A stretch of 64,000 bases of DNA from contig JAQWLH010000138.1 in assembly GCA_029247405.1 (NCBI GenBank), positions 1 to 64,000 on the forward strand, read 5' to 3'. Source of the DNA: Mariniblastus sp. (lineage in GTDB: Bacteria; Planctomycetota; Planctomycetia; Pirellulales; Pirellulaceae). The notes under the pieces were generated by a model. The model made no database searches. It was given only the letters and a program-made list of their open reading frames with translations, and was not told where the DNA came from. Both the position numbers and the translations under genes were made by a program. This document shows, in pieces, positions 1 to 64,000 of this stretch. The first letter of the stretch is position 1; every line of letters starts with the position of its first letter.

Positions 1-2
1 CA

Positions 3-149
3 ATGATCATTGATCCATGGGGAACGGTTCTAGCAAAAGCGGCTGATGGTGAAGGAGTCATTACAGCCGAAATTGATTTTGATTCACAGAAACAAATTCG
101 CAGCCGCCTGCCGTGTCTTCAACATCGACGTGATTTGGACCAGCTTTAA
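3..149 (+). CDS. Carbon-nitrogen hydrolase (nitrilase family), C-terminal fragment
   Basis: Only the last 48 codons lie in the window; the 5' part is cut by the window edge. The peptide begins IIDPWGTVLAKA, continues with GVITAEIDFD and ends near LPCLQHRRDL. These are the usual C-terminal landmarks of nitrilase/omega-amidase proteins: the S-x-x-x-DPWG strand, the AEID strand, and the LP-x-x-x-HRR tail. The Glu-Lys-Cys catalytic residues would lie upstream and cannot be seen. The family hydrolyses C-N bonds of small amides or nitriles; the substrate cannot be told from this piece. The frame is open from base 3 to the TAA at 147-149. Confidence 0.8.
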   Translation: MIIDPWGTVLAKAADGEGVITAEIDFDSQKQIRSRLPCLQHRRDLDQL

Positions 150-238
150 TTCCAAGGATCTTAACCACCCCGGAAAAAAGGCCCTGACGATGTATCCCTC
201 AAAAGATTAATCAAGAGTTCAGCAAAATCACGAGCAGC

Positions 239-1729
239 TCATGCAGCTTTTAAAGGTCGACTATTCCGTGACCACTCGACCCAATTGGTAACTTCGGCCA
301 AATCAGGAGCTTTACCTCCTCGCAGAATGAATTTAGCGTCTTTAGATTTTGCGAATTCATGAACCAATGAAAGAATCATTGCAGGCTCAGAGCTGGCAAT
401 TTCTTCCGGTGACTCAAAACCGCAACCCTCAAGAATCTGCGCATCATGGCCGTAGATCATTGGGATCCGACAAGCCAAAGCCGTTTGAATCTGCCACTGC
501 TGGACCGTCGCCCCATCGATGTGCCGCACATCCAGTCGATGTGCGATCGAGTGCGAGTCTGCATCAAGCAAGTCCGCAACCGTTGTAACACCGACGGCTG
601 CCAAACGAGCCGCCGTCTTTTTTCCAATTGAAGGAGCTGCCTCGACCAATTGCGAGAGCTCAAGACGGTACGTTGTAGACGGAGTTTTTGATTGCCCCGT
701 TTGATTTGATTGAGCCTGCCGACCACGGCTTGGGCTTTGATCGGCGCCGGGATTTTCCATGACAAACTTGCTGCCCACCGGCTTGAGGGGCTGCGCATCC
801 AACGCTTCCAGGTCCACGCCAAGAATTTCGTCGGCGTGCTGCGCACGAATCAATTTTTCATCCCGAGGGAGGCATTGGATCACCTTACCCTGACGTCTAA
901 ATTCTGAAGCAATCCGGCTGACCTGACGCTGACCGGTTATCTGTCGATACCCGCGGTAAACCCACGAAACGGGACGCGTTACTCGGTAAAAGCCCGAAAG
1001 CCAACCGGTCCCCATTAATGTCGGATTGGCATTCGCGGCGGCAATCGCTCGTTCCAGTACACGCGCAAACCCAACACTTGCCTGTCCAAGCAACCTCGAA
1101 GTGATCTTTCTTAGGTGATCATCCAGACCTGACGGTGGATCTTTTGATCCTAACACGGGATTATAATGATCAATGAACGAATCGTAGTGTGAGTGAGCAA
1201 TCGTCGCGCCTTGGTGAATCGAGTCCTTAAGCCATGCCGTGCCGGTTGGCAATTTGACATCAGGGTATCCTTCGCCCTGTTCCAGAATCGAAATCAGCTG
1301 ATCAAACGATTTGTTGACACTCCATTCACAAGCACGGTGAATGACGCCCTCCTCCTCGGTTTGCCCGGTGTGAAGCGGCATCAAGGGATCCATGAAGTAG
1401 TGGCTGAGAACACCGGAAGAATACACAGCAGATTTCCAGTTTTCCGATTTCAAATGGGCGACCGTAATGGCATACCATTTGTCGGCTTGTTTAACCGGAC
1501 CGCCCCAATAATTATCCGACACATGTAGAACATGATTTCGAAAGTCCTTGAATTTCGTGTCCGGATCCTTTGACCCCATCAAGAAATATTCGAAATAGCG
1601 TTCGTAGATCGATCGCCACTGATCGGCGAGCGGGCACTGCAGATGCCGCAGGGAATTCATCACCAATTTATGATGGGTATTCCGGCACTCATGAGCGCAA
1701 ATTAAGTCGTAAAATTTAGAGTTTGACAC
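239..1729 (-). CDS. Zinc-dependent phospholipase C-like / DUF4332 fusion protein
   Basis: A 496-residue protein with two parts. Residues about 1-240 are helical and carry a His/Asp/Glu-rich pattern (H110, D114 and H120 in HYFMDPLMPLHTGQ, then a Glu cluster, H131 and E135), resembling the zinc-dependent phospholipase C/S1-P1 nuclease-like fold. A basic linker and a low-complexity stretch (about 325-352) follow. Residues about 356-490 look like DUF4332, a helix-hairpin-helix-like domain (APSIGKKTAARLAAVG, then TVADLL). There is no signal peptide, so it is probably cytoplasmic. The substrate is unknown; the HhH-like half might bind nucleic acid. It converges with the nitrilase gene and shares orientation with the sulfatase upstream. 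The domain calls are from motif memory. Confidence 0.75.
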   Translation of the reverse strand: MSNSKFYDLICAHECRNTHHKLVMNSLRHLQCPLADQWRSIYERYFEYFLMGSKDPDTKFKDFRNHVLHVSDNYWGGPVKQADKWYAITVAHLKSENWKSAVYSSGVLSHYFMDPLMPLHTGQTEEEGVIHRACEWSVNKSFDQLISILEQGEGYPDVKLPTGTAWLKDSIHQGATIAHSHYDSFIDHYNPVLGSKDPPSGLDDHLRKITSRLLGQASVGFARVLERAIAAANANPTLMGTGWLSGFYRVTRPVSWVYRGYRQITGQRQVSRIASEFRRQGKVIQCLPRDEKLIRAQHADEILGVDLEALDAQPLKPVGSKFVMENPGADQSPSRGRQAQSNQTGQSKTPSTTYRLELSQLVEAAPSIGKKTAARLAAVGVTTVADLLDADSHSIAHRLDVRHIDGATVQQWQIQTALACRIPMIYGHDAQILEGCGFESPEEIASSEPAMILSLVHEFAKSKDAKFILRGGKAPDLAEVTNWVEWSRNSRPLKAA

Positions 1730-1925
1730 GCCCGAATTCCTAGAGTCAATGGAAGACGAGCTTTTACCAATAACGGCGTGCCAGCGTCAAGTTCTTTCAA
1801 ATCTTACCACCTGCTGGTTTTGGCGGTTAACGTGACTCTTCAATTTTTCATTGAGCTAGATCACCCATCACTGGCGAGGCAATCGCAATATGATCAGCGT
1901 TTACGCAGTAACCTACCCCATTCAC

Positions 1926-3377
1926 TCAACGTTTTTTCTTGGTCTTGGACAAGATAAGCTTTTTGTTTTTCTCAAATCCAGCTGCATCCCGTTTAGCTAG
2001 TAACTGTTTCTTCAATCGCGAAACCACACTCGCGTACTGGGGATTCTTAGCCAGATTTTGGACTTCGCCCGGGTCATTTTTTAAATCGTAAAGCTCCATC
2101 CCCTTCTCACCAAATCCCCACTGTGTAAAACGCCAGTTCATCGTTCGAATCGATTCACCCCCGCTACGGCTTATTGTAAAGGCCTGCTCTTTATTCCAAA
2201 CTGGAGCTTTGGGATCAGACAACAGTGGCTTTAGACTTGTCCCCTGAAGCCCATCCGGGGCTGGAATTCCAGCAAGATCAGCCAGCGTTGGGTACAAGTC
2301 AACCAACTCTGTAATTTTATGGGTTCCTTGCCCGTGTTGATCTTTCATCCAAGGCACACTCATGATGAATGGCACTCGAGTTGCTTCCTCAAACAAGTGT
2401 TGCTTCTGAAACTTATGGTGTTGTCCAAGCAAGTACCCATGATCACTACTGAAGACCACAATCGTGTTGTCTTCCAGACCATTTTCCTTGAGGGCATTTA
2501 AAACCCGACCCACTTGCGCATCCATGTAGGAAACACTTGCGTAATAGGATTGCAGCAGTCCTTTGTGCAATTCTGGTGTGATGCCGTAGGTCGTCGCATT
2601 GTTTTTATAACCCCGGATTATTTGGGGAACATCATCAAGGTCATTCTCCAGAACGACGGGGGCTCGCATGGAATCCCGATCATACATCGCGAAGTACTTT
2701 TTCGGCGCCACCAATGGCACGTGAGGACGAACGAACCCAACCGCCAAAAAAAATGGTTTTCCTTTTGACTTTTCAAGTATCTCAATCGCGCGATCGGCCG
2801 CCATGCCATCGGCGTGATCACTGTCTGTACCCGTTGCTACAACTGCTCTAAAGCTTTGCGATCCCTTGTCCTTGGGAGACCAGTTGGTCAGCTCACCAGC
2901 TGCATTTTGCTCGGCTGCCTGAACGTTGATTGCTTCGTCCCATGAATGAGGGTCATCGCAATCAGCAGTTCCCTCAATGATTTCCATTGGAATTCTCATA
3001 TGGTAAATCTTGCTGACACGCCCGGCGTAATAACCCGAATTCCGAAATGCCTGAGACAACGTCACGACATCCGGCATGCTGCCTCGCAAGGTTCCCGCAT
3101 TACCAAGCGTCAGGTTGGTGTAGGGATAAAGTCCAGACATCAACGACGCACGGGAAGCGCCACAAACTGGATATTGACAATGCATATTCTCAAATTTAAC
3201 GCCGCGATTGGCTAACCGATCAAGATTTGGTGTTTTGCATTGTTCATGGCCAAAGCCGCTGAGTGCGGTGTTCAGATCATCTGAAATCAAGAACAAAACG
3301 TTCGGTTTTTCAGGCTGCGCCATTGCAATCGAGGCCATCCACAATACCGCAGAAATTGTCAGACATATATTTTTCAT
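1926..3377 (-). CDS. Secreted sulfatase, iduronate-2-sulfatase-like
   Basis: A 483-residue type I sulfatase with a cleavable signal peptide (residues about 1-20, ending AMAQ). Family landmarks in order are the metal-binding ISDDLN near the N-terminus, the formylglycine motif CGASR within VCGASRASLMSG, the lysine region GRVSKIYH, FVRPHVP, and the SSDHGYLLGQHHKFQK metal/His/Lys segment. CGASR fits C-x-(P/A)-S-R, so it needs formylglycine conversion of the Cys by a maturase not encoded here. It likely removes sulfate from exported polysaccharide substrates in the periplasm. It is divergent from the downstream oxidoreductase gene. The sulfatase identity is sure; the substrate is inferred. Confidence 0.93.
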   Translation of the reverse strand: MKNICLTISAVLWMASIAMAQPEKPNVLFLISDDLNTALSGFGHEQCKTPNLDRLANRGVKFENMHCQYPVCGASRASLMSGLYPYTNLTLGNAGTLRGSMPDVVTLSQAFRNSGYYAGRVSKIYHMRIPMEIIEGTADCDDPHSWDEAINVQAAEQNAAGELTNWSPKDKGSQSFRAVVATGTDSDHADGMAADRAIEILEKSKGKPFFLAVGFVRPHVPLVAPKKYFAMYDRDSMRAPVVLENDLDDVPQIIRGYKNNATTYGITPELHKGLLQSYYASVSYMDAQVGRVLNALKENGLEDNTIVVFSSDHGYLLGQHHKFQKQHLFEEATRVPFIMSVPWMKDQHGQGTHKITELVDLYPTLADLAGIPAPDGLQGTSLKPLLSDPKAPVWNKEQAFTISRSGGESIRTMNWRFTQWGFGEKGMELYDLKNDPGEVQNLAKNPQYASVVSRLKKQLLAKRDAAGFEKNKKLILSKTKKKR

Positions 3378-3687
3378 GGTTCTATCTTTTGCTGGGCATG
3401 AGTGAGAACCAGGATTTTACCACAACGATTCAATCAGCCAATTCGATTTGAAACCCGGAATTTGCCCCTGTGTGATAAAAACGAGTGGTGGAAATTAACG
3501 AAGTCCCAATGATTGACATCGTTTTCTCTAGATCGTTCAGTTCAAATCGTGTTAAATCTAATTTCGTCCGTCAACTGACTGGTAACGTATCGACGGTTGC
3601 CTGTTCTGAGACAGCCATCCCAACAGATGCTCTCGATTGACCTCGGCGTCGAGGCCAAAACTCAAATCCCCTTCATTGGTGAGAGAT
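3378..3687. other. Divergent intergenic spacer
   Basis: A 310-base spacer between the minus-strand sulfatase and the plus-strand oxidoreductase. It must hold both promoters. I see no stable hairpin, repeat or recognisable operator in it. The only clear signal is the ribosome-binding sequence GGTGAGAG at about 3678-3685, which sets the oxidoreductase start. Confidence 0.5.
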
Positions 3688-5037
3688 ATGTCACGATCCA
3701 ATTACAATCCTCTCGAAAGTCGCCGTGCCTTTCTCGCCGCGACATCAACGTTTGGTGCGGCGACCTGGGGCTGTCTGGCGGGAACCCCACACACCAACTT
3801 ACTGGCTCAGAAAGCCAAGCCTCCAAGTCCCAACCAACAACTTGGTGTCGGGGTTATCGGACTCAGATATCAAGGAAGCGTGATTGCACACAAAGCCGCA
3901 ATCTATGGAAACATCGTCGCAGTTTGCGACGTTGACAAACATGTTCGCGATCAAGCAAAAGCGAGTTTTGGTAGTACACCACGGGCGTTTGAAAATTATG
4001 AAGACTTGATTGCTCGTCAAGACGTCGACCTTATCACGATTGGTACTCCTGATCATTGGCACACAAAAATGGTGATCGATGCCTGCCGCGCTGGCAAAGA
4101 TGTTTATTGCGAAAAACCACTAACGCTCACCATTGATGAAGGTAAAAAGATCCGTGACGTCGTTCAACAGACGGGTAGAATTGTCCAAGTCGGATCCTGG
4201 CAACGATCCGATCATCGATTTCGTCAAGCCGTCGAAATGGTTCGCCTCGGACGAATTGGAAAATTAAAAAAAGTCGAAGTTGTGCTTGGGAAAAATGTGG
4301 TGGGTGGGCCATTTGATCAACGTCCAATACCGACCAATTTGAATTGGAATTTATGGCAAGGCCAAACCCCAGATGTTCCGTACACCCAAGAACGTTCGCA
4401 TTACACTTTCCGTTGGTGGTACGAATACTCGGGCGGTCAAATGACTGACTGGGGGGCTCACCACATCGACATTGCCCAATGGGCAATCGACAGTCTCCCC
4501 ATTGAGATATCCGGGACCGCTAAATTTCCAGCCGGCCAAAAGTACCCCGAAGTCACCCAGGGGTACAATGTTGCGGTTGATTTCGACGTGACCTACAAAT
4601 ACGCCAACGGCGTCATGATGACAGTAAGTGACACTGGTCGAAACGGAATCATGTTCACCGGTGACGCGGGCCGGATTTTTGTTAACCGGGGCGTCCTTCA
4701 AGGTAAACCGGTTGAGGACCTTAAAGCCAATCCATTAACTCGAGATGACTGGAAAACGTATCGCTTCGATAATTTTGATCGACCGCCGCGACAAGGGAAA
4801 CTCGATGCCATTGTCAATCATATGGGGAATTTCTTTGACTGTGTTACCGCCCGACGCCAGCCCATTTCGGACATTGAAAGCCAGCACCGCAGCGTGAGCA
4901 CTTGCCATCTTGGTAATATCGCAATGAGACTTGGGCGTAAATTATATTGGAATCCGGAGACCGAAAGCTTCAAAGACGACGCCCAAGCTGATGAGTTGCT
5001 TAGCCGCCAACAGCGAAAAGGATTTGAAATTGCTTGA
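3688..5037 (+). CDS. Gfo/Idh/MocA family oxidoreductase, Tat-exported
   Basis: The start at 3688 is preferred over an upstream ATG at 3637 because GGTGAGAG lies just before it and the protein then opens with a twin-arginine signal ([14 protein letters not shown]). The mature part has the Rossmann-like [11 protein letters not shown], then AVCDVDK, the GTPDHWH and CEKPLT motifs typical of Gfo/Idh/MocA proteins, and a C-terminal alpha/beta domain with [12 protein letters not shown]. It probably acts as an NAD(P)-linked dehydrogenase or related enzyme on sugars or cyclitols in the periplasm. The following TIM-barrel gene overlaps its end, so the two are co-translated. The family is certain, the substrate unknown. 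Confidence 0.92.
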
Positions 5038-6094
5038 GCCTTACCAACCCAGATTGACGTCTTCAAGTAAATCTCAGCCGTCGTCAGCGACGCGAGAAAG
5101 ATTGCGGATTGACCGCCGTCAATTTTCGAGTCTTTGTGCGTCTGGATTAGCCTGTTCAGCATTGAACTTCAATTCTCCTGTCTCCAACCAGAATGAAGCA
5201 AGTTCCACTCTCGAAACACTCAGGAGTCAACCCAACAAAGATCAGCAGGGTCAAACCCGTACGCCACCATCAGAATTTGAGTTCAAATATTTGCTCGGAT
5301 CGTGCATGTATGGCACCACAGCCCTTTCGGCCCTACTTCCAGAGGTCACCCGTGCTGGCGCAACGGCACTGGACATTTGGCCCAAGCCCCACGGTAATCA
5401 ACGCGAGCAATTAGACGAGCTGGGCGAAGCCCGATTTGCTGAAGCCTTAAAGAATAACGACCTAACCCTTGGCTGCATCACCCAATTCCAGCTGGGACCT
5501 TTTGGTTTACAAGCCGAAATGAGACTAGCTCAGCGATTCGCATGCAGCACCATCGTCACGGGTGGTCGCGGTCCCAAGGGACTCAAGGGAAAAGACCTAA
5601 AATCAGCAGTCGCAAAATTTGTGGAACAAATGAAACCACATCTCGCCATTGCTGAGAAAACACAAGTGACCATCGCCATCGAAAACCATGCCAATAGTTT
5701 GATCGATTCGCCCGACTCGTTGAAATGGTTAGCTGAACTTTCGAAGGACTCCCATTTAGCCATTGCGTTTGCTCCCTATCATCTTGAGCAGGACCCGCAC
5801 AAAATGGCGGACTTGATCAAAGTGCTGGGCAACAAAATCTCCGTCTTTTACGCGTGGCAACATGGCATGGGATGCATGAAAAAATTGCCGAAGGAACAAG
5901 AGCTATTGCAAATGCCGGGACGCGGCAAGCTCGATTTCTCACCGTTGGTCGAAGCTCTCAAGCATATCAAATTCAATGGGTGGACCGAGATCTTCATGCA
6001 TCCTGTTCCCCGCGGAATCCCGATTCGAGACACCACCGCAAACGTCACAAGCGAAATCAATCGTGCGCGAGCTTATCTCGAAGCCCTAAAATGA
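5030..6094 (+). CDS. Sugar phosphate isomerase/epimerase-like TIM barrel, Tat signal
   Basis: A xylose-isomerase-like TIM-barrel protein. The frame is open from 4931, but the gene overlaps the preceding one. A TTG at 5030, seven bases after AAAAGGA, gives a protein of about 354 residues whose N-terminus carries the twin-arginine-like RLRIDRRQFSSLCASG. ATG 4991 is the alternative. Barrel features include the metal/acid-rich strands TIAIENHA, IAFAPYHLEQD and WTEIFMHP. The family isomerises or epimerises sugars or inositols. Together with the upstream oxidoreductase it probably forms a two-gene exported sugar-modifying unit, a pairing common in planctomycetes. The exact start is uncertain. Confidence 0.85.
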   Translation: MLEPYQPRLTSSSKSQPSSATRERLRIDRRQFSSLCASGLACSALNFNSPVSNQNEASSTLETLRSQPNKDQQGQTRTPPSEFEFKYLLGSCMYGTTALSALLPEVTRAGATALDIWPKPHGNQREQLDELGEARFAEALKNNDLTLGCITQFQLGPFGLQAEMRLAQRFACSTIVTGGRGPKGLKGKDLKSAVAKFVEQMKPHLAIAEKTQVTIAIENHANSLIDSPDSLKWLAELSKDSHLAIAFAPYHLEQDPHKMADLIKVLGNKISVFYAWQHGMGCMKKLPKEQELLQMPGRGKLDFSPLVEALKHIKFNGWTEIFMHPVPRGIPIRDTTANVTSEINRARAYLEALK

Positions 6095-6624
6095 ATCAAA
6101 ATCCGGGTCGCCTCAATCACTTGCCGTACCAATCCGGAATGCTGTTTTGATCTCCCGATTCCGTTGAGACTCCAATTTGGGAAAACGCAAATCGCCTTGG
6201 GCCGGTCAATTTCTGACAGCAAGCTGGGATGTCTCGACTTTCTGAGTTAGCAAAATTCCACGTACATTTAAAAGAAGCGAGCACTGTCTTTCCAGCAGCT
6301 CAACTTTTCCATCCAAAACAAACACGCCAGGTTGCTACGATTCAACTTTGAGGATTTCGCCAAACACGATCGCACCTTGAATAGGTTGGCCACCCACGCG
6401 GCGGAAATACGCCACCCCTCATCGACGAAAGACGGTTTTGTTGCCCGCAAGAAGGCTTCACCGCTGAAGATGGATATTGGGCAGTCAAGGGTAAAGATCC
6501 TCCACTGGAACGTGCGGTGGCAAAAGCCCTGAAACGGCTAAAAACGAAAAGGTAAAATTGAAACCTGGACCAACACCGCCGACCAGGTCACGTCGCTTAA
6601 AGAAAAAACAGCCCCACGATTAAT
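6095..6624. other. Intergenic stretch with possible decayed coding sequence
   Basis: About 530 bases between convergent genes without an intact gene. Short coding-like stretches appear in different plus-strand frames: one around 6451-6550 ends in a peptide like GYWAVKGKDPPLERAV and stops at TAA, and another from 6551 reads KIETWTNTADQVTSLKEK. This could be a frameshifted remnant, but I cannot name the parent family and one stretch runs antisense into the next gene, so chance is possible. Confidence 0.3.
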
Positions 6625-8781
6625 TTATTGGCTGGCGACTAAGGCCTGCGCCGAAGCTTGGTTGACTGCGTCACCGACGAGTAAACATGGGATTAATTTC
6701 GTTGACTCGTCGACGTCACTGAATCGGACAAGACCTGACTGAATTCGATTCCTGTTCGAATTCAAGTTACCCGAAGTCGAGCTTTGGCGGATCAACGGAG
6801 TCGCTTCAAAATTCGCGGAAACGGCATCCCATTCACTTTTGGTGAAGATTCTGAATTCTGCCGGGACACCGGGGGACAAGTGTTTTTTTAACGCGAGTGA
6901 AACATGCCCCATGGTCATGCGCGGATTCAATTCGACCAAGGGCTTGATTTTCAATTCACCCTGCGTGTCTCTAAAAATGAAGGCGTCGACCCCAAAGTAA
7001 CCTTTGAAATGAAACTGGTTGAGTTCGTTGAAGATTCGGGGTTCGAGCCAAGACACGACTTGTTGCAATTTTTCACTGCGATTGGCTAACAGGAACCTTC
7101 TTACCTCTGAATCGCAGTCTTCAAACGACGCACTCAACTTGGTTCCCGCATAGCGTCTGCCATCTGCCACCAAGGGTCGTGTCCATCCAAGAAATTTTGG
7201 TTTGGATGATTTCCTGGGCATGTGCCACAACAGCGACAAATCAACCACCCGATCTAATTCGGGTTCAACAACGGCCAAAGGCTGAGATCTAAACATTGCC
7301 TCCAACCAAGACCGGTCCTGTGTTGTGAGGGGATCGCTGCAATTAAGCCGACGCTGGCCGCGCCCTGACGACGCCAAATCAAGTTTAAAAATGGCACTTT
7401 GGAATCCACGTTTAGAAAAGTTCGACAGATGCCCAACGACGTCGTCAGTCTTTTCAGCCGTGTGTCCCAAGTCCTTATCAGTACAGAGAAAATCCAGTCG
7501 GTCACCCACCGCTGAATCCGCCCCACTCGGGCGGTCGATCTCTGCGAGCCACGTTTTCAAACGTTTGGCCCACCACGATTTACGAAACAGATCGCGATGC
7601 TCTTCACGCCATGGATTGGGACGATGCCGAGCCAACTCAAGGAAAGGTTTGGCGGCCTCATGGTTTCTCGGCGTCCAAGCCCATGGCGAAAAATCATGGA
7701 TTTTACGTTCCGCTAATTTCATCTGGTCATCAAGTTCAATGAACTCAGGCAACTCGAATCCAGCATCAATGAGTTGCTTCCGGAGTTGCAAACTCGGTGA
7801 CTGACGAACCAACAAAATATCGTCCAACTTGGCGACTGCAATTAAGACCTTTTCAAGGTCTTGGGTAAGCTGTTCCATGACACGAGTCGGCCGCTGCTCC
7901 GGGTGATTTAAAAATTCACCAGCTAATTCTGCTTCTGCGGAGGGATCAAACCAGCGCACGGTAGTGGCTCGACCTCGAGATTGACGGAAAACTTCGATCG
8001 CGTTGATAAAGTCCTCCGTCAATCCGGCTTGAATCCGCCCCTCTCGATTAAACTCTCCGCGCGGACCTCGTGCCCGTTGAGGTGACATCGGAGATTCAAG
8101 TGATTGCTGGTACGCTTCCCAATCGGTTTGCTCTGGATCTTTCCATTGACGAAACCACTCCAAACCATGCCGAACATGGCTGATTTCATCTTCGTAAATT
8201 TTTTGTAGAACGTCGGCAGTCTCGGTGTCGCCGATTTTTTGAAACACCTTGGCAAAATGCAAACTGTAATCCAGATTCGCTTGCTCAAATGTCAGGCTAA
8301 GTCTTGAAACAAAATCCATCGGTGATTGCATGGGCTCGACAACTCGCCAAAACTGGCCACTCAACGGATAGCTCCCAAACTCGAGACCACATTCTTTCAT
8401 GCGTCGAATGTACATCCGAGTGTGCTCCTGTTCCTCTTGCAGAGTTACCAAAACCCCCTGTCGAAACGCGTGAGGAGCATCAGGAAACTTCAAAAGGACC
8501 AGAGCCATCAATTCAGTTGCAAGAAGCTCATGGTTCGCCAAAAAGTGAAGCAGCTGACCTCGAGCTTGCTCGTTCTCCAAACAATTATCACTTGGCGGCT
8601 GCTGGTTGATTCCCGTGTCATGTCGCATTTGCAACCCCACCGGGCGACCGGGGGTACGGAGGGAATCTACATTTGGGGCGACATTGGATTTTGAACCATA
8701 AGTCAATTTACCGGGGGCCAGCAATTTTTCTTCGAGTGTCTTTCCAAAGACAATTTGCTCGGCAAATTCGTTGACATTCAT
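6625..8781 (-). CDS. DUF455 ferritin-like / ATP-grasp-like fusion protein
   Basis: A 718-residue two-domain protein. Residues about 1-280 match the DUF455 ferritin-like family: NHELLATE (H84, E85, E90), EEQEH (E116-H120), E166 and EDEISHVRH (E197, E199, H202, H205) form a plausible di-metal site. Residues about 420-690 look like ATP-grasp: a Lys/Gly-loop segment (KLDLASSGRG), GYFGVDAFIF, and the metal-binding LVELNPRMTMGH near the end. The first half suggests an iron- or oxygen-handling activity, the second an ATP-dependent carboxylate-amine/thiol ligase. Neither substrate is known. It is followed downstream by a gap and the convergent sugar gene. The domain assignment is by motif recognition. 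Confidence 0.75.
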   Translation of the reverse strand: MNVNEFAEQIVFGKTLEEKLLAPGKLTYGSKSNVAPNVDSLRTPGRPVGLQMRHDTGINQQPPSDNCLENEQARGQLLHFLANHELLATELMALVLLKFPDAPHAFRQGVLVTLQEEQEHTRMYIRRMKECGLEFGSYPLSGQFWRVVEPMQSPMDFVSRLSLTFEQANLDYSLHFAKVFQKIGDTETADVLQKIYEDEISHVRHGLEWFRQWKDPEQTDWEAYQQSLESPMSPQRARGPRGEFNREGRIQAGLTEDFINAIEVFRQSRGRATTVRWFDPSAEAELAGEFLNHPEQRPTRVMEQLTQDLEKVLIAVAKLDDILLVRQSPSLQLRKQLIDAGFELPEFIELDDQMKLAERKIHDFSPWAWTPRNHEAAKPFLELARHRPNPWREEHRDLFRKSWWAKRLKTWLAEIDRPSGADSAVGDRLDFLCTDKDLGHTAEKTDDVVGHLSNFSKRGFQSAIFKLDLASSGRGQRRLNCSDPLTTQDRSWLEAMFRSQPLAVVEPELDRVVDLSLLWHMPRKSSKPKFLGWTRPLVADGRRYAGTKLSASFEDCDSEVRRFLLANRSEKLQQVVSWLEPRIFNELNQFHFKGYFGVDAFIFRDTQGELKIKPLVELNPRMTMGHVSLALKKHLSPGVPAEFRIFTKSEWDAVSANFEATPLIRQSSTSGNLNSNRNRIQSGLVRFSDVDESTKLIPCLLVGDAVNQASAQALVASQ

Positions 8782-8876
8782 GAAATCTACGATAATCGAA
8801 GTTGCTGGCGACGGCTATGGGAAGCAACATTGAGTGTTCGCTCGTGAGAGACAGTACACAACGTAACGGCTCATGC

Positions 8877-9425
8877 TTAAGCTAACGTCCGGATTCGCTT
8901 GTTCGTTGGCTTGACGCTGATAACCGGGCAATTCGCATGACGCACCACTTGCTCAGCGACACTTCCGACTAACGCTCGGCGTAATCCGGTTCGACCATGT
9001 GTCCCCAAAACAATCAGGTCGTAATGATGCTCATTCGCGTAGCTGCAGATTTCCTGACTGCGCTGGCCAAGCTTACTCATCACAATCGCATCCACCGCAA
9101 ACTCTTCAGCCTTTCGGACTATTTCGAAAAACGGCTCGCCCTCGCAAATAAGTGTATCAACCTGCGTTGATTCACTTGATTCAGCATCATATTGCTTCAT
9201 GTTTGCCTTGGCATTTTCTCGAAGACTTTTGCAAGTCTGGTCGTGATCGGAAATCCCCAACTCAACAATCTGATTGACGATTGCATGATCAATCACGTGT
9301 ACCACCACAATTTCTGATTCCTCATCATCAACCAAAAGTCGGGCGTGCTGAAACGCGGACCAAGCATTCTCAGAAAAATCGGTAGGCACAAGTAAACTGT
9401 TGAACGGCGTTTTCTTTTTCATCAT
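8877..9425 (-). CDS. Universal stress protein (UspA family)
   Basis: A 182-residue UspA-fold protein. It opens with the strand SLLVPTDFSENAWSAFQHA, has the second strand IVVVHVID, and ends with the ATP-binding signature GTHGRTGLRRALVGSVAEQVV followed by CPVISVKP, so it should be of the nucleotide-binding type. Such proteins accumulate on starvation or oxygen limitation. It is somewhat longer than a minimal Usp because of an insert around residues 60-110. It lies with DUF4404 and a second Usp gene in the same orientation, which supports a shared stress role. Confidence 0.93.
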   Translation of the reverse strand: MMKKKTPFNSLLVPTDFSENAWSAFQHARLLVDDEESEIVVVHVIDHAIVNQIVELGISDHDQTCKSLRENAKANMKQYDAESSESTQVDTLICEGEPFFEIVRKAEEFAVDAIVMSKLGQRSQEICSYANEHHYDLIVLGTHGRTGLRRALVGSVAEQVVRHANCPVISVKPTNKRIRTLA

Positions 9426-9601
9426 TCTTAAATTGATTCGAGTTCATCGGGTCGCGGTTTGCCAAGGCCGTCCCCAATGTCCGTTGATTGGGTATGGACG
9501 ACACAACAGTTTCGCGTGGCCCATCAAGCCCATCGAAATAGCTGGACTCAATCCTTTGGTTTTGCCAAATCCACGCATTCAGGTCGGGTCCAGGCTTATT
9601 G

Positions 9602-9901
9602 TTATATTCCAAGCATGGCGAGTAGATCCGACATCTGATTAAGAAAACTGGTGACCCGTGGATGATTCGTCTCAAAGCTGGTGACCCGTTCCAGCAACTC
9701 GCCTTGTTCACTCGGGTCGGCGGCTTCAAAGTTGGCTTGGTCATTGGTGCGGTCAATCAAGCCACCAATGTCAGTCGCAAGTTGACCCAGAACCTCTATC
9801 GTTTCATCATCTACTTGGTCAGGTGACTTGAGGTCGATATTGATCCCGGAGAGCTCCTCATGAAGATCTCGCAGGCGTATCAGTAGATCCGTATTTTGCA
9901 T
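9602..9901 (-). CDS. DUF4404 family small protein
   Basis: A protein of about 99 residues, acidic and helical, beginning MQNTDLLIRLRDLHEEL and containing SFETNHPRVTSFLNQMSDLLAMLGI. An upstream ATG at 9973 exists, but the ATG at 9901 has AAAGGACA about nine bases before it and gives the usual family length. DUF4404 proteins often pair with stress genes and have no known biochemical role; the HPR-x-x-x-LN-x-(I/M)-x-(D/N)-x-L-x-x-(L/M)GI tail is characteristic. It is flanked by two universal stress protein genes. Confidence 0.8.
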   Translation of the reverse strand: MQNTDLLIRLRDLHEELSGINIDLKSPDQVDDETIEVLGQLATDIGGLIDRTNDQANFEAADPSEQGELLERVTSFETNHPRVTSFLNQMSDLLAMLGI

Positions 9902-10104
9902 AAGTGGTTGTCCTTTCAAACAAGCGGTTGAAACTTGTGATCTTGATTGGTGCACCCCGCGTGACAAAGTCATTCATCAGGCCAGATCTCTTGGGGGCTT
10001 AAACTGATTTGAGCGCAACGATCCAAGCCGCGAGCAAAACTTTAAGGTGACAAATAAATTAAAGGTAGGTGCTAATTCTGCAACTTGGTCAGACGAGCAG
10101 TGAA

Positions 10105-10575
10105 TCAAACTGTATTCAATTTCTCTTTCTGCTCGGCTTTCTCTGCCTCACACCATTTGCTTGGCAACATGATGATCGGACAGGTCGATTTTGAAGTGAC
10201 CTTCTGGGCGACCGACCCCATGAACAAGCGCTGCAGCCCGGTTCGACCGTGCGTTGAAATAACAATCAATCCCGCGTCCAGCTTTTTGGCCAGCCGAATA
10301 ATCTGATCGGCAGGCTCACCGAATTCAGCGAAAAACTGAAGCCCGGTTCCATAGGCATGTTCCGCGACTTTGTCAAAGTCTTCGACACAACTATCGATCG
10401 CTTTCTGCTCTTGCTGAGGTCCCCAATCAATTCCAGTAGCGTACGGATTGGGTGGCTCGAGAACGCAGATGACTCGAATATCATTGGAGGGAAAATGCTG
10501 AAATGCATATTTCAGAGCCGCCTTGGAATGATTCGAAAAATCCCAAGGAACGATAATGGTTGATTCTGTATTCAT
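10105..10575 (-). CDS. Universal stress protein (UspA family)
   Basis: A protein of about 156 residues. The ATG at 10575 follows GGAAGAGG and gives MNTESTIIVPWDFSNHSKAAL, the standard Usp opening; an upstream ATG at 10650 would add an unconserved leader. The C-terminal ATP-binding loop is ISTHGRTGLQRLFMGSVAQKV, followed by CPIIMLPS, so it is a nucleotide-binding Usp. It is a second, divergent copy relative to the gene at 8877. It is divergently oriented from the potassium channel gene. Confidence 0.93.
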   Translation of the reverse strand: MNTESTIIVPWDFSNHSKAALKYAFQHFPSNDIRVICVLEPPNPYATGIDWGPQQEQKAIDSCVEDFDKVAEHAYGTGLQFFAEFGEPADQIIRLAKKLDAGLIVISTHGRTGLQRLFMGSVAQKVTSKSTCPIIMLPSKWCEAEKAEQKEKLNTV

Positions 10576-10960
10576 TGAACCTCTTCCGATTGAATATATC
10601 TTCCAGCCGTGGCACAAGTCGCACGCTCTTAAATGCAAACTTGATGCCACACCTGCAGTTTCCCGGGTTTGGCTTCAATTACCGGTCTGTAACGCACCTG
10701 TCGCGGCTATCACTTCTTTTAATCTTTGATACCAACCGTAAAATCTGCTCTGGGCAGAGATTAGTTAGAGTTAAGGCAATGAGTCGGGCGCGCGGTACCG
10801 CACACCACAATGCAAGATGGTGTTCCAAACCGCATTGAAAAGTCTAATCAAAAGCACCCGGCACGACCTTTGCATAGTCGGGACTCAATCAACCATCCAC
10901 CTGCAGCGATCCGCGATTTCCAATTAGCTAAGTCGCACGCAGCAGCTTTGAGTTAATTTT
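10576..10960. other. Divergent intergenic spacer
   Basis: A 385-base region between the minus-strand Usp gene and the plus-strand potassium channel gene. It presumably holds both promoters. I found no convincing FNR-type box (TTGAT-N4-ATCAA), no hairpin with a T-run and no small gene. Confidence 0.45.
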
Positions 10961-11962
10961 ATGCGAACACCGTTACAACGAATTCGATTGGGCGCCGTTT
11001 CACTGGCGTTGGTCCTATGCCTTTCGATTACGGGATATCGCTTCATCGGAGATTATGACTGGCTGCAGTCAACGTGGCTGGTCGTCGTGACAGTCTCGAC
11101 CGTCGGATTCAGCGAACACACCGAGTCCTCGGCGGCCCTTCAATTGCTGACGATTTGTGTAATTGTTTTGGGAGTTTCAGCAGCTGCTTATACGTGCGGT
11201 GGATTCATTCAACTTTTGCTCGAAGGCGAAGTCGAGCGTGTGATGGGAAAACGAAAAATGACAAAAGAACTTAATTGCTTGAACAACCATGTCATCATTT
11301 GTGGATTCGGAGGCCTCGGCATGGATTTGGCCAACCAGCTTAAGCATCGAGGTGTTCCCTTTGTTGTGGTTGATCTTGCCCCCGAAAAGATAATCCAAGC
11401 AAGCGAACTCAATATTCTCGCCATACAGGGTGACGCAACTTCTGAAAACACTTTGGAACAGGTCAAGATTGGAGAGGCTCGTGCCTTGGCAACCGCATTA
11501 CCCACGGACGCCGAAAATGTATTCATCACACTTACAGCGCGAAACCTCAAGCCTTCCCTTCAAATCATCGCCAAGTCAGAAAAAGAAAGTAGTTGTCGAA
11601 AACTGCGCCAGGCTGGAGCCAACAAAATTGTGATGCCACATCGAGTCGGGGCACAGCAAATGGAAAGGATGATCTCCCGCCCAACCACGGCCGACCTATT
11701 CGAATTGTTTGCTGAAGCCAGTCATTTGGAAATGGAACTCGATGAATTCCAAGTGGTTGGAGGCAGTAAACTCTCGGGGGCGACATTAGCGGGCTCGAAA
11801 ATTAAAGATGACTTCAACGTTCTCGTTGTCGGCATCAAAGACAAATCAGGCGACTTTCGTTTCAACCCCCATCCCACCGAGACACTTCAAAGTAACGATA
11901 CGCTGATTGTCATGGGTGAAGTTGAAAACATTAATCGCATGAAATCGGAACACCAAAACTAA
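10961..11962 (+). CDS. Potassium channel with TrkA-N/TrkA-C (RCK) domains
   Basis: A 333-residue inner-membrane ion channel. The first helix (about residues 10-28), a pore loop with the filter-like TVSTVGFSE, and the second helix (about 65-90) form a 2-TM channel unit. Residues from about 110 are an RCK/TrkA-N domain with the NAD-binding GFGGLGMDLANQL and an acidic VVDLAPE strand end. The last part, about 255-330, is TrkA-C-like and ends LIVMGEVENINRM. The filter differs from canonical TVGYGD (G-F-S-E), so ion selectivity is not certain. The P-type ATPase follows after 13 bases, suggesting one transcript for ion homeostasis. Confidence 0.9.
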   Translation: MRTPLQRIRLGAVSLALVLCLSITGYRFIGDYDWLQSTWLVVVTVSTVGFSEHTESSAALQLLTICVIVLGVSAAAYTCGGFIQLLLEGEVERVMGKRKMTKELNCLNNHVIICGFGGLGMDLANQLKHRGVPFVVVDLAPEKIIQASELNILAIQGDATSENTLEQVKIGEARALATALPTDAENVFITLTARNLKPSLQIIAKSEKESSCRKLRQAGANKIVMPHRVGAQQMERMISRPTTADLFELFAEASHLEMELDEFQVVGGSKLSGATLAGSKIKDDFNVLVVGIKDKSGDFRFNPHPTETLQSNDTLIVMGEVENINRMKSEHQN

Positions 11963-11975
11963 ACCGCTGTTGAAG

Positions 11976-14723
11976 ATGCAAGACGCTGAAAAAACATTGT
12001 CAACAAAAAACAACTGGCATCGCCTCTCCGCCGAAGAGGTATTTGCTCGGCTTTCCACTCGAACCACAGGGCTTTTGACGGCCGACGCAAAAAATCGACT
12101 TTTGCAATATGGTAATAATCAGATTGCTGACGCAGAACGCCGAACTTGGCCAACCTTGCTCGCCAGCCAGCTCAAAAGTTCACTCATCATCCTGCTGTTG
12201 GCCGCGGTCATCATCTCCTTCATTTTGGGGGAAACAACCGATGCCGTAGCCATTGTGGCGATTATTGCCCTCAATACCGCGCTCGGTTTTTGGCAAGATT
12301 ATTCGGCCGAAAAATCACTCGCCGAATTGAAAAAACTCTCTGTCCCCGAGGTCAACGTGCGTCGGGACGCAACGACTCACACACTGCCCGCTTCTCAGAT
12401 CGTACCCGGTGATATCGTCATCTTAAAAGCGGGCTATTTTGTTCCCGCCGATTGCCGAGTCCTAAGTCAAAATGATCTGGCAATTGACGAATCGACTTTG
12501 ACCGGCGAATCAATGCCTGTCAAAAAAACAACGGATGCTTTGCAACGGGAGCAAGTGTCGATCGGCGATCGCACCAATCTGGCATTCATGGGAACCCTTG
12601 TCGTCCGAGGACGTGGTGAAGCCATCGTCGTGGGCACGGGAATGAAAACAGAGATTGGTGAAATTGCCGACTCGCTCTTGTCAGTGAAAGCCGAGCCCAC
12701 GCCATTGCAAGTCAAGCTTGGCCAACTCAGTCGCTCACTGGCCTTGATCGCCTTGCTCGTTGTTGGAGTTATTTTCGCGACTGGCTTGCTCTCAGGTGAA
12801 CCGTTCAAAATCATGTTAATGACTGCCCTCAGCATGGCGGTGGCGATTGTTCCCGAAGGTTTGCCTGCAGTGGCAACGGTCGCTTTGGCGATCGGAGCAC
12901 GGAAAATGTTCTTACAAAATGCACTCATCCGCCAATTGCCAGCCGTCGAAACACTCGGATCAGTGTCGGTGATTTGCAGCGATAAAACGGGAACACTCAC
13001 CCAGAACAAAATGACTGCGACAATTCTGAACGTCGCCAATCGACGGTTGGATGTGGGGCCCGAAGTCGATTTGAATCATCAGCTCCATCCCGATTTTGAG
13101 CTCCTGTTGGCCGCCGGAGCGTTATGCAATGACGCTCAACTGCAACCGATCGAAAATAAAACAATCATCGCAGTTGGAGAGCCTACTGAAATGGCGTTGG
13201 TTGAGGTCGCTGCGAAATTGGGGATCAATCAAAGTGAATTGAATGATCAGTTTCCACGCCTGAGTGAAATCGCTTTTAGCTCTGAACGTAAACGAATGAC
13301 AACGCTGCATCAGACCAATACTGGGTCTTTGTTGAAAACCGTTTTCCCCGGCAAGGTGTCGATCAAGAGACTCACCTGCTGCAAAGGCGCCGTGGACCGT
13401 CTGTTGGAGATTTCAAGCTCCATCTGGGTCGATGGCGCCCCCCAACCGCTCAACGAATCTTGGAACCATCGAATTCGCAGATCACACGATGAATTGGCTA
13501 GTCAGGGCGTTCGAGTGCTGGCGGTGGCGGTGCGATTTTTGCAAAATCATGAAAGGGACGAGCCCTTGGAGAGTGGCTTGGTATTTGTGGGGCTGGTGGG
13601 TCTCACCGATCCACCCCGCCCGCAAGTCAAAGCAGCCGTGAAATTGTGCCAACGCGCGGGAATCCGACCCATCATGATCACCGGTGATCACCCTCTGACG
13701 GCACTAAGTATCGCCAAACAAATTGGGATTCACTCTGAGGGGCAAGTCGTAACCGGCCAGGAGTTATCTCAACTTTCAGTCGAACAATTGAGAGATCAAG
13801 TCAAACGTACCTCGATTTTTGCCCGAGTCGCTCCGATCGATAAACTTCACATTGTCGAAGCACTTGAGCACCATCATGAAGTCGTGGCCATGACTGGAGA
13901 TGGAGTCAACGACGCCCCCGCACTAAAACAGGCCAACGTCGGGGTTGCGATGGGGATCACCGGCACCGATGTTTCAAAACAAGCTGCCCAGATGGTGTTG
14001 TTGGATGACAATTTTTCGACCATCGTATCGGCTGTTGAACAGGGCCGAACGGTTTACGATAACATTCGAAAATTCGTTCGATATGCGATGTCTGGCAATC
14101 TTGGAGAGGTTTTCGTGATGACCGTGGGAGTGGTCTATGGCATGCCATTACCGTTACTGCCGCTGCAGATACTCTGGGTCAACCTGGTGACGGACGGACT
14201 GCCCGGTTTGGCCCTGGCACTTGAAGAACCAGAATCTGAAACAATGAATCGTCCAGCCATTCCCTTGGATGATCCAATCTTCAACCGCGATATGCTCTGG
14301 GATCTACTGTGGATTGGCTTTTGGATCTGCGTCGCGTCGCTGTTCACGGCAAACTTGTTCTGGAATGAATCCAAGGGAGTTCAACACTGGCGGACGATCG
14401 TCTTCACCGTCTTAACCATGACCCAAATGGCAAACGCATTTGCTTGCCGATCCGAAAACTCAATCCTGTTTTCATCCCGGTGGTTCGAAAATCGCTGGCT
14501 GTGGGCAGCAGTAACTTCAACCTTTGGACTTCAGATAGCGGTTATTTATTGGGCCCCGCTGCAAACTATTTTTCAGACCACCTCGTTAACAGCCCTTGAG
14601 TTTTTCGCTTGCCTCGCCAGTAGCTTGATTGTGTTTCTCTTGATCGAGTCTAAAAAGCTGCTGTTACATCAAAGATTGCATCAACAACGTCACTTTGAGC
14701 CGACATCCGACACAGCCAACTAA
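11976..14723 (+). CDS. SERCA-type cation-transporting P-type ATPase (P2A)
   Basis: A 915-residue pump. A TTG six bases upstream (11970) is in frame, but the ATG at 11976 is preferred. It has the actuator LTGES, the phosphorylation motif DKTGTLTQNK, the MTGDGVNDAPAL hinge, and about ten membrane helices. Ion-site residues of Ca2+ pumps are visible: PEGLP in M4, GNLGEV in M5 and NLVTDGLP in M6. These match SERCA site residues (E in PEGLP, N and D in M6), so Ca2+ export is the likeliest role, though bacterial members may also carry Na+ or other cations. It is co-directional with the channel gene and probably in its operon. Confidence 0.9.
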   Translation: MQDAEKTLSTKNNWHRLSAEEVFARLSTRTTGLLTADAKNRLLQYGNNQIADAERRTWPTLLASQLKSSLIILLLAAVIISFILGETTDAVAIVAIIALNTALGFWQDYSAEKSLAELKKLSVPEVNVRRDATTHTLPASQIVPGDIVILKAGYFVPADCRVLSQNDLAIDESTLTGESMPVKKTTDALQREQVSIGDRTNLAFMGTLVVRGRGEAIVVGTGMKTEIGEIADSLLSVKAEPTPLQVKLGQLSRSLALIALLVVGVIFATGLLSGEPFKIMLMTALSMAVAIVPEGLPAVATVALAIGARKMFLQNALIRQLPAVETLGSVSVICSDKTGTLTQNKMTATILNVANRRLDVGPEVDLNHQLHPDFELLLAAGALCNDAQLQPIENKTIIAVGEPTEMALVEVAAKLGINQSELNDQFPRLSEIAFSSERKRMTTLHQTNTGSLLKTVFPGKVSIKRLTCCKGAVDRLLEISSSIWVDGAPQPLNESWNHRIRRSHDELASQGVRVLAVAVRFLQNHERDEPLESGLVFVGLVGLTDPPRPQVKAAVKLCQRAGIRPIMITGDHPLTALSIAKQIGIHSEGQVVTGQELSQLSVEQLRDQVKRTSIFARVAPIDKLHIVEALEHHHEVVAMTGDGVNDAPALKQANVGVAMGITGTDVSKQAAQMVLLDDNFSTIVSAVEQGRTVYDNIRKFVRYAMSGNLGEVFVMTVGVVYGMPLPLLPLQILWVNLVTDGLPGLALALEEPESETMNRPAIPLDDPIFNRDMLWDLLWIGFWICVASLFTANLFWNESKGVQHWRTIVFTVLTMTQMANAFACRSENSILFSSRWFENRWLWAAVTSTFGLQIAVIYWAPLQTIFQTTSLTALEFFACLASSLIVFLLIESKKLLLHQRLHQQRHFEPTSDTAN

Positions 14724-15125
14724 ACGAGCGCTTGTGACCTCGGTCGTGCGAAACCGCTCGCTTCGTGAAACTCGCATCGCTTATCTCTTAAATTCAGGAA
14801 CATTGCTGTAATGGCATATCGTTTGCAGTTTGTTTTTACAATCCAATTATTCCTCAACTCACCTTTTTGAATTAATTATTTAAAAGTCCTCTGATTGCAG
14901 CAAACCATCTCCACTCCAAGACCAAACTGATGTCAAAACGACTCTTCAAGCTGCCTCCTGAGTGCTCGAATAAATTGTCATTTAATTTGCTTGGAGATAA
15001 CTCGAATCCAGGGAAGGTAAGAATGTCATTTAGAGAAGAATGTTGGCAATAGGGAAGCCGCCCTACAGACGCGGGTGAAGTTTGCCTACCACAACGTGCG
15101 ATCTCAAGTCCTGAATTGAAATATC
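14724..15125. other. Intergenic spacer
   Basis: About 400 bases between the P-ATPase and the ribosome hibernation factor gene. It is AT-rich around 14820-14890 and may hold the promoter of the downstream gene. I see no tRNA, no terminator with a T-run and no open reading frame worth calling. Confidence 0.4.
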
Positions 15126-15524
15126 ATGAAAATTGAAATTAAAACGAAGAATGTCAAAAGTGAAATCATGGTTCGAGAATACATCGAACGAAAAGTCCAC
15201 TTTGCATTGGATCGAATTAATGACCGGATCAATCGCGTGACAATTCGATTGGAAGACGAGACAAAAGACTCCGCACTTTTTGATGGCTCTTGCCGGATCG
15301 AAATTGAGCTCCAACCCCGAGGGCATGTCCATGTTTCTGCCGTTGGTGAATCCACATTTGATTGCGTCCTGAAAGCAATTCGTAAAATGGAGCATGCTGT
15401 CAAACATGACATTGATCGCCATCGGACGGCTGCCAAGATTCGACATCAAAAATCCAAGCGACACCCTACCTACGCACCGGAGTCCGTCGGTGATGTTGAA
15501 TCTTCGCCGCTGGACGCCGGTTAA
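15126..15524 (+). CDS. hpf: Ribosome hibernation promoting factor / RaiA-like
   Basis: A 132-residue protein with the HPF/YfiA fold: MKIEIKTKNVKSEIMVREYIERK, then a strand IEIELQPRGHVHVSAVGE and a helix FDCVLKAIRKMEHAVKHDIDR. It binds the 30S subunit and helps dimerise or silence ribosomes in stationary phase or hypoxia. It is closer to short HPF than to the long C-terminal-extended type, with a short polar tail. Its position beside Usp, CBS and ion-pump genes fits a dormancy or stress group. Confidence 0.85.
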   Translation: MKIEIKTKNVKSEIMVREYIERKVHFALDRINDRINRVTIRLEDETKDSALFDGSCRIEIELQPRGHVHVSAVGESTFDCVLKAIRKMEHAVKHDIDRHRTAAKIRHQKSKRHPTYAPESVGDVESSPLDAG

Positions 15525-15753
15525 TTGATTCCTTGAACTAAAGTGTCGAACTTCGCTGACGACAAATTCGTCATGAAAAATCAAATGCATCAATCGTGAC
15601 ACCATTGATCTTGTCGAGCCTGCCAAAAATGGTGAACGGGACCAAGACATCATCTTTGTTCGAGAGTTCACGTCCTGAACCCCTACTCTTCATTGACTGG
15701 CCTGCGTGGCTTCTTGTCGCGATGAGCCAGCGGTACTCACCCAAGGAAACGTT

Positions 15754-16185
15754 ATGATTCTGAAGGAATTAATGCGCGAAAATCTTGAAGTCCATAAGCT
15801 CACTCCTGATTCACACTTTTATCAGGCAGCTGAAATGATGCGAGAACATTCAGTCGGCTCAATTGTCGTCGTTGATGACAGTGAAAAAGTAGTCGGCATC
15901 CTGACCGACCGAGATATCGCATTAACCCTGGCTCTCGGGGCCGGCACACCGAATTCATTCGTTTCAGAAGCGATGACTCGCGAGGTCGAAACGATATCCG
16001 AATCCATGAGTTTATTTGATGCGACTCGCCTCTTTCGAACGATTTGCGTCAAACGGTTACCCGTCACTGACTCAGATGGCCGCCTGGTTGGCATCATCTC
16101 GATTGACGATGTCATGGCCCAACTGTCACGTGAGATGCTAGATACTTGCAGCGCGATGAAATCCAAATTGGGCCATATCGTCTGA
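15754..16185 (+). CDS. CBS-pair domain protein
   Basis: A protein of about 143 residues made of two CBS motifs. The ATG at 15754 is chosen because AAGGA lies seven bases upstream; an ATG at 15706 would add an unlikely leader. CBS1 contains VGSIVVVDDSEKVVGILTDRDIA and CBS2 contains VKRLPVTDSDGRLVGIISIDDV. Such free-standing pairs bind adenosine nucleotides and report energy status. It lies between the hibernation factor and the ArsR gene. Confidence 0.9.
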   Translation: MILKELMRENLEVHKLTPDSHFYQAAEMMREHSVGSIVVVDDSEKVVGILTDRDIALTLALGAGTPNSFVSEAMTREVETISESMSLFDATRLFRTICVKRLPVTDSDGRLVGIISIDDVMAQLSREMLDTCSAMKSKLGHIV

Positions 16186-16235
16186 AAGATTGACCATTCT
16201 GACGAAAATTTGCCATCCTCGACCAAAACTCTGGC

Positions 16236-16263
16236 TTGCCATATCGCGATATTCCGATATATT
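16236..16263 (+). promoter_or_regulatory. Putative ArsR promoter with operator copy 1
   Basis: A candidate sigma70 promoter: TTGCCA (16236-16241), 16-base spacer, TATATT (16258-16263), about 43 bases before the ArsR start. The spacer holds TATCGCGATATTCCGATAT (16242-16260), which is close to a second element at 16689-16707 (16 of 19 bases identical). Within it, ATATCGCGATAT is a perfect 12-base palindrome. The arrangement suits autorepression. Regulation is inferred from the sequence. Confidence 0.55.
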
Positions 16264-16305
16264 TATATTGTTGGAAGAATAAAAATCTATGTCTCTGGAA
16301 ACCTG

Positions 16306-16623
16306 ATGGCTCACTCCAAAGCAACTCGAACCACCAAAAAGCAAATTCAAGCCCTCACCGAGGCTGCCGAATGCCTACGAATTTTAGGGCACCCTCACCG
16401 CTTGAGAATTGTCCAGTTGCTTTTGTCGGGGGATGCCTACTCCGTTAATGAATTGGCTGAGATTTGCGGGATTGCGCAACCCGTTACATCGGACCACCTT
16501 CGCTTGATGCAGCGATGCGGCTTTTTAAAAAGTGAAAAAGAAGGCCGCACCGTCTACTACACAATCGCCGAACCGCATCTTGCGAGCATCATGAACTGCA
16601 TCGAAGCCAAATTTGGCGTCTAA
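16306..16623 (+). CDS. ArsR/SmtB-family transcriptional repressor
   Basis: A 105-residue winged-helix repressor: LGHPHRLRIVQLLLSG, recognition helix region AEICGIAQPVTSDHLRLMQ, and wing GRTVYYTI. Cysteines are C23, C54, C71 and C98. The Cys expected after RLRIL in BigR/SqrR persulfide sensors is replaced by Gln (Q37), so the sensing pair, if any, is different. ATG 16306 is used because it yields the standard family length; the frame is open further upstream. It precedes the persulfide dioxygenase gene, and both upstream regions share one 19-base element, so it probably regulates sulfane-sulfur detoxification and itself. Confidence 0.9.
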   Translation: MAHSKATRTTKKQIQALTEAAECLRILGHPHRLRIVQLLLSGDAYSVNELAEICGIAQPVTSDHLRLMQRCGFLKSEKEGRTVYYTIAEPHLASIMNCIEAKFGV

Positions 16624-16688
16624 ATCTTTCCTGATCGAAAACTAACAAGCTGAACAGACCTTTTTCTATTTTACAATTTACATTTGAT

Positions 16689-16707
16689 TATCGAGATATT
16701 TCAATAT
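16689..16707 (+). promoter_or_regulatory. Operator copy 2 upstream of persulfide dioxygenase gene
   Basis: TATCGAGATATTTCAATAT at 16689-16707 matches the ArsR-promoter copy at 16 of 19 positions. Both copies have ATAT blocks spaced eight bases apart. It lies 65 bases after the ArsR stop and about 115 bases before the dioxygenase start, overlapping a TTGATT hexamer that could be a -35 box. This is the sequence basis for linking the two genes in one regulon. Confidence 0.5.
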
Positions 16708-16822
16708 TACTGCTTTACTTATCCCTGTGATTGGGATCACGCAGTACGCCAATTCACGGGCACACCCTACGTCGACATTTTTGAACCAATCCACAAACTG
16801 ATTTTCCCAGAAGAGCGTACTA

Positions 16823-18331
16823 ATGCTTTTGAAATACTTTTACGATGCAGCACTTGCTCATGCTTCTTACCTTGTGGGATGTCAAAAAACTGGCGAAGCG
16901 GTCGTCATTGATCCGGGTCGTGATATTGATTCATACCTCAAGGTTGCATCGGCAAATAAGATGAAGATTGTAGGTGTTGCTGACACCCACATTCATGCCG
17001 ATTATGTTTCTGGAGCACGTCAATTAGCCGAGTCCGGTGATGTCACACTTTATCTTTCGGATGAAGGTCCAGCAGAATGGAAATACGATTTTGCAAAGAA
17101 CTACAAACATAGACTGCTGAAAGACGGAGACACCTTTGATGTAGGCCTTATCGAGCTGGAGGTTCTTCACACGCCGGGGCACACTCCGGAAAGTCTCTCG
17201 TTCCTTTTAACAGATCGAGGCGGCGGGGCCGACGAGCCGATGGGAATATTTACCGGCGATTTTGTCTTTGTCGGATCCATTGGTCGACCTGACTTGCTGG
17301 AGGAAGCTGCCGGGATGACCGGAACCGCCGAGCCAGGCGCTCGAGACCTTTACCAATCCATCGAGCGCTTCAATCAGCTACCAGATTACTTACAAATTTG
17401 GCCCGCCCACGGCGCTGGAAGTGCATGCGGTAAGGGATTGGGTTCAATTCCGTCCAGCACCGTTGGCTACGAAAAGAGGTTCAATCCATCGCTCCAATTT
17501 AAGACGGAAGACGAATTTGTTCGGTACATTCTCGCAGAGCAACCTGAGGCACCGACTTATTTTGCGGTGATGAAACAGGTTAACAAGGAGGGCCCTCACG
17601 TAATCAGGGCTGACGAGTTTCCCGCCAAACTCGATGTCAAGAAGATTGGGCAAGCGATTGCCACCGCCACCGTAATTGACACTCGCTCTCGGAGTGATTT
17701 TGCCAACGCATTCGTGGCGGGATCCATCAATATTCCCATGAAATATCTCGCGGCTTGGTCTGGCTGGCTTGTCGACTACAGCCAACCAGTTTTTTTAGTC
17801 ACTAGCAGCACCAGCATTGCAGAAGCCAATCGAATCTTACGAAAAATTGGAGTTGAACAGGTCGGCGGGTATTTCGATTCTGAGGAAATCGCGACCGCGG
17901 GACTGAACGACGAGATGTATCGAGAACTGAGCCCCGAGGATCTCGCCCCTCAGATCCAGAGCGGTCAAGTCACTCTGATCGACGTTCGTGGCGATACGGA
18001 GTGGAATGAAAATCACATCGCGCTGGCGCAGCGATGCTTCTTGGCCAAGCTTCCAAAAAAACTGGCTGAATTCGACGGAGCTTGCACTCTGATTTTTCAA
18101 TGTCGCAGTGGCGGCCGATCTGCAATTGCTGCCAGTTTGGCCAAACAGGCGGGCGTAGCCAATGTGGTCAACATGATCGGCGGCATCCAAGCTTGGGTAA
18201 AAGCAGGACTTCCGGTGGTGAACGAATCGAGTATTTCGCGAGGTCCTGACCGACTTGCATCGACGCACGAAGCAGCTTGTCAAAGCCAAGCGGTATTTTG
18301 GAATGCTCAGTGCCCAGTAGCCATCGGCTAG
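16823..18331 (+). CDS. Persulfide dioxygenase fused to two rhodanese domains
   Basis: A 502-residue CstB/ETHE1-like protein. The metallo-beta-lactamase fold part (about 1-260) has THIHADYVSG (H56, H58, D60, Y61), HTPGHTPES (H116), GDFVFVGSIGRPDL (D146) and PAHGAGS; the iron ligands of persulfide dioxygenases correspond to H56, H116 and D146. Rhodanese 1 (about 265-365) lacks an active-site Cys in its TSSTSIAE loop. Rhodanese 2 (about 370-465) has the CRSGGRS loop with Cys427. It should oxidise protein- or glutathione-like persulfides to sulfite and move sulfane sulfur to form thiosulfate. It is followed by two YeeE/YedE genes and SulP. Confidence 0.9.
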   Translation: MLLKYFYDAALAHASYLVGCQKTGEAVVIDPGRDIDSYLKVASANKMKIVGVADTHIHADYVSGARQLAESGDVTLYLSDEGPAEWKYDFAKNYKHRLLKDGDTFDVGLIELEVLHTPGHTPESLSFLLTDRGGGADEPMGIFTGDFVFVGSIGRPDLLEEAAGMTGTAEPGARDLYQSIERFNQLPDYLQIWPAHGAGSACGKGLGSIPSSTVGYEKRFNPSLQFKTEDEFVRYILAEQPEAPTYFAVMKQVNKEGPHVIRADEFPAKLDVKKIGQAIATATVIDTRSRSDFANAFVAGSINIPMKYLAAWSGWLVDYSQPVFLVTSSTSIAEANRILRKIGVEQVGGYFDSEEIATAGLNDEMYRELSPEDLAPQIQSGQVTLIDVRGDTEWNENHIALAQRCFLAKLPKKLAEFDGACTLIFQCRSGGRSAIAASLAKQAGVANVVNMIGGIQAWVKAGLPVVNESSISRGPDRLASTHEAACQSQAVFWNAQCPVAIG

Positions 18332-18446
18332 TTTTTTTGCAGCAACGGCCCAATGGACTTGATTTGCCTGACCAAGACACTCCGGTGGACTTGATGTCCT
18401 CAAGATTAATCAAATTGCTCGCCTAAATTTTTTATCGAGTTAAACG

Positions 18447-18932
18447 ATGAAAGAACTAATCATGCAGCCATGGCCCTGGTGGGTCTCTGGAATACTAATT
18501 GGGTTGATTGTTCCCGCTTTACAGATCCTTGCAGGTAAGGGTTTTGGAATTTCAACCAGCCTGCAACAAGTTGGAGCGATGTGCACTGCGGGCTACGGGC
18601 CAGACTACCTAAAAAACCATAACCGACGCGGAAGCATGTGGACTCTGATCTTTGTGATGGGAATTGCAATCGGCGGCTTCATCGCGACACAATTCCTGTC
18701 GGCTAACTCCAATCCATTTTTACCGGAGAGTTATCACACAGTTGGTGGCATTGTCCGGCTGGTGGTCGGCGGTTTTCTCATCGGGTTTGGTGCACGCTAT
18801 GCCGGCGGATGCACCTCCGGTCATGCGATCAATGGCATCTCCAATCTTAATTGGCCCAGTTTGGTTGCCACAATTTTCTTTTTCGTCGGTGGCCTGACCG
18901 TAACCTGGGTACTGGGAAGTCTCATCTTTTAG
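18447..18932 (+). CDS. YeeE/YedE-family membrane protein (half 1)
   Basis: A 161-residue protein of four hydrophobic segments. The family's conserved cysteine motif is visible as GARYAGGCTSGHAINGI in the third segment. YeeE/YedE (TsuA-like) proteins import thiosulfate or other sulfur species through Cys-lined pores. This is one half; the next gene supplies the other. It is downstream of the persulfide dioxygenase gene and probably in the same transcription unit. Confidence 0.88.
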   Translation: MKELIMQPWPWWVSGILIGLIVPALQILAGKGFGISTSLQQVGAMCTAGYGPDYLKNHNRRGSMWTLIFVMGIAIGGFIATQFLSANSNPFLPESYHTVGGIVRLVVGGFLIGFGARYAGGCTSGHAINGISNLNWPSLVATIFFFVGGLTVTWVLGSLIF

Positions 18933-18987
18933 TCGCGCGATCCCTCGGGCGACCAGTTTCAGTACATATCATCCAAATGAGAATCCA

Positions 18988-19488
18988 ATGAATGCCGTTT
19001 CCTTCAAAGAGAAACCTACAACTGAGATAAGAACAGTGACACAACCAGCCGGGATGTCGATGCGTGGATATCTCAGTGTGTTCGTAACTGGGATTAGTCT
19101 GGGTATTGTTTTCGTCAAATCCGAGATCACTTCTTGGCAACGTGTCCATGACATGTTTCTCTTGAGGGAATTGCACATGTATCTGATCATTGGGGTGGGC
19201 ATTTTCGTCGCGATGATCAGCATGCTGGCGATCAAAAAGTTCAAAGTCAAATCACTAAACGGCAAGCCGATCAAGTACAAACCCAAACCGATTCACAAGG
19301 GTGTAATTTTTGGAGGCATGATATTTGGTGCTGGTTGGGCCATCACAGGTGCTTGCCCCGGTCCGATCTACGCTCAAATTGGCGGGGGCGAATACTACGC
19401 GCTGTTCACTTGGGCCGGAGCAATGCTGGGCATGTTTGCGTTTGCATTTCTAAAACCCAAACTGTTAATGTCATCATCGCGTTGCTGA
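18988..19488 (+). CDS. YeeE/YedE-family membrane protein (half 2)
   Basis: A 166-residue membrane protein with a cytoplasmic N-terminal stretch and about four membrane segments. The conserved element GAGWAITGACPGPIYAQIGGG matches the second-half signature of YeeE/YedE transporters. Paired with the preceding gene it would form a split two-subunit sulfur transporter. The two genes are 55 bases apart, and SulP starts 29 bases after this one ends. Confidence 0.88.
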   Translation: MNAVSFKEKPTTEIRTVTQPAGMSMRGYLSVFVTGISLGIVFVKSEITSWQRVHDMFLLRELHMYLIIGVGIFVAMISMLAIKKFKVKSLNGKPIKYKPKPIHKGVIFGGMIFGAGWAITGACPGPIYAQIGGGEYYALFTWAGAMLGMFAFAFLKPKLLMSSSRC

Positions 19489-19517
19489 TCGTTGTCAGCA
19501 TCTTTTGAAAATGAATC

Positions 19518-21320
19518 ATGAATTTGCCAAAGTGGATCCAACGAATATCGCCGCTGGCTGCATCTCTACCACGTTACTCGCGTAAAATGCTCGCAGGGGA
19601 TCTGGTTGCGGGGTTAGTTGTCGCGGTCATGTTGGTTCCGCAAGCCATGGCTTATGCGATGCTCGCTGGATTGCCACCCGAAGTCGGTTTGTACGCGAGT
19701 ATCGCTCCCTTGGTTCTCTACAGTTTGTTGGGGACGAGCAACGCGCTGGCGATCGGTCCAGTTGCGATGGTTTCACTGCTGGTTTTTGCGGGTGTCGGCG
19801 AATTAGCCTCACCTGGCAGTCCTGAATTCATCAGCTACTGCCTGACTCTGGCTTTACTGATTGGAGTGCTGCAGATCGCCATGGCCGTGTTTCGCCTTGG
19901 CTTTTTGGTCAACTTTATCAGTCACCCTGTCTTGATTGGATTCACCAGTGCGGCGGCAGTTGTGATTGGCTTTAGCCAACTCAAGCATCTATTGGGAATC
20001 TCCGTCGAACGTAGCCATTATCCGTTTGAACTCATGGCTAACACGATCACGAAGATTGGATCGACCAACACAACCACTCTGACGATTGGCCTCGCAAGCT
20101 GCTTGTTATTGGCTCTATTCGCCTACGGACTTAAACCGCTTTTGATGAAATTAGGGCTCCGCGAAGAATCGGCGACCACCCTTTCTAAACTGGGGCCTTT
20201 GTTGGCAGTAATGATTGCTTCTTGGGTGGTCTTCAAGGGCCAGCTCCAGCAAACCCGCTCCGTCAGCATTGTTGGAAACATACCCTCAGGTTTGCCGGGA
20301 TTCACGCTGCCCGATTTAAATTGGTCAACGATCCGCTCATTGCTGCCACTGGCTCTGGTCATCACCGTGGTTGGCTATTTGGAAAGTATTTCTGTGGCGA
20401 TGGCCTTGGCGAGTCGGAAGCGGGAAAAGATCAACGCCAATCGAGAACTGCTGGCCCTGGGGATCGCCGATGTGGGAGCTGCTTTTACCGGGGGCTACCC
20501 CGTCACCGGAGGTTTTAGTCGGTCAATGGTCAATTACTCTGCCGGCGTAAGGTCACCGCTAGGAGCCATCTTGACTGCTATCTTCGTTGCAATTTCGGTG
20601 ATGTTTTTGACGCCCTGGTTCGTTTCTATTCCCAAGGCAGTTCTTGGAGCAATCATCATTGTCGCCGTTGCCCCGCTGATTGATTTCAAGACCCCAGTCA
20701 AACTTTGGCGTTACAGCCGGCCGGATGCCATCGCATGCGTTGCGACTTTTTTCGCGGTCATGGTCATGGGAATCGAGAATGGAATTCTGATCGGTGTGGC
20801 AACAACGATCGTCACGTTGATGGGAAAAATAAGCCGGCCTCACATCGTCGAAGTGGGCCAAGTCGGCCTCAACGGTAGTTTTCGAAATAGTTCCCGCTAC
20901 GACGTCGACCTTACCAGTGGTGTGCTCGCGCTTCGAATTGATGAAAGTTTAAATTTTGCCAACGCCCAATACCTTGAGACGTACGTCATCGAGTCAATTT
21001 CAAATCGCCCTGACGTCAAACAAGTCTTATTGATTTCCAGCGGTATCAACGATATTGACGCAACTGGCTTGGAAGTCCTCGAGACGATCCATCAGGAGTT
21101 GGCCGAGGTAGGAGTTGAATTCTACCTGTCCGACGTCAAGGGGCTGGTGCTCGACCGATTTCAATTGGCCGGCTATGGGGAAGAATTCTTGAATGAGCAT
21201 ATTTTTCCCACTGCGGCTGAAGCAATTCGCCGCTTGAGAACCCGCAACGGCGAACCGGCACAACCGGCATCACCCTCGGCGAAGAAACAACGCCCGTGCG
21301 AAACCGCGCACAAGTTCTAG
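19518..21320 (+). CDS. SulP family anion permease with STAS domain
   Basis: A 600-residue SulP/SLC26 transporter. It opens with a cytosolic helix, then the conserved VAVMLVPQAMAYAMLAGLPP, ALAIGPVAMVSLLV and GGYPVTGGFSRSMVNYSAG segments across about 10-14 membrane helices. The C-terminal STAS domain lies at about residues 465-575 (GVLALRIDESLNFANAQYLE ... SGINDIDATGLEVLE). Substrates of the family include sulfate and bicarbonate; sulfate or sulfite export is favoured here by the persulfide and YeeE neighbours. Confidence 0.92.
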   Translation: MNLPKWIQRISPLAASLPRYSRKMLAGDLVAGLVVAVMLVPQAMAYAMLAGLPPEVGLYASIAPLVLYSLLGTSNALAIGPVAMVSLLVFAGVGELASPGSPEFISYCLTLALLIGVLQIAMAVFRLGFLVNFISHPVLIGFTSAAAVVIGFSQLKHLLGISVERSHYPFELMANTITKIGSTNTTTLTIGLASCLLLALFAYGLKPLLMKLGLREESATTLSKLGPLLAVMIASWVVFKGQLQQTRSVSIVGNIPSGLPGFTLPDLNWSTIRSLLPLALVITVVGYLESISVAMALASRKREKINANRELLALGIADVGAAFTGGYPVTGGFSRSMVNYSAGVRSPLGAILTAIFVAISVMFLTPWFVSIPKAVLGAIIIVAVAPLIDFKTPVKLWRYSRPDAIACVATFFAVMVMGIENGILIGVATTIVTLMGKISRPHIVEVGQVGLNGSFRNSSRYDVDLTSGVLALRIDESLNFANAQYLETYVIESISNRPDVKQVLLISSGINDIDATGLEVLETIHQELAEVGVEFYLSDVKGLVLDRFQLAGYGEEFLNEHIFPTAAEAIRRLRTRNGEPAQPASPSAKKQRPCETAHKF

Positions 21321-21433
21321 AAAACGCCTTTCAAAAAACGCCTATCTCAAACGGCATGGGGTTTGCACCAACTTCACTCCTCCTCATAACGATTGGATGC
21401 TCTATCCACATGAGTCACAAAAAGAAAGATTTT

Positions 21434-21604
21434 ATGTACGACAAAAAACTTACCCAGGGACAATTCTCACTATTAATTGGCATCGTCGCCATGCTTGTTT
21501 GGAATTCACAGGCAGCGATTCCATTCGCATTTCTGTGCTTCGCCACAGGCATCTGCTTGATTTTAACAACGATTACACAGCGCCTGGATCTGCCAAATCA
21601 CTAA
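21434..21604 (+). CDS. Small membrane protein, unknown function
   Basis: A candidate of 56 residues beginning MYDKKLTQGQFSLLIGIVAM with two hydrophobic segments and a polar tail. ATG 21434 is preceded by AAAGAAAG at a workable distance; the frame extends upstream to 21296 but overlaps the SulP end. No family is recognised. It lies just before the decayed MgtC-like sequence. The coding call is tentative. Confidence 0.4.
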   Translation: MYDKKLTQGQFSLLIGIVAMLVWNSQAAIPFAFLCFATGICLILTTITQRLDLPNH

Positions 21605-21874
21605 TCGACAATTGCCGTTTTTGGAAAACTGGACCTTGCCTTGGCGATCGGTCTGCTTGTCGGTCTGCAAAGTGAAAAGACTGATGTGACGCGGGCGGGG
21701 GCAAAGACGTTTGCGTTGTTCAGCCTGGGGTGCAACTTCGGCATTACTGGAAAAACACTTTGCTTCTGGCGGCCGGAGGATGGCAGCGCAAATTAACGCT
21801 TGTTCGTGCGAGTGGGATTGCTATTTTTAATTCCAACCGGAGGTGAAGTTTTGTTATCCTCATTTGCCAATTGA
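21605..21874 (+). pseudogene. Remnant of MgtC/SapB (DUF4010-like) membrane protein
   Basis: The plus strand from 21629 reads LDLALAIGLLVGLQSEK and TRAGAKTFALFSLG, which is the N-terminal MgtC/SapB signature (small-residue helix, GL-x-x-E, then RAG-x-x-TFAL). After FSLG the expected continuation appears only in another frame, as GATSALLEKHF, so a frameshift has occurred. A third frame later reads FVRVGLLFLIP up to TGA at 21872-21874. No full-length copy is in the window. It is a short broken relic with no start codon that I can support. Confidence 0.6.
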
Positions 21875-22010
21875 ATATCCAGAGACCCCGCTTTCGCTGA
21901 AACCGAATTGCGTTGGGTGCTCATCATTGAGAGTTTGCTGCAATCGAAGCCCAGCAACAATTCTCAGATTACTCAGTGACTTTCGCCGGTCGCTCCCTCG
22001 TCAAAACCGA

Positions 22011-22184
22011 TCAGTCCTCTTTATCTTTCGCTGAATCTTTGACCTCCACGTCATCGTAGAGCATTCGTCTCGACGGCGTTTCCAAATCGTCAAATTGCCC
22101 ATTTCGAACTTGGATCACAAATACAATGACGGCCAGCAAAGCGATCCCAAGCGCTACCGGCAGAGCAATATAAAGAACGCTCAT
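22011..22184 (-). CDS. ccoS: cbb3 oxidase maturation protein CcoS
   Basis: A 57-residue protein. It starts MSVLYIALPVALGIALLAVI, one membrane helix, then FVIQVRNGQFDDLETPSRRM and a charged tail ending KDKED. The helix-then-GQFDDL-x-TP pattern is the CcoS/FixS signature. It assists assembly of cbb3 oxidase, probably heme/copper insertion into CcoN. Its ATG overlaps the ccoI stop by four bases (ATGA), showing translational coupling. Reverse-strand reading gives this frame clearly. Confidence 0.9.
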   Translation of the reverse strand: MSVLYIALPVALGIALLAVIVFVIQVRNGQFDDLETPSRRMLYDDVEVKDSAKDKED

Positions 22185-24733
22185 TGTTTAGCCTTTTCCT
22201 TCGGGGTCGCCCCTGATGTTAGTGAGAGGGCCACTACCGAGAGCGAACTGATCGGCATCAAAATGGCAGCCACCAAGGGGTTGATGAATCCGAAAAAAGC
22301 CAGTGATGCCCCACCGAGGTTATAACACAAAGAGATCGCTAAATTTTTTCGCATGGTTCGACCGGTACTTTGGCTGATTGCAATCAGTTTTAAAATTGGC
22401 TCCAAACCAGACTGGCCAAGATAAACAGGGGCAGCAGCCAAGCTCGCCTCGGCTCCATTTTTCACTGCAATACCAACACTCGCCGCCGCCAGCGCTGCAC
22501 TGTCGTTGACTCCATCCCCAACCATGATGACCGTCTGAGATTCGTTGGATTTCTTTTTCTGATGGAAGGGGGCCAAACTTCTCTGAATGACTTCTACTTT
22601 TTGCTCCGGACTCACTCCTCCCAAGACCAACGATTCTTCGATCGACAATTGTTTAGCCACGTGCTTGACGATCGTGGGATGGTCACCGGAAAGAATCCCC
22701 ACCTTCCAACCCTCTGATTTGAGCTGATCAATCGCGGAGCAGGTTTCTTTTCGGATCCGATCGCCCAATGCTGCAATCGCAACAATGGCTCCATCAACCG
22801 CGACCAAGCAAGGCGAAAAATTTTCTTGAAGGATTTGCTCTAATCTTCGTTGATGCCTGCGGGCGATCTTCACGCCCTGTTCCACAAATAAGTTCTCGCT
22901 ACCGATCAAGACTTGACGCCCATCAACCACGCCTTCCATCCCAAGACCCGTATGTTCTGAGATGTCGACCACATTCATGGGTTGAGGAGACTGGAACCAT
23001 GGCACCTCAGAACGTTTCGCCCGCTGACCGGTGTCGAGCGTGTCATTCGCAAAATCGACGATCGCTCTGGCGACTGGATGCGTTGACTTTCCCTCCAAGG
23101 CAGCCGCTGTCGGCAACCAGCGAGTATCGCCGAACCATTTGGAAACCGTTAAATGTCCCTCGGTCAACGTTCCAGTTTTGTCCAACCAAATCATGCCCGG
23201 TTGACGCAGCGACTGAAGGACATCTCCTCCCTTAATCATGATACGTTGTCTCGCGGCGCGGCCAATCGCAACAGAAATCGCTAAAGGTGTCGCCAGGGCG
23301 AGTGCACAAGGGCACGCCACGATCAACAGCGCGACCGTTCGTTCAACGGCCACATCAACATCAAACCAAATCCAGGAAAACAACGTCACGCAAGCCAAGG
23401 CGATCACCGCGAGGACAAAATGACCACCAATTCGATCCGCCCATTGGACCACCAGAGGTTTATCGAGGGAGGCCTGCTCTACCAACTCCACAATCTTGCT
23501 CAAACGCGTATCCGCACCTGTCGCGATCGCACGAATCGTAACAACAGAGGTTTCGTTGATCGTACCGGCGGAGACAGATTGCCCCGGGCCTTTGTCCAAC
23601 CATCTCGACTCGCCCGACAAAATAGACTCATCGACCTGTGTTGAGCCGTGGAGAATTTCACCGTCAACGGGAAACAAATCACCACTCAGAATTTCCAATT
23701 CGTCATCTTTTTGAATCAGGTCAACGGACGTTTCTACAGGTTGACCATCCACCAGCTTTCGGGTCCGCTGCGGTGTAAGCCGATACAACATTTCCACGGA
23801 GTCAGCAGCACGGCTTTGCTGGCGAAACTGAATCCAACGCCCAACAAGCAAAAGAAAAATCAGCACCGAGAGGGAGTCGAAATAGATTTCACCCGTCCCT
23901 CGAATCACATTGATCACTCCGGCCAAAGTTCCCACTGACAATCCGAGGGCAATCGGCAGATCCATATGCGGTGTTCGAGTTCGAATCGCACTGATCGCCC
24001 CCTGCAAAAAGATCCTTCCGGGCCACAACAGCGCCAACACCCCCGCAAGACAACTTGCGACGCGAAACATCTGACTCATCCCACTGGACATGTAGGAAAA
24101 CATGCCAAGGTAAAGCGCCGCTGAAATGATCATATTATTTCCAGCAGCCGCCGCCGCGATTCCAATTCGCGACAAATGTCGGCGGTTTTCGCGCTGAAAC
24201 CGATGACTGGATTCGCTTTCGCGAATCGGACTGGGTGAGTAACCAAGTCGGTGCAGGGTTGTGGCGATTTGGGACAGCTTGATTTGCTCAATTTGCCATC
24301 GGATCGCAACCGTCCCTTTTGACCAGTTCACCGTTGCACTCAAAACCCCCGGGGCAATCGTGGGAAGTTTTTCGAGCAGCCAAACACAAGCTCCACAGTG
24401 AATTCCGTCGAGAGCCAGCGTCATTAAAGAAGTCGTATTATCGGCCTGCGTGGCATACTTTTTCAGAAAGACCGCTTCATCCATTTCAGAAAATCGACTG
24501 GCAATCCTGTCTCGTTTCTGCAGCGTCTGGCGAGCGCTGTCAGACTCGACCATACGATAAAACGACTCCAAGCCACTCGAATGAATCAACTGAAAAGCAG
24601 TTCGACAGCCATGGCAGCAGAACTGATCGACTTGAGTTGCCTCAATCAACCCAAGGGGCACAGGTAATCCGCAATGGCGACACTTGTGGTCAGTCGTTGG
24701 CGTATTGGAGGGGGTAATGTTTTCGATGATCAT
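22181..24733 (-). CDS. ccoI: Copper-translocating P-type ATPase CcoI (FixI)
   Basis: An 850-residue P1B-type ATPase. It has an N-terminal CRHCGLP zinc-finger-like element and a CCHGC motif, an HMA-like domain with HCGACVW, the TGES-type actuator (LSGESR), CPCALALATP in the metal-transport helix, DKTGTLTEG, and GDGVNDSAAL. It exports or delivers copper to the CuB site of cbb3 oxidase. It overlaps safE by four bases upstream and ccoS by four bases downstream, as in other cco clusters. Confidence 0.95.
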   Translation of the reverse strand: MIIENITPSNTPTTDHKCRHCGLPVPLGLIEATQVDQFCCHGCRTAFQLIHSSGLESFYRMVESDSARQTLQKRDRIASRFSEMDEAVFLKKYATQADNTTSLMTLALDGIHCGACVWLLEKLPTIAPGVLSATVNWSKGTVAIRWQIEQIKLSQIATTLHRLGYSPSPIRESESSHRFQRENRRHLSRIGIAAAAAGNNMIISAALYLGMFSYMSSGMSQMFRVASCLAGVLALLWPGRIFLQGAISAIRTRTPHMDLPIALGLSVGTLAGVINVIRGTGEIYFDSLSVLIFLLLVGRWIQFRQQSRAADSVEMLYRLTPQRTRKLVDGQPVETSVDLIQKDDELEILSGDLFPVDGEILHGSTQVDESILSGESRWLDKGPGQSVSAGTINETSVVTIRAIATGADTRLSKIVELVEQASLDKPLVVQWADRIGGHFVLAVIALACVTLFSWIWFDVDVAVERTVALLIVACPCALALATPLAISVAIGRAARQRIMIKGGDVLQSLRQPGMIWLDKTGTLTEGHLTVSKWFGDTRWLPTAAALEGKSTHPVARAIVDFANDTLDTGQRAKRSEVPWFQSPQPMNVVDISEHTGLGMEGVVDGRQVLIGSENLFVEQGVKIARRHQRRLEQILQENFSPCLVAVDGAIVAIAALGDRIRKETCSAIDQLKSEGWKVGILSGDHPTIVKHVAKQLSIEESLVLGGVSPEQKVEVIQRSLAPFHQKKKSNESQTVIMVGDGVNDSAALAAASVGIAVKNGAEASLAAAPVYLGQSGLEPILKLIAISQSTGRTMRKNLAISLCYNLGGASLAFFGFINPLVAAILMPISSLSVVALSLTSGATPKEKAKQ

Positions 24734-25545
24734 TTTGAATCCACGTTGTCCAGTGTTTCACTGGAAGACGATTCACCGCCTGAACCGTCACTACAACAAG
24801 GCAACTCAGAATGGTCAATTTCTTTGACTTGCTCCGTCAATGCTTCAGCACCTTGCACGATCGTGGGAGCCTGATTCAACAAGATGGGAGCGCGAAACGT
24901 CAACGTAAACACTCCCAACAGAATAACCAGACTCGCCATCATCACAGGCACCTGTTTCTGAACCCCTTGGCTAATCTTGTGAAAGCCGAGCATCAGCGCA
25001 GCCATAATGGGAACGGTACCCGCCCAAAACACAACCATCAACAGTGTGCCCCAAAAGGGACTTCCGGTGCCAGCTGCGGTTACCGCAAACGTATAAAGCC
25101 AGCCACACGGCATCAGGCTCGTGAGCATACCGATTGTCATCGCCCGTGGTAACGGCTTCATCTGTTTGGTTTTCGCAAACCCCGCTTGCAACATTTTGTT
25201 CACCGGACTCAACACAGGCGGCAGGCGAAGCCTCATCCCAAAGTGTCTCGCCAACGCAATCACGCCGACTAAAATCATCAACGCTCCAGCAACGTAAGTC
25301 GCCGTTTGTTGCCATGCGACAAAAGATGTCCCCTGATTCAATGCTAAACCGAGTGAACCAAAAATAAACCCGACGATAGAATACGAAACCAGTCGACCAG
25401 CACTGTAGGCGACCGTTGGCACGACCGCCGCTTGACGTTTCTCTGGATCCGCACCGGCAATCAAAGCAAACGGGCCACACATACCAACGCAATGCAGGCT
25501 GCCCAACAGGCTGGCGACAAGAACAGTTCCAAGCAAAACGAGCAT
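24730..25545 (-). CDS. Sulfite exporter TauE/SafE-like (UreH domain) membrane protein
   Basis: A 271-residue integral membrane protein of about six helices with the family's opening GSLHCVGMCGPFALI and a mid-protein LTSLMPCGWLYTFA. In cbb3 clusters this family sits between ccoH and ccoI and is thought to help metal supply or assembly. The C-terminus ends with a short polar, Cys-containing tail (PCCSDGSGG). It overlaps ccoI by four bases and lies one base after ccoH. Confidence 0.9.
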   Translation of the reverse strand: MLVLLGTVLVASLLGSLHCVGMCGPFALIAGADPEKRQAAVVPTVAYSAGRLVSYSIVGFIFGSLGLALNQGTSFVAWQQTATYVAGALMILVGVIALARHFGMRLRLPPVLSPVNKMLQAGFAKTKQMKPLPRAMTIGMLTSLMPCGWLYTFAVTAAGTGSPFWGTLLMVVFWAGTVPIMAALMLGFHKISQGVQKQVPVMMASLVILLGVFTLTFRAPILLNQAPTIVQGAEALTEQVKEIDHSELPCCSDGSGGESSSSETLDNVDSK

Positions 25546-25546
25546 C

Positions 25547-26080
25547 TCAATGTGCCTTCAACAAACTAAGGAACGTTCGTTTTTCGATCTGAAGCACATG
25601 CTCGTTGACGACCGCAACCCCACTGAACTGCCAGTTTCCTTCATTGCGAACCTGAACCTGAGTTGAGTAAATTCCCGGTTCAATTTCAGTAAATTCAAGA
25701 TTTTGAACCTCGGCAGCTTTTCCCCGATGAAACGCGCGGACTTCAACTTTTGCATTCTCAACCGGTGCCTTATTTCGATCCGTCAGCTCCAAACTTATCG
25801 TTCGATTACCCCGAACATCACCGGTCGGCGCGATTTCAAGTGTTGAGATCCAACCGAGTGCGTCGCTGGCACGCTGCTGTGCCTGCAAATCATCCCATCG
25901 CAACGCCTGCTCGTCGTACCCAGCGACAACCGCATGCGAGGAGTCTCGTGAAGTGATAAGAATTGCAACGGTCCAGATGGCCGCTTGAATCAGGAAAAAA
26001 GATAAAATGAATCCCGTCCAGATAAGTTGCGTCGTTTTTTCTTTTCTTGGCAGCGGAATAGAATTCATGGTCGTTTTCAT
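25547..26080 (-). CDS. ccoH: FixH/CcoH family cbb3 assembly protein
   Basis: A 177-residue protein with one N-terminal membrane helix (about 20-45) and a periplasmic beta-rich domain containing ISLELTDRNKAPVENAKVEV and FTEIEPGIYSTQVQV, the FixH pattern. It is required for stable cbb3 oxidase assembly. A TTG three bases before ATG 26080 could be used; no clear ribosome-binding site is visible for either. It comes directly before safE. Confidence 0.88.
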   Translation of the reverse strand: MKTTMNSIPLPRKEKTTQLIWTGFILSFFLIQAAIWTVAILITSRDSSHAVVAGYDEQALRWDDLQAQQRASDALGWISTLEIAPTGDVRGNRTISLELTDRNKAPVENAKVEVRAFHRGKAAEVQNLEFTEIEPGIYSTQVQVRNEGNWQFSGVAVVNEHVLQIEKRTFLSLLKAH

Positions 26081-26207
26081 CAAGATTAAAAAGTCTAAGC
26101 GAACATAACCAAACCCGATCGCAGGGCGATTCCGATCCGTTTATTTTACATGAACGACCGGTAAGGCTTGGCTTTGATTGTTTTCTACTTCGATTATCGT
26201 CGGAATT

Positions 26208-27596
26208 TTAGTTGTAAGGGCCGACCAGTTTGAAACTCAAGGTTCTGGACACTTCGTTGCCGTTTTCGCAGGTCAATTGCAAGTCAGCCCGACCCAGCAC
26301 AAACACATCACGAGGGGCAATGATACTCACGTGAAACGTTTTAGTTTCTCTTGGTTGGAGTTGTAATTGATCTTCCCGAAAATCAATTGTCGCGCTCGCT
26401 GGCTCCTCGACTCTGGCAGCAAAACTCATAACCTCATCGGTCCGATTGGTCAGTTTAAGCTTCAACAGATTTCTCACCTGGCCGTCTTCAGTCAACGTGT
26501 GTGGATTGCCCGGTTCACGAAGCACAATTGCATCAAACGATTTGGACGCCAGAAAAACTGCCAAAAAGGCCACGATGATGCCTACCAGCAAAAGTGGATA
26601 AATGATCGTCCTTGCTCGAATCAGGCCTGCCGCTAAACCACGATCCCGTGCCTGAGAGCTATAGCGTATTAAATTTGGTTCGCGCCCTACCTTTTTCATC
26701 ACAAGATTACAGGCGTCAATGCATTGCGTGCAGTTAATGCACTCCATTTGCAGACCTTCTCGAATGTCGATGCCAGTTGGGCAAGTGGAAACGCAGTTGC
26801 CACAATTGATGCAGTCCCCAAGTACGGGCAAACCGTCCACCTTGCTTTTTTTGATCTTCCCGCGTGGTTCACCCCGGTTCTCGTCATAGGCAACAATCAC
26901 TGAATTCTGATCCAAAAGCACCGATTGAAATCGGCCATAAGGACAAGCGATCAGACACATCTGCTCGCGGAAATAACAGAAGTCAACCATCATCACAAAA
27001 GTAACAAATGACATTACAGCAAAAGGAACAGGATGATTGATAGGGGATTGCGTTACCCACTCGCTTAATCGGTCGACCCCGATGAAGTAAGCCAAGAAGG
27101 TGTTGGCGAGATAGACGCACAGGATGAAGTAAACAAAATATTTAGCGACGGTTCGCCAGCCAGCTATGTTTTTTTTATGTCCACCACGCCCCTTGGTCCC
27201 ATCAAACAATCTCTCCACAGGCCGGAACAAAAATTCCATGTAAACCGTTTGCGGACAGGCCCAGCCACACCAAACTCTGCCGAACAAGGCAGTGAACAAA
27301 AACACCGTCAACAACAAACCAACTACAAAGATCGTCAGCAAGACAGTGTCGGTCGGTAAAAATGTAAATCCCAAAATCGTGAAACGTCGCGATGCAATAT
27401 CAAGCAACACCAACGGTTTGCCCGCAAGTTTGATATACGGAACCAGAGTAAATATCGCAATCAAGACATATGAAAACAGACGCCGACGATTTAATAGCTT
27501 GCCCTTACTGAGCTTGGGCTTCAACCAACGCCGAGAACCATCAGCCTCGAGCGTGCTGAGCACATGTTCTTCGGGGGTGAGCATGGGTGAGTTCAT
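26208..27596 (-). CDS. ccoG: cbb3 oxidase accessory iron-sulfur protein CcoG (RdxA)
   Basis: A protein of about 462 residues. Five membrane helices carry the CGWACPQTVYMEFLFRP motif. Two ferredoxin [4Fe-4S] motifs follow (CINCGNCVSTCPTGID and CINCTQCIDAC), then a C-terminal Ig-like domain. CcoG is a cupric reductase that supplies Cu(I) for cbb3 assembly. The ATG at 27596 is preferred to one at 27617 because the next residues NSPMLTPEEHVLST give a usual start. A 217-base gap separates it from ccoP. Confidence 0.95.
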   Translation of the reverse strand: MNSPMLTPEEHVLSTLEADGSRRWLKPKLSKGKLLNRRRLFSYVLIAIFTLVPYIKLAGKPLVLLDIASRRFTILGFTFLPTDTVLLTIFVVGLLLTVFLFTALFGRVWCGWACPQTVYMEFLFRPVERLFDGTKGRGGHKKNIAGWRTVAKYFVYFILCVYLANTFLAYFIGVDRLSEWVTQSPINHPVPFAVMSFVTFVMMVDFCYFREQMCLIACPYGRFQSVLLDQNSVIVAYDENRGEPRGKIKKSKVDGLPVLGDCINCGNCVSTCPTGIDIREGLQMECINCTQCIDACNLVMKKVGREPNLIRYSSQARDRGLAAGLIRARTIIYPLLLVGIIVAFLAVFLASKSFDAIVLREPGNPHTLTEDGQVRNLLKLKLTNRTDEVMSFAARVEEPASATIDFREDQLQLQPRETKTFHVSIIAPRDVFVLGRADLQLTCENGNEVSRTLSFKLVGPYN

Positions 27597-27813
27597 GATG
27601 AACCAGAAATTCCGCAAATATCAGAGGTTAATTCGATTGATCAAGCGCTGGCAAAAAGGCACATTTTCGATTTAGCCTCATGCACAAGTGGCACCAGCTG
27701 ACATCTCAGCAAAAAGGTAATCGGCCCTTGAGACTGTCTCCTCAACCATCCCAATGCCTAGCAGCTATTTTGGTTGGCCTCGTAATTGAATTTTTCAACT
27801 TCCAAAGACCTGG

Positions 27814-28425
27814 CTATTGCCAAGGTCCAATCGCTTTTCCTTCGGGCGCTTTTCCTCCGGAAACCGGATTCGCCCGGAGTGACGCAATGTACGCAGCGGT
27901 CAACACGATTTGGTTTTGATGACTCAAGCGATTTTTCCATGCAGGCATCGCACCGTTGGCAGCTCCTTTTTCAATAACCGATGCAATCCCTTCAACGTTG
28001 GTGACGTTTTTCCAGTAATCGTCGGTCAAGTTCGGTCCAACCAAACCACCCCCGTCAGCCCCATGGCAGCTGACGCAATTTGCTTTGTAAACCACTTTCC
28101 CAACCGACAGCCACTCGGGTTTATTCATATACTCTAAAATCGTTTCGCGATCCGCTTCAAGTTCTCCGATCTCCTGAAATCGAAGCTCAAATACGCTCGC
28201 CATGTGATTTTCATATTGATCGTAGATCGAACGCCCCTCGGAATGGACGTAAATGTAATAGATGGGCGCAAAAATGATCGCGACCCAAAACAAGAACTTC
28301 CACCAACCTGGCAGCGGGTTATCGTATTCCTGAATCCCGTCGTACGAGTGGTTCGTCAGGATCTCTTCTGGATTCGGTGAGTCGGAGAGTCCGCTTTGAG
28401 ACTCTGGGTAGATTGATTCGCTCAT
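27814..28425 (-). CDS. ccoP: cbb3-type cytochrome c oxidase subunit CcoP (mono-heme)
   Basis: A 203-residue subunit with NPLPGWWKFLFWVAIIF as its membrane helix and a single cytochrome c domain: CVSCH near residue 115 and an axial Met in GAMPAW. Typical CcoP has two heme motifs; only one is present here, so it is the mono-heme form. It carries electrons toward CcoO and CcoN. ccoQ ends two bases before its start. Confidence 0.92.
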   Translation of the reverse strand: MSESIYPESQSGLSDSPNPEEILTNHSYDGIQEYDNPLPGWWKFLFWVAIIFAPIYYIYVHSEGRSIYDQYENHMASVFELRFQEIGELEADRETILEYMNKPEWLSVGKVVYKANCVSCHGADGGGLVGPNLTDDYWKNVTNVEGIASVIEKGAANGAMPAWKNRLSHQNQIVLTAAYIASLRANPVSGGKAPEGKAIGPWQ

Positions 28426-28427
28426 GG

Positions 28428-28595
28428 TTATTTCTCCGCTTTGTCACCGAGTACGATATTGGCCTGTTCTTTCGTCACTTCACTGCTCGTCATGAGGGTC
28501 CGAACGACCACCGCAACAAACACGAAGGCAAACATGACGAGTGCCATTTCGGCAAACATTCCATAATCGAGATAGCTGGTTAGTTTTTTGATCAT
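28428..28595 (-). CDS. ccoQ: cbb3 oxidase subunit CcoQ (FixQ)
   Basis: A 55-residue protein read on the minus strand: MIKKLTSYLDYGMFAEMALV, then a hydrophobic helix to about residue 33, then a short polar tail ending GDKAEK. This is the FixQ/CcoQ layout and it sits at the expected place between ccoO and ccoP. It probably stabilises CcoP in the complex. Confidence 0.85.
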   Translation of the reverse strand: MIKKLTSYLDYGMFAEMALVMFAFVFVAVVVRTLMTSSEVTKEQANIVLGDKAEK

Positions 28596-28646
28596 ACTTT
28601 TGGAAATCCAAAGTCGCTAATTAATTTCTAGTTTCAGGATACCAAG

Positions 28647-29735
28647 TTATTCCGAAATCTTCTTGTCCGTCGTAATTTTCGGGGTCGCCGACTTTGCGTT
28701 TTCATCTAAATCGTTCATTTTTGCTCCTGCTGTTGGCTCTGCTTGCACAGCTCCATCGGGCGTAACTTTGTCGTCACTAGATGTAATTTCCTCATCCGCT
28801 TCTGCGAACAAATCAATTCCGACCCTCTGCAGGTACGCAATCATGGCGATTACTTGCGTCTTTTCGAGGTCTATCTCGGTGCCGTCGCTAGTTTTGAATT
28901 TCGCAGGACCACCCTGCTCTATCAGTTCTCTCACAATCTTGCGAGCTTGTTCATGGGCCATTTCCTCGGCTTCATCCAGCTCGCGATCGTACGGGGCCCC
29001 AAGCATCGCAGCAGCGTTGATACGCCCTTGGATTGATCCAAAATTCAATTCGGTCGTGATTAAATGTGGGTAAGCCGGCATGACGCTTCCCTTGGTCATC
29101 GACGCCGGTTCACGAAAATGTTCAAAATGCCACAAATGCGATTGCTTGCCTCCTTCACGAGCCAAGTCGGGGCCAATTCTTCGTGAGCCCCATTGAAACG
29201 GGCGGTCATATATGTGTTCACCCGGTTTGGAATACTCACCATAACGTTCAGTTTCTGCAAAAAGTGGTCGAATCTGTTGTGAGTGACAATTGTAACATCC
29301 CTCGGCGACATAAATGTCGCGACCGGCAAGTTCCAAAGGCGTAAAGGGTTTGACCGAAGCGATGGTTGGAATGTTGGAACGAATCAAAAATGTCGGAACC
29401 AACTCAAAGGCCGAGGCAGCGAGAACCGCAATCGTTACCCACACAGTAAATCGAATGGGCATGCGTTCCCAAACTCGATGCCAACCAGCTTGCTCCCAGA
29501 CATCGATCTTATGCGCGACTGTCAAAACAGGTTTGTCTTTCAAACGCGATTCAGGGTTCGGCGAATCAACAAAATCTTTTGACAATCGAGCTGCCTGAAG
29601 CACAGGCACTTCGTACGTTTTGGGGCGTGAACGCCAAGTCATCAAATAGTTGATGGCCATCAGTAAGATACCCACGATGTACAACACACCGCCAGCGATT
29701 GCGCAATCCAACAACACTAAGGTCAAGTTAGTCAA
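28647..29735 (-). CDS. ccoO: cbb3 oxidase subunit CcoO with apparent CcoN C-terminal remnant
   Basis: A 362-residue frame starting at a TTG; no good ATG start is present and the frame stays open to an in-frame stop at 29769-29771. The CcoO membrane helix is at about residues 95-118 and heme site CYNCHSQ at 147-153, with axial Met in GSVMPAYPHL. About 95 extra residues precede this: a hydrophobic helix (about 5-33: IAGGVLYIVGILLMAINYLMT), then a linker. That looks like the last helix of CcoN, as in CcoN-CcoO fusion proteins. The rest of CcoN is not found upstream. It may be a truncated fusion. Confidence 0.8.
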   Translation of the reverse strand: MTNLTLVLLDCAIAGGVLYIVGILLMAINYLMTWRSRPKTYEVPVLQAARLSKDFVDSPNPESRLKDKPVLTVAHKIDVWEQAGWHRVWERMPIRFTVWVTIAVLAASAFELVPTFLIRSNIPTIASVKPFTPLELAGRDIYVAEGCYNCHSQQIRPLFAETERYGEYSKPGEHIYDRPFQWGSRRIGPDLAREGGKQSHLWHFEHFREPASMTKGSVMPAYPHLITTELNFGSIQGRINAAAMLGAPYDRELDEAEEMAHEQARKIVRELIEQGGPAKFKTSDGTEIDLEKTQVIAMIAYLQRVGIDLFAEADEEITSSDDKVTPDGAVQAEPTAGAKMNDLDENAKSATPKITTDKKISE

Positions 29736-29930
29736 TTCAATAAGCCAACCATTTCGTGTCAGCCTGATTTAACCGCTGACCCGCAGGCTCACGTTGTTAG
29801 CCGACGTGACGGCAATCATTAGCTTGAGGGGGAAGTTCAAAAGCAACATTGAGCGCGACCCTCTCGCCCCACTCAATGAACTTTTTTTCAGCCCTTGGAG
29901 AGCCCCAACCATTCGATTGACTTGGCTTAT

Positions 29931-30953
29931 TTACTTCACTCGAACAAGCTTCATGATTCGCCCAGAGACGTTCCAGTCCTGCACGTAAAGATTACCAACG
30001 CCATCCCAGTAAGAACCATGAGTTCCACTGAAAACACCTTCAACCCATTGCTCTTGGGGAACCTGGAAACTTCGCCCCTTGGCCGGGTCCGGGTTATACC
30101 CCAAGACTGCCATGACCGTGTTGGTTTTGTCGAGAATCACCAGACGACCCAGCAAGTCAGGGACTGAAACGTAATCCCCCTGAACAGCGACCGATGTGGG
30201 CATTCCTAACCCTGTGATAACTTCCTCTATAAATTCGCCGTCGAGGGAATAATGAACCAGTCGACCTTTAGGTTGGTGATTGCGATCGCAGATCAACAAT
30301 CGATGAGGAGTGTATCGAGTGTCGAGTGTCATTCCATGAGCGGTGTTGAACTGCTTGAGAGCATTTCCTTTTTCACCAAAGTGCATGACGTATTTACCAT
30401 TTTTATCGAATTTGAAAATGTGATTACTTGCGTAACCGTTCGACAGAAAGATATCGCCATTTTCAGCAACTGTGATCGCCGTCGGATTAAACCGCTTCAG
30501 TCCCAAGCCCGACTCTTGAGGGAAGGGAAGCTTGATGACGATTTCTCCAGTACGTGAATTAAACTTGATCCCCTCAGCATCCTGATTTCTCGCCGCATAA
30601 ATAAATTCATCATCACCCTCTTTGCGGATCTCGAGATCATGGCAATTTGAATAGTCCTTTCCAAGATATGACTTGATGACTTTTCCGTCAGGTGAAAACA
30701 CAAACACGCCGGCATTAGCACTGGTATAAATATTTCCTGCTGAATCGACGACCACACCGCCATGGGTGGGTCCGACCGCTGAATTCCCGTCTGGCCGAAG
30801 CCCCCAGCCAGGAACGGTATCAAAGGTCATGAGCCCACAGCCCATTCGCACGGGCTGAACTTTTTCAGCATCATCTTGTGCAAACGCATCAAGCGACGCG
30901 AGCAAAGAGATCCCAATGATTGCAATTGTAAATTTAACAAAACAAAACTTCAT
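29931..30953 (-). CDS. Secreted NHL-repeat beta-propeller protein
   Basis: A protein of about 340 residues with a signal peptide (MKFCFVKFTIAIIGISLLAS ... AFAQ). The ATG at 30953 has AGGAG upstream; an ATG at 31019 would add a non-conserved leader. Repeated blades have GGVVVDSAGNIYTSANAGV, AITVAENGDIFLSNGY and HGMTLDTRYTPHRLLI, the NHL-like six-bladed propeller pattern also seen in peptidylglycine lyase domains. It is periplasmic; the ligand is unknown. It lies next to the truncated ccoO end but is not part of that pathway. Confidence 0.82.
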   Translation of the reverse strand: MKFCFVKFTIAIIGISLLASLDAFAQDDAEKVQPVRMGCGLMTFDTVPGWGLRPDGNSAVGPTHGGVVVDSAGNIYTSANAGVFVFSPDGKVIKSYLGKDYSNCHDLEIRKEGDDEFIYAARNQDAEGIKFNSRTGEIVIKLPFPQESGLGLKRFNPTAITVAENGDIFLSNGYASNHIFKFDKNGKYVMHFGEKGNALKQFNTAHGMTLDTRYTPHRLLICDRNHQPKGRLVHYSLDGEFIEEVITGLGMPTSVAVQGDYVSVPDLLGRLVILDKTNTVMAVLGYNPDPAKGRSFQVPQEQWVEGVFSGTHGSYWDGVGNLYVQDWNVSGRIMKLVRVK

Positions 30954-31398
30954 CAGTTTGGCTCCTAGTGATGGTGCGTAGTGGCCACAACCACTTGGAT
31001 GTGATTTTGGCTTTTTCAAATCATAAATGACGACGACTCAGATTGACAGGATATTTGATGCGAACCTAGTCAGGAAATGAAATTCGCATCAGAGAACCTC
31101 TTTAGCTGAGGCTTACTTGGCGGCGGTTTGAAGTTTTGTCAAATTAGGGGTGGCGTTTGCAAATGAAAAACTCCGGAGCAAAATTTTATCCCCACGGCAA
31201 TCCTCCGTATTGATCGTTTGTCTAAAAATGAACCAGCCGATGGCACTAGCGAATTTTTCTTGAGCCGGGACTAATTCCAATTTTTATCACCACAATTATT
31301 TTGGTGTAAAATAATGCCTGCGGCAGGCGCATCTAAACTGCAACCCTAGATCAGTAACCGCCACTTTTTTGACAACACAAATCGTTATCCGACCAAAC
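30954..31398. other. Divergent intergenic spacer
   Basis: About 445 bases between the minus-strand propeller gene and the plus-strand sulfatase. It has two small inverted repeats: CACCA/TGGTG with a nine-base loop (31288-31306) and GCCTGCGGCAGGC (31316-31328). Neither is followed by a T-run, so I do not call terminators. No small gene is supported. Confidence 0.4.
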
Positions 31399-33393
31399 AT
31401 GAAAACACTTTGCATTTCACTGTTGATTCTGTTTGCCGGCGCATTGCCTGCCACCAGAGCTCAAATCATCGTTGACCACTTCTCTGACGCGAAATCCGGT
31501 GTGCGAACCGCGGAACGTGGCGACTGGGCATTCAGCAACAACACCGCGAGTTGCATTGCCGACGCTCAGCTCTATAAGAAATTCAAGAACCACGGTCCGA
31601 TTTTGAAGTGGCCAGTGACGGAGGAGTTTACCGATGGAGCCGTTGAGTTTGAAATGAAAGCGGAAGATTGTCAGCGAGTAGTTTTTACTTTTAATGGCGA
31701 CGGTCACATTTTCCGCATGACTCTAGCTGATCAAACGCAAGATTCCGCAGCCGGTCCGTCAAAGGTGCCCACTCGTCTGATCGCGTGGGCCGAGAAATCT
31801 TCGAAGGAAAACAAAGGGGAGACGATCAAGCCGCAGGGGTTACTCGATCTTCCTGCGATCAACGGCAAATGGACGAAAGTCAAAATCTCTATCCAAGGCC
31901 AAGTGGCAGACTTGACCATTGGCGATTTCCGATACACGCTTCATCACGCCGCATTAGCTCGTAACAAGAACATGACGATGTTGACGTTCGCTCATGGAAA
32001 GTTATCGGTTCGCGACTTCAAGTTTTCCATTCCTCCAAAGATGAAACCGAATGTCTTGATGATTGCGATCGACGATCTCAACGACTGGGTGGGTTGTCTC
32101 GGTGGCCATCCGCAAGCCAGATCTCCTAATATTGATCGTCTCGCTGAGCAGGGGACGCTTTTTACGAATGCACATTGCCAGGCTCCAATTTGTAATCCTT
32201 CGCGAACAAGCATCATGTACGGGCTTCGTCCCTCAACAAGCGGCGTCTACATGAATGCCCCTCGCCCATGGACTGTCAATCAATTGAAAAATCGAATTAC
32301 GCTACCGCGTCATTTTGCGGCCAACGGATACGAGACTTATACCGCTGGAAAAATTTATCACGGTTCCGGTTTGCCTGAAGGGGACTTTGATGTCGTTGGA
32401 CCACGCGGGGGCCAGAAAAATAAGCTGGACAAACGACTCGTCCAGGCGACTGAAGGTGGCGCCAAAGGGCTGTGGGATTTCGGACCACAAACGTATGAAG
32501 AGCGTTTCTTTCAGGATCACGAGAGCGCGAGTTGGGCGATTGACCAAATCAACTCTCATAACTCAGGCAATCATGGAAATCCATTTTTCATGACCGTCGG
32601 ATTCTATCGGCCGCATGTTCCATTTTATTCACCCCAGCGAGTGTTTGATCAAATCCCACAAAAAGACATTGCCCTGCCAAAAGTGAAAGAGGGAGATCGA
32701 GACGACCTGCCAGAAATCGCTGCCGAGTTAATGACAGCGTTTGTAGCACCCGATCATGCATGGTTTGTCGAAAGCGGAAAATGGAGGGAAGCAGTTCAGT
32801 CCTACCTCGCTTGCATTCGTTATACCGATGAGCAAGTGGGCCGACTGCTTGACTCACTCAAAGCCAGCCCCCATGCCAAAAACACAATCGTCATTCTCTA
32901 TTCGGATCACGGATTTTTCCTTGGCGAAAAAGAGCGCTGGGCCAAACAATCACTTTGGGAACGAGCGACGCGGGTTCCATTTATTGTGGTCGCACCCGGT
33001 ATGCAGCCCGGCGAAAAAGTCCAACAGCCAACAGAGTTACTTTCGATCTATCCCACGTTGATTGAACTCTGCGGGCTGACGAAACAGGACGGTCTTGAGG
33101 GCCGCAGCCTCGTGCCTTTATTGAAGAACTCACAATTCGATTGGCCTCATGTCGCGTTGACGTCGCATGGAAAGGACAACCATGCAGTTCGCACCCAGAC
33201 CCATCGCTACATTCGGTATCGTGATGGGTCAGAAGAGCTTTACGATCTGCGAGTGGATCCCAACGAGTGGAACAATATCGCGGGCGATCCTGAACAAGCA
33301 GATCTCAAGCGAGAATTAGCCAAGTCATTCCCTGTCATCAATGCAGTGCCCGCCAAAAGTAGTGGAAAGCCGGCAAAAAGAAAAAAGCAGTAG
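31399..33393 (+). CDS. Secreted sulfatase with N-terminal beta-sandwich domain
   Basis: A protein of about 664 residues from the ATG at 31399, giving a signal peptide ending PATRAQ. Residues about 22-215 are beta-rich with little resemblance to sulfatases and resemble a concanavalin/DUF1080-type beta-sandwich. The sulfatase part begins at NVLMIAIDDLNDW, has formylglycine motif CNPSR, GKIYH, YRPHVP and YSDHGFFLGEKERWAKQ. It is of the iduronate-2-sulfatase-like type. It likely combines substrate binding and desulfation. The next sulfatase starts 136 bases downstream in the same direction. Confidence 0.9.
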   Translation: MKTLCISLLILFAGALPATRAQIIVDHFSDAKSGVRTAERGDWAFSNNTASCIADAQLYKKFKNHGPILKWPVTEEFTDGAVEFEMKAEDCQRVVFTFNGDGHIFRMTLADQTQDSAAGPSKVPTRLIAWAEKSSKENKGETIKPQGLLDLPAINGKWTKVKISIQGQVADLTIGDFRYTLHHAALARNKNMTMLTFAHGKLSVRDFKFSIPPKMKPNVLMIAIDDLNDWVGCLGGHPQARSPNIDRLAEQGTLFTNAHCQAPICNPSRTSIMYGLRPSTSGVYMNAPRPWTVNQLKNRITLPRHFAANGYETYTAGKIYHGSGLPEGDFDVVGPRGGQKNKLDKRLVQATEGGAKGLWDFGPQTYEERFFQDHESASWAIDQINSHNSGNHGNPFFMTVGFYRPHVPFYSPQRVFDQIPQKDIALPKVKEGDRDDLPEIAAELMTAFVAPDHAWFVESGKWREAVQSYLACIRYTDEQVGRLLDSLKASPHAKNTIVILYSDHGFFLGEKERWAKQSLWERATRVPFIVVAPGMQPGEKVQQPTELLSIYPTLIELCGLTKQDGLEGRSLVPLLKNSQFDWPHVALTSHGKDNHAVRTQTHRYIRYRDGSEELYDLRVDPNEWNNIAGDPEQADLKRELAKSFPVINAVPAKSSGKPAKRKKQ

Positions 33394-33529
33394 AACTGAA
33401 TTCTGGAAAACAACACTCTAAAATTATGACTTAAGCGTGGATCGGGCGCGATCTCCTTTACAGAGGAGGAACGCTCCACTTTTTCAAACGCGTCCAACCC
33501 TTCGTCGTTTTGGTCAAGCAGAAAATTCA

Positions 33530-34921
33530 ATGCAAATGAATCACTTCCGATTGTTAACTCTTGTGTTACTTGTCGTCACGGGAATCTATCACGTGCCGCC
33601 AGCCCGAGCCGACGAAAAGCCAAATATCCTCCTCATCCTTGCGGACGATCTTGGATATCAAGATCTTGGCTTTCAAGGCTCGCCAGAAATTAAATCACCC
33701 AACCTGGATCAACTTGCCGAGAATGGGATTCGTTTTACCGATGGGCATGTAACCGCCTCTGTTTGCAGCCCTTCACGCGCCGGTTTGATGACCGGTCGCT
33801 ATCAACAAAGATTTGGACACGAAGCCAATGTTCCGCCAACGCCACATGGAATGGACTTGGACGAAACCACACTGGCCCAAAGATTACAGCAAGCCGGATA
33901 TCGAACTGGAATCGTCGGCAAATGGCATCTCGGAAATCTTGATACGCAATATCCGACCGCTCGCGGCTTCGATTACTTTTACGGACTTCGCGAGGGTAGT
34001 CGAAGTTACTTTTATAAACCAGAAAAAGACGACAAACCGGGAAACTTTCACGGCATTGAAGAAAATGGGAAACAGGTCAAGTTCGATGGCTACCTCACAG
34101 ATGTCTTGGGCGATAAAGCAATCGAGTTCATCAAACGAAAATCAGAAAAACCCTTTTTCCTCTACCTCTCATTTACCGCACCGCACGGACCGATGCATGG
34201 TACTGAAGAAGACATTGCAAGATTCTCACAGATCCAAAACAAAAAACGCCGGACTTACGCCGCGATGGTTTGGGCAATGGATCGAGCAATTGGAAAAGTC
34301 CTCAAAGAATTGGAAGAGCAAGGGATTGCTGATAACACCATGATTTGGTTCTTGAGCGACAACGGTGGCGCGACCGGAAATGCCTCGGTCAATTTACCAC
34401 TTGCCGGACACAAAGGGATTAAGTTTGAAGGCGGCATCCGCGTACCGTTTATCATGCATTGGAAAAAGAAATTCCCCTCGGGGCACCAGACATTTACACC
34501 GATGGTCAGCGCCCTCGACATTCTCCCAACCTGCGTCGCAGCAGCCGGCGTCGAACTGAAAGCAGAATCCACACGACCCATCGACGGTGTTGATCTGCTG
34601 CCATTTCTTTCAGCAACCAATAAAACACCGCCCCATGAGAAACTTTACTGGCACAAGCTCTGGTTTTCCGCGATGCGACACGGGCCTTGGAAACTCATCT
34701 ATGTGCAGGATTACGGATATGCACTCTACAATCTTGACCGTGATCCGCGAGAATTAAAAAACCTAGCGAACACGGAGAAGCAACGACTAGAGGAAATGAA
34801 ATTGAGCCTCAATAGCTGGAAAGCAGAAATGATCGAACCTCAATGGAGTGAAAACAAGGTCTGGTTTAAAACCCACAGCAAGAACCACATCCGAATCATT
34901 GAAGGCAAGGACGGTCGTTGA
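33530..34921 (+). CDS. Secreted arylsulfatase A-like sulfatase
   Basis: A protein of about 463 residues. From the ATG at 33530 it has a signal peptide ending ARAD. Landmarks are ILADDLGYQDLGF, VCSPSRAGLMTGRY, GKWHLGN, APHGPM, LSDNGGA and the lysine/His segment HKGIKFEGGIRVPF. CSPSR is the canonical formylglycine motif. It resembles arylsulfatase A/N-acetylgalactosamine-6-sulfatase groups rather than the iduronate group upstream. It probably acts together with the previous sulfatase on one polysaccharide. Confidence 0.93.
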   Translation: MQMNHFRLLTLVLLVVTGIYHVPPARADEKPNILLILADDLGYQDLGFQGSPEIKSPNLDQLAENGIRFTDGHVTASVCSPSRAGLMTGRYQQRFGHEANVPPTPHGMDLDETTLAQRLQQAGYRTGIVGKWHLGNLDTQYPTARGFDYFYGLREGSRSYFYKPEKDDKPGNFHGIEENGKQVKFDGYLTDVLGDKAIEFIKRKSEKPFFLYLSFTAPHGPMHGTEEDIARFSQIQNKKRRTYAAMVWAMDRAIGKVLKELEEQGIADNTMIWFLSDNGGATGNASVNLPLAGHKGIKFEGGIRVPFIMHWKKKFPSGHQTFTPMVSALDILPTCVAAAGVELKAESTRPIDGVDLLPFLSATNKTPPHEKLYWHKLWFSAMRHGPWKLIYVQDYGYALYNLDRDPRELKNLANTEKQRLEEMKLSLNSWKAEMIEPQWSENKVWFKTHSKNHIRIIEGKDGR

Positions 34922-35221
34922 AAATCCTGGTACCTGGTGTGAAATTCTGGGAGACTCAATGGAGCGTTGCGGTTATCAGTTTCACTTGGAAAGCGACTAA
35001 CAGCGATCTGACGCCTCCCATTTTGTTGGAATTGCCACGATCTAAATCCAACGTTCCATCGGTCAGTTGATTTGCCTTGTAACACACATCGTCGTCTGAC
35101 AGAGACAGGCTGCACGGCTCAAAAGACTCAAAAAATCGGCATTTTCTTTGAATATTCCTACGCGAAAATTCTTATGAGAAATGCCAGCGAAACGATTGAT
35201 CGATTAAGCGGTTAAATCCAT
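34922..35221. other. Intergenic spacer
   Basis: A 300-base region between the second sulfatase and the secretin-N-like gene. I see no terminator hairpin, repeat or small gene. Minus-strand frames here are open only because they run opposite the sulfatase. Confidence 0.35.
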
Positions 35222-35836
35222 ATGCGATGTTCAAGAAAAATCCAATTTGAATCCGCTCGGTCTCTGCGACACCAAGTCAGCCTGCTTTCCACTTGGGTGA
35301 TTGTCTTCGGATGTCTGATTGGTATTGCTGGATCACAGGTCACCGGACAAACCTCAGCGAATCCGAACCTTGCTCCGAACAGGAGCACGAAGACTTCCAT
35401 GCGAAATCAACAATCCACCCTTGAGCCAAGACAGGCTGAAGGTCGCGCCTTAACTGCAAACGTGCGCATTGTTGTTGAGCAGAATCGCATCCTGATGATT
35501 GGCTCCGAAGAAGATCTAAAAACTGTCGTCGCGGCGATCGAATTGGTTCGCCGGAAAATGTCGGTTCATTCAAACCCAACGATCAGCGAAAAGGTCGTTC
35601 TGAAATTCCAACTTGCCGAAACAGTCAAGACAATCATGACGAACATGGCTAATCGACACTCCACGAGTGCTCCAGTCCAGATCACCGCATTGCACTTCCC
35701 CGAAGCCATCTTAATGGTCGGTCCGGCGTCGGCAGTTCAGCGCGCCAAAGACCTTCTCAATGCGATTGACAGCCATGACGGATTTCCAAGGACAAACAAA
35801 TCAACTGCAAACACGCCTGGCAATTCAATTGACTGA
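35222..35836 (+). CDS. Secreted protein with secretin N-domain-like region
   Basis: A 204-residue protein with an N-terminal basic and hydrophobic segment (about 20-40) that looks like a signal anchor. From about residue 75 two alpha/beta modules appear: VRIVVEQNRILMIGSEEDL with VVAAIELV, and VKTIMTN ... VQITALHFPEAILMVGP with AKDLLNAID. This is the N-domain pattern of type II/IV secretins (strand, 'L-x-V-x-G' turn, helix with 'LLxxID'). No pore-forming part is present. It might be a partner or a truncated secretin. The function is unknown. Confidence 0.6.
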   Translation: MRCSRKIQFESARSLRHQVSLLSTWVIVFGCLIGIAGSQVTGQTSANPNLAPNRSTKTSMRNQQSTLEPRQAEGRALTANVRIVVEQNRILMIGSEEDLKTVVAAIELVRRKMSVHSNPTISEKVVLKFQLAETVKTIMTNMANRHSTSAPVQITALHFPEAILMVGPASAVQRAKDLLNAIDSHDGFPRTNKSTANTPGNSID

Positions 35837-35978
35837 ATAATCGCCGGTCGGATCATCGCTTAGCCGAAAGGGGCTAAATATCAGGACGGAAATTTTACTT
35901 GGCCGGAATACAAAGCTTATCGCGCCAATAACAATCCAGCGCCAAACAAAAAACAGGAAAAGAAACCACAAGGCAATC

Positions 35979-37415
35979 ATGCAACTCTCAAGATTTCTAA
36001 CGGCTCTCCTTCCAATCATTTATATTTCGTGCAGTTCACTTCTTTACTCTCAGGGGACGCCCTCGGCGGAGGCATCGTTCTTTGACATACCAGCGATTCG
36101 AGACGCGTCGACACTCGAAGTTACTGTTATCGAGGAATGGCATCGCGTTGAGGGCCCCGTTCCAACACGGCAAAAATTAGTCACGATCAATGTCGGTGAA
36201 TTTTGGCCCGGTCAGAAATTACGAATGCCAGTCCGAATGGTGGTCCCCGCTGCAGGCAAGGCGAAAGGGTTTCATCTAACCGGCGGTAACAATTTCAATC
36301 GAATGAAAAAAGATAAGAAGCTCTCGCCCATCGAACAGTTACTTATCCAAGGCGACATTGGACTGGTTCAGACCGTTGTTCAGGTACTTCAACAGTCAGG
36401 ATTGGGTGAACTTGGCAGGGTATCGGAAGAACGATTTCTCAAGTCTCTCAACCCACACGACAAAATTCAATATTGGGCTTGGCCAGCTACTTTAATGCGA
36501 GCCATCACGATGGCTCACGCGGAAAAAGAACATTTTCAGGTTGGCAAAGTCGCCATGTCCGGTGGATCAAAGAACGGTGCGACGCCATCGTTGGCAATCA
36601 TTCACGACGATCGAATGACGGCCGTCCACGCAAGCGTCTCACCCATTTGGGATTCACCTCTTCGCCAGTTTGACGGTGCGGCATGGAGCGAGCTTGAGTC
36701 GATTGACGGAAAAAAGAAACACGGTTTTCTGGGCGGTCATTTTGGACCCAACTTTGGTACTCCACGGAGTAAAGTCCAATTTTCCAAAGAAGACCTTCGA
36801 GCGTTTGCCAAATCTTACGCTGATGATGTTTTTATATCTCGAAACATTCCTCAACTGCGAAATCGCAAGGTCGATCTGCTGTTCCATCCCGGCACCCATG
36901 ACTTTGTCGCCTACGATCTTTCTTGGGGTGGCAAACATCACCCGGACATTCCTGTCTATCTCAAAGCGAATACAGGACATGGCAAGAAAAAGCCACATCA
37001 CGCTGCTGAACGCGATGAACAAAACAAATCAGCCTTTTTACTAAAACATTTTTTTGACGAGGTCGATCCGCTTCTTACGGCGCCCACCGTTAAACATCAA
37101 CGCCAAGACGATAACTTGCTTATCCAAATTGGATTCAAAGAGAACGCCGGAGAACAAAGTGGGCGAATATGGTGGATTTACGATCGTCCAATCGACGGAA
37201 GTCATGGGTATCTGAGTGAATTGATACCAGATAAAAACTGGGCTGACATGGAAAATAAAAACGGAGTATGGCTAGCGAAAATCAAACTCAAAAAAGAGGC
37301 AAAACGAATTGATTTCTTTTCAAATCATCACAAACCAATTCGATATAAAAACCAGACCTACAAGACTTACCTATCGTCGCCCTACACTCGCGTCGAATTA
37401 AAAACAAAGCAATAA
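35979..37415 (+). CDS. PhoPQ-activated pathogenicity-related (PqaA)-like hydrolase
   Basis: A 478-residue secreted alpha/beta hydrolase with a signal peptide ending LLYSQG. The nucleophile elbow is AMSGGSKNGATPSLA, the PF10142-type GxSKxG motif, and acid/His regions are HPGTHDFVAYD and TGHGKKK. It has a C-terminal beta domain from about residue 350. These proteins hydrolyse peptides or esters in the periplasm; the substrate is unknown. A HIT gene follows on the same strand after 24 bases. Confidence 0.72.
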   Translation: MQLSRFLTALLPIIYISCSSLLYSQGTPSAEASFFDIPAIRDASTLEVTVIEEWHRVEGPVPTRQKLVTINVGEFWPGQKLRMPVRMVVPAAGKAKGFHLTGGNNFNRMKKDKKLSPIEQLLIQGDIGLVQTVVQVLQQSGLGELGRVSEERFLKSLNPHDKIQYWAWPATLMRAITMAHAEKEHFQVGKVAMSGGSKNGATPSLAIIHDDRMTAVHASVSPIWDSPLRQFDGAAWSELESIDGKKKHGFLGGHFGPNFGTPRSKVQFSKEDLRAFAKSYADDVFISRNIPQLRNRKVDLLFHPGTHDFVAYDLSWGGKHHPDIPVYLKANTGHGKKKPHHAAERDEQNKSAFLLKHFFDEVDPLLTAPTVKHQRQDDNLLIQIGFKENAGEQSGRIWWIYDRPIDGSHGYLSELIPDKNWADMENKNGVWLAKIKLKKEAKRIDFFSNHHKPIRYKNQTYKTYLSSPYTRVELKTKQ

Positions 37416-37439
37416 TCAGGCTACTCGCGTCAATTTTGC

Positions 37440-37901
37440 GTGAGACAACTGAACCTCTTTCGAAATAGATGGCCGACCTTGACCTTCCAACTCCACCCCG
37501 ATCTTAAACGAGATGGCATCTTGATCGGGAAATTGACGCTCTGCCAGGTGCTCCTGATCAATGACTCAGCCTATCCATGGTTTGTGCTCGTTCCGCAACG
37601 GGATAACGTTCGCGATACGATCGATTTAACGAGTGAGGATTATGAATCGCTCTGGTCTGAATCACGCGTGTTGAGCAAGGCGATCATGAAAATTTTTGCT
37701 GGTGAAAAACTAAACGTCGCTGCATTGGGAAACATTACTCCGCAATTCCATTTGCATCACGTCGTACGATATTCAACCGATGCTGCCTGGCCCGGACCAA
37801 TCTGGGGGAAACAGCCTTTGACTCCGTACGATTCAATCGAGGTCGAAAACATTCGGCGAATGTTAGCAGAAGCCAATGTTCCCAACTGGTCCCCTTCGTA
37901 A
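37440..37901 (+). CDS. HIT domain protein
   Basis: A 153-residue protein from a GTG start. The HIT motif is present as QFHLHHVVRY followed by DAAWPGPIWG; the first His of the His triad is replaced by Gln, as in the Q-x-H-x-H subgroup. It has the conserved YPWFVLVPQRDNV opening strand. It probably hydrolyses nucleotide or nucleoside conjugates in the cytoplasm. The Gln form is known in bacterial HIT hydrolases. It follows the PqaA-like gene closely. Confidence 0.85.
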   Translation: MRQLNLFRNRWPTLTFQLHPDLKRDGILIGKLTLCQVLLINDSAYPWFVLVPQRDNVRDTIDLTSEDYESLWSESRVLSKAIMKIFAGEKLNVAALGNITPQFHLHHVVRYSTDAAWPGPIWGKQPLTPYDSIEVENIRRMLAEANVPNWSPS

Positions 37902-38197
37902 ATCTCGCGACAGCGGAAAAATATCGTGGCTTAACGACGCACTCGATTCTTTCCACTCGTGCACAACTCGGAAAACCGAGGAAGCGGCCAAGCGGGCGTG
38001 TTTCTTTGGGTTTTACATGATGCCCTGTGTTGAGGTTTTTTTAGAAAACGATGCTGGCGGCCTTGAAACAATAGCCCAGGGGAACTCAAGCGAATCAGAA
38101 ATGACTTTTGCGTTCGATCGGGATGGGCTCTTATAATCAGCCCGCCGCGACGTTGGTGTTTTATTGAATTTTGTTTAAGCGATGAGGGAACCATCAA

Positions 38198-39859
38198 GTG
38201 CAGATTACTTCACGCCGATTCTTGTTAGTCATTTTGATCCTAATATCCAGCAGGGGGATCATGGAGGCACAAGACGCCGGCCAAGAGACACCGATCAAGC
38301 AGCTGATCCTTGAAGGTGAATCTTTTTTGGTCAATAACCGAGCTGCCTTTATCATGTGGCCTGACAAAGAAAAACGTCAGACACCACAGCCATGGATCAT
38401 GTACTCCCCTACTCTTCCAGGATTTCCCGACCGGCATGAAAAATGGATGCATCAGCAATTCACCGAGGCTGGGGTCGCGGTCGCCGGAATTGATGTCGGT
38501 GAAGCGTATGGCAGCCCCGAGGGTCGCAAGCACTTTACGGCGCTTTACCGGGAACTCACCAAGCAACGTGGCTTTGCCGCCAAGCCCTGTTTGTTAGGGC
38601 GCAGCCGTGGCGGTCTTTGGTCAAGCAGTTGGGCGATTAAAAATCCAAACAAGGTTGCGGGCCTAGCCGGCATTTATCCAGTCTTCGATCTAACGACTTA
38701 TCCGGGGCTAAAGAGAGCCGCCCCCGCGTATGGCATGACGGAGTCCGAGTTAAAGGCTGCTCTTTCAGAGCACAATCCAATCGAACAAGTCGAAGTGATG
38801 GCCAAGGCGAAGATCCCCGTGTTCATTATTCACGGCGACATCGACAAAGTGGTTCCATTAAAAGAAAACTCAAGCACCTTGATCCAAAAATACAAACAGT
38901 CCGGAGTCGAAGACCTTGCCAAGATTATCATTGTCGAAGGCCAAGGACACAATTATTTCAAAGGATTTTTCAATTGTCAGGAACTGGTTGATTTCGCCAT
39001 CAAACGCGCCAAAGCTGGAGCCCAGGCAAAACTTCCCCCAAAAAAAGCACCTTCGCGATTGCCAGAAACCGTCTCGGTCATTCGCGACCTAGAATTTTCG
39101 CGAGTAGGGAACCAATCACTCTTACTTGATTTATACCGCCCTCAATCAATCCACCAAGACTTACCCGTAGTGATTTGGATTCATGGAGGTGGGTGGAAAA
39201 ATGGGAGTAAAGATCGTTGCCCTGCCGTTTGGCTCGCAGAGCATGGTTTTGCGGTAGCGAGTATCGACTACCGACTCACCGAGGCAGCCAGTTGGCCCGC
39301 TCAAATTAATGACTGTCGAGCGTCAGTCCGATGGCTTCGAACCAACGCTGCCAAATACCAAATTGACGACCAGCAGATCGGAGCTTGGGGAAGTTCGGCG
39401 GGCGGACATCTAGTCGCATTACTGGGAACCCTCGATACCCCAGCCGACGAAAAAAACTCCAGTCGAGTTCAAGCTGTTTGCGACTGGTTTGGCCCCGCGG
39501 ATTTATTGACCATGCCAAACAATGTGCTTTCCAACGGCAAAACAGTTGCTGATCTGGCAAAAACCAATGGAGCCAAATTGCTGGGGCGTACAGTACGTGA
39601 TGTGCCGGAATTGGCCAAACAAGCAAGCGCACTTTATCAGGTATCAGCTGACGATCCCCCGTTTCTGATCATGCATGGAGAGAAAGATCCAGCAGTACCG
39701 TTGGCTCAAAGTCAGCGTTTACACGATAAACTCAAGGCAGTTGGATCCTCCGAGCTTCACATCGTTGAAGGTGCCGGGCACGGAGGGAAAGAATTTCGCA
39801 CGACTGAGGTGAAAAAACGGGTGCTGGAATTTTTCAACAAACACTTGAAATCGAAATAG
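38198..39859 (+). CDS. Tandem double alpha/beta hydrolase, secreted
   Basis: A 553-residue secreted protein from a GTG start with GAGGGA upstream and a signal peptide ending AQDAG. Two complete alpha/beta hydrolases are joined. Domain 1 (about 30-265) has nucleophile GRSRGGLW, acid HGDIDKVVP and His GQGHNYF. Domain 2 (about 290-550) has the oxyanion HGGGW, nucleophile GSSAGGHL, acid HGEKDPAVP and His GAGHGG, as in esterases/lipases. Each has its own Ser-Asp-His triad. The substrate is probably an esterified polysaccharide. The fusion is unusual in my experience. Confidence 0.85.
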   Translation: MQITSRRFLLVILILISSRGIMEAQDAGQETPIKQLILEGESFLVNNRAAFIMWPDKEKRQTPQPWIMYSPTLPGFPDRHEKWMHQQFTEAGVAVAGIDVGEAYGSPEGRKHFTALYRELTKQRGFAAKPCLLGRSRGGLWSSSWAIKNPNKVAGLAGIYPVFDLTTYPGLKRAAPAYGMTESELKAALSEHNPIEQVEVMAKAKIPVFIIHGDIDKVVPLKENSSTLIQKYKQSGVEDLAKIIIVEGQGHNYFKGFFNCQELVDFAIKRAKAGAQAKLPPKKAPSRLPETVSVIRDLEFSRVGNQSLLLDLYRPQSIHQDLPVVIWIHGGGWKNGSKDRCPAVWLAEHGFAVASIDYRLTEAASWPAQINDCRASVRWLRTNAAKYQIDDQQIGAWGSSAGGHLVALLGTLDTPADEKNSSRVQAVCDWFGPADLLTMPNNVLSNGKTVADLAKTNGAKLLGRTVRDVPELAKQASALYQVSADDPPFLIMHGEKDPAVPLAQSQRLHDKLKAVGSSELHIVEGAGHGGKEFRTTEVKKRVLEFFNKHLKSK

Positions 39860-39903
39860 ACAGCAAAATCATTTCACTAGCTTTGACCGTAATTTGCAGA
39901 AGT

Positions 39904-39921
39904 TTGACCAGATCTGGTGAA
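39904..39921 (+). promoter_or_regulatory. Near-perfect 18-base palindrome upstream of efflux operon
   Basis: The stretch TTGACCAGATCTGGTGAA is symmetric except for one mismatched pair (core ACCAGATCTGGT at 39907-39918 is perfect). It lies about 85 bases before the Cys-rich gene that begins the ABC efflux operon, and includes TTGACC that could be a -35 hexamer. A dimeric repressor site is the likeliest reading. The regulator is not in view. Confidence 0.45.
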
Positions 39922-40005
39922 TTCCGGGCATTTTTCAAACTTGATCGAATCTGGAACCCAATCTAAGATTAGATCAGTCGTCCATGTTCTTCTTTCGCTC
40001 GATCC

Positions 40006-40404
40006 ATGCATAAGCTCGTTAACATCTTGATGATTGCGATCATTGTCTCATGCCCAATGCGGTGCATGACGCAAGGGTGTGGGAGCTATAACTCGGCTTG
40101 CTGTGACAATGACTTAGTCCAATCGAATTGCTGTTGCCCTCAGTCAACAGAGACACCTCCCACTCGGAAAACTCCTGCCAAGTGTCAATGCAAGTGTTTT
40201 TGCTCTGGCGTCATCGTTGCCAACTCATTTGAGATACAAACAGACGAGTTTTCGCAACCGGTTTTTCAGTCATATGAACTGAACCAAAACGACGCCTTAC
40301 AACTTGCATCAGGCGGAGCCTATCATCCCCCGGATTCCATTTCGGACTCACCCGCCAATCTCGGCCGGCAACTTCGCTGCATGATCAGCTCGTTTGTCAT
40401 TTAA
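40006..40404 (+). CDS. Cysteine-rich exported protein heading the efflux operon
   Basis: A 132-residue protein with a hydrophobic start (about 1-20) resembling a signal peptide. It has about 15 Cys in the first 70 residues, including SACCDN, NCCCPQ and KCQCKCFC, a metallothionein-like spacing, then a polar tail with one more Cys (RCMIS). It could bind metal ions or thiols in the periplasm. No family recognised and no clear ribosome-binding site. It runs in the same direction as the five ABC genes, 112 bases ahead. Confidence 0.6.
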   Translation: MHKLVNILMIAIIVSCPMRCMTQGCGSYNSACCDNDLVQSNCCCPQSTETPPTRKTPAKCQCKCFCSGVIVANSFEIQTDEFSQPVFQSYELNQNDALQLASGGAYHPPDSISDSPANLGRQLRCMISSFVI

Positions 40405-40516
40405 CTGACAAATTTTCATTGTTTGGAATCCCGCGCTACTTTTGCGCGTTTAAATCTCCGTGGGTTGCGTTTGCCAATGTCGCGCATCGCTTGACCCAGC
40501 ATTCGATTGGAATCCC

Positions 40517-41695
40517 ATGTTTTTTCGCTTACTCCCTTGGGAGTACGGAATCCGAAACCTGTTCCGCAGACCACTCCGCACAATCTTGACGTTCGCAGGT
40601 TTGACCACTGTGATTGTGTTGATTTTGGTTGTCGTCGGGTTCATTCGCGGATTGGAAAATTCGCTTGCCGTCAGCGGAGATCCGCAAACGGCAATCGTGT
40701 TTTCATTGGGCATGGGTGAAAACATTGAGTACTCATCGATTGCCATGCGAACCAGTGATCTGGTCCCCGCGAGCATCAGTGGTATTCAAGAACGCTACGG
40801 AAATAAGTACGTCTCGCCCGAGCTTTATCTTGGAACACAGGTGGGTGTGTTAACACCCGGTAATACGGAATCAAGAGAAACCCTGGGACTCGTTCGCGGA
40901 GTCACTCCCGCAGTTTTGCTGGTCCGGAAACGGGTTGAATTGGAAGAGGGCCATTGGCCTGAACCGGGTGAAGTAATGATTGGAAGGCTCGTTGCGGCGA
41001 AACTTGGCGCCACCCAAGAAGAAGTTGGGCTAGGCAAATCAATTGAATTGGAAAACCGAAAATGGAAGATCGCGGGAATCTTTTCGTGTGGCGGAGCGGC
41101 GTTTGAGTCAGAAATTTGGTGCCGTCTAGACGATCTCCAACAAGCCATGAAGCGACAAGACCTCAGCATTGTCGCGTTAACACTCAAACCCGAAGCTGAT
41201 TTTGCGGATCTGGATTTATTCTGCAAAGGACGCTTGGACTTGGAACTTCAGGCAACCCGCGAGCCGGATTATTATGCAACCCTACAACGCGATTATGGTC
41301 CTATCCGGTGGCTGGCATGGTTGGTCGTGCTACTTGTCGCCGGAGCAGGTGTTTTTGCCGGCCTCAACACGATGTACGGCTCTGTCATCGGCCGCGTGTC
41401 CGAATTATCAATGCTGAGAACAATCGGTTTTGTCCGCCGAGCCGTCGTCGTAAGCCTAATGCAGGAAGCAATCATTCTCTCGCTGGCGGCAAGTCTCTGC
41501 GCATCTTTTATCGCTTTGTTGTTCGTCAACGGCGCAGCCGTTCGATTTACGATGGGCGCTTTCCCTCTTCGAATTGACAGCGTCTCCATTTTGATCGGAT
41601 GCACCGTCGGATTAGCTCTAGGAATATTCGGCGCAATCCCGCCGGCGATTCGAGCATTGAAAATGCCTGTCGTCGATGGCTTAAAAGCAGTTTAA
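40517..41695 (+). CDS. MacB-like ABC permease (FtsX domain), first copy
   Basis: A protein of about 392 residues. ATG 40517 (MFFRLLPWEYGIRNLFRRPL) is chosen over 40460 since it opens directly with the FtsX-type cytosolic RNLFRRP motif. One N-terminal helix, a large periplasmic MacB domain (about 40-270) and three C-terminal helices follow with GLNTMYGSVIGRVSELSMLR. It works with an ATPase and adaptor in MacB-type tripartite export. It lacks its own ATPase domain. Confidence 0.9.
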   Translation: MFFRLLPWEYGIRNLFRRPLRTILTFAGLTTVIVLILVVVGFIRGLENSLAVSGDPQTAIVFSLGMGENIEYSSIAMRTSDLVPASISGIQERYGNKYVSPELYLGTQVGVLTPGNTESRETLGLVRGVTPAVLLVRKRVELEEGHWPEPGEVMIGRLVAAKLGATQEEVGLGKSIELENRKWKIAGIFSCGGAAFESEIWCRLDDLQQAMKRQDLSIVALTLKPEADFADLDLFCKGRLDLELQATREPDYYATLQRDYGPIRWLAWLVVLLVAGAGVFAGLNTMYGSVIGRVSELSMLRTIGFVRRAVVVSLMQEAIILSLAASLCASFIALLFVNGAAVRFTMGAFPLRIDSVSILIGCTVGLALGIFGAIPPAIRALKMPVVDGLKAV

Positions 41696-41730
41696 ATCAA
41701 TTAAATATTCAATTTAACAAAGGAATAAAA

Positions 41731-42255
41731 ATGAAAAGTATTCAACACCTGATTCCACTGATTGCGTTGGGCGTGCTGGTTATCTCCGGATGTTCGAATT
41801 CGACTCCCGTCGCCGAAAAATTTGATGCGTCACCATATTTATTAAATGCCGAGCCAGAAAACGGTGTCGATGTCGCAGCGGTTCGAGAAGCTGCCAAGGA
41901 TCAAGAAGACATCACCATCGTCGGGCGAATCGGAGGAAATGCCGAGCCTTGGGTCAAAGATCGGGCTGCCTTTTACATGGTAGATCGGGCTTTGCTGGCC
42001 TGTAGCGACGAGAAAGAAGATGGCGAAGATTGCAGCTGCCCAACGCCTTGGGATTATTGCTGTGAAACAGACAAGCTTCCGAACGCCATGGTGTTGGTCA
42101 AGTTTGTTGACAGCGATGGGGCGATCATCAAGCACGATGCGAAAGATAATTTTGGCATCAAAGAATTGGATACCGTTGTCATTCAAGGCAAAGCCGAACG
42201 AGATGACGCTGGAAACATGACTGTTTTGGCAAAAGCAATGTTCGTTCGAAAATAG
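41731..42255 (+). CDS. Cysteine-rich lipoprotein of the efflux operon
   Basis: A 174-residue lipoprotein. ATG 41731 has AAAGGAAT upstream; the frame is open earlier inside the permease. The lipobox is LVISGCSN, with Cys at residue 21. Later, DCSCPTPWDYCC provides four clustered Cys, and a beta-rich C-terminal half resembles an OB-fold (ITIVGRIGG ... TVVIQGKAE). It is probably exposed on the periplasmic side and might bind metal or help cargo capture. It sits between the first permease and the adaptor, so it is likely part of the transporter. Confidence 0.8.
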   Translation: MKSIQHLIPLIALGVLVISGCSNSTPVAEKFDASPYLLNAEPENGVDVAAVREAAKDQEDITIVGRIGGNAEPWVKDRAAFYMVDRALLACSDEKEDGEDCSCPTPWDYCCETDKLPNAMVLVKFVDSDGAIIKHDAKDNFGIKELDTVVIQGKAERDDAGNMTVLAKAMFVRK

Positions 42256-42309
42256 TCGTCGAGGTGATTAACCAAGTAATCTGTCAACTCAATTAACCAC
42301 GTTTAACCT

Positions 42310-43851
42310 ATGTCTGAAGTAGACCTCACTCAACTGGCTGTCGACCGCGCCGCCACTTTGCCCAAGGACATCGGTACGCGCAAAAATGTTTTGACGCGGT
42401 ACATTCTTCCGGCATTCTTAATCATTGGGTTTTTAACCCTGATTGGTTGGGCAAGTCGTGACCTCCTCCTTCCTCCTCAAGAGGTTCGAGTCACCCCTGT
42501 TCTTGCTACGCAAGCCGAAGTGCGCGCCGAGGGCTCTGCACTTTTTAATGCAGCGGGCTGGGTTGAGCCCCGCCCGACCGCCATTCGAGTTGCCGCGTTG
42601 GCCAGTGGAGTCGTTGAGGCACTGCTCGTGGTCGAAGATCAAGACGTTAAAGCAGGTGAACCAGTCGCGCAACTGGTCAAAGATGATGCTCAATTGGGTT
42701 ACGAACGTGCAATCGCAGATCGCGAACTTGCCGAGGCTGAACTGGACCAAGCGAAAGCGACCCTCGTGGCCGCAACAACACGGTTTGATCAGCCCGTGCA
42801 CTTGCAAGCCATGCTTGCTCAAGCTGACGGAGAGCTCGCCAAAATCAATACTTCGATAAAGAATCTTCCCTTTGAAACGCAACGTGCCCAATCTCAAGTC
42901 GATTTTGCCCGACGCGATTATGAACGCAATCTCTCTGCAGGAACCTCCGTTTCTCAACGTGAAATGGACGAAGCGAAAACAGAACTTGAAACCGCAACGG
43001 CGCTGAATCGTGAGTTGCAGGATCGAGAAAGTTCGCTGAAAAAAGAAGCAGTTGCAATTGGTCAACATCGAGAGGCGGTCAACATTCAACTCCAGCTACT
43101 GGCGGATGAAATCGAAGCCAAGGATCGGGCGGCTGCAAAGGTCGCCGCAGCTCAGGCTCGGGTCAAACAAATGACTGTTGCAGAATCCGAGGCAGCTCTG
43201 CGGCTGAGTCGGATGACGATCAAGGCTCCTGTCGAGGGGCGTGTTTACCAACTCGTTGGACTCCCCGGTGCCCGGGTGGGAGACGGAGTGATGACGGCGA
43301 TGGCAGGACACGACGGGGCAACCATCATTAGCATGTACCAACCCGAGAGTTTGCAAATTCGCGTCGATGTGCGATTTGAAGACATCCCCAAGGTTAGTCT
43401 TCTCCAGCCTGTCAGAATTGACAACCCCGCGCTCGAAAAGCCGATTATTGGCTCCGTGCTGTTTATCAGTTCTGAAGCAGACATTCAGAAAAACACCCTC
43501 CAAGTCAAAGTCGGAATTGAAATTCCGCCGGACTTTTTCAAGCCCGAAATGCTCGTCGATGTGACGTTTTTAGCGCCCAAACAAAACAGCTCTCGCTCTT
43601 CTGAAGCCAAAAAAGAAATGCGACTTTACTTACCCGCGCAGTTTATCCAGCAGGGCGAAGGAGGCCCTTTTGTGTGGCTCGCGGACCAATCGGCAGGTAT
43701 CGTCCGACGAACTTCAATCACTCAAGGAGCGACGGGAAACGGTGGGCTCGTTGAAATAAAAGCGGGACTGGAAATGGGCAGCCGAGTCATCACTTCTGGC
43801 GCCGATGGACTCAAAGATGGAAGCCGAATCAAAATTACTGGTGAAGATTAA
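42310..43851 (+). CDS. Membrane-fusion (HlyD/MacA-like) adaptor protein
   Basis: A 513-residue adaptor with an N-terminal membrane helix (about 33-52), the lipoyl-half motif VAALASGVVEALLV, a long coiled-coil hairpin (about 125-300) with repeated Glu/Ala/Arg, the second lipoyl half ending MTIKAPVEGRVYQ, then a beta-barrel and membrane-proximal domain. It links the inner-membrane ABC parts to an outer-membrane exit. No TolC-type gene is visible nearby. Confidence 0.92.
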   Translation: MSEVDLTQLAVDRAATLPKDIGTRKNVLTRYILPAFLIIGFLTLIGWASRDLLLPPQEVRVTPVLATQAEVRAEGSALFNAAGWVEPRPTAIRVAALASGVVEALLVVEDQDVKAGEPVAQLVKDDAQLGYERAIADRELAEAELDQAKATLVAATTRFDQPVHLQAMLAQADGELAKINTSIKNLPFETQRAQSQVDFARRDYERNLSAGTSVSQREMDEAKTELETATALNRELQDRESSLKKEAVAIGQHREAVNIQLQLLADEIEAKDRAAAKVAAAQARVKQMTVAESEAALRLSRMTIKAPVEGRVYQLVGLPGARVGDGVMTAMAGHDGATIISMYQPESLQIRVDVRFEDIPKVSLLQPVRIDNPALEKPIIGSVLFISSEADIQKNTLQVKVGIEIPPDFFKPEMLVDVTFLAPKQNSSRSSEAKKEMRLYLPAQFIQQGEGGPFVWLADQSAGIVRRTSITQGATGNGGLVEIKAGLEMGSRVITSGADGLKDGSRIKITGED

Positions 43852-43927
43852 ACGATCACGCATCCGCTCGGTTGCTCTGACTTTCAATCAAATAAACAAA
43901 CAACTGCTTCGTGCAAAGTAAAAAATC

Positions 43928-44638
43928 ATGGCCCTAGTTGAAATCCGAAACCTGACCAAGCACTACCATAAAGGTGGTCAAACCATCAAGCCGTTGGATG
44001 GAGTCTCGCTGGACATCGAACAGGGTGAATTTGTTTCGCTCATGGGTGCTAGTGGGACTGGAAAATCTACCTTGCTCAATGTTGTCGCGAGCATTGACCT
44101 GCCAGATGAAGGCAGCGTCAAAATAGAAGGCACTGAAATAACCACGATGTCGCGGACTCAACTGGCGGCTTGGCGGGCTGCCAACATCGGATACATTTTT
44201 CAAACTCACAACCTAATTCCAGTTTTGACCGCTTACGAAAATATCGAAATGCCATTGTTGCTCTTGCCCATGCGGAAAGCGGAACGGCGTCGACGCATTG
44301 AAGTGGCCATGGCAGCTGTCGATTTGCTGGATCGGGCGGATCATTATCCGCGGCAACTTTCGGGGGGACAAGAACAACGGGTTGGGATCGCTCGCGCCAT
44401 TGTGGCTAATCCCAAAGTTGTCGTCGCCGATGAACCCACGGGCGACCTTGACCCTGAAACCTCCGAGCAGATTCTGGGGCTCCTTCAGCGTTTAAACAAA
44501 CAACTTAATACAACCCTGTTAATGGTCACCCACGACGTCAATGCAGCGGCGATTGCCGATCGACAATACCGTTTAGTCCAGGGAAAACTGGTTGAAGAGA
44601 ATTCCGATAAATCTATCGCTCTCGGAGGAACACTTTGA
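43928..44638 (+). CDS. MacB/LolD-type ABC ATP-binding protein
   Basis: A 236-residue ATPase with Walker [11 protein letters not shown]-loop [16 protein letters not shown], signature LSGGQEQR, Walker [13 protein letters not shown] and switch His in VTHDVN. It groups with the LolD/MacB/FtsE ATPases that drive mechanotransmission rather than classical uptake. It should serve both FtsX permeases of the operon. Its stop overlaps the next gene's ATG (TGATG). Confidence 0.95.
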
Positions 44639-45783
44639 TGGTCAAATTGCTCCCTTATGTTTTTAAAACACTCTGGCGTCACCGCTCACGAACCATCCTG
44701 ACCGTCAGCGGCTCAGCCGTTGCCTTGTTCGTGTATTGTTTTGTCGGCAGTGTTCAGGAAGGCATGAACGATCTCCAACGGCGACAGTCGGCCAAACGTT
44801 CCTTGGTTTCATTCCAAGCCAACAAATTTTGCCCCGCCACCAGTCATCTTCCCCAGGACTATGAACAGGAAATCAAAAAAATAGGCGGGGTTCGGGAAGT
44901 CATTCCAATTCAAGTCTTCACCAACAACTGTCGCGCGAGCCTGGACGTCGTAGTTTTTTATGGCGTCCCTCCCAAGAAACTCCAGATTGCTCGACCCGAT
45001 TTTAAAATGCTTAATGGCTCCTGGGCAGAGTTTGAAAAAAATCAGGACTCGGCAGTCATGGGCAGAGCTGTTGCAAATCGGAGAATGGTTGAAGTGGGCG
45101 ACAAATTTTCGATTGGAGACTTGAGTGTTGTCGTCGCTGGAATTTTCGAAGCAGACGACCCAGCCGAAGAGAACTATATCTATTCGCATCTCGATTTTCT
45201 CCAACGTAGCAAAGGAATGAATCTCGTTGGTACCGTGACACAATTAGAAGTTCTTTTAAATGATTCAGCAGATGCCGATTTGGTCTGTCGCACAATTGAC
45301 GACCGATATAAAGCTGGCCCCGTCGAAACCGATACCCGGCCCAAAGGCGTATTTCAAGCGAAAAGCCTCGGCGACCTGACCCAACTGATTGGCATGGCTC
45401 ATTACCTTGGATTAGCCTGCGTTGGACTGGTGCTGGCGCTGGTTGCCACGACGACCGTCATGTCAGTCCAAGACCGCATCAAAGAACACGCCGTACTGCA
45501 AACACTTGGTTATTCCGGTACCAAAGTTTTTGTCCTCGTTATGCTGGAAAGCATTTTTCTTTCTCTGATTGGGGGGATCATTGGGGTCGGAACTGCCTTG
45601 TTGTTTTTGAAATTCAAAAACTTATCCGTGGGGGCCGAAGCGGTTACCATCGCCTTTACGCCCTCGCCGAGTCTGGCGATGACTGGGATTTTGGTTGCCT
45701 TACTGACTGGCTTTTTCGCCGGAATCTTCCCTGCACTTCAAGCGGCGAGAACCGAGATTGTCACAGGCCTTCGCCAAGCGTAG
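44638..45783 (+). CDS. MacB-like ABC permease (FtsX domain), second copy
   Basis: A 381-residue permease. ATG 44638 overlaps the ATPase stop by one base and is preceded by GGAGGA at 44624-44629, better than the TTG at 44635. It has one N-terminal helix (SRTILTVSGSAVALFVYCFV), a periplasmic domain including a free Cys in NKFCPAT, and three C-terminal helices with DRIKEHAVLQTLGY. It differs from the first permease, so the pair likely forms a heterodimer with one ATPase. Confidence 0.92.
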   Translation: MVKLLPYVFKTLWRHRSRTILTVSGSAVALFVYCFVGSVQEGMNDLQRRQSAKRSLVSFQANKFCPATSHLPQDYEQEIKKIGGVREVIPIQVFTNNCRASLDVVVFYGVPPKKLQIARPDFKMLNGSWAEFEKNQDSAVMGRAVANRRMVEVGDKFSIGDLSVVVAGIFEADDPAEENYIYSHLDFLQRSKGMNLVGTVTQLEVLLNDSADADLVCRTIDDRYKAGPVETDTRPKGVFQAKSLGDLTQLIGMAHYLGLACVGLVLALVATTTVMSVQDRIKEHAVLQTLGYSGTKVFVLVMLESIFLSLIGGIIGVGTALLFLKFKNLSVGAEAVTIAFTPSPSLAMTGILVALLTGFFAGIFPALQAARTEIVTGLRQA

Positions 45784-45969
45784 CCCAATCGAAAGAACCC
45801 TTTTTGATCATGGCAAACTTTGCTGGCGTTAACGGCGGTAGCGTCTTGATTTGAATAAAATGAAGAACAAAACCAGTTTCGTCAAAGCATTTGTGAATCT
45901 ATCGCGAACAATGCTGAGACGAGATCGGTAGAACGCATCTCAAATCTCGTTGGCCCCTCTGGTGGAGAA

Positions 45970-46386
45970 ATGGCGATGTATCATTCAAAAATCATTCTGC
46001 GAACCCTCGTATGCAGCGGCTTCGGTTTTATCCTCACAATTCAAATCGGGTGCAGCAATTCGGGGTCGAGCCTGAAGATGCCGCATCAAGTCTTCCGCTC
46101 GCCAACGGTTTCCCCAAGTTACGCCAATAGTACTCCGTCTCCAACAAATTTCCCAAGCTACTCAGCACCAGGCTACTCAGCAGCAGGCTACTCAGCCCAA
46201 CCTCCCGCTCCAACTCGAAACAGCTTGCAACAGCAAAATACAACCGGGCCCAATGCTTTGGTCCGACAGGATGCGACCACGCAAAACTTCTCAACGGTAG
46301 GTTTTCGAGCATCACCACAACCCAGCAAAGCGGGAGAAAAGAAGTTCAATCCGTTCGGTTTTGCCAAAGCCAAAACAAACTGCTGA
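45970..46386 (+). CDS. Pro/Ser-rich lipoprotein with short tandem repeats
   Basis: A 138-residue lipoprotein; GGTGGAGAA precedes the ATG at 45970. The lipobox is TIQIGCSN. The middle is Ser/Pro/Tyr-rich with YSAPGYSAAGYSAQ, encoded by a 15-base DNA repeat, and the end carries a basic segment. It has no family signature. It is likely a surface or periplasmic low-complexity protein. It shares strand with the efflux operon but is 187 bases downstream, so it may be separate. Confidence 0.6.
   Translation: MAMYHSKIILRTLVCSGFGFILTIQIGCSNSGSSLKMPHQVFRSPTVSPSYANSTPSPTNFPSYSAPGYSAAGYSAQPPAPTRNSLQQQNTTGPNALVRQDATTQNFSTVGFRASPQPSKAGEKKFNPFGFAKAKTNC
46157..46200 (+). repeat. 15-base tandem repeat inside a lipoprotein gene
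   Basis: Two full copies and one partial copy of GCTACTCAGCA(C/G)CAG begin at 46157, 46172 and 46187. They encode the YSAPG/YSAAG/YSAQ peptides. The in-frame 15-base unit can change copy number by slippage without a frameshift. Confidence 0.85.
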
Positions 46387-46601
46387 GGCTTGTAATTCTC
46401 TAGCACCGTGAGTGTTTTCAATTTTCAATGGCAGCGGGCAATCACTGCCAAACGGATGGAGTTCTTCTGACTCCTGTGCTTCTCCGCCCCTTGGGTCGTT
46501 AAGTTCAGTTGGGAACGGTCAGATCGCTGTGCTCAGAATCAATCTTCAAACCACGCCTTTTAAGTCGCGAATCTGATTGGCAATCGCCAAAAGAGTCACT
46601 T

Positions 46602-46895
46602 TTATTCTTCGCCGATTTTCCCGCCAAACTGGCTAAAAATCATCTTCACTTTTGGCAGCAGCAGTCGCACCAGATCTTCATCGTTGGCGTCGAGTGCAAC
46701 TTGGGGGTCCCACCGACCCTCGCGTGAAAGCATCACAACTGCAGCCATCACGTGCTCAACATCAACTGGTAAATCAGTTGGTTCTTCGAGTTTGATCGCC
46801 AAATCAAACAGAACGTTGGCAACTTTAGGATCGATCGTTGCCTCACCTTTTTTGGAAATTCGAATGCCTGGGGCGACTTGTTTTAAATTTTTCAT
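46602..46895 (-). CDS. Conserved small protein, unknown function
   Basis: A 97-residue soluble acidic protein starting MKNLKQVAPGIRISKKGEAT with helical middle VEHVMAAVVMLSREGRWDP and ending FGGKIGEE. No recognised domain. It shows normal coding composition and no overlap with stronger frames. It is followed on the same strand (upstream in genome direction) by nothing clear. Confidence 0.65.
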   Translation of the reverse strand: MKNLKQVAPGIRISKKGEATIDPKVANVLFDLAIKLEEPTDLPVDVEHVMAAVVMLSREGRWDPQVALDANDEDLVRLLLPKVKMIFSQFGGKIGEE

Positions 46896-47060
46896 GGTGA
46901 AAATCAGGTTAACTCAAATAGTTTCGCATGTTGAATCGGTGGTGATTCTGAGACAGAAATAAATTCGCCTCCAGAGTAATCGCTCGATGAAAAAAATGTG
47001 TATCTGAGAAACCTGGTACTCCAAGTTTTTCCTTGGATCTCATTCAAATTCAGGCTCGAT

Positions 47061-48716
47061 CTACTTTTTCATGAGCTCGCTGCGATGGACCGTAATTGAG
47101 TGTGGTTTTTCACCTTCAATATTGACCACTTCGTAAGTCACTTGGGGATCGTCAGCCGCCGTATCGAATGTCACCAACCCGAACGATTGCGGTTTGTTGT
47201 AGCTGAAAATCGCTCCTTTTTTCTCCATCGTGGGATGAATGTGTTGGTTCGTTAAGCGAGACGAATTGAACTCGTATAAATCATATCCGTTGGGTCGAGC
47301 AATTTTCCAACAATCAGAGCGGTGGCGATCCGCCGACATCAAGATGACGCCTTCAATTTCCTCTGACTCGATAAAGCTCAAGATCTCCTCGTGCTCTTTC
47401 TTGTAACCATTCCACGTGTCTCGACTGTTACCCTTGGTACGAAAGTCCCAGGGCACTGAAGAACAAATAACTTTGAATGTTCCATTCGAAGCTTTTAATT
47501 GTTGTTTGAGCCATTTCTTTTGGACTGGGCCGAGCATCGTTCGCGGGGATTCCTTCGGGTTGGTTCGATAGTACCGACAGTCCAACATGATAAAATCGAC
47601 ATCACCAATGGACATGGTGTACCAACAACCCGGCAGTGCGTCGCCACCAGCGTATCCTGGATTCGCCCAGTTTTGTCGGAAGATAGGAAAGACCCAATCC
47701 CTTTTCCAAAATGGAATCTCAATGGCCGCACCACCCCAACTGTCATTGCAGCTAAAGTCATGGTCATCCCAAATTGTGTAGACAGGACTGCGTGCGGTCA
47801 GCTTTCGCCACTCCGGTCGCGACTGACGACGATGGTAAGTGTATTGCTGCATGACTACCGATTCGGGGTCATCGATGTAAACATTGTCTCCAAGTAACAA
47901 AATTGCTTGCGGATCAAAACTCCCAATCGTATTCCACATCCGTTCGTTTTGTGGAACGTACCCCGCACCGCCTCCAAATGCGAGGACAAATTTGCCTGCT
48001 TGGCCCTTCGCTGGCAGAGTTCGGAATCTCTGCTCGTTGTCGGCCACACAATCACGCCCATCGAGTTTCATGGTGTAGTCATACTCAGTGTTTGGCTTGA
48101 GTCCGGAGACGCTAACGACGACCGTATAATCTTCGCCTGCTTTTGATTTCGTTTTTTGACTTTTACCTGCGACAAGATGAGTGACGGCATCGGTCACCGT
48201 CACCTCAAGCTCAGACTCCTTTGCGGTTCGCGCCCAGAAGGATGCTGTTGATCCGGAAACGTTACCGACAAGTGGTCCGTGAACAAGTCGATTAGCGTGC
48301 TGAGACATCAGATTCTGTAGCAGCTCAGTTTTTTCTAGGGGTTGGAACATCTCCCGTGGGCCAGCGACCAACCGACCAGCAGGCAGGCCAGCTGCGATTG
48401 CCTGCTTCATCAACGATTCCGCGTGAGCGATATTGCCACGTTGTGTATGCAAAACCCCCAGCATATAAAGCGTTTCGGCATCCTCCGGATGATTTTCTAA
48501 ATACTGATCAAGAAATCTTTCTGTCTTGTCGAGCTCATTCCGCAGGATAAACCGCAAAGATGATTGATGCACACGTTTGTATTGATCTTCCTTTTTGAAT
48601 GACAACATTGGCCCGGGCTTTGAGGCACCCCCTAAATCGTAATCAGGGATTTCTTGCGCACCGACGCCCGTCCCAAAAAGTAAAATCGACATCAGCACAA
48701 GTAACAAGTATTTCAT
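47061..48716 (-). CDS. PhoD-like phosphodiesterase/phosphatase with N-terminal TPR-like region
   Basis: A protein of about 551 residues from ATG 48716, with a signal peptide ending GTGVGAQ. Residues about 50-115 look TPR-like (ENHPEDAETLYMLGVLHTQRGNIAHAES). A fibronectin/PhoD-type beta domain follows, then the metallophosphatase core: GDNVYIDDP, IWDDHDFSCNDSWGG, DCRYYRTNP and SADRHRSDCW. It hydrolyses phosphodiesters or phosphomonoesters in the periplasm. The TPR-like front is not usual for this family. Confidence 0.9.
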   Translation of the reverse strand: MKYLLLVLMSILLFGTGVGAQEIPDYDLGGASKPGPMLSFKKEDQYKRVHQSSLRFILRNELDKTERFLDQYLENHPEDAETLYMLGVLHTQRGNIAHAESLMKQAIAAGLPAGRLVAGPREMFQPLEKTELLQNLMSQHANRLVHGPLVGNVSGSTASFWARTAKESELEVTVTDAVTHLVAGKSQKTKSKAGEDYTVVVSVSGLKPNTEYDYTMKLDGRDCVADNEQRFRTLPAKGQAGKFVLAFGGGAGYVPQNERMWNTIGSFDPQAILLLGDNVYIDDPESVVMQQYTYHRRQSRPEWRKLTARSPVYTIWDDHDFSCNDSWGGAAIEIPFWKRDWVFPIFRQNWANPGYAGGDALPGCWYTMSIGDVDFIMLDCRYYRTNPKESPRTMLGPVQKKWLKQQLKASNGTFKVICSSVPWDFRTKGNSRDTWNGYKKEHEEILSFIESEEIEGVILMSADRHRSDCWKIARPNGYDLYEFNSSRLTNQHIHPTMEKKGAIFSYNKPQSFGLVTFDTAADDPQVTYEVVNIEGEKPHSITVHRSELMKK

Positions 48717-49017
48717 CGATCGACGCCTAAAATTGATTTTTTTTATCAAGCGCTAATTGTACCAACAACTTGGAAACAATGGAGAAGCGAATGTCTTGCA
48801 TCGACGCCAAAGGCTAACGCAAAACCGAATAACAATCACGATGTCATGCGGCAAAAAATGTAGCGAGGTTAATCACCCAGGTCAAAGACCGGATTAAGCT
48901 GGGACGGGGTTCCTCGGGCGCCAGCCCGACCGCTGAGAAGTTGTTCAGCCTGACTTGCGATTGGGCAATTTATTTTATCACGCAGTTGATGGCCAAAAGT
49001 GAAAGACCTATTTCAGA
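48717..49017. other. Intergenic spacer
   Basis: A 301-base spacer between two minus-strand genes, downstream of the 401-residue gene. It has a small GC hairpin, CGGGC-GCCA-GCCCG at 48914-48927, without a T-run, so terminator function is doubtful. No coding sequence seen. Confidence 0.35.
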
Positions 49018-50223
49018 CTATGAATTTACCGAGTCAATTCGCGTCTTCATCAGCGTCGTCCCGCAAAATCGCATGAGAAAATCATTCAACTGAAAAATAA
49101 CAGCGTTGCCGGACGATCCGACCAGTAAAGGCCCATCCAGTTCAAGTCTTAGATTAAATCGGTAAGTTTTCTCCGCCGACGCTGAGTTGCGCACATCGAT
49201 CTTCGTCGCCAGCTTTTTACCCTGATCCACCAAAGGTTGGAGTTTTGCTGCGAAGTACTTACCTCGTTTTTTCAGCTTGATCTGACTTGGTTTACCATCT
49301 TCATGAACGATTTTGGCGTCCAAGGGAATGTTGACCTCTTTGGCAGCGGGATTCTCCGAATTAAAATCCGCTGCAACCGTGGAGACTTTGTTCACATAAA
49401 CGTCCCCCAGTTCGTCAATTTCAAGGTACAAACATCCAATGTTATTGAGCGTCTTGGCAAGGCGAGCGCGATATTCCATCGCCGCTCCGTAGAGCTCCAT
49501 CATGAATTCGAATTGCTGGTTGCCTTTTCTTTGAGATTCGTAGGTTCGCGCGTAGGTCAAAATACTCCCACGTCTTTTCTTCAGTTTGAATAGATCAGCG
49601 ACCAGCCAACCGTGCTTAGTACGACTAAACAACGCATTTAGTGTGACCATCAAATCGTCAGGCTCTCGCGCCCGAACTACCTCTCCGTCTCTCATGATCG
49701 CCCATGGCTTAAGTGTCTGAGTTATCTTGCGCTTCCAGCTATGATCCGTCAGCGCCACCTCATCATCGTCGTCATCATCCTCAGCCAGAAACATTTCGTC
49801 ACCGGCGCTCGCATAATTTGTTTTCGCGAACGACTCGGAAACGATCAGCCGGTGTCGAGTAGGTTTGTCCATTAACGGGTTGCTATTCTCACTGGTCGAA
49901 ATCAACCCATCTGCGTTGGTCTTGAAAGGGCGGAATGCCGTTTTGGCCTCGCCGCATGCCTCATCAAGTTTATCGTTTTTGTCCTCAAACCAGATTACTC
50001 TCTTGAGTTTCAAGTCTTCGATCGATTGGTCATGACCAATTCGCGTCACCATCTCCTGAACATTCGGTTTGAGGTCGGAGAGTTGGGCAATCACGCCTCG
50101 AATCGCAGGCGGATAATCCTCTTTATCTTCAGCCCAAAAATTGAGTGACCGTTCCATGCTCTGAACAACTTCTGGCTCAGCTTCTTGTGAATCGTCTTTC
50201 TCGAAGAAATCGAACGGGGACAT
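49018..50223 (-). CDS. Hypothetical protein with acidic run
   Basis: A 401-residue soluble protein with no signal peptide or membrane helix. It opens MSPFDFFEKDDSQEAEPEVV, has a strongly acidic run EDDDDDDEVALTDH near residue 150, and a basic central region LFKLKKRRGSIL. The C-terminal part is beta-rich. I recognise no domain. It is in the same orientation as the methyltransferase gene 220 bases upstream. Confidence 0.7.
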   Translation of the reverse strand: MSPFDFFEKDDSQEAEPEVVQSMERSLNFWAEDKEDYPPAIRGVIAQLSDLKPNVQEMVTRIGHDQSIEDLKLKRVIWFEDKNDKLDEACGEAKTAFRPFKTNADGLISTSENSNPLMDKPTRHRLIVSESFAKTNYASAGDEMFLAEDDDDDDEVALTDHSWKRKITQTLKPWAIMRDGEVVRAREPDDLMVTLNALFSRTKHGWLVADLFKLKKRRGSILTYARTYESQRKGNQQFEFMMELYGAAMEYRARLAKTLNNIGCLYLEIDELGDVYVNKVSTVAADFNSENPAAKEVNIPLDAKIVHEDGKPSQIKLKKRGKYFAAKLQPLVDQGKKLATKIDVRNSASAEKTYRFNLRLELDGPLLVGSSGNAVIFQLNDFLMRFCGTTLMKTRIDSVNS

Positions 50224-50443
50224 AAGTAAACCTCGATGGATTGGAGAGAGGAAGAGCGGGGATATCTAAAGTGTAGTCCGCCACCAAAAGGTTGTCACAT
50301 TGATTGCAATTGGCAAAATTTGATAGGACAAAGAGACGCCGGCTCCGATATCGAAAATTCTGAGGGCCACTCAAACCAATCAGGGCAGAGGTTTCTTCTG
50401 TCCCCAGGATATGGAGCCATGGCTGAAAGCCCTCGTTTTGACC

Positions 50444-51013
50444 CTAAACGCCAAAGGGTACCAAAGCGATTCCCTCGCGCGCATCGTAACTGAGTAGCCG
50501 CACATTGGGGCCACCAAATTCACGCAGAATGTTGTGATACAACGCATGCTCGGTCGGCCAAGGGTACGCGTAAATTAAATCAAAATCACATAGGTCCAAA
50601 TCTAGTTGGGCGTACCCATCCGGTGCATCGATGGTTGTCCGAATTGCCTCATCACCGTTGGCGGGATTCCAAACAAATTCATCAGGAATAAAACTGCCGT
50701 GCACCATCTGCGCATCAGATCCGTATGCCTCGGCGAGATCCATTGAGTAATCGACCAGATTTGACTCGGCCTCAATTCCGTAAGCATCAAACCCCATGCG
50801 ACTAGCCATGATCGTGACGACTCCCAGGCCAGAACCCCACTCAAGAAATGAAACCGCCTGACCTTTCAGATTCTGTAGATTCTGAAAGACAGATAAATAA
50901 TCAGCGCTAACATAGGCTTCAAAAGCCGGGTGCTTGTCCTCGCGTTCCCAAATACGGTCGGCGTCGGCCCAAAGCTGTCGGAATTCAGCCAGTAGTTGAT
51001 CGTCAGTTTCCAA
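50444..51013 (-). CDS. Class I SAM-dependent methyltransferase-like protein
   Basis: A 189-residue protein. It has the SAM-binding motif I as SFLEWGSGLGVVTIMASRMG and the acidic strand end AYGIEAE. A later strand DFDLIYAYPWPTEH resembles motif IV. It is short for the class but complete enough for a small methyltransferase. The methyl acceptor is unknown. Confidence 0.72.
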   Translation of the reverse strand: METDDQLLAEFRQLWADADRIWEREDKHPAFEAYVSADYLSVFQNLQNLKGQAVSFLEWGSGLGVVTIMASRMGFDAYGIEAESNLVDYSMDLAEAYGSDAQMVHGSFIPDEFVWNPANGDEAIRTTIDAPDGYAQLDLDLCDFDLIYAYPWPTEHALYHNILREFGGPNVRLLSYDAREGIALVPFGV

Positions 51014-51315
51014 TTCGATACTTCGTTCTTGTGAGATAGCGGGCTTTCATCAAAACTCATTTTTGAAAGACACATCATACCGAATCCTCCAATTGAGTTC
51101 CTCATAAATCGCCTTATCCCGGAACGAATCAAGAAAGAATTGTCATCTTCAACAAGCTGGGGAAAACTCCTCCTTGATGTTTTAAACTTAGATTGATCAC
51201 GATTGACTACTCCAAACCGCACGTCAAATCGGCAGCTCTAATTTCATCACCAATCTTTACGAGGGACTTGATTACGGATACCCCCAACCTAAATCATCAT
51301 TAGTCCTGACATTCT
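51014..51315. other. Intergenic spacer
   Basis: About 300 bases between the methyltransferase and TIM-barrel genes, both on the minus strand. No coding sequence, repeat or hairpin with a T-run is visible. A minus-strand frame at about 50866-51222 is just an extension opposite real coding sequence. Confidence 0.3.
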
Positions 51316-52296
51316 TTAGGTTTGTTTTTTTCCGAACGCAGCCCGAAGCGCTGCCAAGCTTTTAGGAACTGCCGTCCAAGGATCTTCTTTTCCTTCAAAT
51401 TCCAACGATACATATCCGCGATAGTTGGCGGCTTGGCAAATTTTGGCGATCCGGTCATAGTCCATCTCAAGTGTGTAATACACACCGCCACCGTAATAAG
51501 TCTTGGCTTGCATAAAAACAGATTCCGGGGCAAGCATTTCAAGTTGTTCGTAACGCCGCTCAAAGAAATTGCCTGTGTCCATCGTGACCCGCAACCAAGG
51601 TGAATTAATCGCATTGACAATCCGCAACACTCCTTCTGCGGTCCGACCCAATCCCCAATGGTTCTCAAGCCCAAGGACCACGCCACATTCTTCAGCCTTC
51701 TTGAGACACTGAGTCAACGCATCGATGACCCACTTAAACCCTTCGTCATCCGTCACATTAGGCAATCGCGGTTCGATACCTTTGTTATTCATCAACTCTT
51801 CAAAACTTTTGGACGTTCCCCAGCGCCCCGTATTGACTCGGATCGTGGGAATACCAAGCTTGTAAGCCATCTCTATCTGACCGATCGTCTTGTCTATATT
51901 TTGCTGACGATATTCTTTATCGGGACGAAGAAAACCCTGATGAGTTGACATGCCACACAGATCCATCCCATTCACAAAGGCTCGACGTTTTAGTTTTTGC
52001 AAGGCACTATCTGAAGTGTCTTTCATCTGGACAAGCAGCAACTCAACTCCGTCAAATCCCATGCGGGCGGCGGCATCAATGCACTCAGGAATTGTTAATT
52101 TAGAGCCGTCCCGAAACGTAAAAAATGAATAGGTCGAAACGGCAATGCGATTAGGGACAAAGGTCTCTGACTGTTTGTGACTTGCTGCCGATACAGGTGT
52201 CCCTCCAGCAGGAATTGCAATTGCCGAAGTAATCGCGGCACCTGAAACCAAAGACCGGTTCAAAAAGTTTCGGCGGTTAATCTTGGAGACGTTCAT
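51316..52296 (-). CDS. Sugar phosphate isomerase/epimerase-like TIM barrel, Tat signal
   Basis: A protein of about 326 residues from ATG 52296, opening with the twin-arginine signal SKINRRNFLNRSLVSGAAIT. The upstream ATG 52320 would add eight residues. TIM-barrel motifs: GFDGVELLLVQM, RVNTGRWG, VVLGLENHWG, VTMDTGNFF and YVSLEFEGKEDP, which are metal-binding positions of the xylose-isomerase-like family. It acts on sugars in the periplasm. It is related to, but distinct from, the gene at 5030. Confidence 0.88.
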   Translation of the reverse strand: MNVSKINRRNFLNRSLVSGAAITSAIAIPAGGTPVSAASHKQSETFVPNRIAVSTYSFFTFRDGSKLTIPECIDAAARMGFDGVELLLVQMKDTSDSALQKLKRRAFVNGMDLCGMSTHQGFLRPDKEYRQQNIDKTIGQIEMAYKLGIPTIRVNTGRWGTSKSFEELMNNKGIEPRLPNVTDDEGFKWVIDALTQCLKKAEECGVVLGLENHWGLGRTAEGVLRIVNAINSPWLRVTMDTGNFFERRYEQLEMLAPESVFMQAKTYYGGGVYYTLEMDYDRIAKICQAANYRGYVSLEFEGKEDPWTAVPKSLAALRAAFGKKQT

Positions 52297-53155
52297 TTGT
52301 TTTTGCTCCAGCAGGGTCAATGAAGTGTTTGAAGTCTGAAATCATAACCGGAATTGTCAACGACATGAAAATTAAAAGATGGTCGTAGAAATAAACGGAT
52401 ATGAACCTGAATTGTTGATGATACGTCTTGTAATAATCACACGCAAAATCAAGCCGACCCAATCAAAGTTGCTAAAAACCATGCTGATCGGATTTACAGT
52501 ATCGGCGAGATCAATTTTGACTGGCTTAATATTGTTGCGGGCCCAAGCCCTCCCTCTCAGGACTCGACATTAGTTTGAAGCAAAAATAAAAAGGCCGCGG
52601 GTGAGATCTCTGATCGCATTCTCTGAAAGACGTCAGCCGACAGGCTTAATTTCATCGGAAACGTAAGCGGGGAAGCCGATCCTCAGACATAGTTGCGACG
52701 CTGTGGTCAAAAGGTAGTTGAGACGCTGTATCACGCAACTTCCCTCAATCGACCGGAGTTTCTAAATTCCATTTCCGATCAAGGCTGACGATTCTTGGGT
52801 ACTCCGAGGAGACGAAATAACCAGGTTGCAAAATGGATCAAAACACAGTGATTCTCAGATACACAGCGTGATCAATCTTTCCGGCCTTACCGTAGCACGA
52901 TCTGCTTCCTCTCAATCTGCTTCCTCTCAAATTGATGGGCGGTGAATGGCCAACAAGCTGGTTTCTTTTAGGTACAATCGACAAAGTCGAAATGCTAATC
53001 AATGATGCCAGCTCCCATTGGCGGAGATCCGGATCTGTTGACTTGGACGATTCATTTTCGTCAAAACATCCGCTTGCGACATCAACTATACTGATGGGCT
53101 GTTCAATCGGTAGAAAATCAAATTTTCGATTCTTCTTAAGGAAAATAAAAATCTT
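52297..53155. other. Long divergent intergenic spacer with small repeats
   Basis: About 860 bases between divergent genes. It contains AGTTG(C/A)GACGCTGT twice (52691-52704, 52716-52729) and a perfect 15-base tandem duplication (52900-52929). A plus-strand frame at 52932-53159 lacks coding character. AAGGA at 53138 serves the next sulfatase. I see no gene here. Confidence 0.4.
52900..52929 (+). repeat. Perfect tandem duplication of 15 bases
   Basis: ATCTGCTTCCTCTCA occurs twice in a row (52900-52914 and 52915-52929) in the long intergenic spacer. A recent slippage duplication is the simplest reading. No function is suggested. Confidence 0.8.
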
Positions 53156-54574
53156 ATGATGGCCAGCCTTCAAACACATACGATGCAGTTGATCAGCGCG
53201 ACACTCTTGGTCTGCTATTTGATTGCCCCGAGTGTCGCAGAAGAGAAACCGAATTTCATCATCATCTTCACAGACGATCAGGGCTACAACGACCTCGGCT
53301 GCTTCGGCTCCAAGAAGATTAAAACGCCGAATATTGACCGCATGGCTGCCGAAGGTCGACGCTACACCAGCTTCTACGTCCCCTGCTCTGTTTGTTCCCC
53401 CTCTCGTGCGGCGTTGTTGACTGGAAGTTATCCAAAACGCGTCGGAATGCACAAGCATGTTTTATTCCCCAAAAGCGATTACGGGCTCAACAGCCAAGAG
53501 TACACGATTGCTGACCATATGAAATCGTTGGGTTACGCGACTGCTTGTATTGGCAAATGGCACCTCGGGCATCATCCTGAAACGCTTCCACGATCCAATG
53601 GGTTTGATTCCTATTTCGGAATTCCGTATTCCAACGACATGAATCATCCGGAAAATCAGGGAAAACCCAGAAACGTTTCCAGCAATGAATTGTGGGCCGA
53701 CCAGGAATCCGCGATCAAACTCTGGAATACACCCCTCATGAGCAATGAAGAAATCGTCGAGCTTCCGGTAGACCAACGAACTATCACAAGACGATACACG
53801 GATAAGGCGATTGAGTTTGTCACTGACAACCAAGACAATCCATTCTTCCTGTACCTGCCCCACTCGATGCCGCACATCCCGCTTTACGTACCTGACGACG
53901 TGTACGATGCTGATCCGCAAAATGCCTACACCTGTGTGATCGAGCATATTGATGCCGAGGTAGGGCGTTTGCTGCAAACGGTTCGCAATCTGGGTCTATC
54001 AGAAAAAACTTATATTGTTTACACGACCGATAATGGACCGTGGCTACAGTTCAAGAATCACGGCGGGAGCGCCGGTCCACTTCGTTCTGGTAAGGGCACC
54101 ACTTTCGAAGGCGGACAACGCGTGCCGTGCATCATGTGGGCTCCGGGGAGAATTCCAGCAGGCACAAGCACCGATGCCTTCACCTCGACTCTGGACCTCT
54201 TGCCAACCTTTGCTTCGCTGACTGGAAAGAAGCTCCCGGATCGCAAGATCGATGGATTCGATATCACGGCAACCTTTGAGTCGGATGAGTCGCCACGAAA
54301 TGAATTGGTGTTCTATTCCGCGCAGGGGAAACTTGAAGGGATTCGACAAGGCGATTGGAAATACCTGCAGCAAACGCCACGCAAACGAAAGAACCAACCG
54401 ACCCCCAAGACTTCGACCTATTTGTTCAACCTCGCCGATGACATTGGTGAACAAAACAATCTGTTAGAGACCAAGCCGGAATTGGCGGCCCGACTTAAGG
54501 CGTCGATGATCAAAGCAGACCAAGAAATCACGTCTAACGCGAGACCGGTCTGGCGAAAAGAAAAAACAAAATAG
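53156..54574 (+). CDS. Secreted arylsulfatase
   Basis: A 472-residue sulfatase with a signal peptide ending PSVAEE. Landmarks: TDDQGYNDLGC, VCSPSRAALLTGSYPKRVG, GKWHLGHHPE, MPHIPL, YTTDNGPW and SGKGTTFEGGQRVP. CSPSR is the classical formylglycine motif. It is the first of three closely placed sulfatase genes. The start at 53156 has AAGGA about 13 bases upstream, and a second ATG follows immediately. Confidence 0.93.
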   Translation: MMASLQTHTMQLISATLLVCYLIAPSVAEEKPNFIIIFTDDQGYNDLGCFGSKKIKTPNIDRMAAEGRRYTSFYVPCSVCSPSRAALLTGSYPKRVGMHKHVLFPKSDYGLNSQEYTIADHMKSLGYATACIGKWHLGHHPETLPRSNGFDSYFGIPYSNDMNHPENQGKPRNVSSNELWADQESAIKLWNTPLMSNEEIVELPVDQRTITRRYTDKAIEFVTDNQDNPFFLYLPHSMPHIPLYVPDDVYDADPQNAYTCVIEHIDAEVGRLLQTVRNLGLSEKTYIVYTTDNGPWLQFKNHGGSAGPLRSGKGTTFEGGQRVPCIMWAPGRIPAGTSTDAFTSTLDLLPTFASLTGKKLPDRKIDGFDITATFESDESPRNELVFYSAQGKLEGIRQGDWKYLQQTPRKRKNQPTPKTSTYLFNLADDIGEQNNLLETKPELAARLKASMIKADQEITSNARPVWRKEKTK

Positions 54575-54750
54575 CGATTTAACCCTCGCCCAAAAACCCT
54601 TCAAAGCAGCGGCGAAAATCGAACTCAAAAAACAATATTTTAACGACTTGAAACGCCGCTGTTCTTCGCGGCAACTGCGCCGTTTAACTGTGCGTTCTGT
54701 GTTTTGGTTTGCCTAGTCTCATTGCGTTATTTTTTATTTAAAGCTTCCAA

Positions 54751-56628
54751 ATGAAATACATTCTGTTAGCCAGCGTTATCGTTCTTGGCTCGGTCGGCAT
54801 CATTCGCGGCGAAGACCAACAAGTCCAACGGCCCAACATCCTATGGATTTCATGTGAGGACATTAGCCCTCACCTGGGCTGCTTTGGGGATTCGAACGCG
54901 ATCACTCCCAACATTGACCGGCTCGCAGCTGAAGGCGTCCGCTACACCCATACGTTCACGACCGCAGGGGTTTGCGCCCCGTGTCGCTCAGCGATCATCA
55001 CCGGAGTCTATCAATCAACCCTTGGCACCCATCACATGCGTTGCGAGGCAAAACTCCCAGATTTTGTCAAACCATTTCCCGTATATTTGCGTGAGTCTGG
55101 TTACTACTGCACCAACAACAGCAAACAGGATTATCAATTCAAGACGCCCAAGAATGTTTGGGATGACTCAAATCGAAAAGCTCATTGGAAAAACCGTCAG
55201 GACGCTTCTCAACCATTCTTTGCTGTTTTCAATTTCACGGGGTGCCATGAAAGCGGCATCTCCAGTGAATCGAAATACAAAAAGGTGACTGAAAATCTCA
55301 ATGAAGATCAGAGACAAGACCCCAACAGTCTAACGTTGCCGCCTTATTACCCAGACACTCCCATCGTTCGCGAAGACTGGAAACGCAACTATGAGTTGAT
55401 CACAGCCATGGACGTTTGGGCAGGTGAATTGATTCAGGAGCTCAAAGACGCGGGCGAGTACGAAAACACGATCATTTTCTACTGGTCCGATCATGGTGTT
55501 GGATTGCCTCGCGCCAAGCGATGGCTTTACGATTCGGGGACACGAATTCCGCTCGTCGTGCGGATCCCTGAATCATTTCGCGTCAACCAACAAGGCAAGC
55601 CAGGCGAGCTCAACGATGAACTGGTGAGCAGCCTTGACTTTGCACCGACCGTGTTAAATTTACTTGGCATTCCATTGCCCACCCATTTTCAGGGAAGAGC
55701 ATTTATCGGCAAAAACTTAACGCCTCCCCGAGATTATGTTTACGGCGCTCGAGACCGGATGGATGAACGTTACGATATCATCCGCGCGGTCCGCGACAAA
55801 CAGTTTCGCTACATTCGAAATTACGAACCATTCAAGCCGTACTATCAGTACATGAATACGCCCGAAAAAGGGGCCACCATGAAAGAACTGCGACGCGTGC
55901 ATTCCGAAGGCCAGTTGTCACCGGCCGCGGCGATCTTCATGGCTGCTCAAAAACCAGCCGAAGAACTTTACGACCTCAAAGCAGATCCACACGAAATCAA
56001 AAATCTCGCCCGCGAGCAAAACTATCAGGATGTTCTTGAACGAATGCGAACCAAACATCTCGAATGGGTGGTTCAATCGCGAGACATTGGCCTGATCCCT
56101 GAATCAGAGATCCAGATTCGAGAACAAAAAACAGCTGCTCGATACAACATTTTGCTCAACGCAAATGCGGACCTCATCAGACGGATTCGCAATGTGGCAA
56201 ACTTGGCAGTCGGCGGCAAAGAGAATTTTGCCCAGCTCGTCGCCGCGCTTGATGATGAGGATGCCATTGTTCGCTATTGGGCATCGGTTGGCATTGGAAA
56301 TTTGCCAAGTGTAGCAGGACCGGCAAAGACGAAAATGAAAAAGGCGTTAACTGACGACTCTCCCTGCGTTCGGATCGCCGCAGCACGGGCACTGCTAAAA
56401 CTAGGTGCCCCAGAGCTTGCTTTACCGGTTCTTAAAAAAGAACTCACCAGCGAGCACCAATGGGGCCGACTGAGAGCGGCCATCGTGCTTGGCGAAGCAG
56501 GTGAATTGGCCCGACCACTGATCCCGGAAATGCAGGCTTGCTTGAAAAATCAACCCAACAAATACATCACACGCGTAGCCAATCGCACCTTGAACCTTCT
56601 GTTGGGCACCGACAACGCCGTCAAGTAA
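54751..56628 (+). CDS. Secreted sulfatase with C-terminal HEAT-like repeats
   Basis: A 625-residue protein. Signal peptide to about residue 20. The sulfatase domain has ISCEDISPHLG, formylglycine motif CAPCR within VCAPCRSAIITG, and YWSDHGVGLPRAKRWLYD. Position four of the motif is Cys in place of the more usual Ser/Ala. Its layout resembles heparan N-sulfatase types. From about residue 480, helical repeats with DEDAIVRYWASVGIG and CVRIAAARALLKLG look like HEAT repeats (PBS-lyase type). It likely binds a partner or polymer through the repeats. It converges with the next gene. Confidence 0.9.
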   Translation: MKYILLASVIVLGSVGIIRGEDQQVQRPNILWISCEDISPHLGCFGDSNAITPNIDRLAAEGVRYTHTFTTAGVCAPCRSAIITGVYQSTLGTHHMRCEAKLPDFVKPFPVYLRESGYYCTNNSKQDYQFKTPKNVWDDSNRKAHWKNRQDASQPFFAVFNFTGCHESGISSESKYKKVTENLNEDQRQDPNSLTLPPYYPDTPIVREDWKRNYELITAMDVWAGELIQELKDAGEYENTIIFYWSDHGVGLPRAKRWLYDSGTRIPLVVRIPESFRVNQQGKPGELNDELVSSLDFAPTVLNLLGIPLPTHFQGRAFIGKNLTPPRDYVYGARDRMDERYDIIRAVRDKQFRYIRNYEPFKPYYQYMNTPEKGATMKELRRVHSEGQLSPAAAIFMAAQKPAEELYDLKADPHEIKNLAREQNYQDVLERMRTKHLEWVVQSRDIGLIPESEIQIREQKTAARYNILLNANADLIRRIRNVANLAVGGKENFAQLVAALDDEDAIVRYWASVGIGNLPSVAGPAKTKMKKALTDDSPCVRIAAARALLKLGAPELALPVLKKELTSEHQWGRLRAAIVLGEAGELARPLIPEMQACLKNQPNKYITRVANRTLNLLLGTDNAVK

Positions 56629-56673
56629 GGTCGCCCGCAGGATCCACTTTGGGCGAGATTCACAACCTGCCAA

Positions 56674-58119
56674 TCACTGCTCGATAAGCCGTTTCCAAGC
56701 GGGGTAGAGCGGCCTTTCTTTCGTATTCTTATTGCCCTTGCGATCAAGGGGAGCCGGCGGAAATGTCGCCATGATAGCCTCCATTTTTTGCCGCAACACT
56801 TGTGTCGCCTCATCCGTTGAGGTGACCAGATCATTGTCTTCCTTTAAATCCTGCGGCACCTCGTAAAAGCGCCCATCCCGATAGAGTTTATGGTCGCCGA
56901 CCCGAATGAACTGGCCCGGTTTTTTGTTCCAATAGGGCTCGTAATGGCAAAGCACCCATTCACGTGGACTCCCCGCAAGTCCCTTGAGTTGTGGAAGAAA
57001 ACTTCGCCCATCCATTGGATCGGTCTTATCTAACTGCACCCCTGCGGCTTCGGCAAAGGTGGTGTAAAAATCAGTGAAGTCGATCAAATCCGGACTGACC
57101 TGGCCTTGGGGTGTATGCCCCTTCCAGTAGCAGACCATGGGAACGTGCGTTCCCATGTCTTTCATTGCCCCTTTTCCACCTCTAATCTCCTGATCCTGCC
57201 AGCGCGAAGTGATCGATGTATTCGTTCCATTGTCGCCCGTAAACAGAATGATTGTATTTTCGGCTTGCCCGATTTCTTCAACTTTCTCAACAATCCGACC
57301 TACAATTTTATCCATGTAGTTGACCATCGCGACAAAGTTTTCTTTGCGCTTGGCTTTGCTTTTAGGTGCTTTGTTGGCTGAATTGTGATTAATAAAGTCA
57401 ACTGGCTGATCGCCAATCGTATCGGGCGTTGGCAAGAAAGGATCGTGAACTAAAACCATAGGGTAGTAAACGAAGAATGGTTTATCCTTGTTGCGCTCCA
57501 TGAAATCGCAAATGAACTGACAGAACATGTCAGGACCGTATTTTTCACTATTCGTTTCCTTCGTCAAAAACTCGCCATTGTGTTCGATCGGCGGACTCCA
57601 AAACCGTTCACCACCATTTTCTCCGCCTTTGCCTGTCGTCAACTGCCAAAGCATGTACTCGTCAAAACCAGCCTGATTGGGGCGGCTGGCGTCATCATGC
57701 CCGGCTAAAGAATTGTAAAGTCCATTCAATTGCCACTTCCCAGCGATCGCAGTTTTGTAGCCTGCTTTTTGAAGCATTTGCCCAAACGTTTTTTCGTTCG
57801 GATCTAAATATCCAAAATGCGTGTAGTTACGAAAATTGTACTTCCCGGTCATGATCTTGACGCGCGACGTCGTGCAAATTGGCGTCGAGTAACAACGATC
57901 AAACTTCATGCCCTCCCGAGCAAGCTCGTCAATATTCGGTGTCTTGTAATCCTCACCGCCGTAACATCCAAACGCCTCCCAGCTCACATCGTCGGCCATG
58001 ATCAACACAATGTTGGGCTGTCGCTGATTTGATTCAACTTCATCTGCTGATACGAGTGCGACACTTACTAGTGATAAAATCAAAGTTGCAAGTGTGGCCA
58101 CCTTTAATTTGTATTTCAT
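56674..58119 (-). CDS. Secreted sulfatase with CTTSR motif
   Basis: A protein of about 481 residues from ATG 58119, with a signal peptide ending LVSADE. Landmarks: MADDVSWEAFGCYG, the formylglycine motif CTTSR, GKWQLN, MVLVHDPF, FTGDNGTN and RGGKGAMKDMGTHVPM. The third motif residue is Thr, not Pro/Ala as usual, so maturation efficiency is questionable. It converges on the preceding sulfatase with a 45-base gap. The group identity is clear, the substrate unknown. Confidence 0.9.
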   Translation of the reverse strand: MKYKLKVATLATLILSLVSVALVSADEVESNQRQPNIVLIMADDVSWEAFGCYGGEDYKTPNIDELAREGMKFDRCYSTPICTTSRVKIMTGKYNFRNYTHFGYLDPNEKTFGQMLQKAGYKTAIAGKWQLNGLYNSLAGHDDASRPNQAGFDEYMLWQLTTGKGGENGGERFWSPPIEHNGEFLTKETNSEKYGPDMFCQFICDFMERNKDKPFFVYYPMVLVHDPFLPTPDTIGDQPVDFINHNSANKAPKSKAKRKENFVAMVNYMDKIVGRIVEKVEEIGQAENTIILFTGDNGTNTSITSRWQDQEIRGGKGAMKDMGTHVPMVCYWKGHTPQGQVSPDLIDFTDFYTTFAEAAGVQLDKTDPMDGRSFLPQLKGLAGSPREWVLCHYEPYWNKKPGQFIRVGDHKLYRDGRFYEVPQDLKEDNDLVTSTDEATQVLRQKMEAIMATFPPAPLDRKGNKNTKERPLYPAWKRLIEQ

Positions 58120-58760
58120 TGAAAACCCGAAAACCAAAACTATCACGAACGTATCATCGACCCCAATTGTCTGACACAAATAACCATTTCATTCAATCCT
58201 CACCCGGAACCTGAAAACAGTTTTAGTCTTTTCAGATTTCGCCCACACCTCAGTTCGAAATTTGGCACGACTGAATTAAGGTCTGAGAGATGCATTTTAG
58301 ATTAAGGCACGTCGATCTGAATTGCCATTGTCCTTTTCAAAGTTTCTCAAACTCCTAACAACTGCTCCCGATCACACATTGCCAATCCGGATGATCTGGG
58401 GGAGTAAACCTTTACAGGTGCGGCTCACCGCCGCGATCTTTTTCTCTTTGCTCCGAGACGTCTGTTTCCAGAAAACGCACATCCGCCTTGGGCTCAATAA
58501 GTGGCCGATTGGTCCTTGAGCGAACATGGCAGTACCCATTGAACAAGAAGTTAGGTCCGCGACTGGTTGATTGAGGTCGTTTCAAAATCAAAACAAAACA
58601 TAAGCTCGCTTTGTTTGTTGAAGTTCCCTCCAGATCACTCTCGACCCAGCCAACTTCCATCATGATGAATGCATTCTGTTAAAGATTCATGATGCGTAAA
58701 ATCGGCAGGCAGAATCGTTGGCTATCGGTACTGGCTTATCGAAAAATGAAATTCATGTGA
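58120..58760. other. Intergenic spacer
   Basis: About 640 bases between two minus-strand genes. There are short frames on both strands (58322-58519 plus, 58412-58663 minus), neither with a start site or recognisable domain. I see no RNA gene or terminator. Confidence 0.35.
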
Positions 58761-59678
58761 TTAGCTAGTTAGCACATCAACGGCGGTCAGCTTAATGACT
58801 TGGTTAATTTTTTCGGCAAGCTCAAATCGCAACGGCTCCGCCTGCTTTGCAATGGTTTGTTGTAACTCTTCATATTCTATCCGACCTTCAGATTTTTCGA
58901 TCATGATGGCTGGGTAATTGCCAAATTCTGTCAGGTCATAGGGACTGGCTCGCATGTCGATCACTCGAGCTTCCATCGCCAGAGCAAAACATCTCGCGAG
59001 CAGATCACTGCCAACAAACGGCATCGACTTAAAGGCCCATTTATAAAGATCCATATTGGCATGAATGCAACCCGGCTGTTCAATTTCCGGCCGACCTTCG
59101 AGCGTTGGCTTTATGCGGTTAAGCGGCTGTGCGTCGATCGCAAAAAACCGAAAAGCGTCGAAGTGCGAACACGTTAAGGGTCGGCTTTCTACCAATTGAT
59201 CGATCGCCGATTGGCTGATTCGAAGCTTGGCCGTCTTTTCATGGCGGACTTGCTTTCCCTTGTAAACCATCGCCCATTCATGAAGTCCAAAGCAAGCAAA
59301 ATTTGGCTTTCGCGAAGCGGTTTGACGCAACATCGATTCAATCCATCGCAAACGATCGATCAATTTTTGTTCTAGCCTACTGGGATCACAAATCAGATCG
59401 TTGCCAATGGTTCGATAATGCTGGCTGAAACAGGTTGGCCAAAACGACGACTTGGCTCCTTGCCTTGCCGCATCCTCTAGCCGCACTCCAACTCCTGGAT
59501 GCCATTGCTCTATTTTTTTTGAGGAATTCTGATAATAGACAAACAGGAAATCATGGATGGGATGCGTTCTGCCAACTTTTCGACGTGCACGAAATGGTTC
59601 GGTCCAACAACGCATCGAATCTCGATGTTCCTTGGCCAGACGTTGCCAAGTCGATTCATTAAGTATTTGAATATCCAT
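58761..59678 (-). CDS. Conserved protein often annotated as 3-methyladenine DNA glycosylase
   Basis: A 305-residue protein with FGLHEWAMVYKG, CSHFDAFRFFA, EQPGCIHANMDLYKWA and VIDMRASPYDL, a well-conserved pattern I associate mainly with actinobacterial proteins carrying a doubtful glycosylase label. There is no HhH motif typical of DNA glycosylases. It has no signal peptide. The true activity is unknown. It is convergent with no neighbour and divergent from the nitroreductase. Confidence 0.8.
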   Translation of the reverse strand: MDIQILNESTWQRLAKEHRDSMRCWTEPFRARRKVGRTHPIHDFLFVYYQNSSKKIEQWHPGVGVRLEDAARQGAKSSFWPTCFSQHYRTIGNDLICDPSRLEQKLIDRLRWIESMLRQTASRKPNFACFGLHEWAMVYKGKQVRHEKTAKLRISQSAIDQLVESRPLTCSHFDAFRFFAIDAQPLNRIKPTLEGRPEIEQPGCIHANMDLYKWAFKSMPFVGSDLLARCFALAMEARVIDMRASPYDLTEFGNYPAIMIEKSEGRIEYEELQQTIAKQAEPLRFELAEKINQVIKLTAVDVLTS

Positions 59679-59822
59679 ATCGTTCGATTCGCATTATATC
59701 GTCTCAACGAAAGCTAAGTGGTTGCAGGCACTCCTCTAGCCTCGATCTTGCCTCCAACATTGTTTCAAACCAGTGCTTGGGCTAGGATTTGGAAAACGAC
59801 AACCCAACCCTCTCGAGCAACC

Positions 59823-60452
59823 ATGGATCTTCTTGAACCTCTCAAGTGGCGTTACGCCACTAAACAATTCGACGCTGAAAAATCACTAACTAACGAACAG
59901 GTGAATCAACTCCTTGAAGCAACCAATTTTACGGCTACTTCATATGGGCTTCAGCCATTTAAACTCCTTGTTCTCAACGATCAAGCCAAACAAGACAGTC
60001 TCGTTGCATCATCATATGGACAAGCTCAAGTCGCTGATGCCTCACATGTCATCATCATTGCCACCCGCACGGATGTCGATGCCGACTATATCAGCGATTA
60101 TGTCGACTACATGGAGTCCGAACGTGGCTTAGCCGGCGGTGCGATGGATCAATTCAAAAATGTTATGATTGGCTCAATCGCTGGAATGTCGGAAAAAGAC
60201 CGTGAAACTTGGGCGACCAAGCAGGCATACATTGCCCTTGGAACTTTGTTGACTGCCTGTGCAGCGGCCAAAATTGACGCCTGTCCCATGGAAGGATTTG
60301 TAAACGCCGAGTATGACGAAATTCTTGGCTTGGCCGAAATGAACCTTCATGCGGTGCTCGTTATTCCAATCGGTTTTCGATCTGCCGATGACAAATATCA
60401 AAGCCTAAAGAAAATCCGTCGACCCTTGTCCGATATGGTCGTTTCGCTGTAA
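59823..60452 (+). CDS. Nitroreductase family NAD(P)H-dependent flavoprotein
   Basis: A protein of about 209 residues from ATG 59823, MDLLEPLKWRYATKQFDAEK, the usual NfsB-type start. ATG 59718 would add an unconserved leader. FMN-contact motifs: SYGLQPFKLLVLND, KQAYIALGTLLTACAAAKIDACPMEGF and VLVIPIGFRSADD. It reduces quinones or nitro compounds with FMN in the cytoplasm. Confidence 0.92.
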   Translation: MDLLEPLKWRYATKQFDAEKSLTNEQVNQLLEATNFTATSYGLQPFKLLVLNDQAKQDSLVASSYGQAQVADASHVIIIATRTDVDADYISDYVDYMESERGLAGGAMDQFKNVMIGSIAGMSEKDRETWATKQAYIALGTLLTACAAAKIDACPMEGFVNAEYDEILGLAEMNLHAVLVIPIGFRSADDKYQSLKKIRRPLSDMVVSL

Positions 60453-60617
60453 TCAGCAGTTTTTGCGTAGGCTGGGGTGGCGAATCCCCCGATTGCTGAA
60501 TTCGCTGATATGAATCCCATGTTATCAATGGGAAACGACTGATCTAACCTTGAAAAAAGATACAACCTGCTTTTGGTATTCATCAAATTCTAACGCCAGC
60601 TCCTTCAGGCGACGCAA

Positions 60618-61991
60618 ATGGCCATCAGTACCTTTGAACTATTCTCGATCGGACTCGGTCCCTCGAGTTCGCATACGGTTGGACCGATGCGTGCAGCGAC
60701 GCTGTTTATCGACCAACTGGAATCCTCAGGACAACTGAAGCGAACAAACAATATTCTCGTCCAGTTTTTTGGCTCGCTGGGAGCAACAGGGAAAGGACAT
60801 GGCAGCGATACAGCGATTATCGCGGGCCTTGGCGGTTACGCGCCAGAAACCGCCATCCCAGCTGACACAAGAAAATTTGTAAACACGGTCGAAGCTGAAA
60901 AAAAACTTTTGCTACACGGCAAACATGAAATCAACTTTGATCCAAAAAAAGACTTGGAATTTTCGGGAGTCTGTTTGGAATTTCATTCCAACGGATTAAA
61001 GATTACGGCATCGGATTCAGAACAGAATATCCTGTTAGAAAGGACGTATTACTCGGTGGGTGGTGGATTTGTTGTCGATGACACGGCGACGGGAACCGAC
61101 CGAATCGTGGCCGATACCACTCAGCTTATTTATCCGTTTTCTTCGGGAAAGGAACTGCTTGAACTTTGTGATTCCAACGGTCTGGCGATCAGCACGTTAA
61201 TGCTTCGGAATGAAACGGCATGGCACACCGAAGCCCAAATCCGTGAAAAATTGCTCCACATCTGGTCCGTGATGCAGGATTGTGTCGCTCAAGGATGTCA
61301 AGAAGAGGGCATTTTACCTGGTGGTTTAAAGGTCAAGCGACGCGCGGCCAAGATGCACCGAAAACTTCAAGCTGAATCGTCCAACGCCAATGCACCCCAT
61401 AGCCGAATGGATTGGGTCAACCTGTGGGCTCTTGCCATCAATGAAGAGAACGCCGCTGGCGGCCGTGTCGTTACTGCGCCGACCAATGGTGCAGCTGGAA
61501 TTATTCCCGCCGTGCTTCATTACTACACAGAGTTTTGCCATGGCGCTAGTGAAGATGGCGTCGTGCGATTTCTTTTAACGGCGGCAGCGATTGGGACTCT
61601 GTTTAAAATCAATGCATCCATTTCCGGAGCGGAGGTTGGTTGTCAGGGTGAAGTCGGATCGGCCTGCTCGATGGCTGCCGGAGGCCTGGCTGAAGTTCTT
61701 GGAGGGACGCCAGAACAGGTAGAAAATGCTGCCGAAATTGGAATGGAACACAACCTTGGTCTAACCTGTGATCCAATCGGCGGCCTCGTTCAAGTGCCCT
61801 GCATCGAACGCAATGCGATGGGTGCAATCAAGGCCATCAATGCAGCTCGGTTGGCGCTTCTCGGGGACGGGAAACACTTCGTTTCGCTAGACAAAGTTAT
61901 TCGAACCATGCGCGAGACTGGAAAAGACATGCAAACCAAGTACAAGGAAACTGCCCGGGGCGGTTTAGCCGTCAATGTGATCGAGTGTTAA
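60618..61991 (+). CDS. sdaA: L-serine ammonia-lyase (iron-sulfur, single chain)
   Basis: A 457-residue L-serine dehydratase. It opens [20 protein letters not shown], and its alpha domain has [14 protein letters not shown], the Cys-containing [16 protein letters not shown] and [19 protein letters not shown]. These Cys bind the [4Fe-4S] cluster. It converts L-serine to pyruvate and ammonia. Alpha and beta parts are in one chain. A short inverted repeat (TCCCAT/ATGGGA, 60515-60533) lies upstream, without a T-run. Confidence 0.96.
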
Positions 61992-62022
61992 ATCTTTCAA
62001 TGACTCAGGGAGAAAATCAAAA

Positions 62023-63333
62023 ATGAAGACGTCTATCGACTGCAGCCGTTACCTGAGCTTTTTCTTATCCGCTCTCTTATTAACGATAACCTCCAACGCG
62101 GTGGCCCAACCCACAACAGAACAGACTGTCATTCCGAAGTTTCGCGCTCAAACGATCGACAGCAAAGTCATTATTGGTTACGGGACGGCGATCGGCGATG
62201 TCGATGGCGACGGCAAGCCTGACATTCTTTTGGCCGACAAAAAACAATTTGTGTGGTATCAAAATCCCACGTGGCAACGTCATGTGATCGCTGAAAACTT
62301 AACCGATCGGGACAATGTTTGCATTGCCGCTCGAGACATCGATGGAGACGGCAAAGTCGAAATTGCAGTCGGAGGTCAGTGGAACCCAAGCGACACGGTT
62401 AACTCCGGGTCGGTTCATTATCTCGTCGCGCCGCCCATTCGAACTCAAAAATGGACTCCCATCAAACTTCAGCACGAACCCGTTGTGCATCGAATGCGGT
62501 GGCTCAAGTTAGCCGAAAAGAAATTTGCCCTGATCGTTGCTCCCTTGCACGGGCGGGGAAACAAAGGGGGAGCGGGGGATGGGGTTAAACTTCTAGCTTA
62601 TTACAAGCCGTTGAACCCAAACAAACCATGGAAAACAGAAATCCTCGATGACCAATATCATGTCACCCACAACTTCGATGTCGGAAATTGGAACGAACAG
62701 GCAAAAACGGAATCTGTATTTTATCTTGGTAAAGAAGGTGGCAAACTAATTTACAACGAAGATGGGACCTGGAATTCATTGCCGTTCACAAACGTCAACG
62801 GTGGAGGCGAGATTCGAGTTGGTCGTTTTGGAAGAAACCCCAAAAAAGTAGCAAACAGCGAGGGCAACCTTGCAAACCAACCTAACTTCATCACAACCAT
62901 TGAACCTTTTCATGGGACTGAACTTGTCGTTTACACGCCTTCACATCCGTTGACCCATTCCAGACTTCGCTTTGCCAACCGGGTTGTTCTCGATAAAAAT
63001 CTGAATCAGGGTCACGCAATTGCCGTTGCTGATTTGTTAGGCTCGGGGTCGCAGCAAATCGTTGCAGGATGGCGTCACCCCAATGATCTTGGGCAGTTTG
63101 GTATCAAACTTTATTATCAATCAGAACCCCCAAAACAACCAAACCCTAAAGCCTGGTCCAGCCAGCCCTGGAAATCCATTTTCATTGATAAAAACAAAAT
63201 GGCTTGCGAAGACCTTCGAATCGGTGACCTGAATGGTGATGGTCGGCCTGATATCGTGGCCTCTGGGAGATCAACCCACAATTTAAAAATTTATTGGAAT
63301 GAAGTTCCAGAGCGTGACTCAGCTCCAAATTGA
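62023..63333 (+). CDS. Secreted FG-GAP/VCBS repeat protein
   Basis: A 436-residue secreted protein; AGGGAGA precedes the ATG and a signal peptide ends NAVAQP. Ca2+-binding FG-GAP units include GDVDGDGKPDILLADKKQ, ARDIDGDGKVEIAVGG and GDLNGDGRPDIVASG, as in beta-propellers and in aldos-2-ulose dehydratase-like planctomycete proteins. It is probably a periplasmic seven-bladed propeller. The ligand is unknown. Confidence 0.85.
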   Translation: MKTSIDCSRYLSFFLSALLLTITSNAVAQPTTEQTVIPKFRAQTIDSKVIIGYGTAIGDVDGDGKPDILLADKKQFVWYQNPTWQRHVIAENLTDRDNVCIAARDIDGDGKVEIAVGGQWNPSDTVNSGSVHYLVAPPIRTQKWTPIKLQHEPVVHRMRWLKLAEKKFALIVAPLHGRGNKGGAGDGVKLLAYYKPLNPNKPWKTEILDDQYHVTHNFDVGNWNEQAKTESVFYLGKEGGKLIYNEDGTWNSLPFTNVNGGGEIRVGRFGRNPKKVANSEGNLANQPNFITTIEPFHGTELVVYTPSHPLTHSRLRFANRVVLDKNLNQGHAIAVADLLGSGSQQIVAGWRHPNDLGQFGIKLYYQSEPPKQPNPKAWSSQPWKSIFIDKNKMACEDLRIGDLNGDGRPDIVASGRSTHNLKIYWNEVPERDSAPN

Positions 63334-63377
63334 TCCAACCCCGCTGAGCCCCAGTTTCGGAAACCGATTGGGTTCGC

Positions 63378-63989
63378 TCAAAATTGTCGGTGTTGAATTT
63401 TGGATTTTTGGAAGCGGTCAACCTTGGGGCGATGGTGCAGCAATCCTTGTAATTCTTTTGCAAACTCTCGATCCCTCTTCTTCTGCTGACGACGATTCTT
63501 AACTCGCAAATTGGGTGCTTGAGGGCTCAAACGAATGGGGGGACTTGGTTCAATGGTGTCAGCGGAGTTCTGTGACAATTGAGGCCATTGAGCGTGAACT
63601 TGCTTTCTTGGACTGCTGGGTTCAATCGTGTGTATTACGACCATGAGACCCATTTGAAACAACGCCAACGCCAGAGCAACGGCATGGCTGGCTGGCTTCC
63701 AATACCGATAAAGCGTAAACAAAACTCCTACCACAAGCATCGTTCCGGCTGCTTTGCCAAGCAAGAAAAAGAACGTCGAATCAGGAGCAAGCTGGATCAA
63801 CCAGTTGCAAATAGGATTTAGCTCTTCGACCCCTTCTCGATACCGATAAACCAAATAGGCATCGTAGGCAGACGCACATGAAATCCAAACCACCGCCGAA
63901 GCAAACAATGGTTTAGAAAAGAATAAATTCGAAATTGCGGTTCGACTAACACTGCTAGAAGATGAGGCAGCCTTAAGCTCAAAAGACAT
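63378..63989 (-). CDS. Membrane protein, DUF5658-like, basic tail
   Basis: A 203-residue membrane protein with about three to four helices (about 27-50, 72-92, 99-118) and the element REGVEELNPICNWLI, which resembles the short DUF5658 type. The tail from about 125 is Pro/Ser-rich and then highly basic (RVKNRRQQKKRDREFAKEL). No function is known. It converges with the FG-GAP gene and ends close to the window end. Confidence 0.65.
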   Translation of the reverse strand: MSFELKAASSSSSVSRTAISNLFFSKPLFASAVVWISCASAYDAYLVYRYREGVEELNPICNWLIQLAPDSTFFFLLGKAAGTMLVVGVLFTLYRYWKPASHAVALALALFQMGLMVVIHTIEPSSPRKQVHAQWPQLSQNSADTIEPSPPIRLSPQAPNLRVKNRRQQKKRDREFAKELQGLLHHRPKVDRFQKSKIQHRQF

Positions 63990-64000
63990 TAACGTATTCT

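Follow-up and report, generated by a model that had tools for sequence, protein, structure and literature searches.

A truncated ccoNO gene heading a planctomycete cbb3 oxidase cluster, and a complete CcoNO on a second contig

The cluster examined here, for a high-affinity cbb3 oxidase, starts with a shortened ccoNO gene that retains CcoO and only the last transmembrane helix of CcoN, and a complete CcoNO is encoded on a second contig, C283, of the same bin. The reading we favour, with a probability of about 0.6, is a real deletion of ccoN at a rearrangement, with CcoNO supplied in trans by C283. The window, as we call the whole stretch of DNA analysed, comprises bases 1-64000 of contig C211 (70,440 bases) and is free of any N; the draft genome has 302 contigs and is 84% complete.

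The cco cluster and its truncated first gene

The order on the minus strand was propeller gene, spacer, truncated gene, ccoQ, ccoP, ccoG, ccoH, safE, ccoI and ccoS, with the following features:

29931..31019, minus strand: six-bladed propeller (NHL-like) gene, sitting where ccoN would be
29772..29930, no strand: spacer separating the truncated gene from its propeller neighbour, free of recognisable CcoN
29700..29744, minus strand: degenerate stretch in which CcoN homology breaks, weak DNA and protein resemblance
29640..29699, minus strand: remnant of CcoN TM12 (IAGGVLYIVGILLMAINYLM), DNA identity to six relatives
28647..29735, minus strand: truncated ccoNO, CcoO preceded by the linker and the final transmembrane helix of CcoN
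28428..28595, minus strand: ccoQ-like small membrane protein, for which four relatives have a 62-71% identical ORF in the corresponding place
27814..28425, minus strand: ccoP with a single CxxCH, FixP_N
26208..27617, minus strand: ccoG, TIGR02745 (6.5e-125)
25547..26083, minus strand: ccoH, FixH (1.2e-15)
24730..25545, minus strand: safE, a membrane protein typical of cco clusters and belonging to the DsbD_2 family, PF13386 (9.5e-42)
22181..24733, minus strand: ccoI, copper P-type ATPase, by family search
22011..22184, minus strand: ccoS, TIGR00847 (8.6e-11)

Every gene that the first-pass annotation had placed in the cluster (ccoO, Q, P, G, H, safE, I and S) was recovered by ORF, family or relative matches; the ccoQ-like ORF gave no NCBIfam match. 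The window ccoP product was the only FixP_N protein in the whole genome, and ccoG was likewise single-copy. This CcoP carries one CxxCH, the usual number being two.

The truncated gene is an ORF of 362 aa with a TTG start, and its upstream frame is closed by a TAA at 29771-29769, where the first-pass annotation had located the stop. The Pfam domain FixO spans residues 86-308 (5.8e-84, 281 bits), the ccoO model scores 209 bits, over its cut-off, and the protein is monohaem, with the haem c site CYNCH at residue 147. The frame thus holds a CcoO domain with CxxCH; a CcoN haem-copper domain was not found in it. About 85 residues precede CcoO and include one transmembrane helix predicted by inspection. 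NF011053, the NCBIfam model of fused CcoN/CcoO (also PRK14485, bifunctional cbb3 subunit I/II), matches the protein only from model position 439 of 716, so that the last 275 or so positions are represented and positions 1-438, the catalytic part, are absent. Because the match begins only there, residues 13-84 are, as judged from the model alignment, CcoN TM12 and linker, which agrees with the earlier proposal that the extension is the end of a CcoN-CcoO fusion. At the DNA level the TM12 remnant was 62-77% identical to six relatives, which were 63-76% identical among themselves, and the window CcoO was 70-78% identical to the CcoO part of close relatives' fused CcoNO over 305 residues.

The normal form of the gene was assessed in 396 genomes of the order, 83 of which carry this CcoO (own genome counted), with 86 matches. 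Frames of at least 642 aa were found for 85 of the 86 matches across the 396 genomes, the window, at 373 aa, being the sole exception. Among the best 80 loci in the named genome collection, 72 were fused, six had ccoN separate and adjacent, two were cut by contig ends, and none lacked ccoN. A separate set of same-genus genomes contributed one more short match (G023), whose contig starts inside the gene. The nearest named relatives of the window gene are Pirellulaceae and Planctomycetaceae MAGs, and a fused ccoNO heads the same Q-P-G-H-SafE-I order in G008, G024 and L027. On this comparison relatives normally carry CcoNO as a fusion. As ccoNO is intact in relatives, with the fused gene heading the same cluster, the window arrangement reads as a loss and not as an alternative gene start. 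CcoO homologues starting at the same unfused helix, named beforehand as evidence against truncation, were looked for and did not appear; comparable planctomycete homologues all begin inside a fused CcoNO, as expected for the truncated fusion that had been proposed.

The break and the adjoining spacer

Homology to the relatives' fused CcoNO DNA was normal to 29699 and fell abruptly from 29700, with a collapse of identity at 29700-29714, where the relatives are 86% identical to one another. Mean identity over the 45 nt of 29700-29744 was 41% (P 0.007). Within this stretch 29721-29744 aligned ungapped and in frame at 50% identity (P 0.004 on DNA against all window positions), and the in-register protein trace LIELTN against the relatives' FVETVN gave P 0.002-0.014. 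As the block was chosen after the alignment was seen, and is therefore partly post hoc, we regard this trace of CcoN past the break as weak and suggestive only. By eye, a compensated frameshift seemed to lie near 29700-29715; it was dropped because gapped scores were at shuffle level.

Beyond 29744, no CcoN fragments scored above shuffles in a profile DNA search and gapped alignment with six relatives. The absence of a CcoN-like peptide from 29772-29930, claimed in the first-pass annotation, held up on DNA as well, since the score of 29739-29930 against CcoN DNA did not exceed that of shuffled sequence. The spacer showed neither a promoter nor a terminator pattern, with the proviso that planctomycete promoters may fall outside the scan; its RNA structure was not notable (z -1.7), and an FNR-type box upstream of the cluster gave no consistent signal in the window or in relatives. 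The only significant other own-genome DNA match to 29600-29990 was the homologue on C283 (73 bp at 79%), and the junction is not spanned by any repeat that recurs elsewhere in the genome.

The break coincides with a synteny boundary between two conserved gene blocks that lie apart in relatives. On one side, G024 has its cco cluster on one contig with homologues of the window genes from 8.9-19.5 kb. On the other, the propeller gene and its right-hand neighbours (SdaA, sulfatase, esterase and others) are in part collinear with G007 and G003 contigs; neither of these genomes gave a CcoO match. A search of 100 other own contigs (1.35 Mb) for the genes that would have been displaced 3' of the propeller gene gave just a 59% match at a contig end, compatible with rearrangement and join alike. 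By these gene orders, truncation at the block boundary fits either a rearrangement breakpoint or an assembly join. Compared with G007 and G003, the propeller-to-SdaA block (29931-62000) also shows a local inversion, and a sulfatase has moved across the propeller gene.

A complete CcoNO of different ancestry

The first-pass annotation had described the cluster as lacking CcoN. This held for the window, where neither tblastn with full CcoNO nor a COX1 search revealed CcoN elsewhere in the 64 kb, and failed for the genome. A COX1 family scan of the whole bin returned three proteins, two of which were other oxidase types by sequence and neighbour inspection; the third was a complete 924-aa CcoNO on contig C283 (6,393 bases; L003:995-3769). 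It matches NF011053 over its full length (1214.8 bits, cut-off 1080), has histidines H71, H219, H269/H270 and H357/H359 in cbb3-type motifs, and carries an additional C-terminal haem-binding domain, TIGR02603, beyond the NF011053 architecture. The genome search yielded no stand-alone ccoN, only this one complete fusion.

On C283 the gene lies after yifB and before methyltransferase-like and amidohydrolase-like ORFs (all three named by inspection); ccoQ, ccoP and ccoG are absent from its neighbourhood. Chains joining CcoN, CcoO and a cytochrome c were also seen in L021, L023, L025 and L029, a TIGR02603 model match being confined to the C283 protein; the tailed CcoNO genes of G008, G001 and G013 are nonetheless followed by a ccoP of their own.

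The tetranucleotide distance of C283 falls at the 73rd percentile of the genome's own fragments. Its yifB is the sole copy in the bin and is 92% identical to that of G004 and 86% to that of G008; CtaD of the genome is also closest to G004. From composition and marker identity, we infer a common organism for C283 and the window contig.

A tree built on the CcoO portion united the window copy with L027 (support 86/80) and placed the C283 copy among the CcoNO proteins of G008, G001, G013 and L029 (support 90/77). G008, G001 and G013 visibly share the tail type; in L029 the contig ends within the tail. The tree points, with moderate confidence, to different ancestries for the two copies. As it places the C283 copy in another lineage, that copy is neither the missing half of the window gene nor a recent duplicate of it. 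C283 is moreover complete with its own CcoO, 76% identical to that of the window, an identity too distant for recent duplication. The branch of the window CcoO (0.25, against 0.15-0.33 in most close relatives) was not accelerated, and with its length being ordinary there is no sign of CcoO degeneration.

Competing explanations and related systems

The complete cbb3 set (CcoN, CcoO, CcoP, G, H, I and S) was found only when the window and C283 were combined, and this complementary gene content makes one working cbb3 oxidase plausible, so that the organism probably has the enzyme despite the truncation. In the explanation we favour, a rearrangement would have brought the cco cluster and the propeller-gene block together and removed the first ~450 codons of ccoNO, with all catalytic ligands, leaving CcoO and one spare helix. 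The catalytic CcoNO would then come from C283, and CcoQ, CcoP, G, H, SafE, I and S from the window cluster; judged by gene content, the two sets of products may form one enzyme, in which the window CcoO would be redundant or a relic. The truncation would probably be lineage-specific and tolerated because the C283 gene supplies CcoN in trans. That the window CcoO is without decay, unexpected for an old relic, counts against this explanation, as do the 84% completeness of the bin and the mere 6.4 kb of C283. A related possibility, which we consider doubtful, is a replacement that divided the oxidase between two loci: the other-lineage CcoNO, with its additional cytochrome c domain, would have displaced the native CcoN, leaving CcoO as a separate two-helix cytochrome c.

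The first-pass annotation had offered a deletion, a split gene elsewhere or an assembly join. The split gene does not stand in detail, the only CcoN being an independent, complete CcoNO; the other two both remain. An assembly join would mean that the real genome has a complete ccoNO, that the contig was wrongly joined near 29700-29930, and that the ccoNO on C283 is an additional orphan copy, and the truncation would then have no biological meaning. The location of the break exactly between the cco cluster block and the propeller-to-SdaA block agrees with such an error, and so do the full conservation of the remnant to 29699, the abrupt drop thereafter and an intact ccoNO in every comparable relative. 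Yet the COX1 scan, which returned C283 and the two non-cbb3 oxidases only, found no displaced ccoN fragment in the bin, no shared repeat crosses the junction, and the degenerate CcoN trace may extend beyond the break. We hold a join to be possible, at well under even odds. The in-register trace, the lack of a leftover ccoN fragment in the bin and the second CcoNO mildly favour a real deletion, and the truncation is likely to be present in the organism itself. That C283 derives as contamination from a relative in the same sample, the window organism truly being without a cbb3 catalytic subunit, is unlikely. We retain a small probability for it because the composition of G008 is indistinguishable from that of this genome; C283 is also short, and its CcoNO shares 80% identity with the G008 protein. 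The sole yifB of the bin is nevertheless nearer G004 than G008, in line with CtaD, and G004 itself has no CcoO match. Least probable, in our view, is that the short CcoO works as a stand-alone, two-helix, membrane-anchored monohaem cytochrome c, in another electron route or as an alternative CcoO partner. Its intact sequence, conserved haem site, identity to relatives and unaccelerated branch would suit such a role, but a recent truncation would appear equally intact, the form was found in no other genome compared, and the spacer has no promoter-like pattern in a scan that may miss those of planctomycetes.

Deletion with supply in trans has a partial parallel in Pseudomonas aeruginosa, in which the orphan CcoN proteins of ccoN3Q3 and ccoN4Q4 were shown biochemically to assemble with subunits from other operons (PMC5697931). 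The likeness is that the gene for a catalytic subunit lies outside the main operon and supplies the oxidase. The main operons of P. aeruginosa keep their own CcoN, whereas here the main cluster lost it; the orphan here belongs to another phylum and is a CcoN-CcoO fusion, whose assembly in trans is proposed from sequence. CcoN and CcoO as one protein have been reported in Nitrospina gracilis (PMC3578206) and Melioribacter roseus (PMC5492636); in the relevant passages of those papers the fusions are complete and no truncated second copy is described. If real, the present arrangement would be a natural cbb3 oxidase in which a catalytic subunit of another lineage, encoded elsewhere, recruits accessory subunits, and it would test the interchangeability of cbb3 parts outside Pseudomonas. 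It also cautions that a catalytic gene missing from a cluster does not mean an enzyme missing from the genome.

By inspection, genes at 8877-16262, near the cco cluster, encode a TrkA-type channel, a cation P-type ATPase and universal stress proteins; they share a contig with the cco cluster in G024 as well and may represent a low-oxygen gene neighbourhood. Six sulfatase-like genes lie within the 64 kb (1926-3377, 31369-34921 and 53156-58179), as is typical of planctomycetes.
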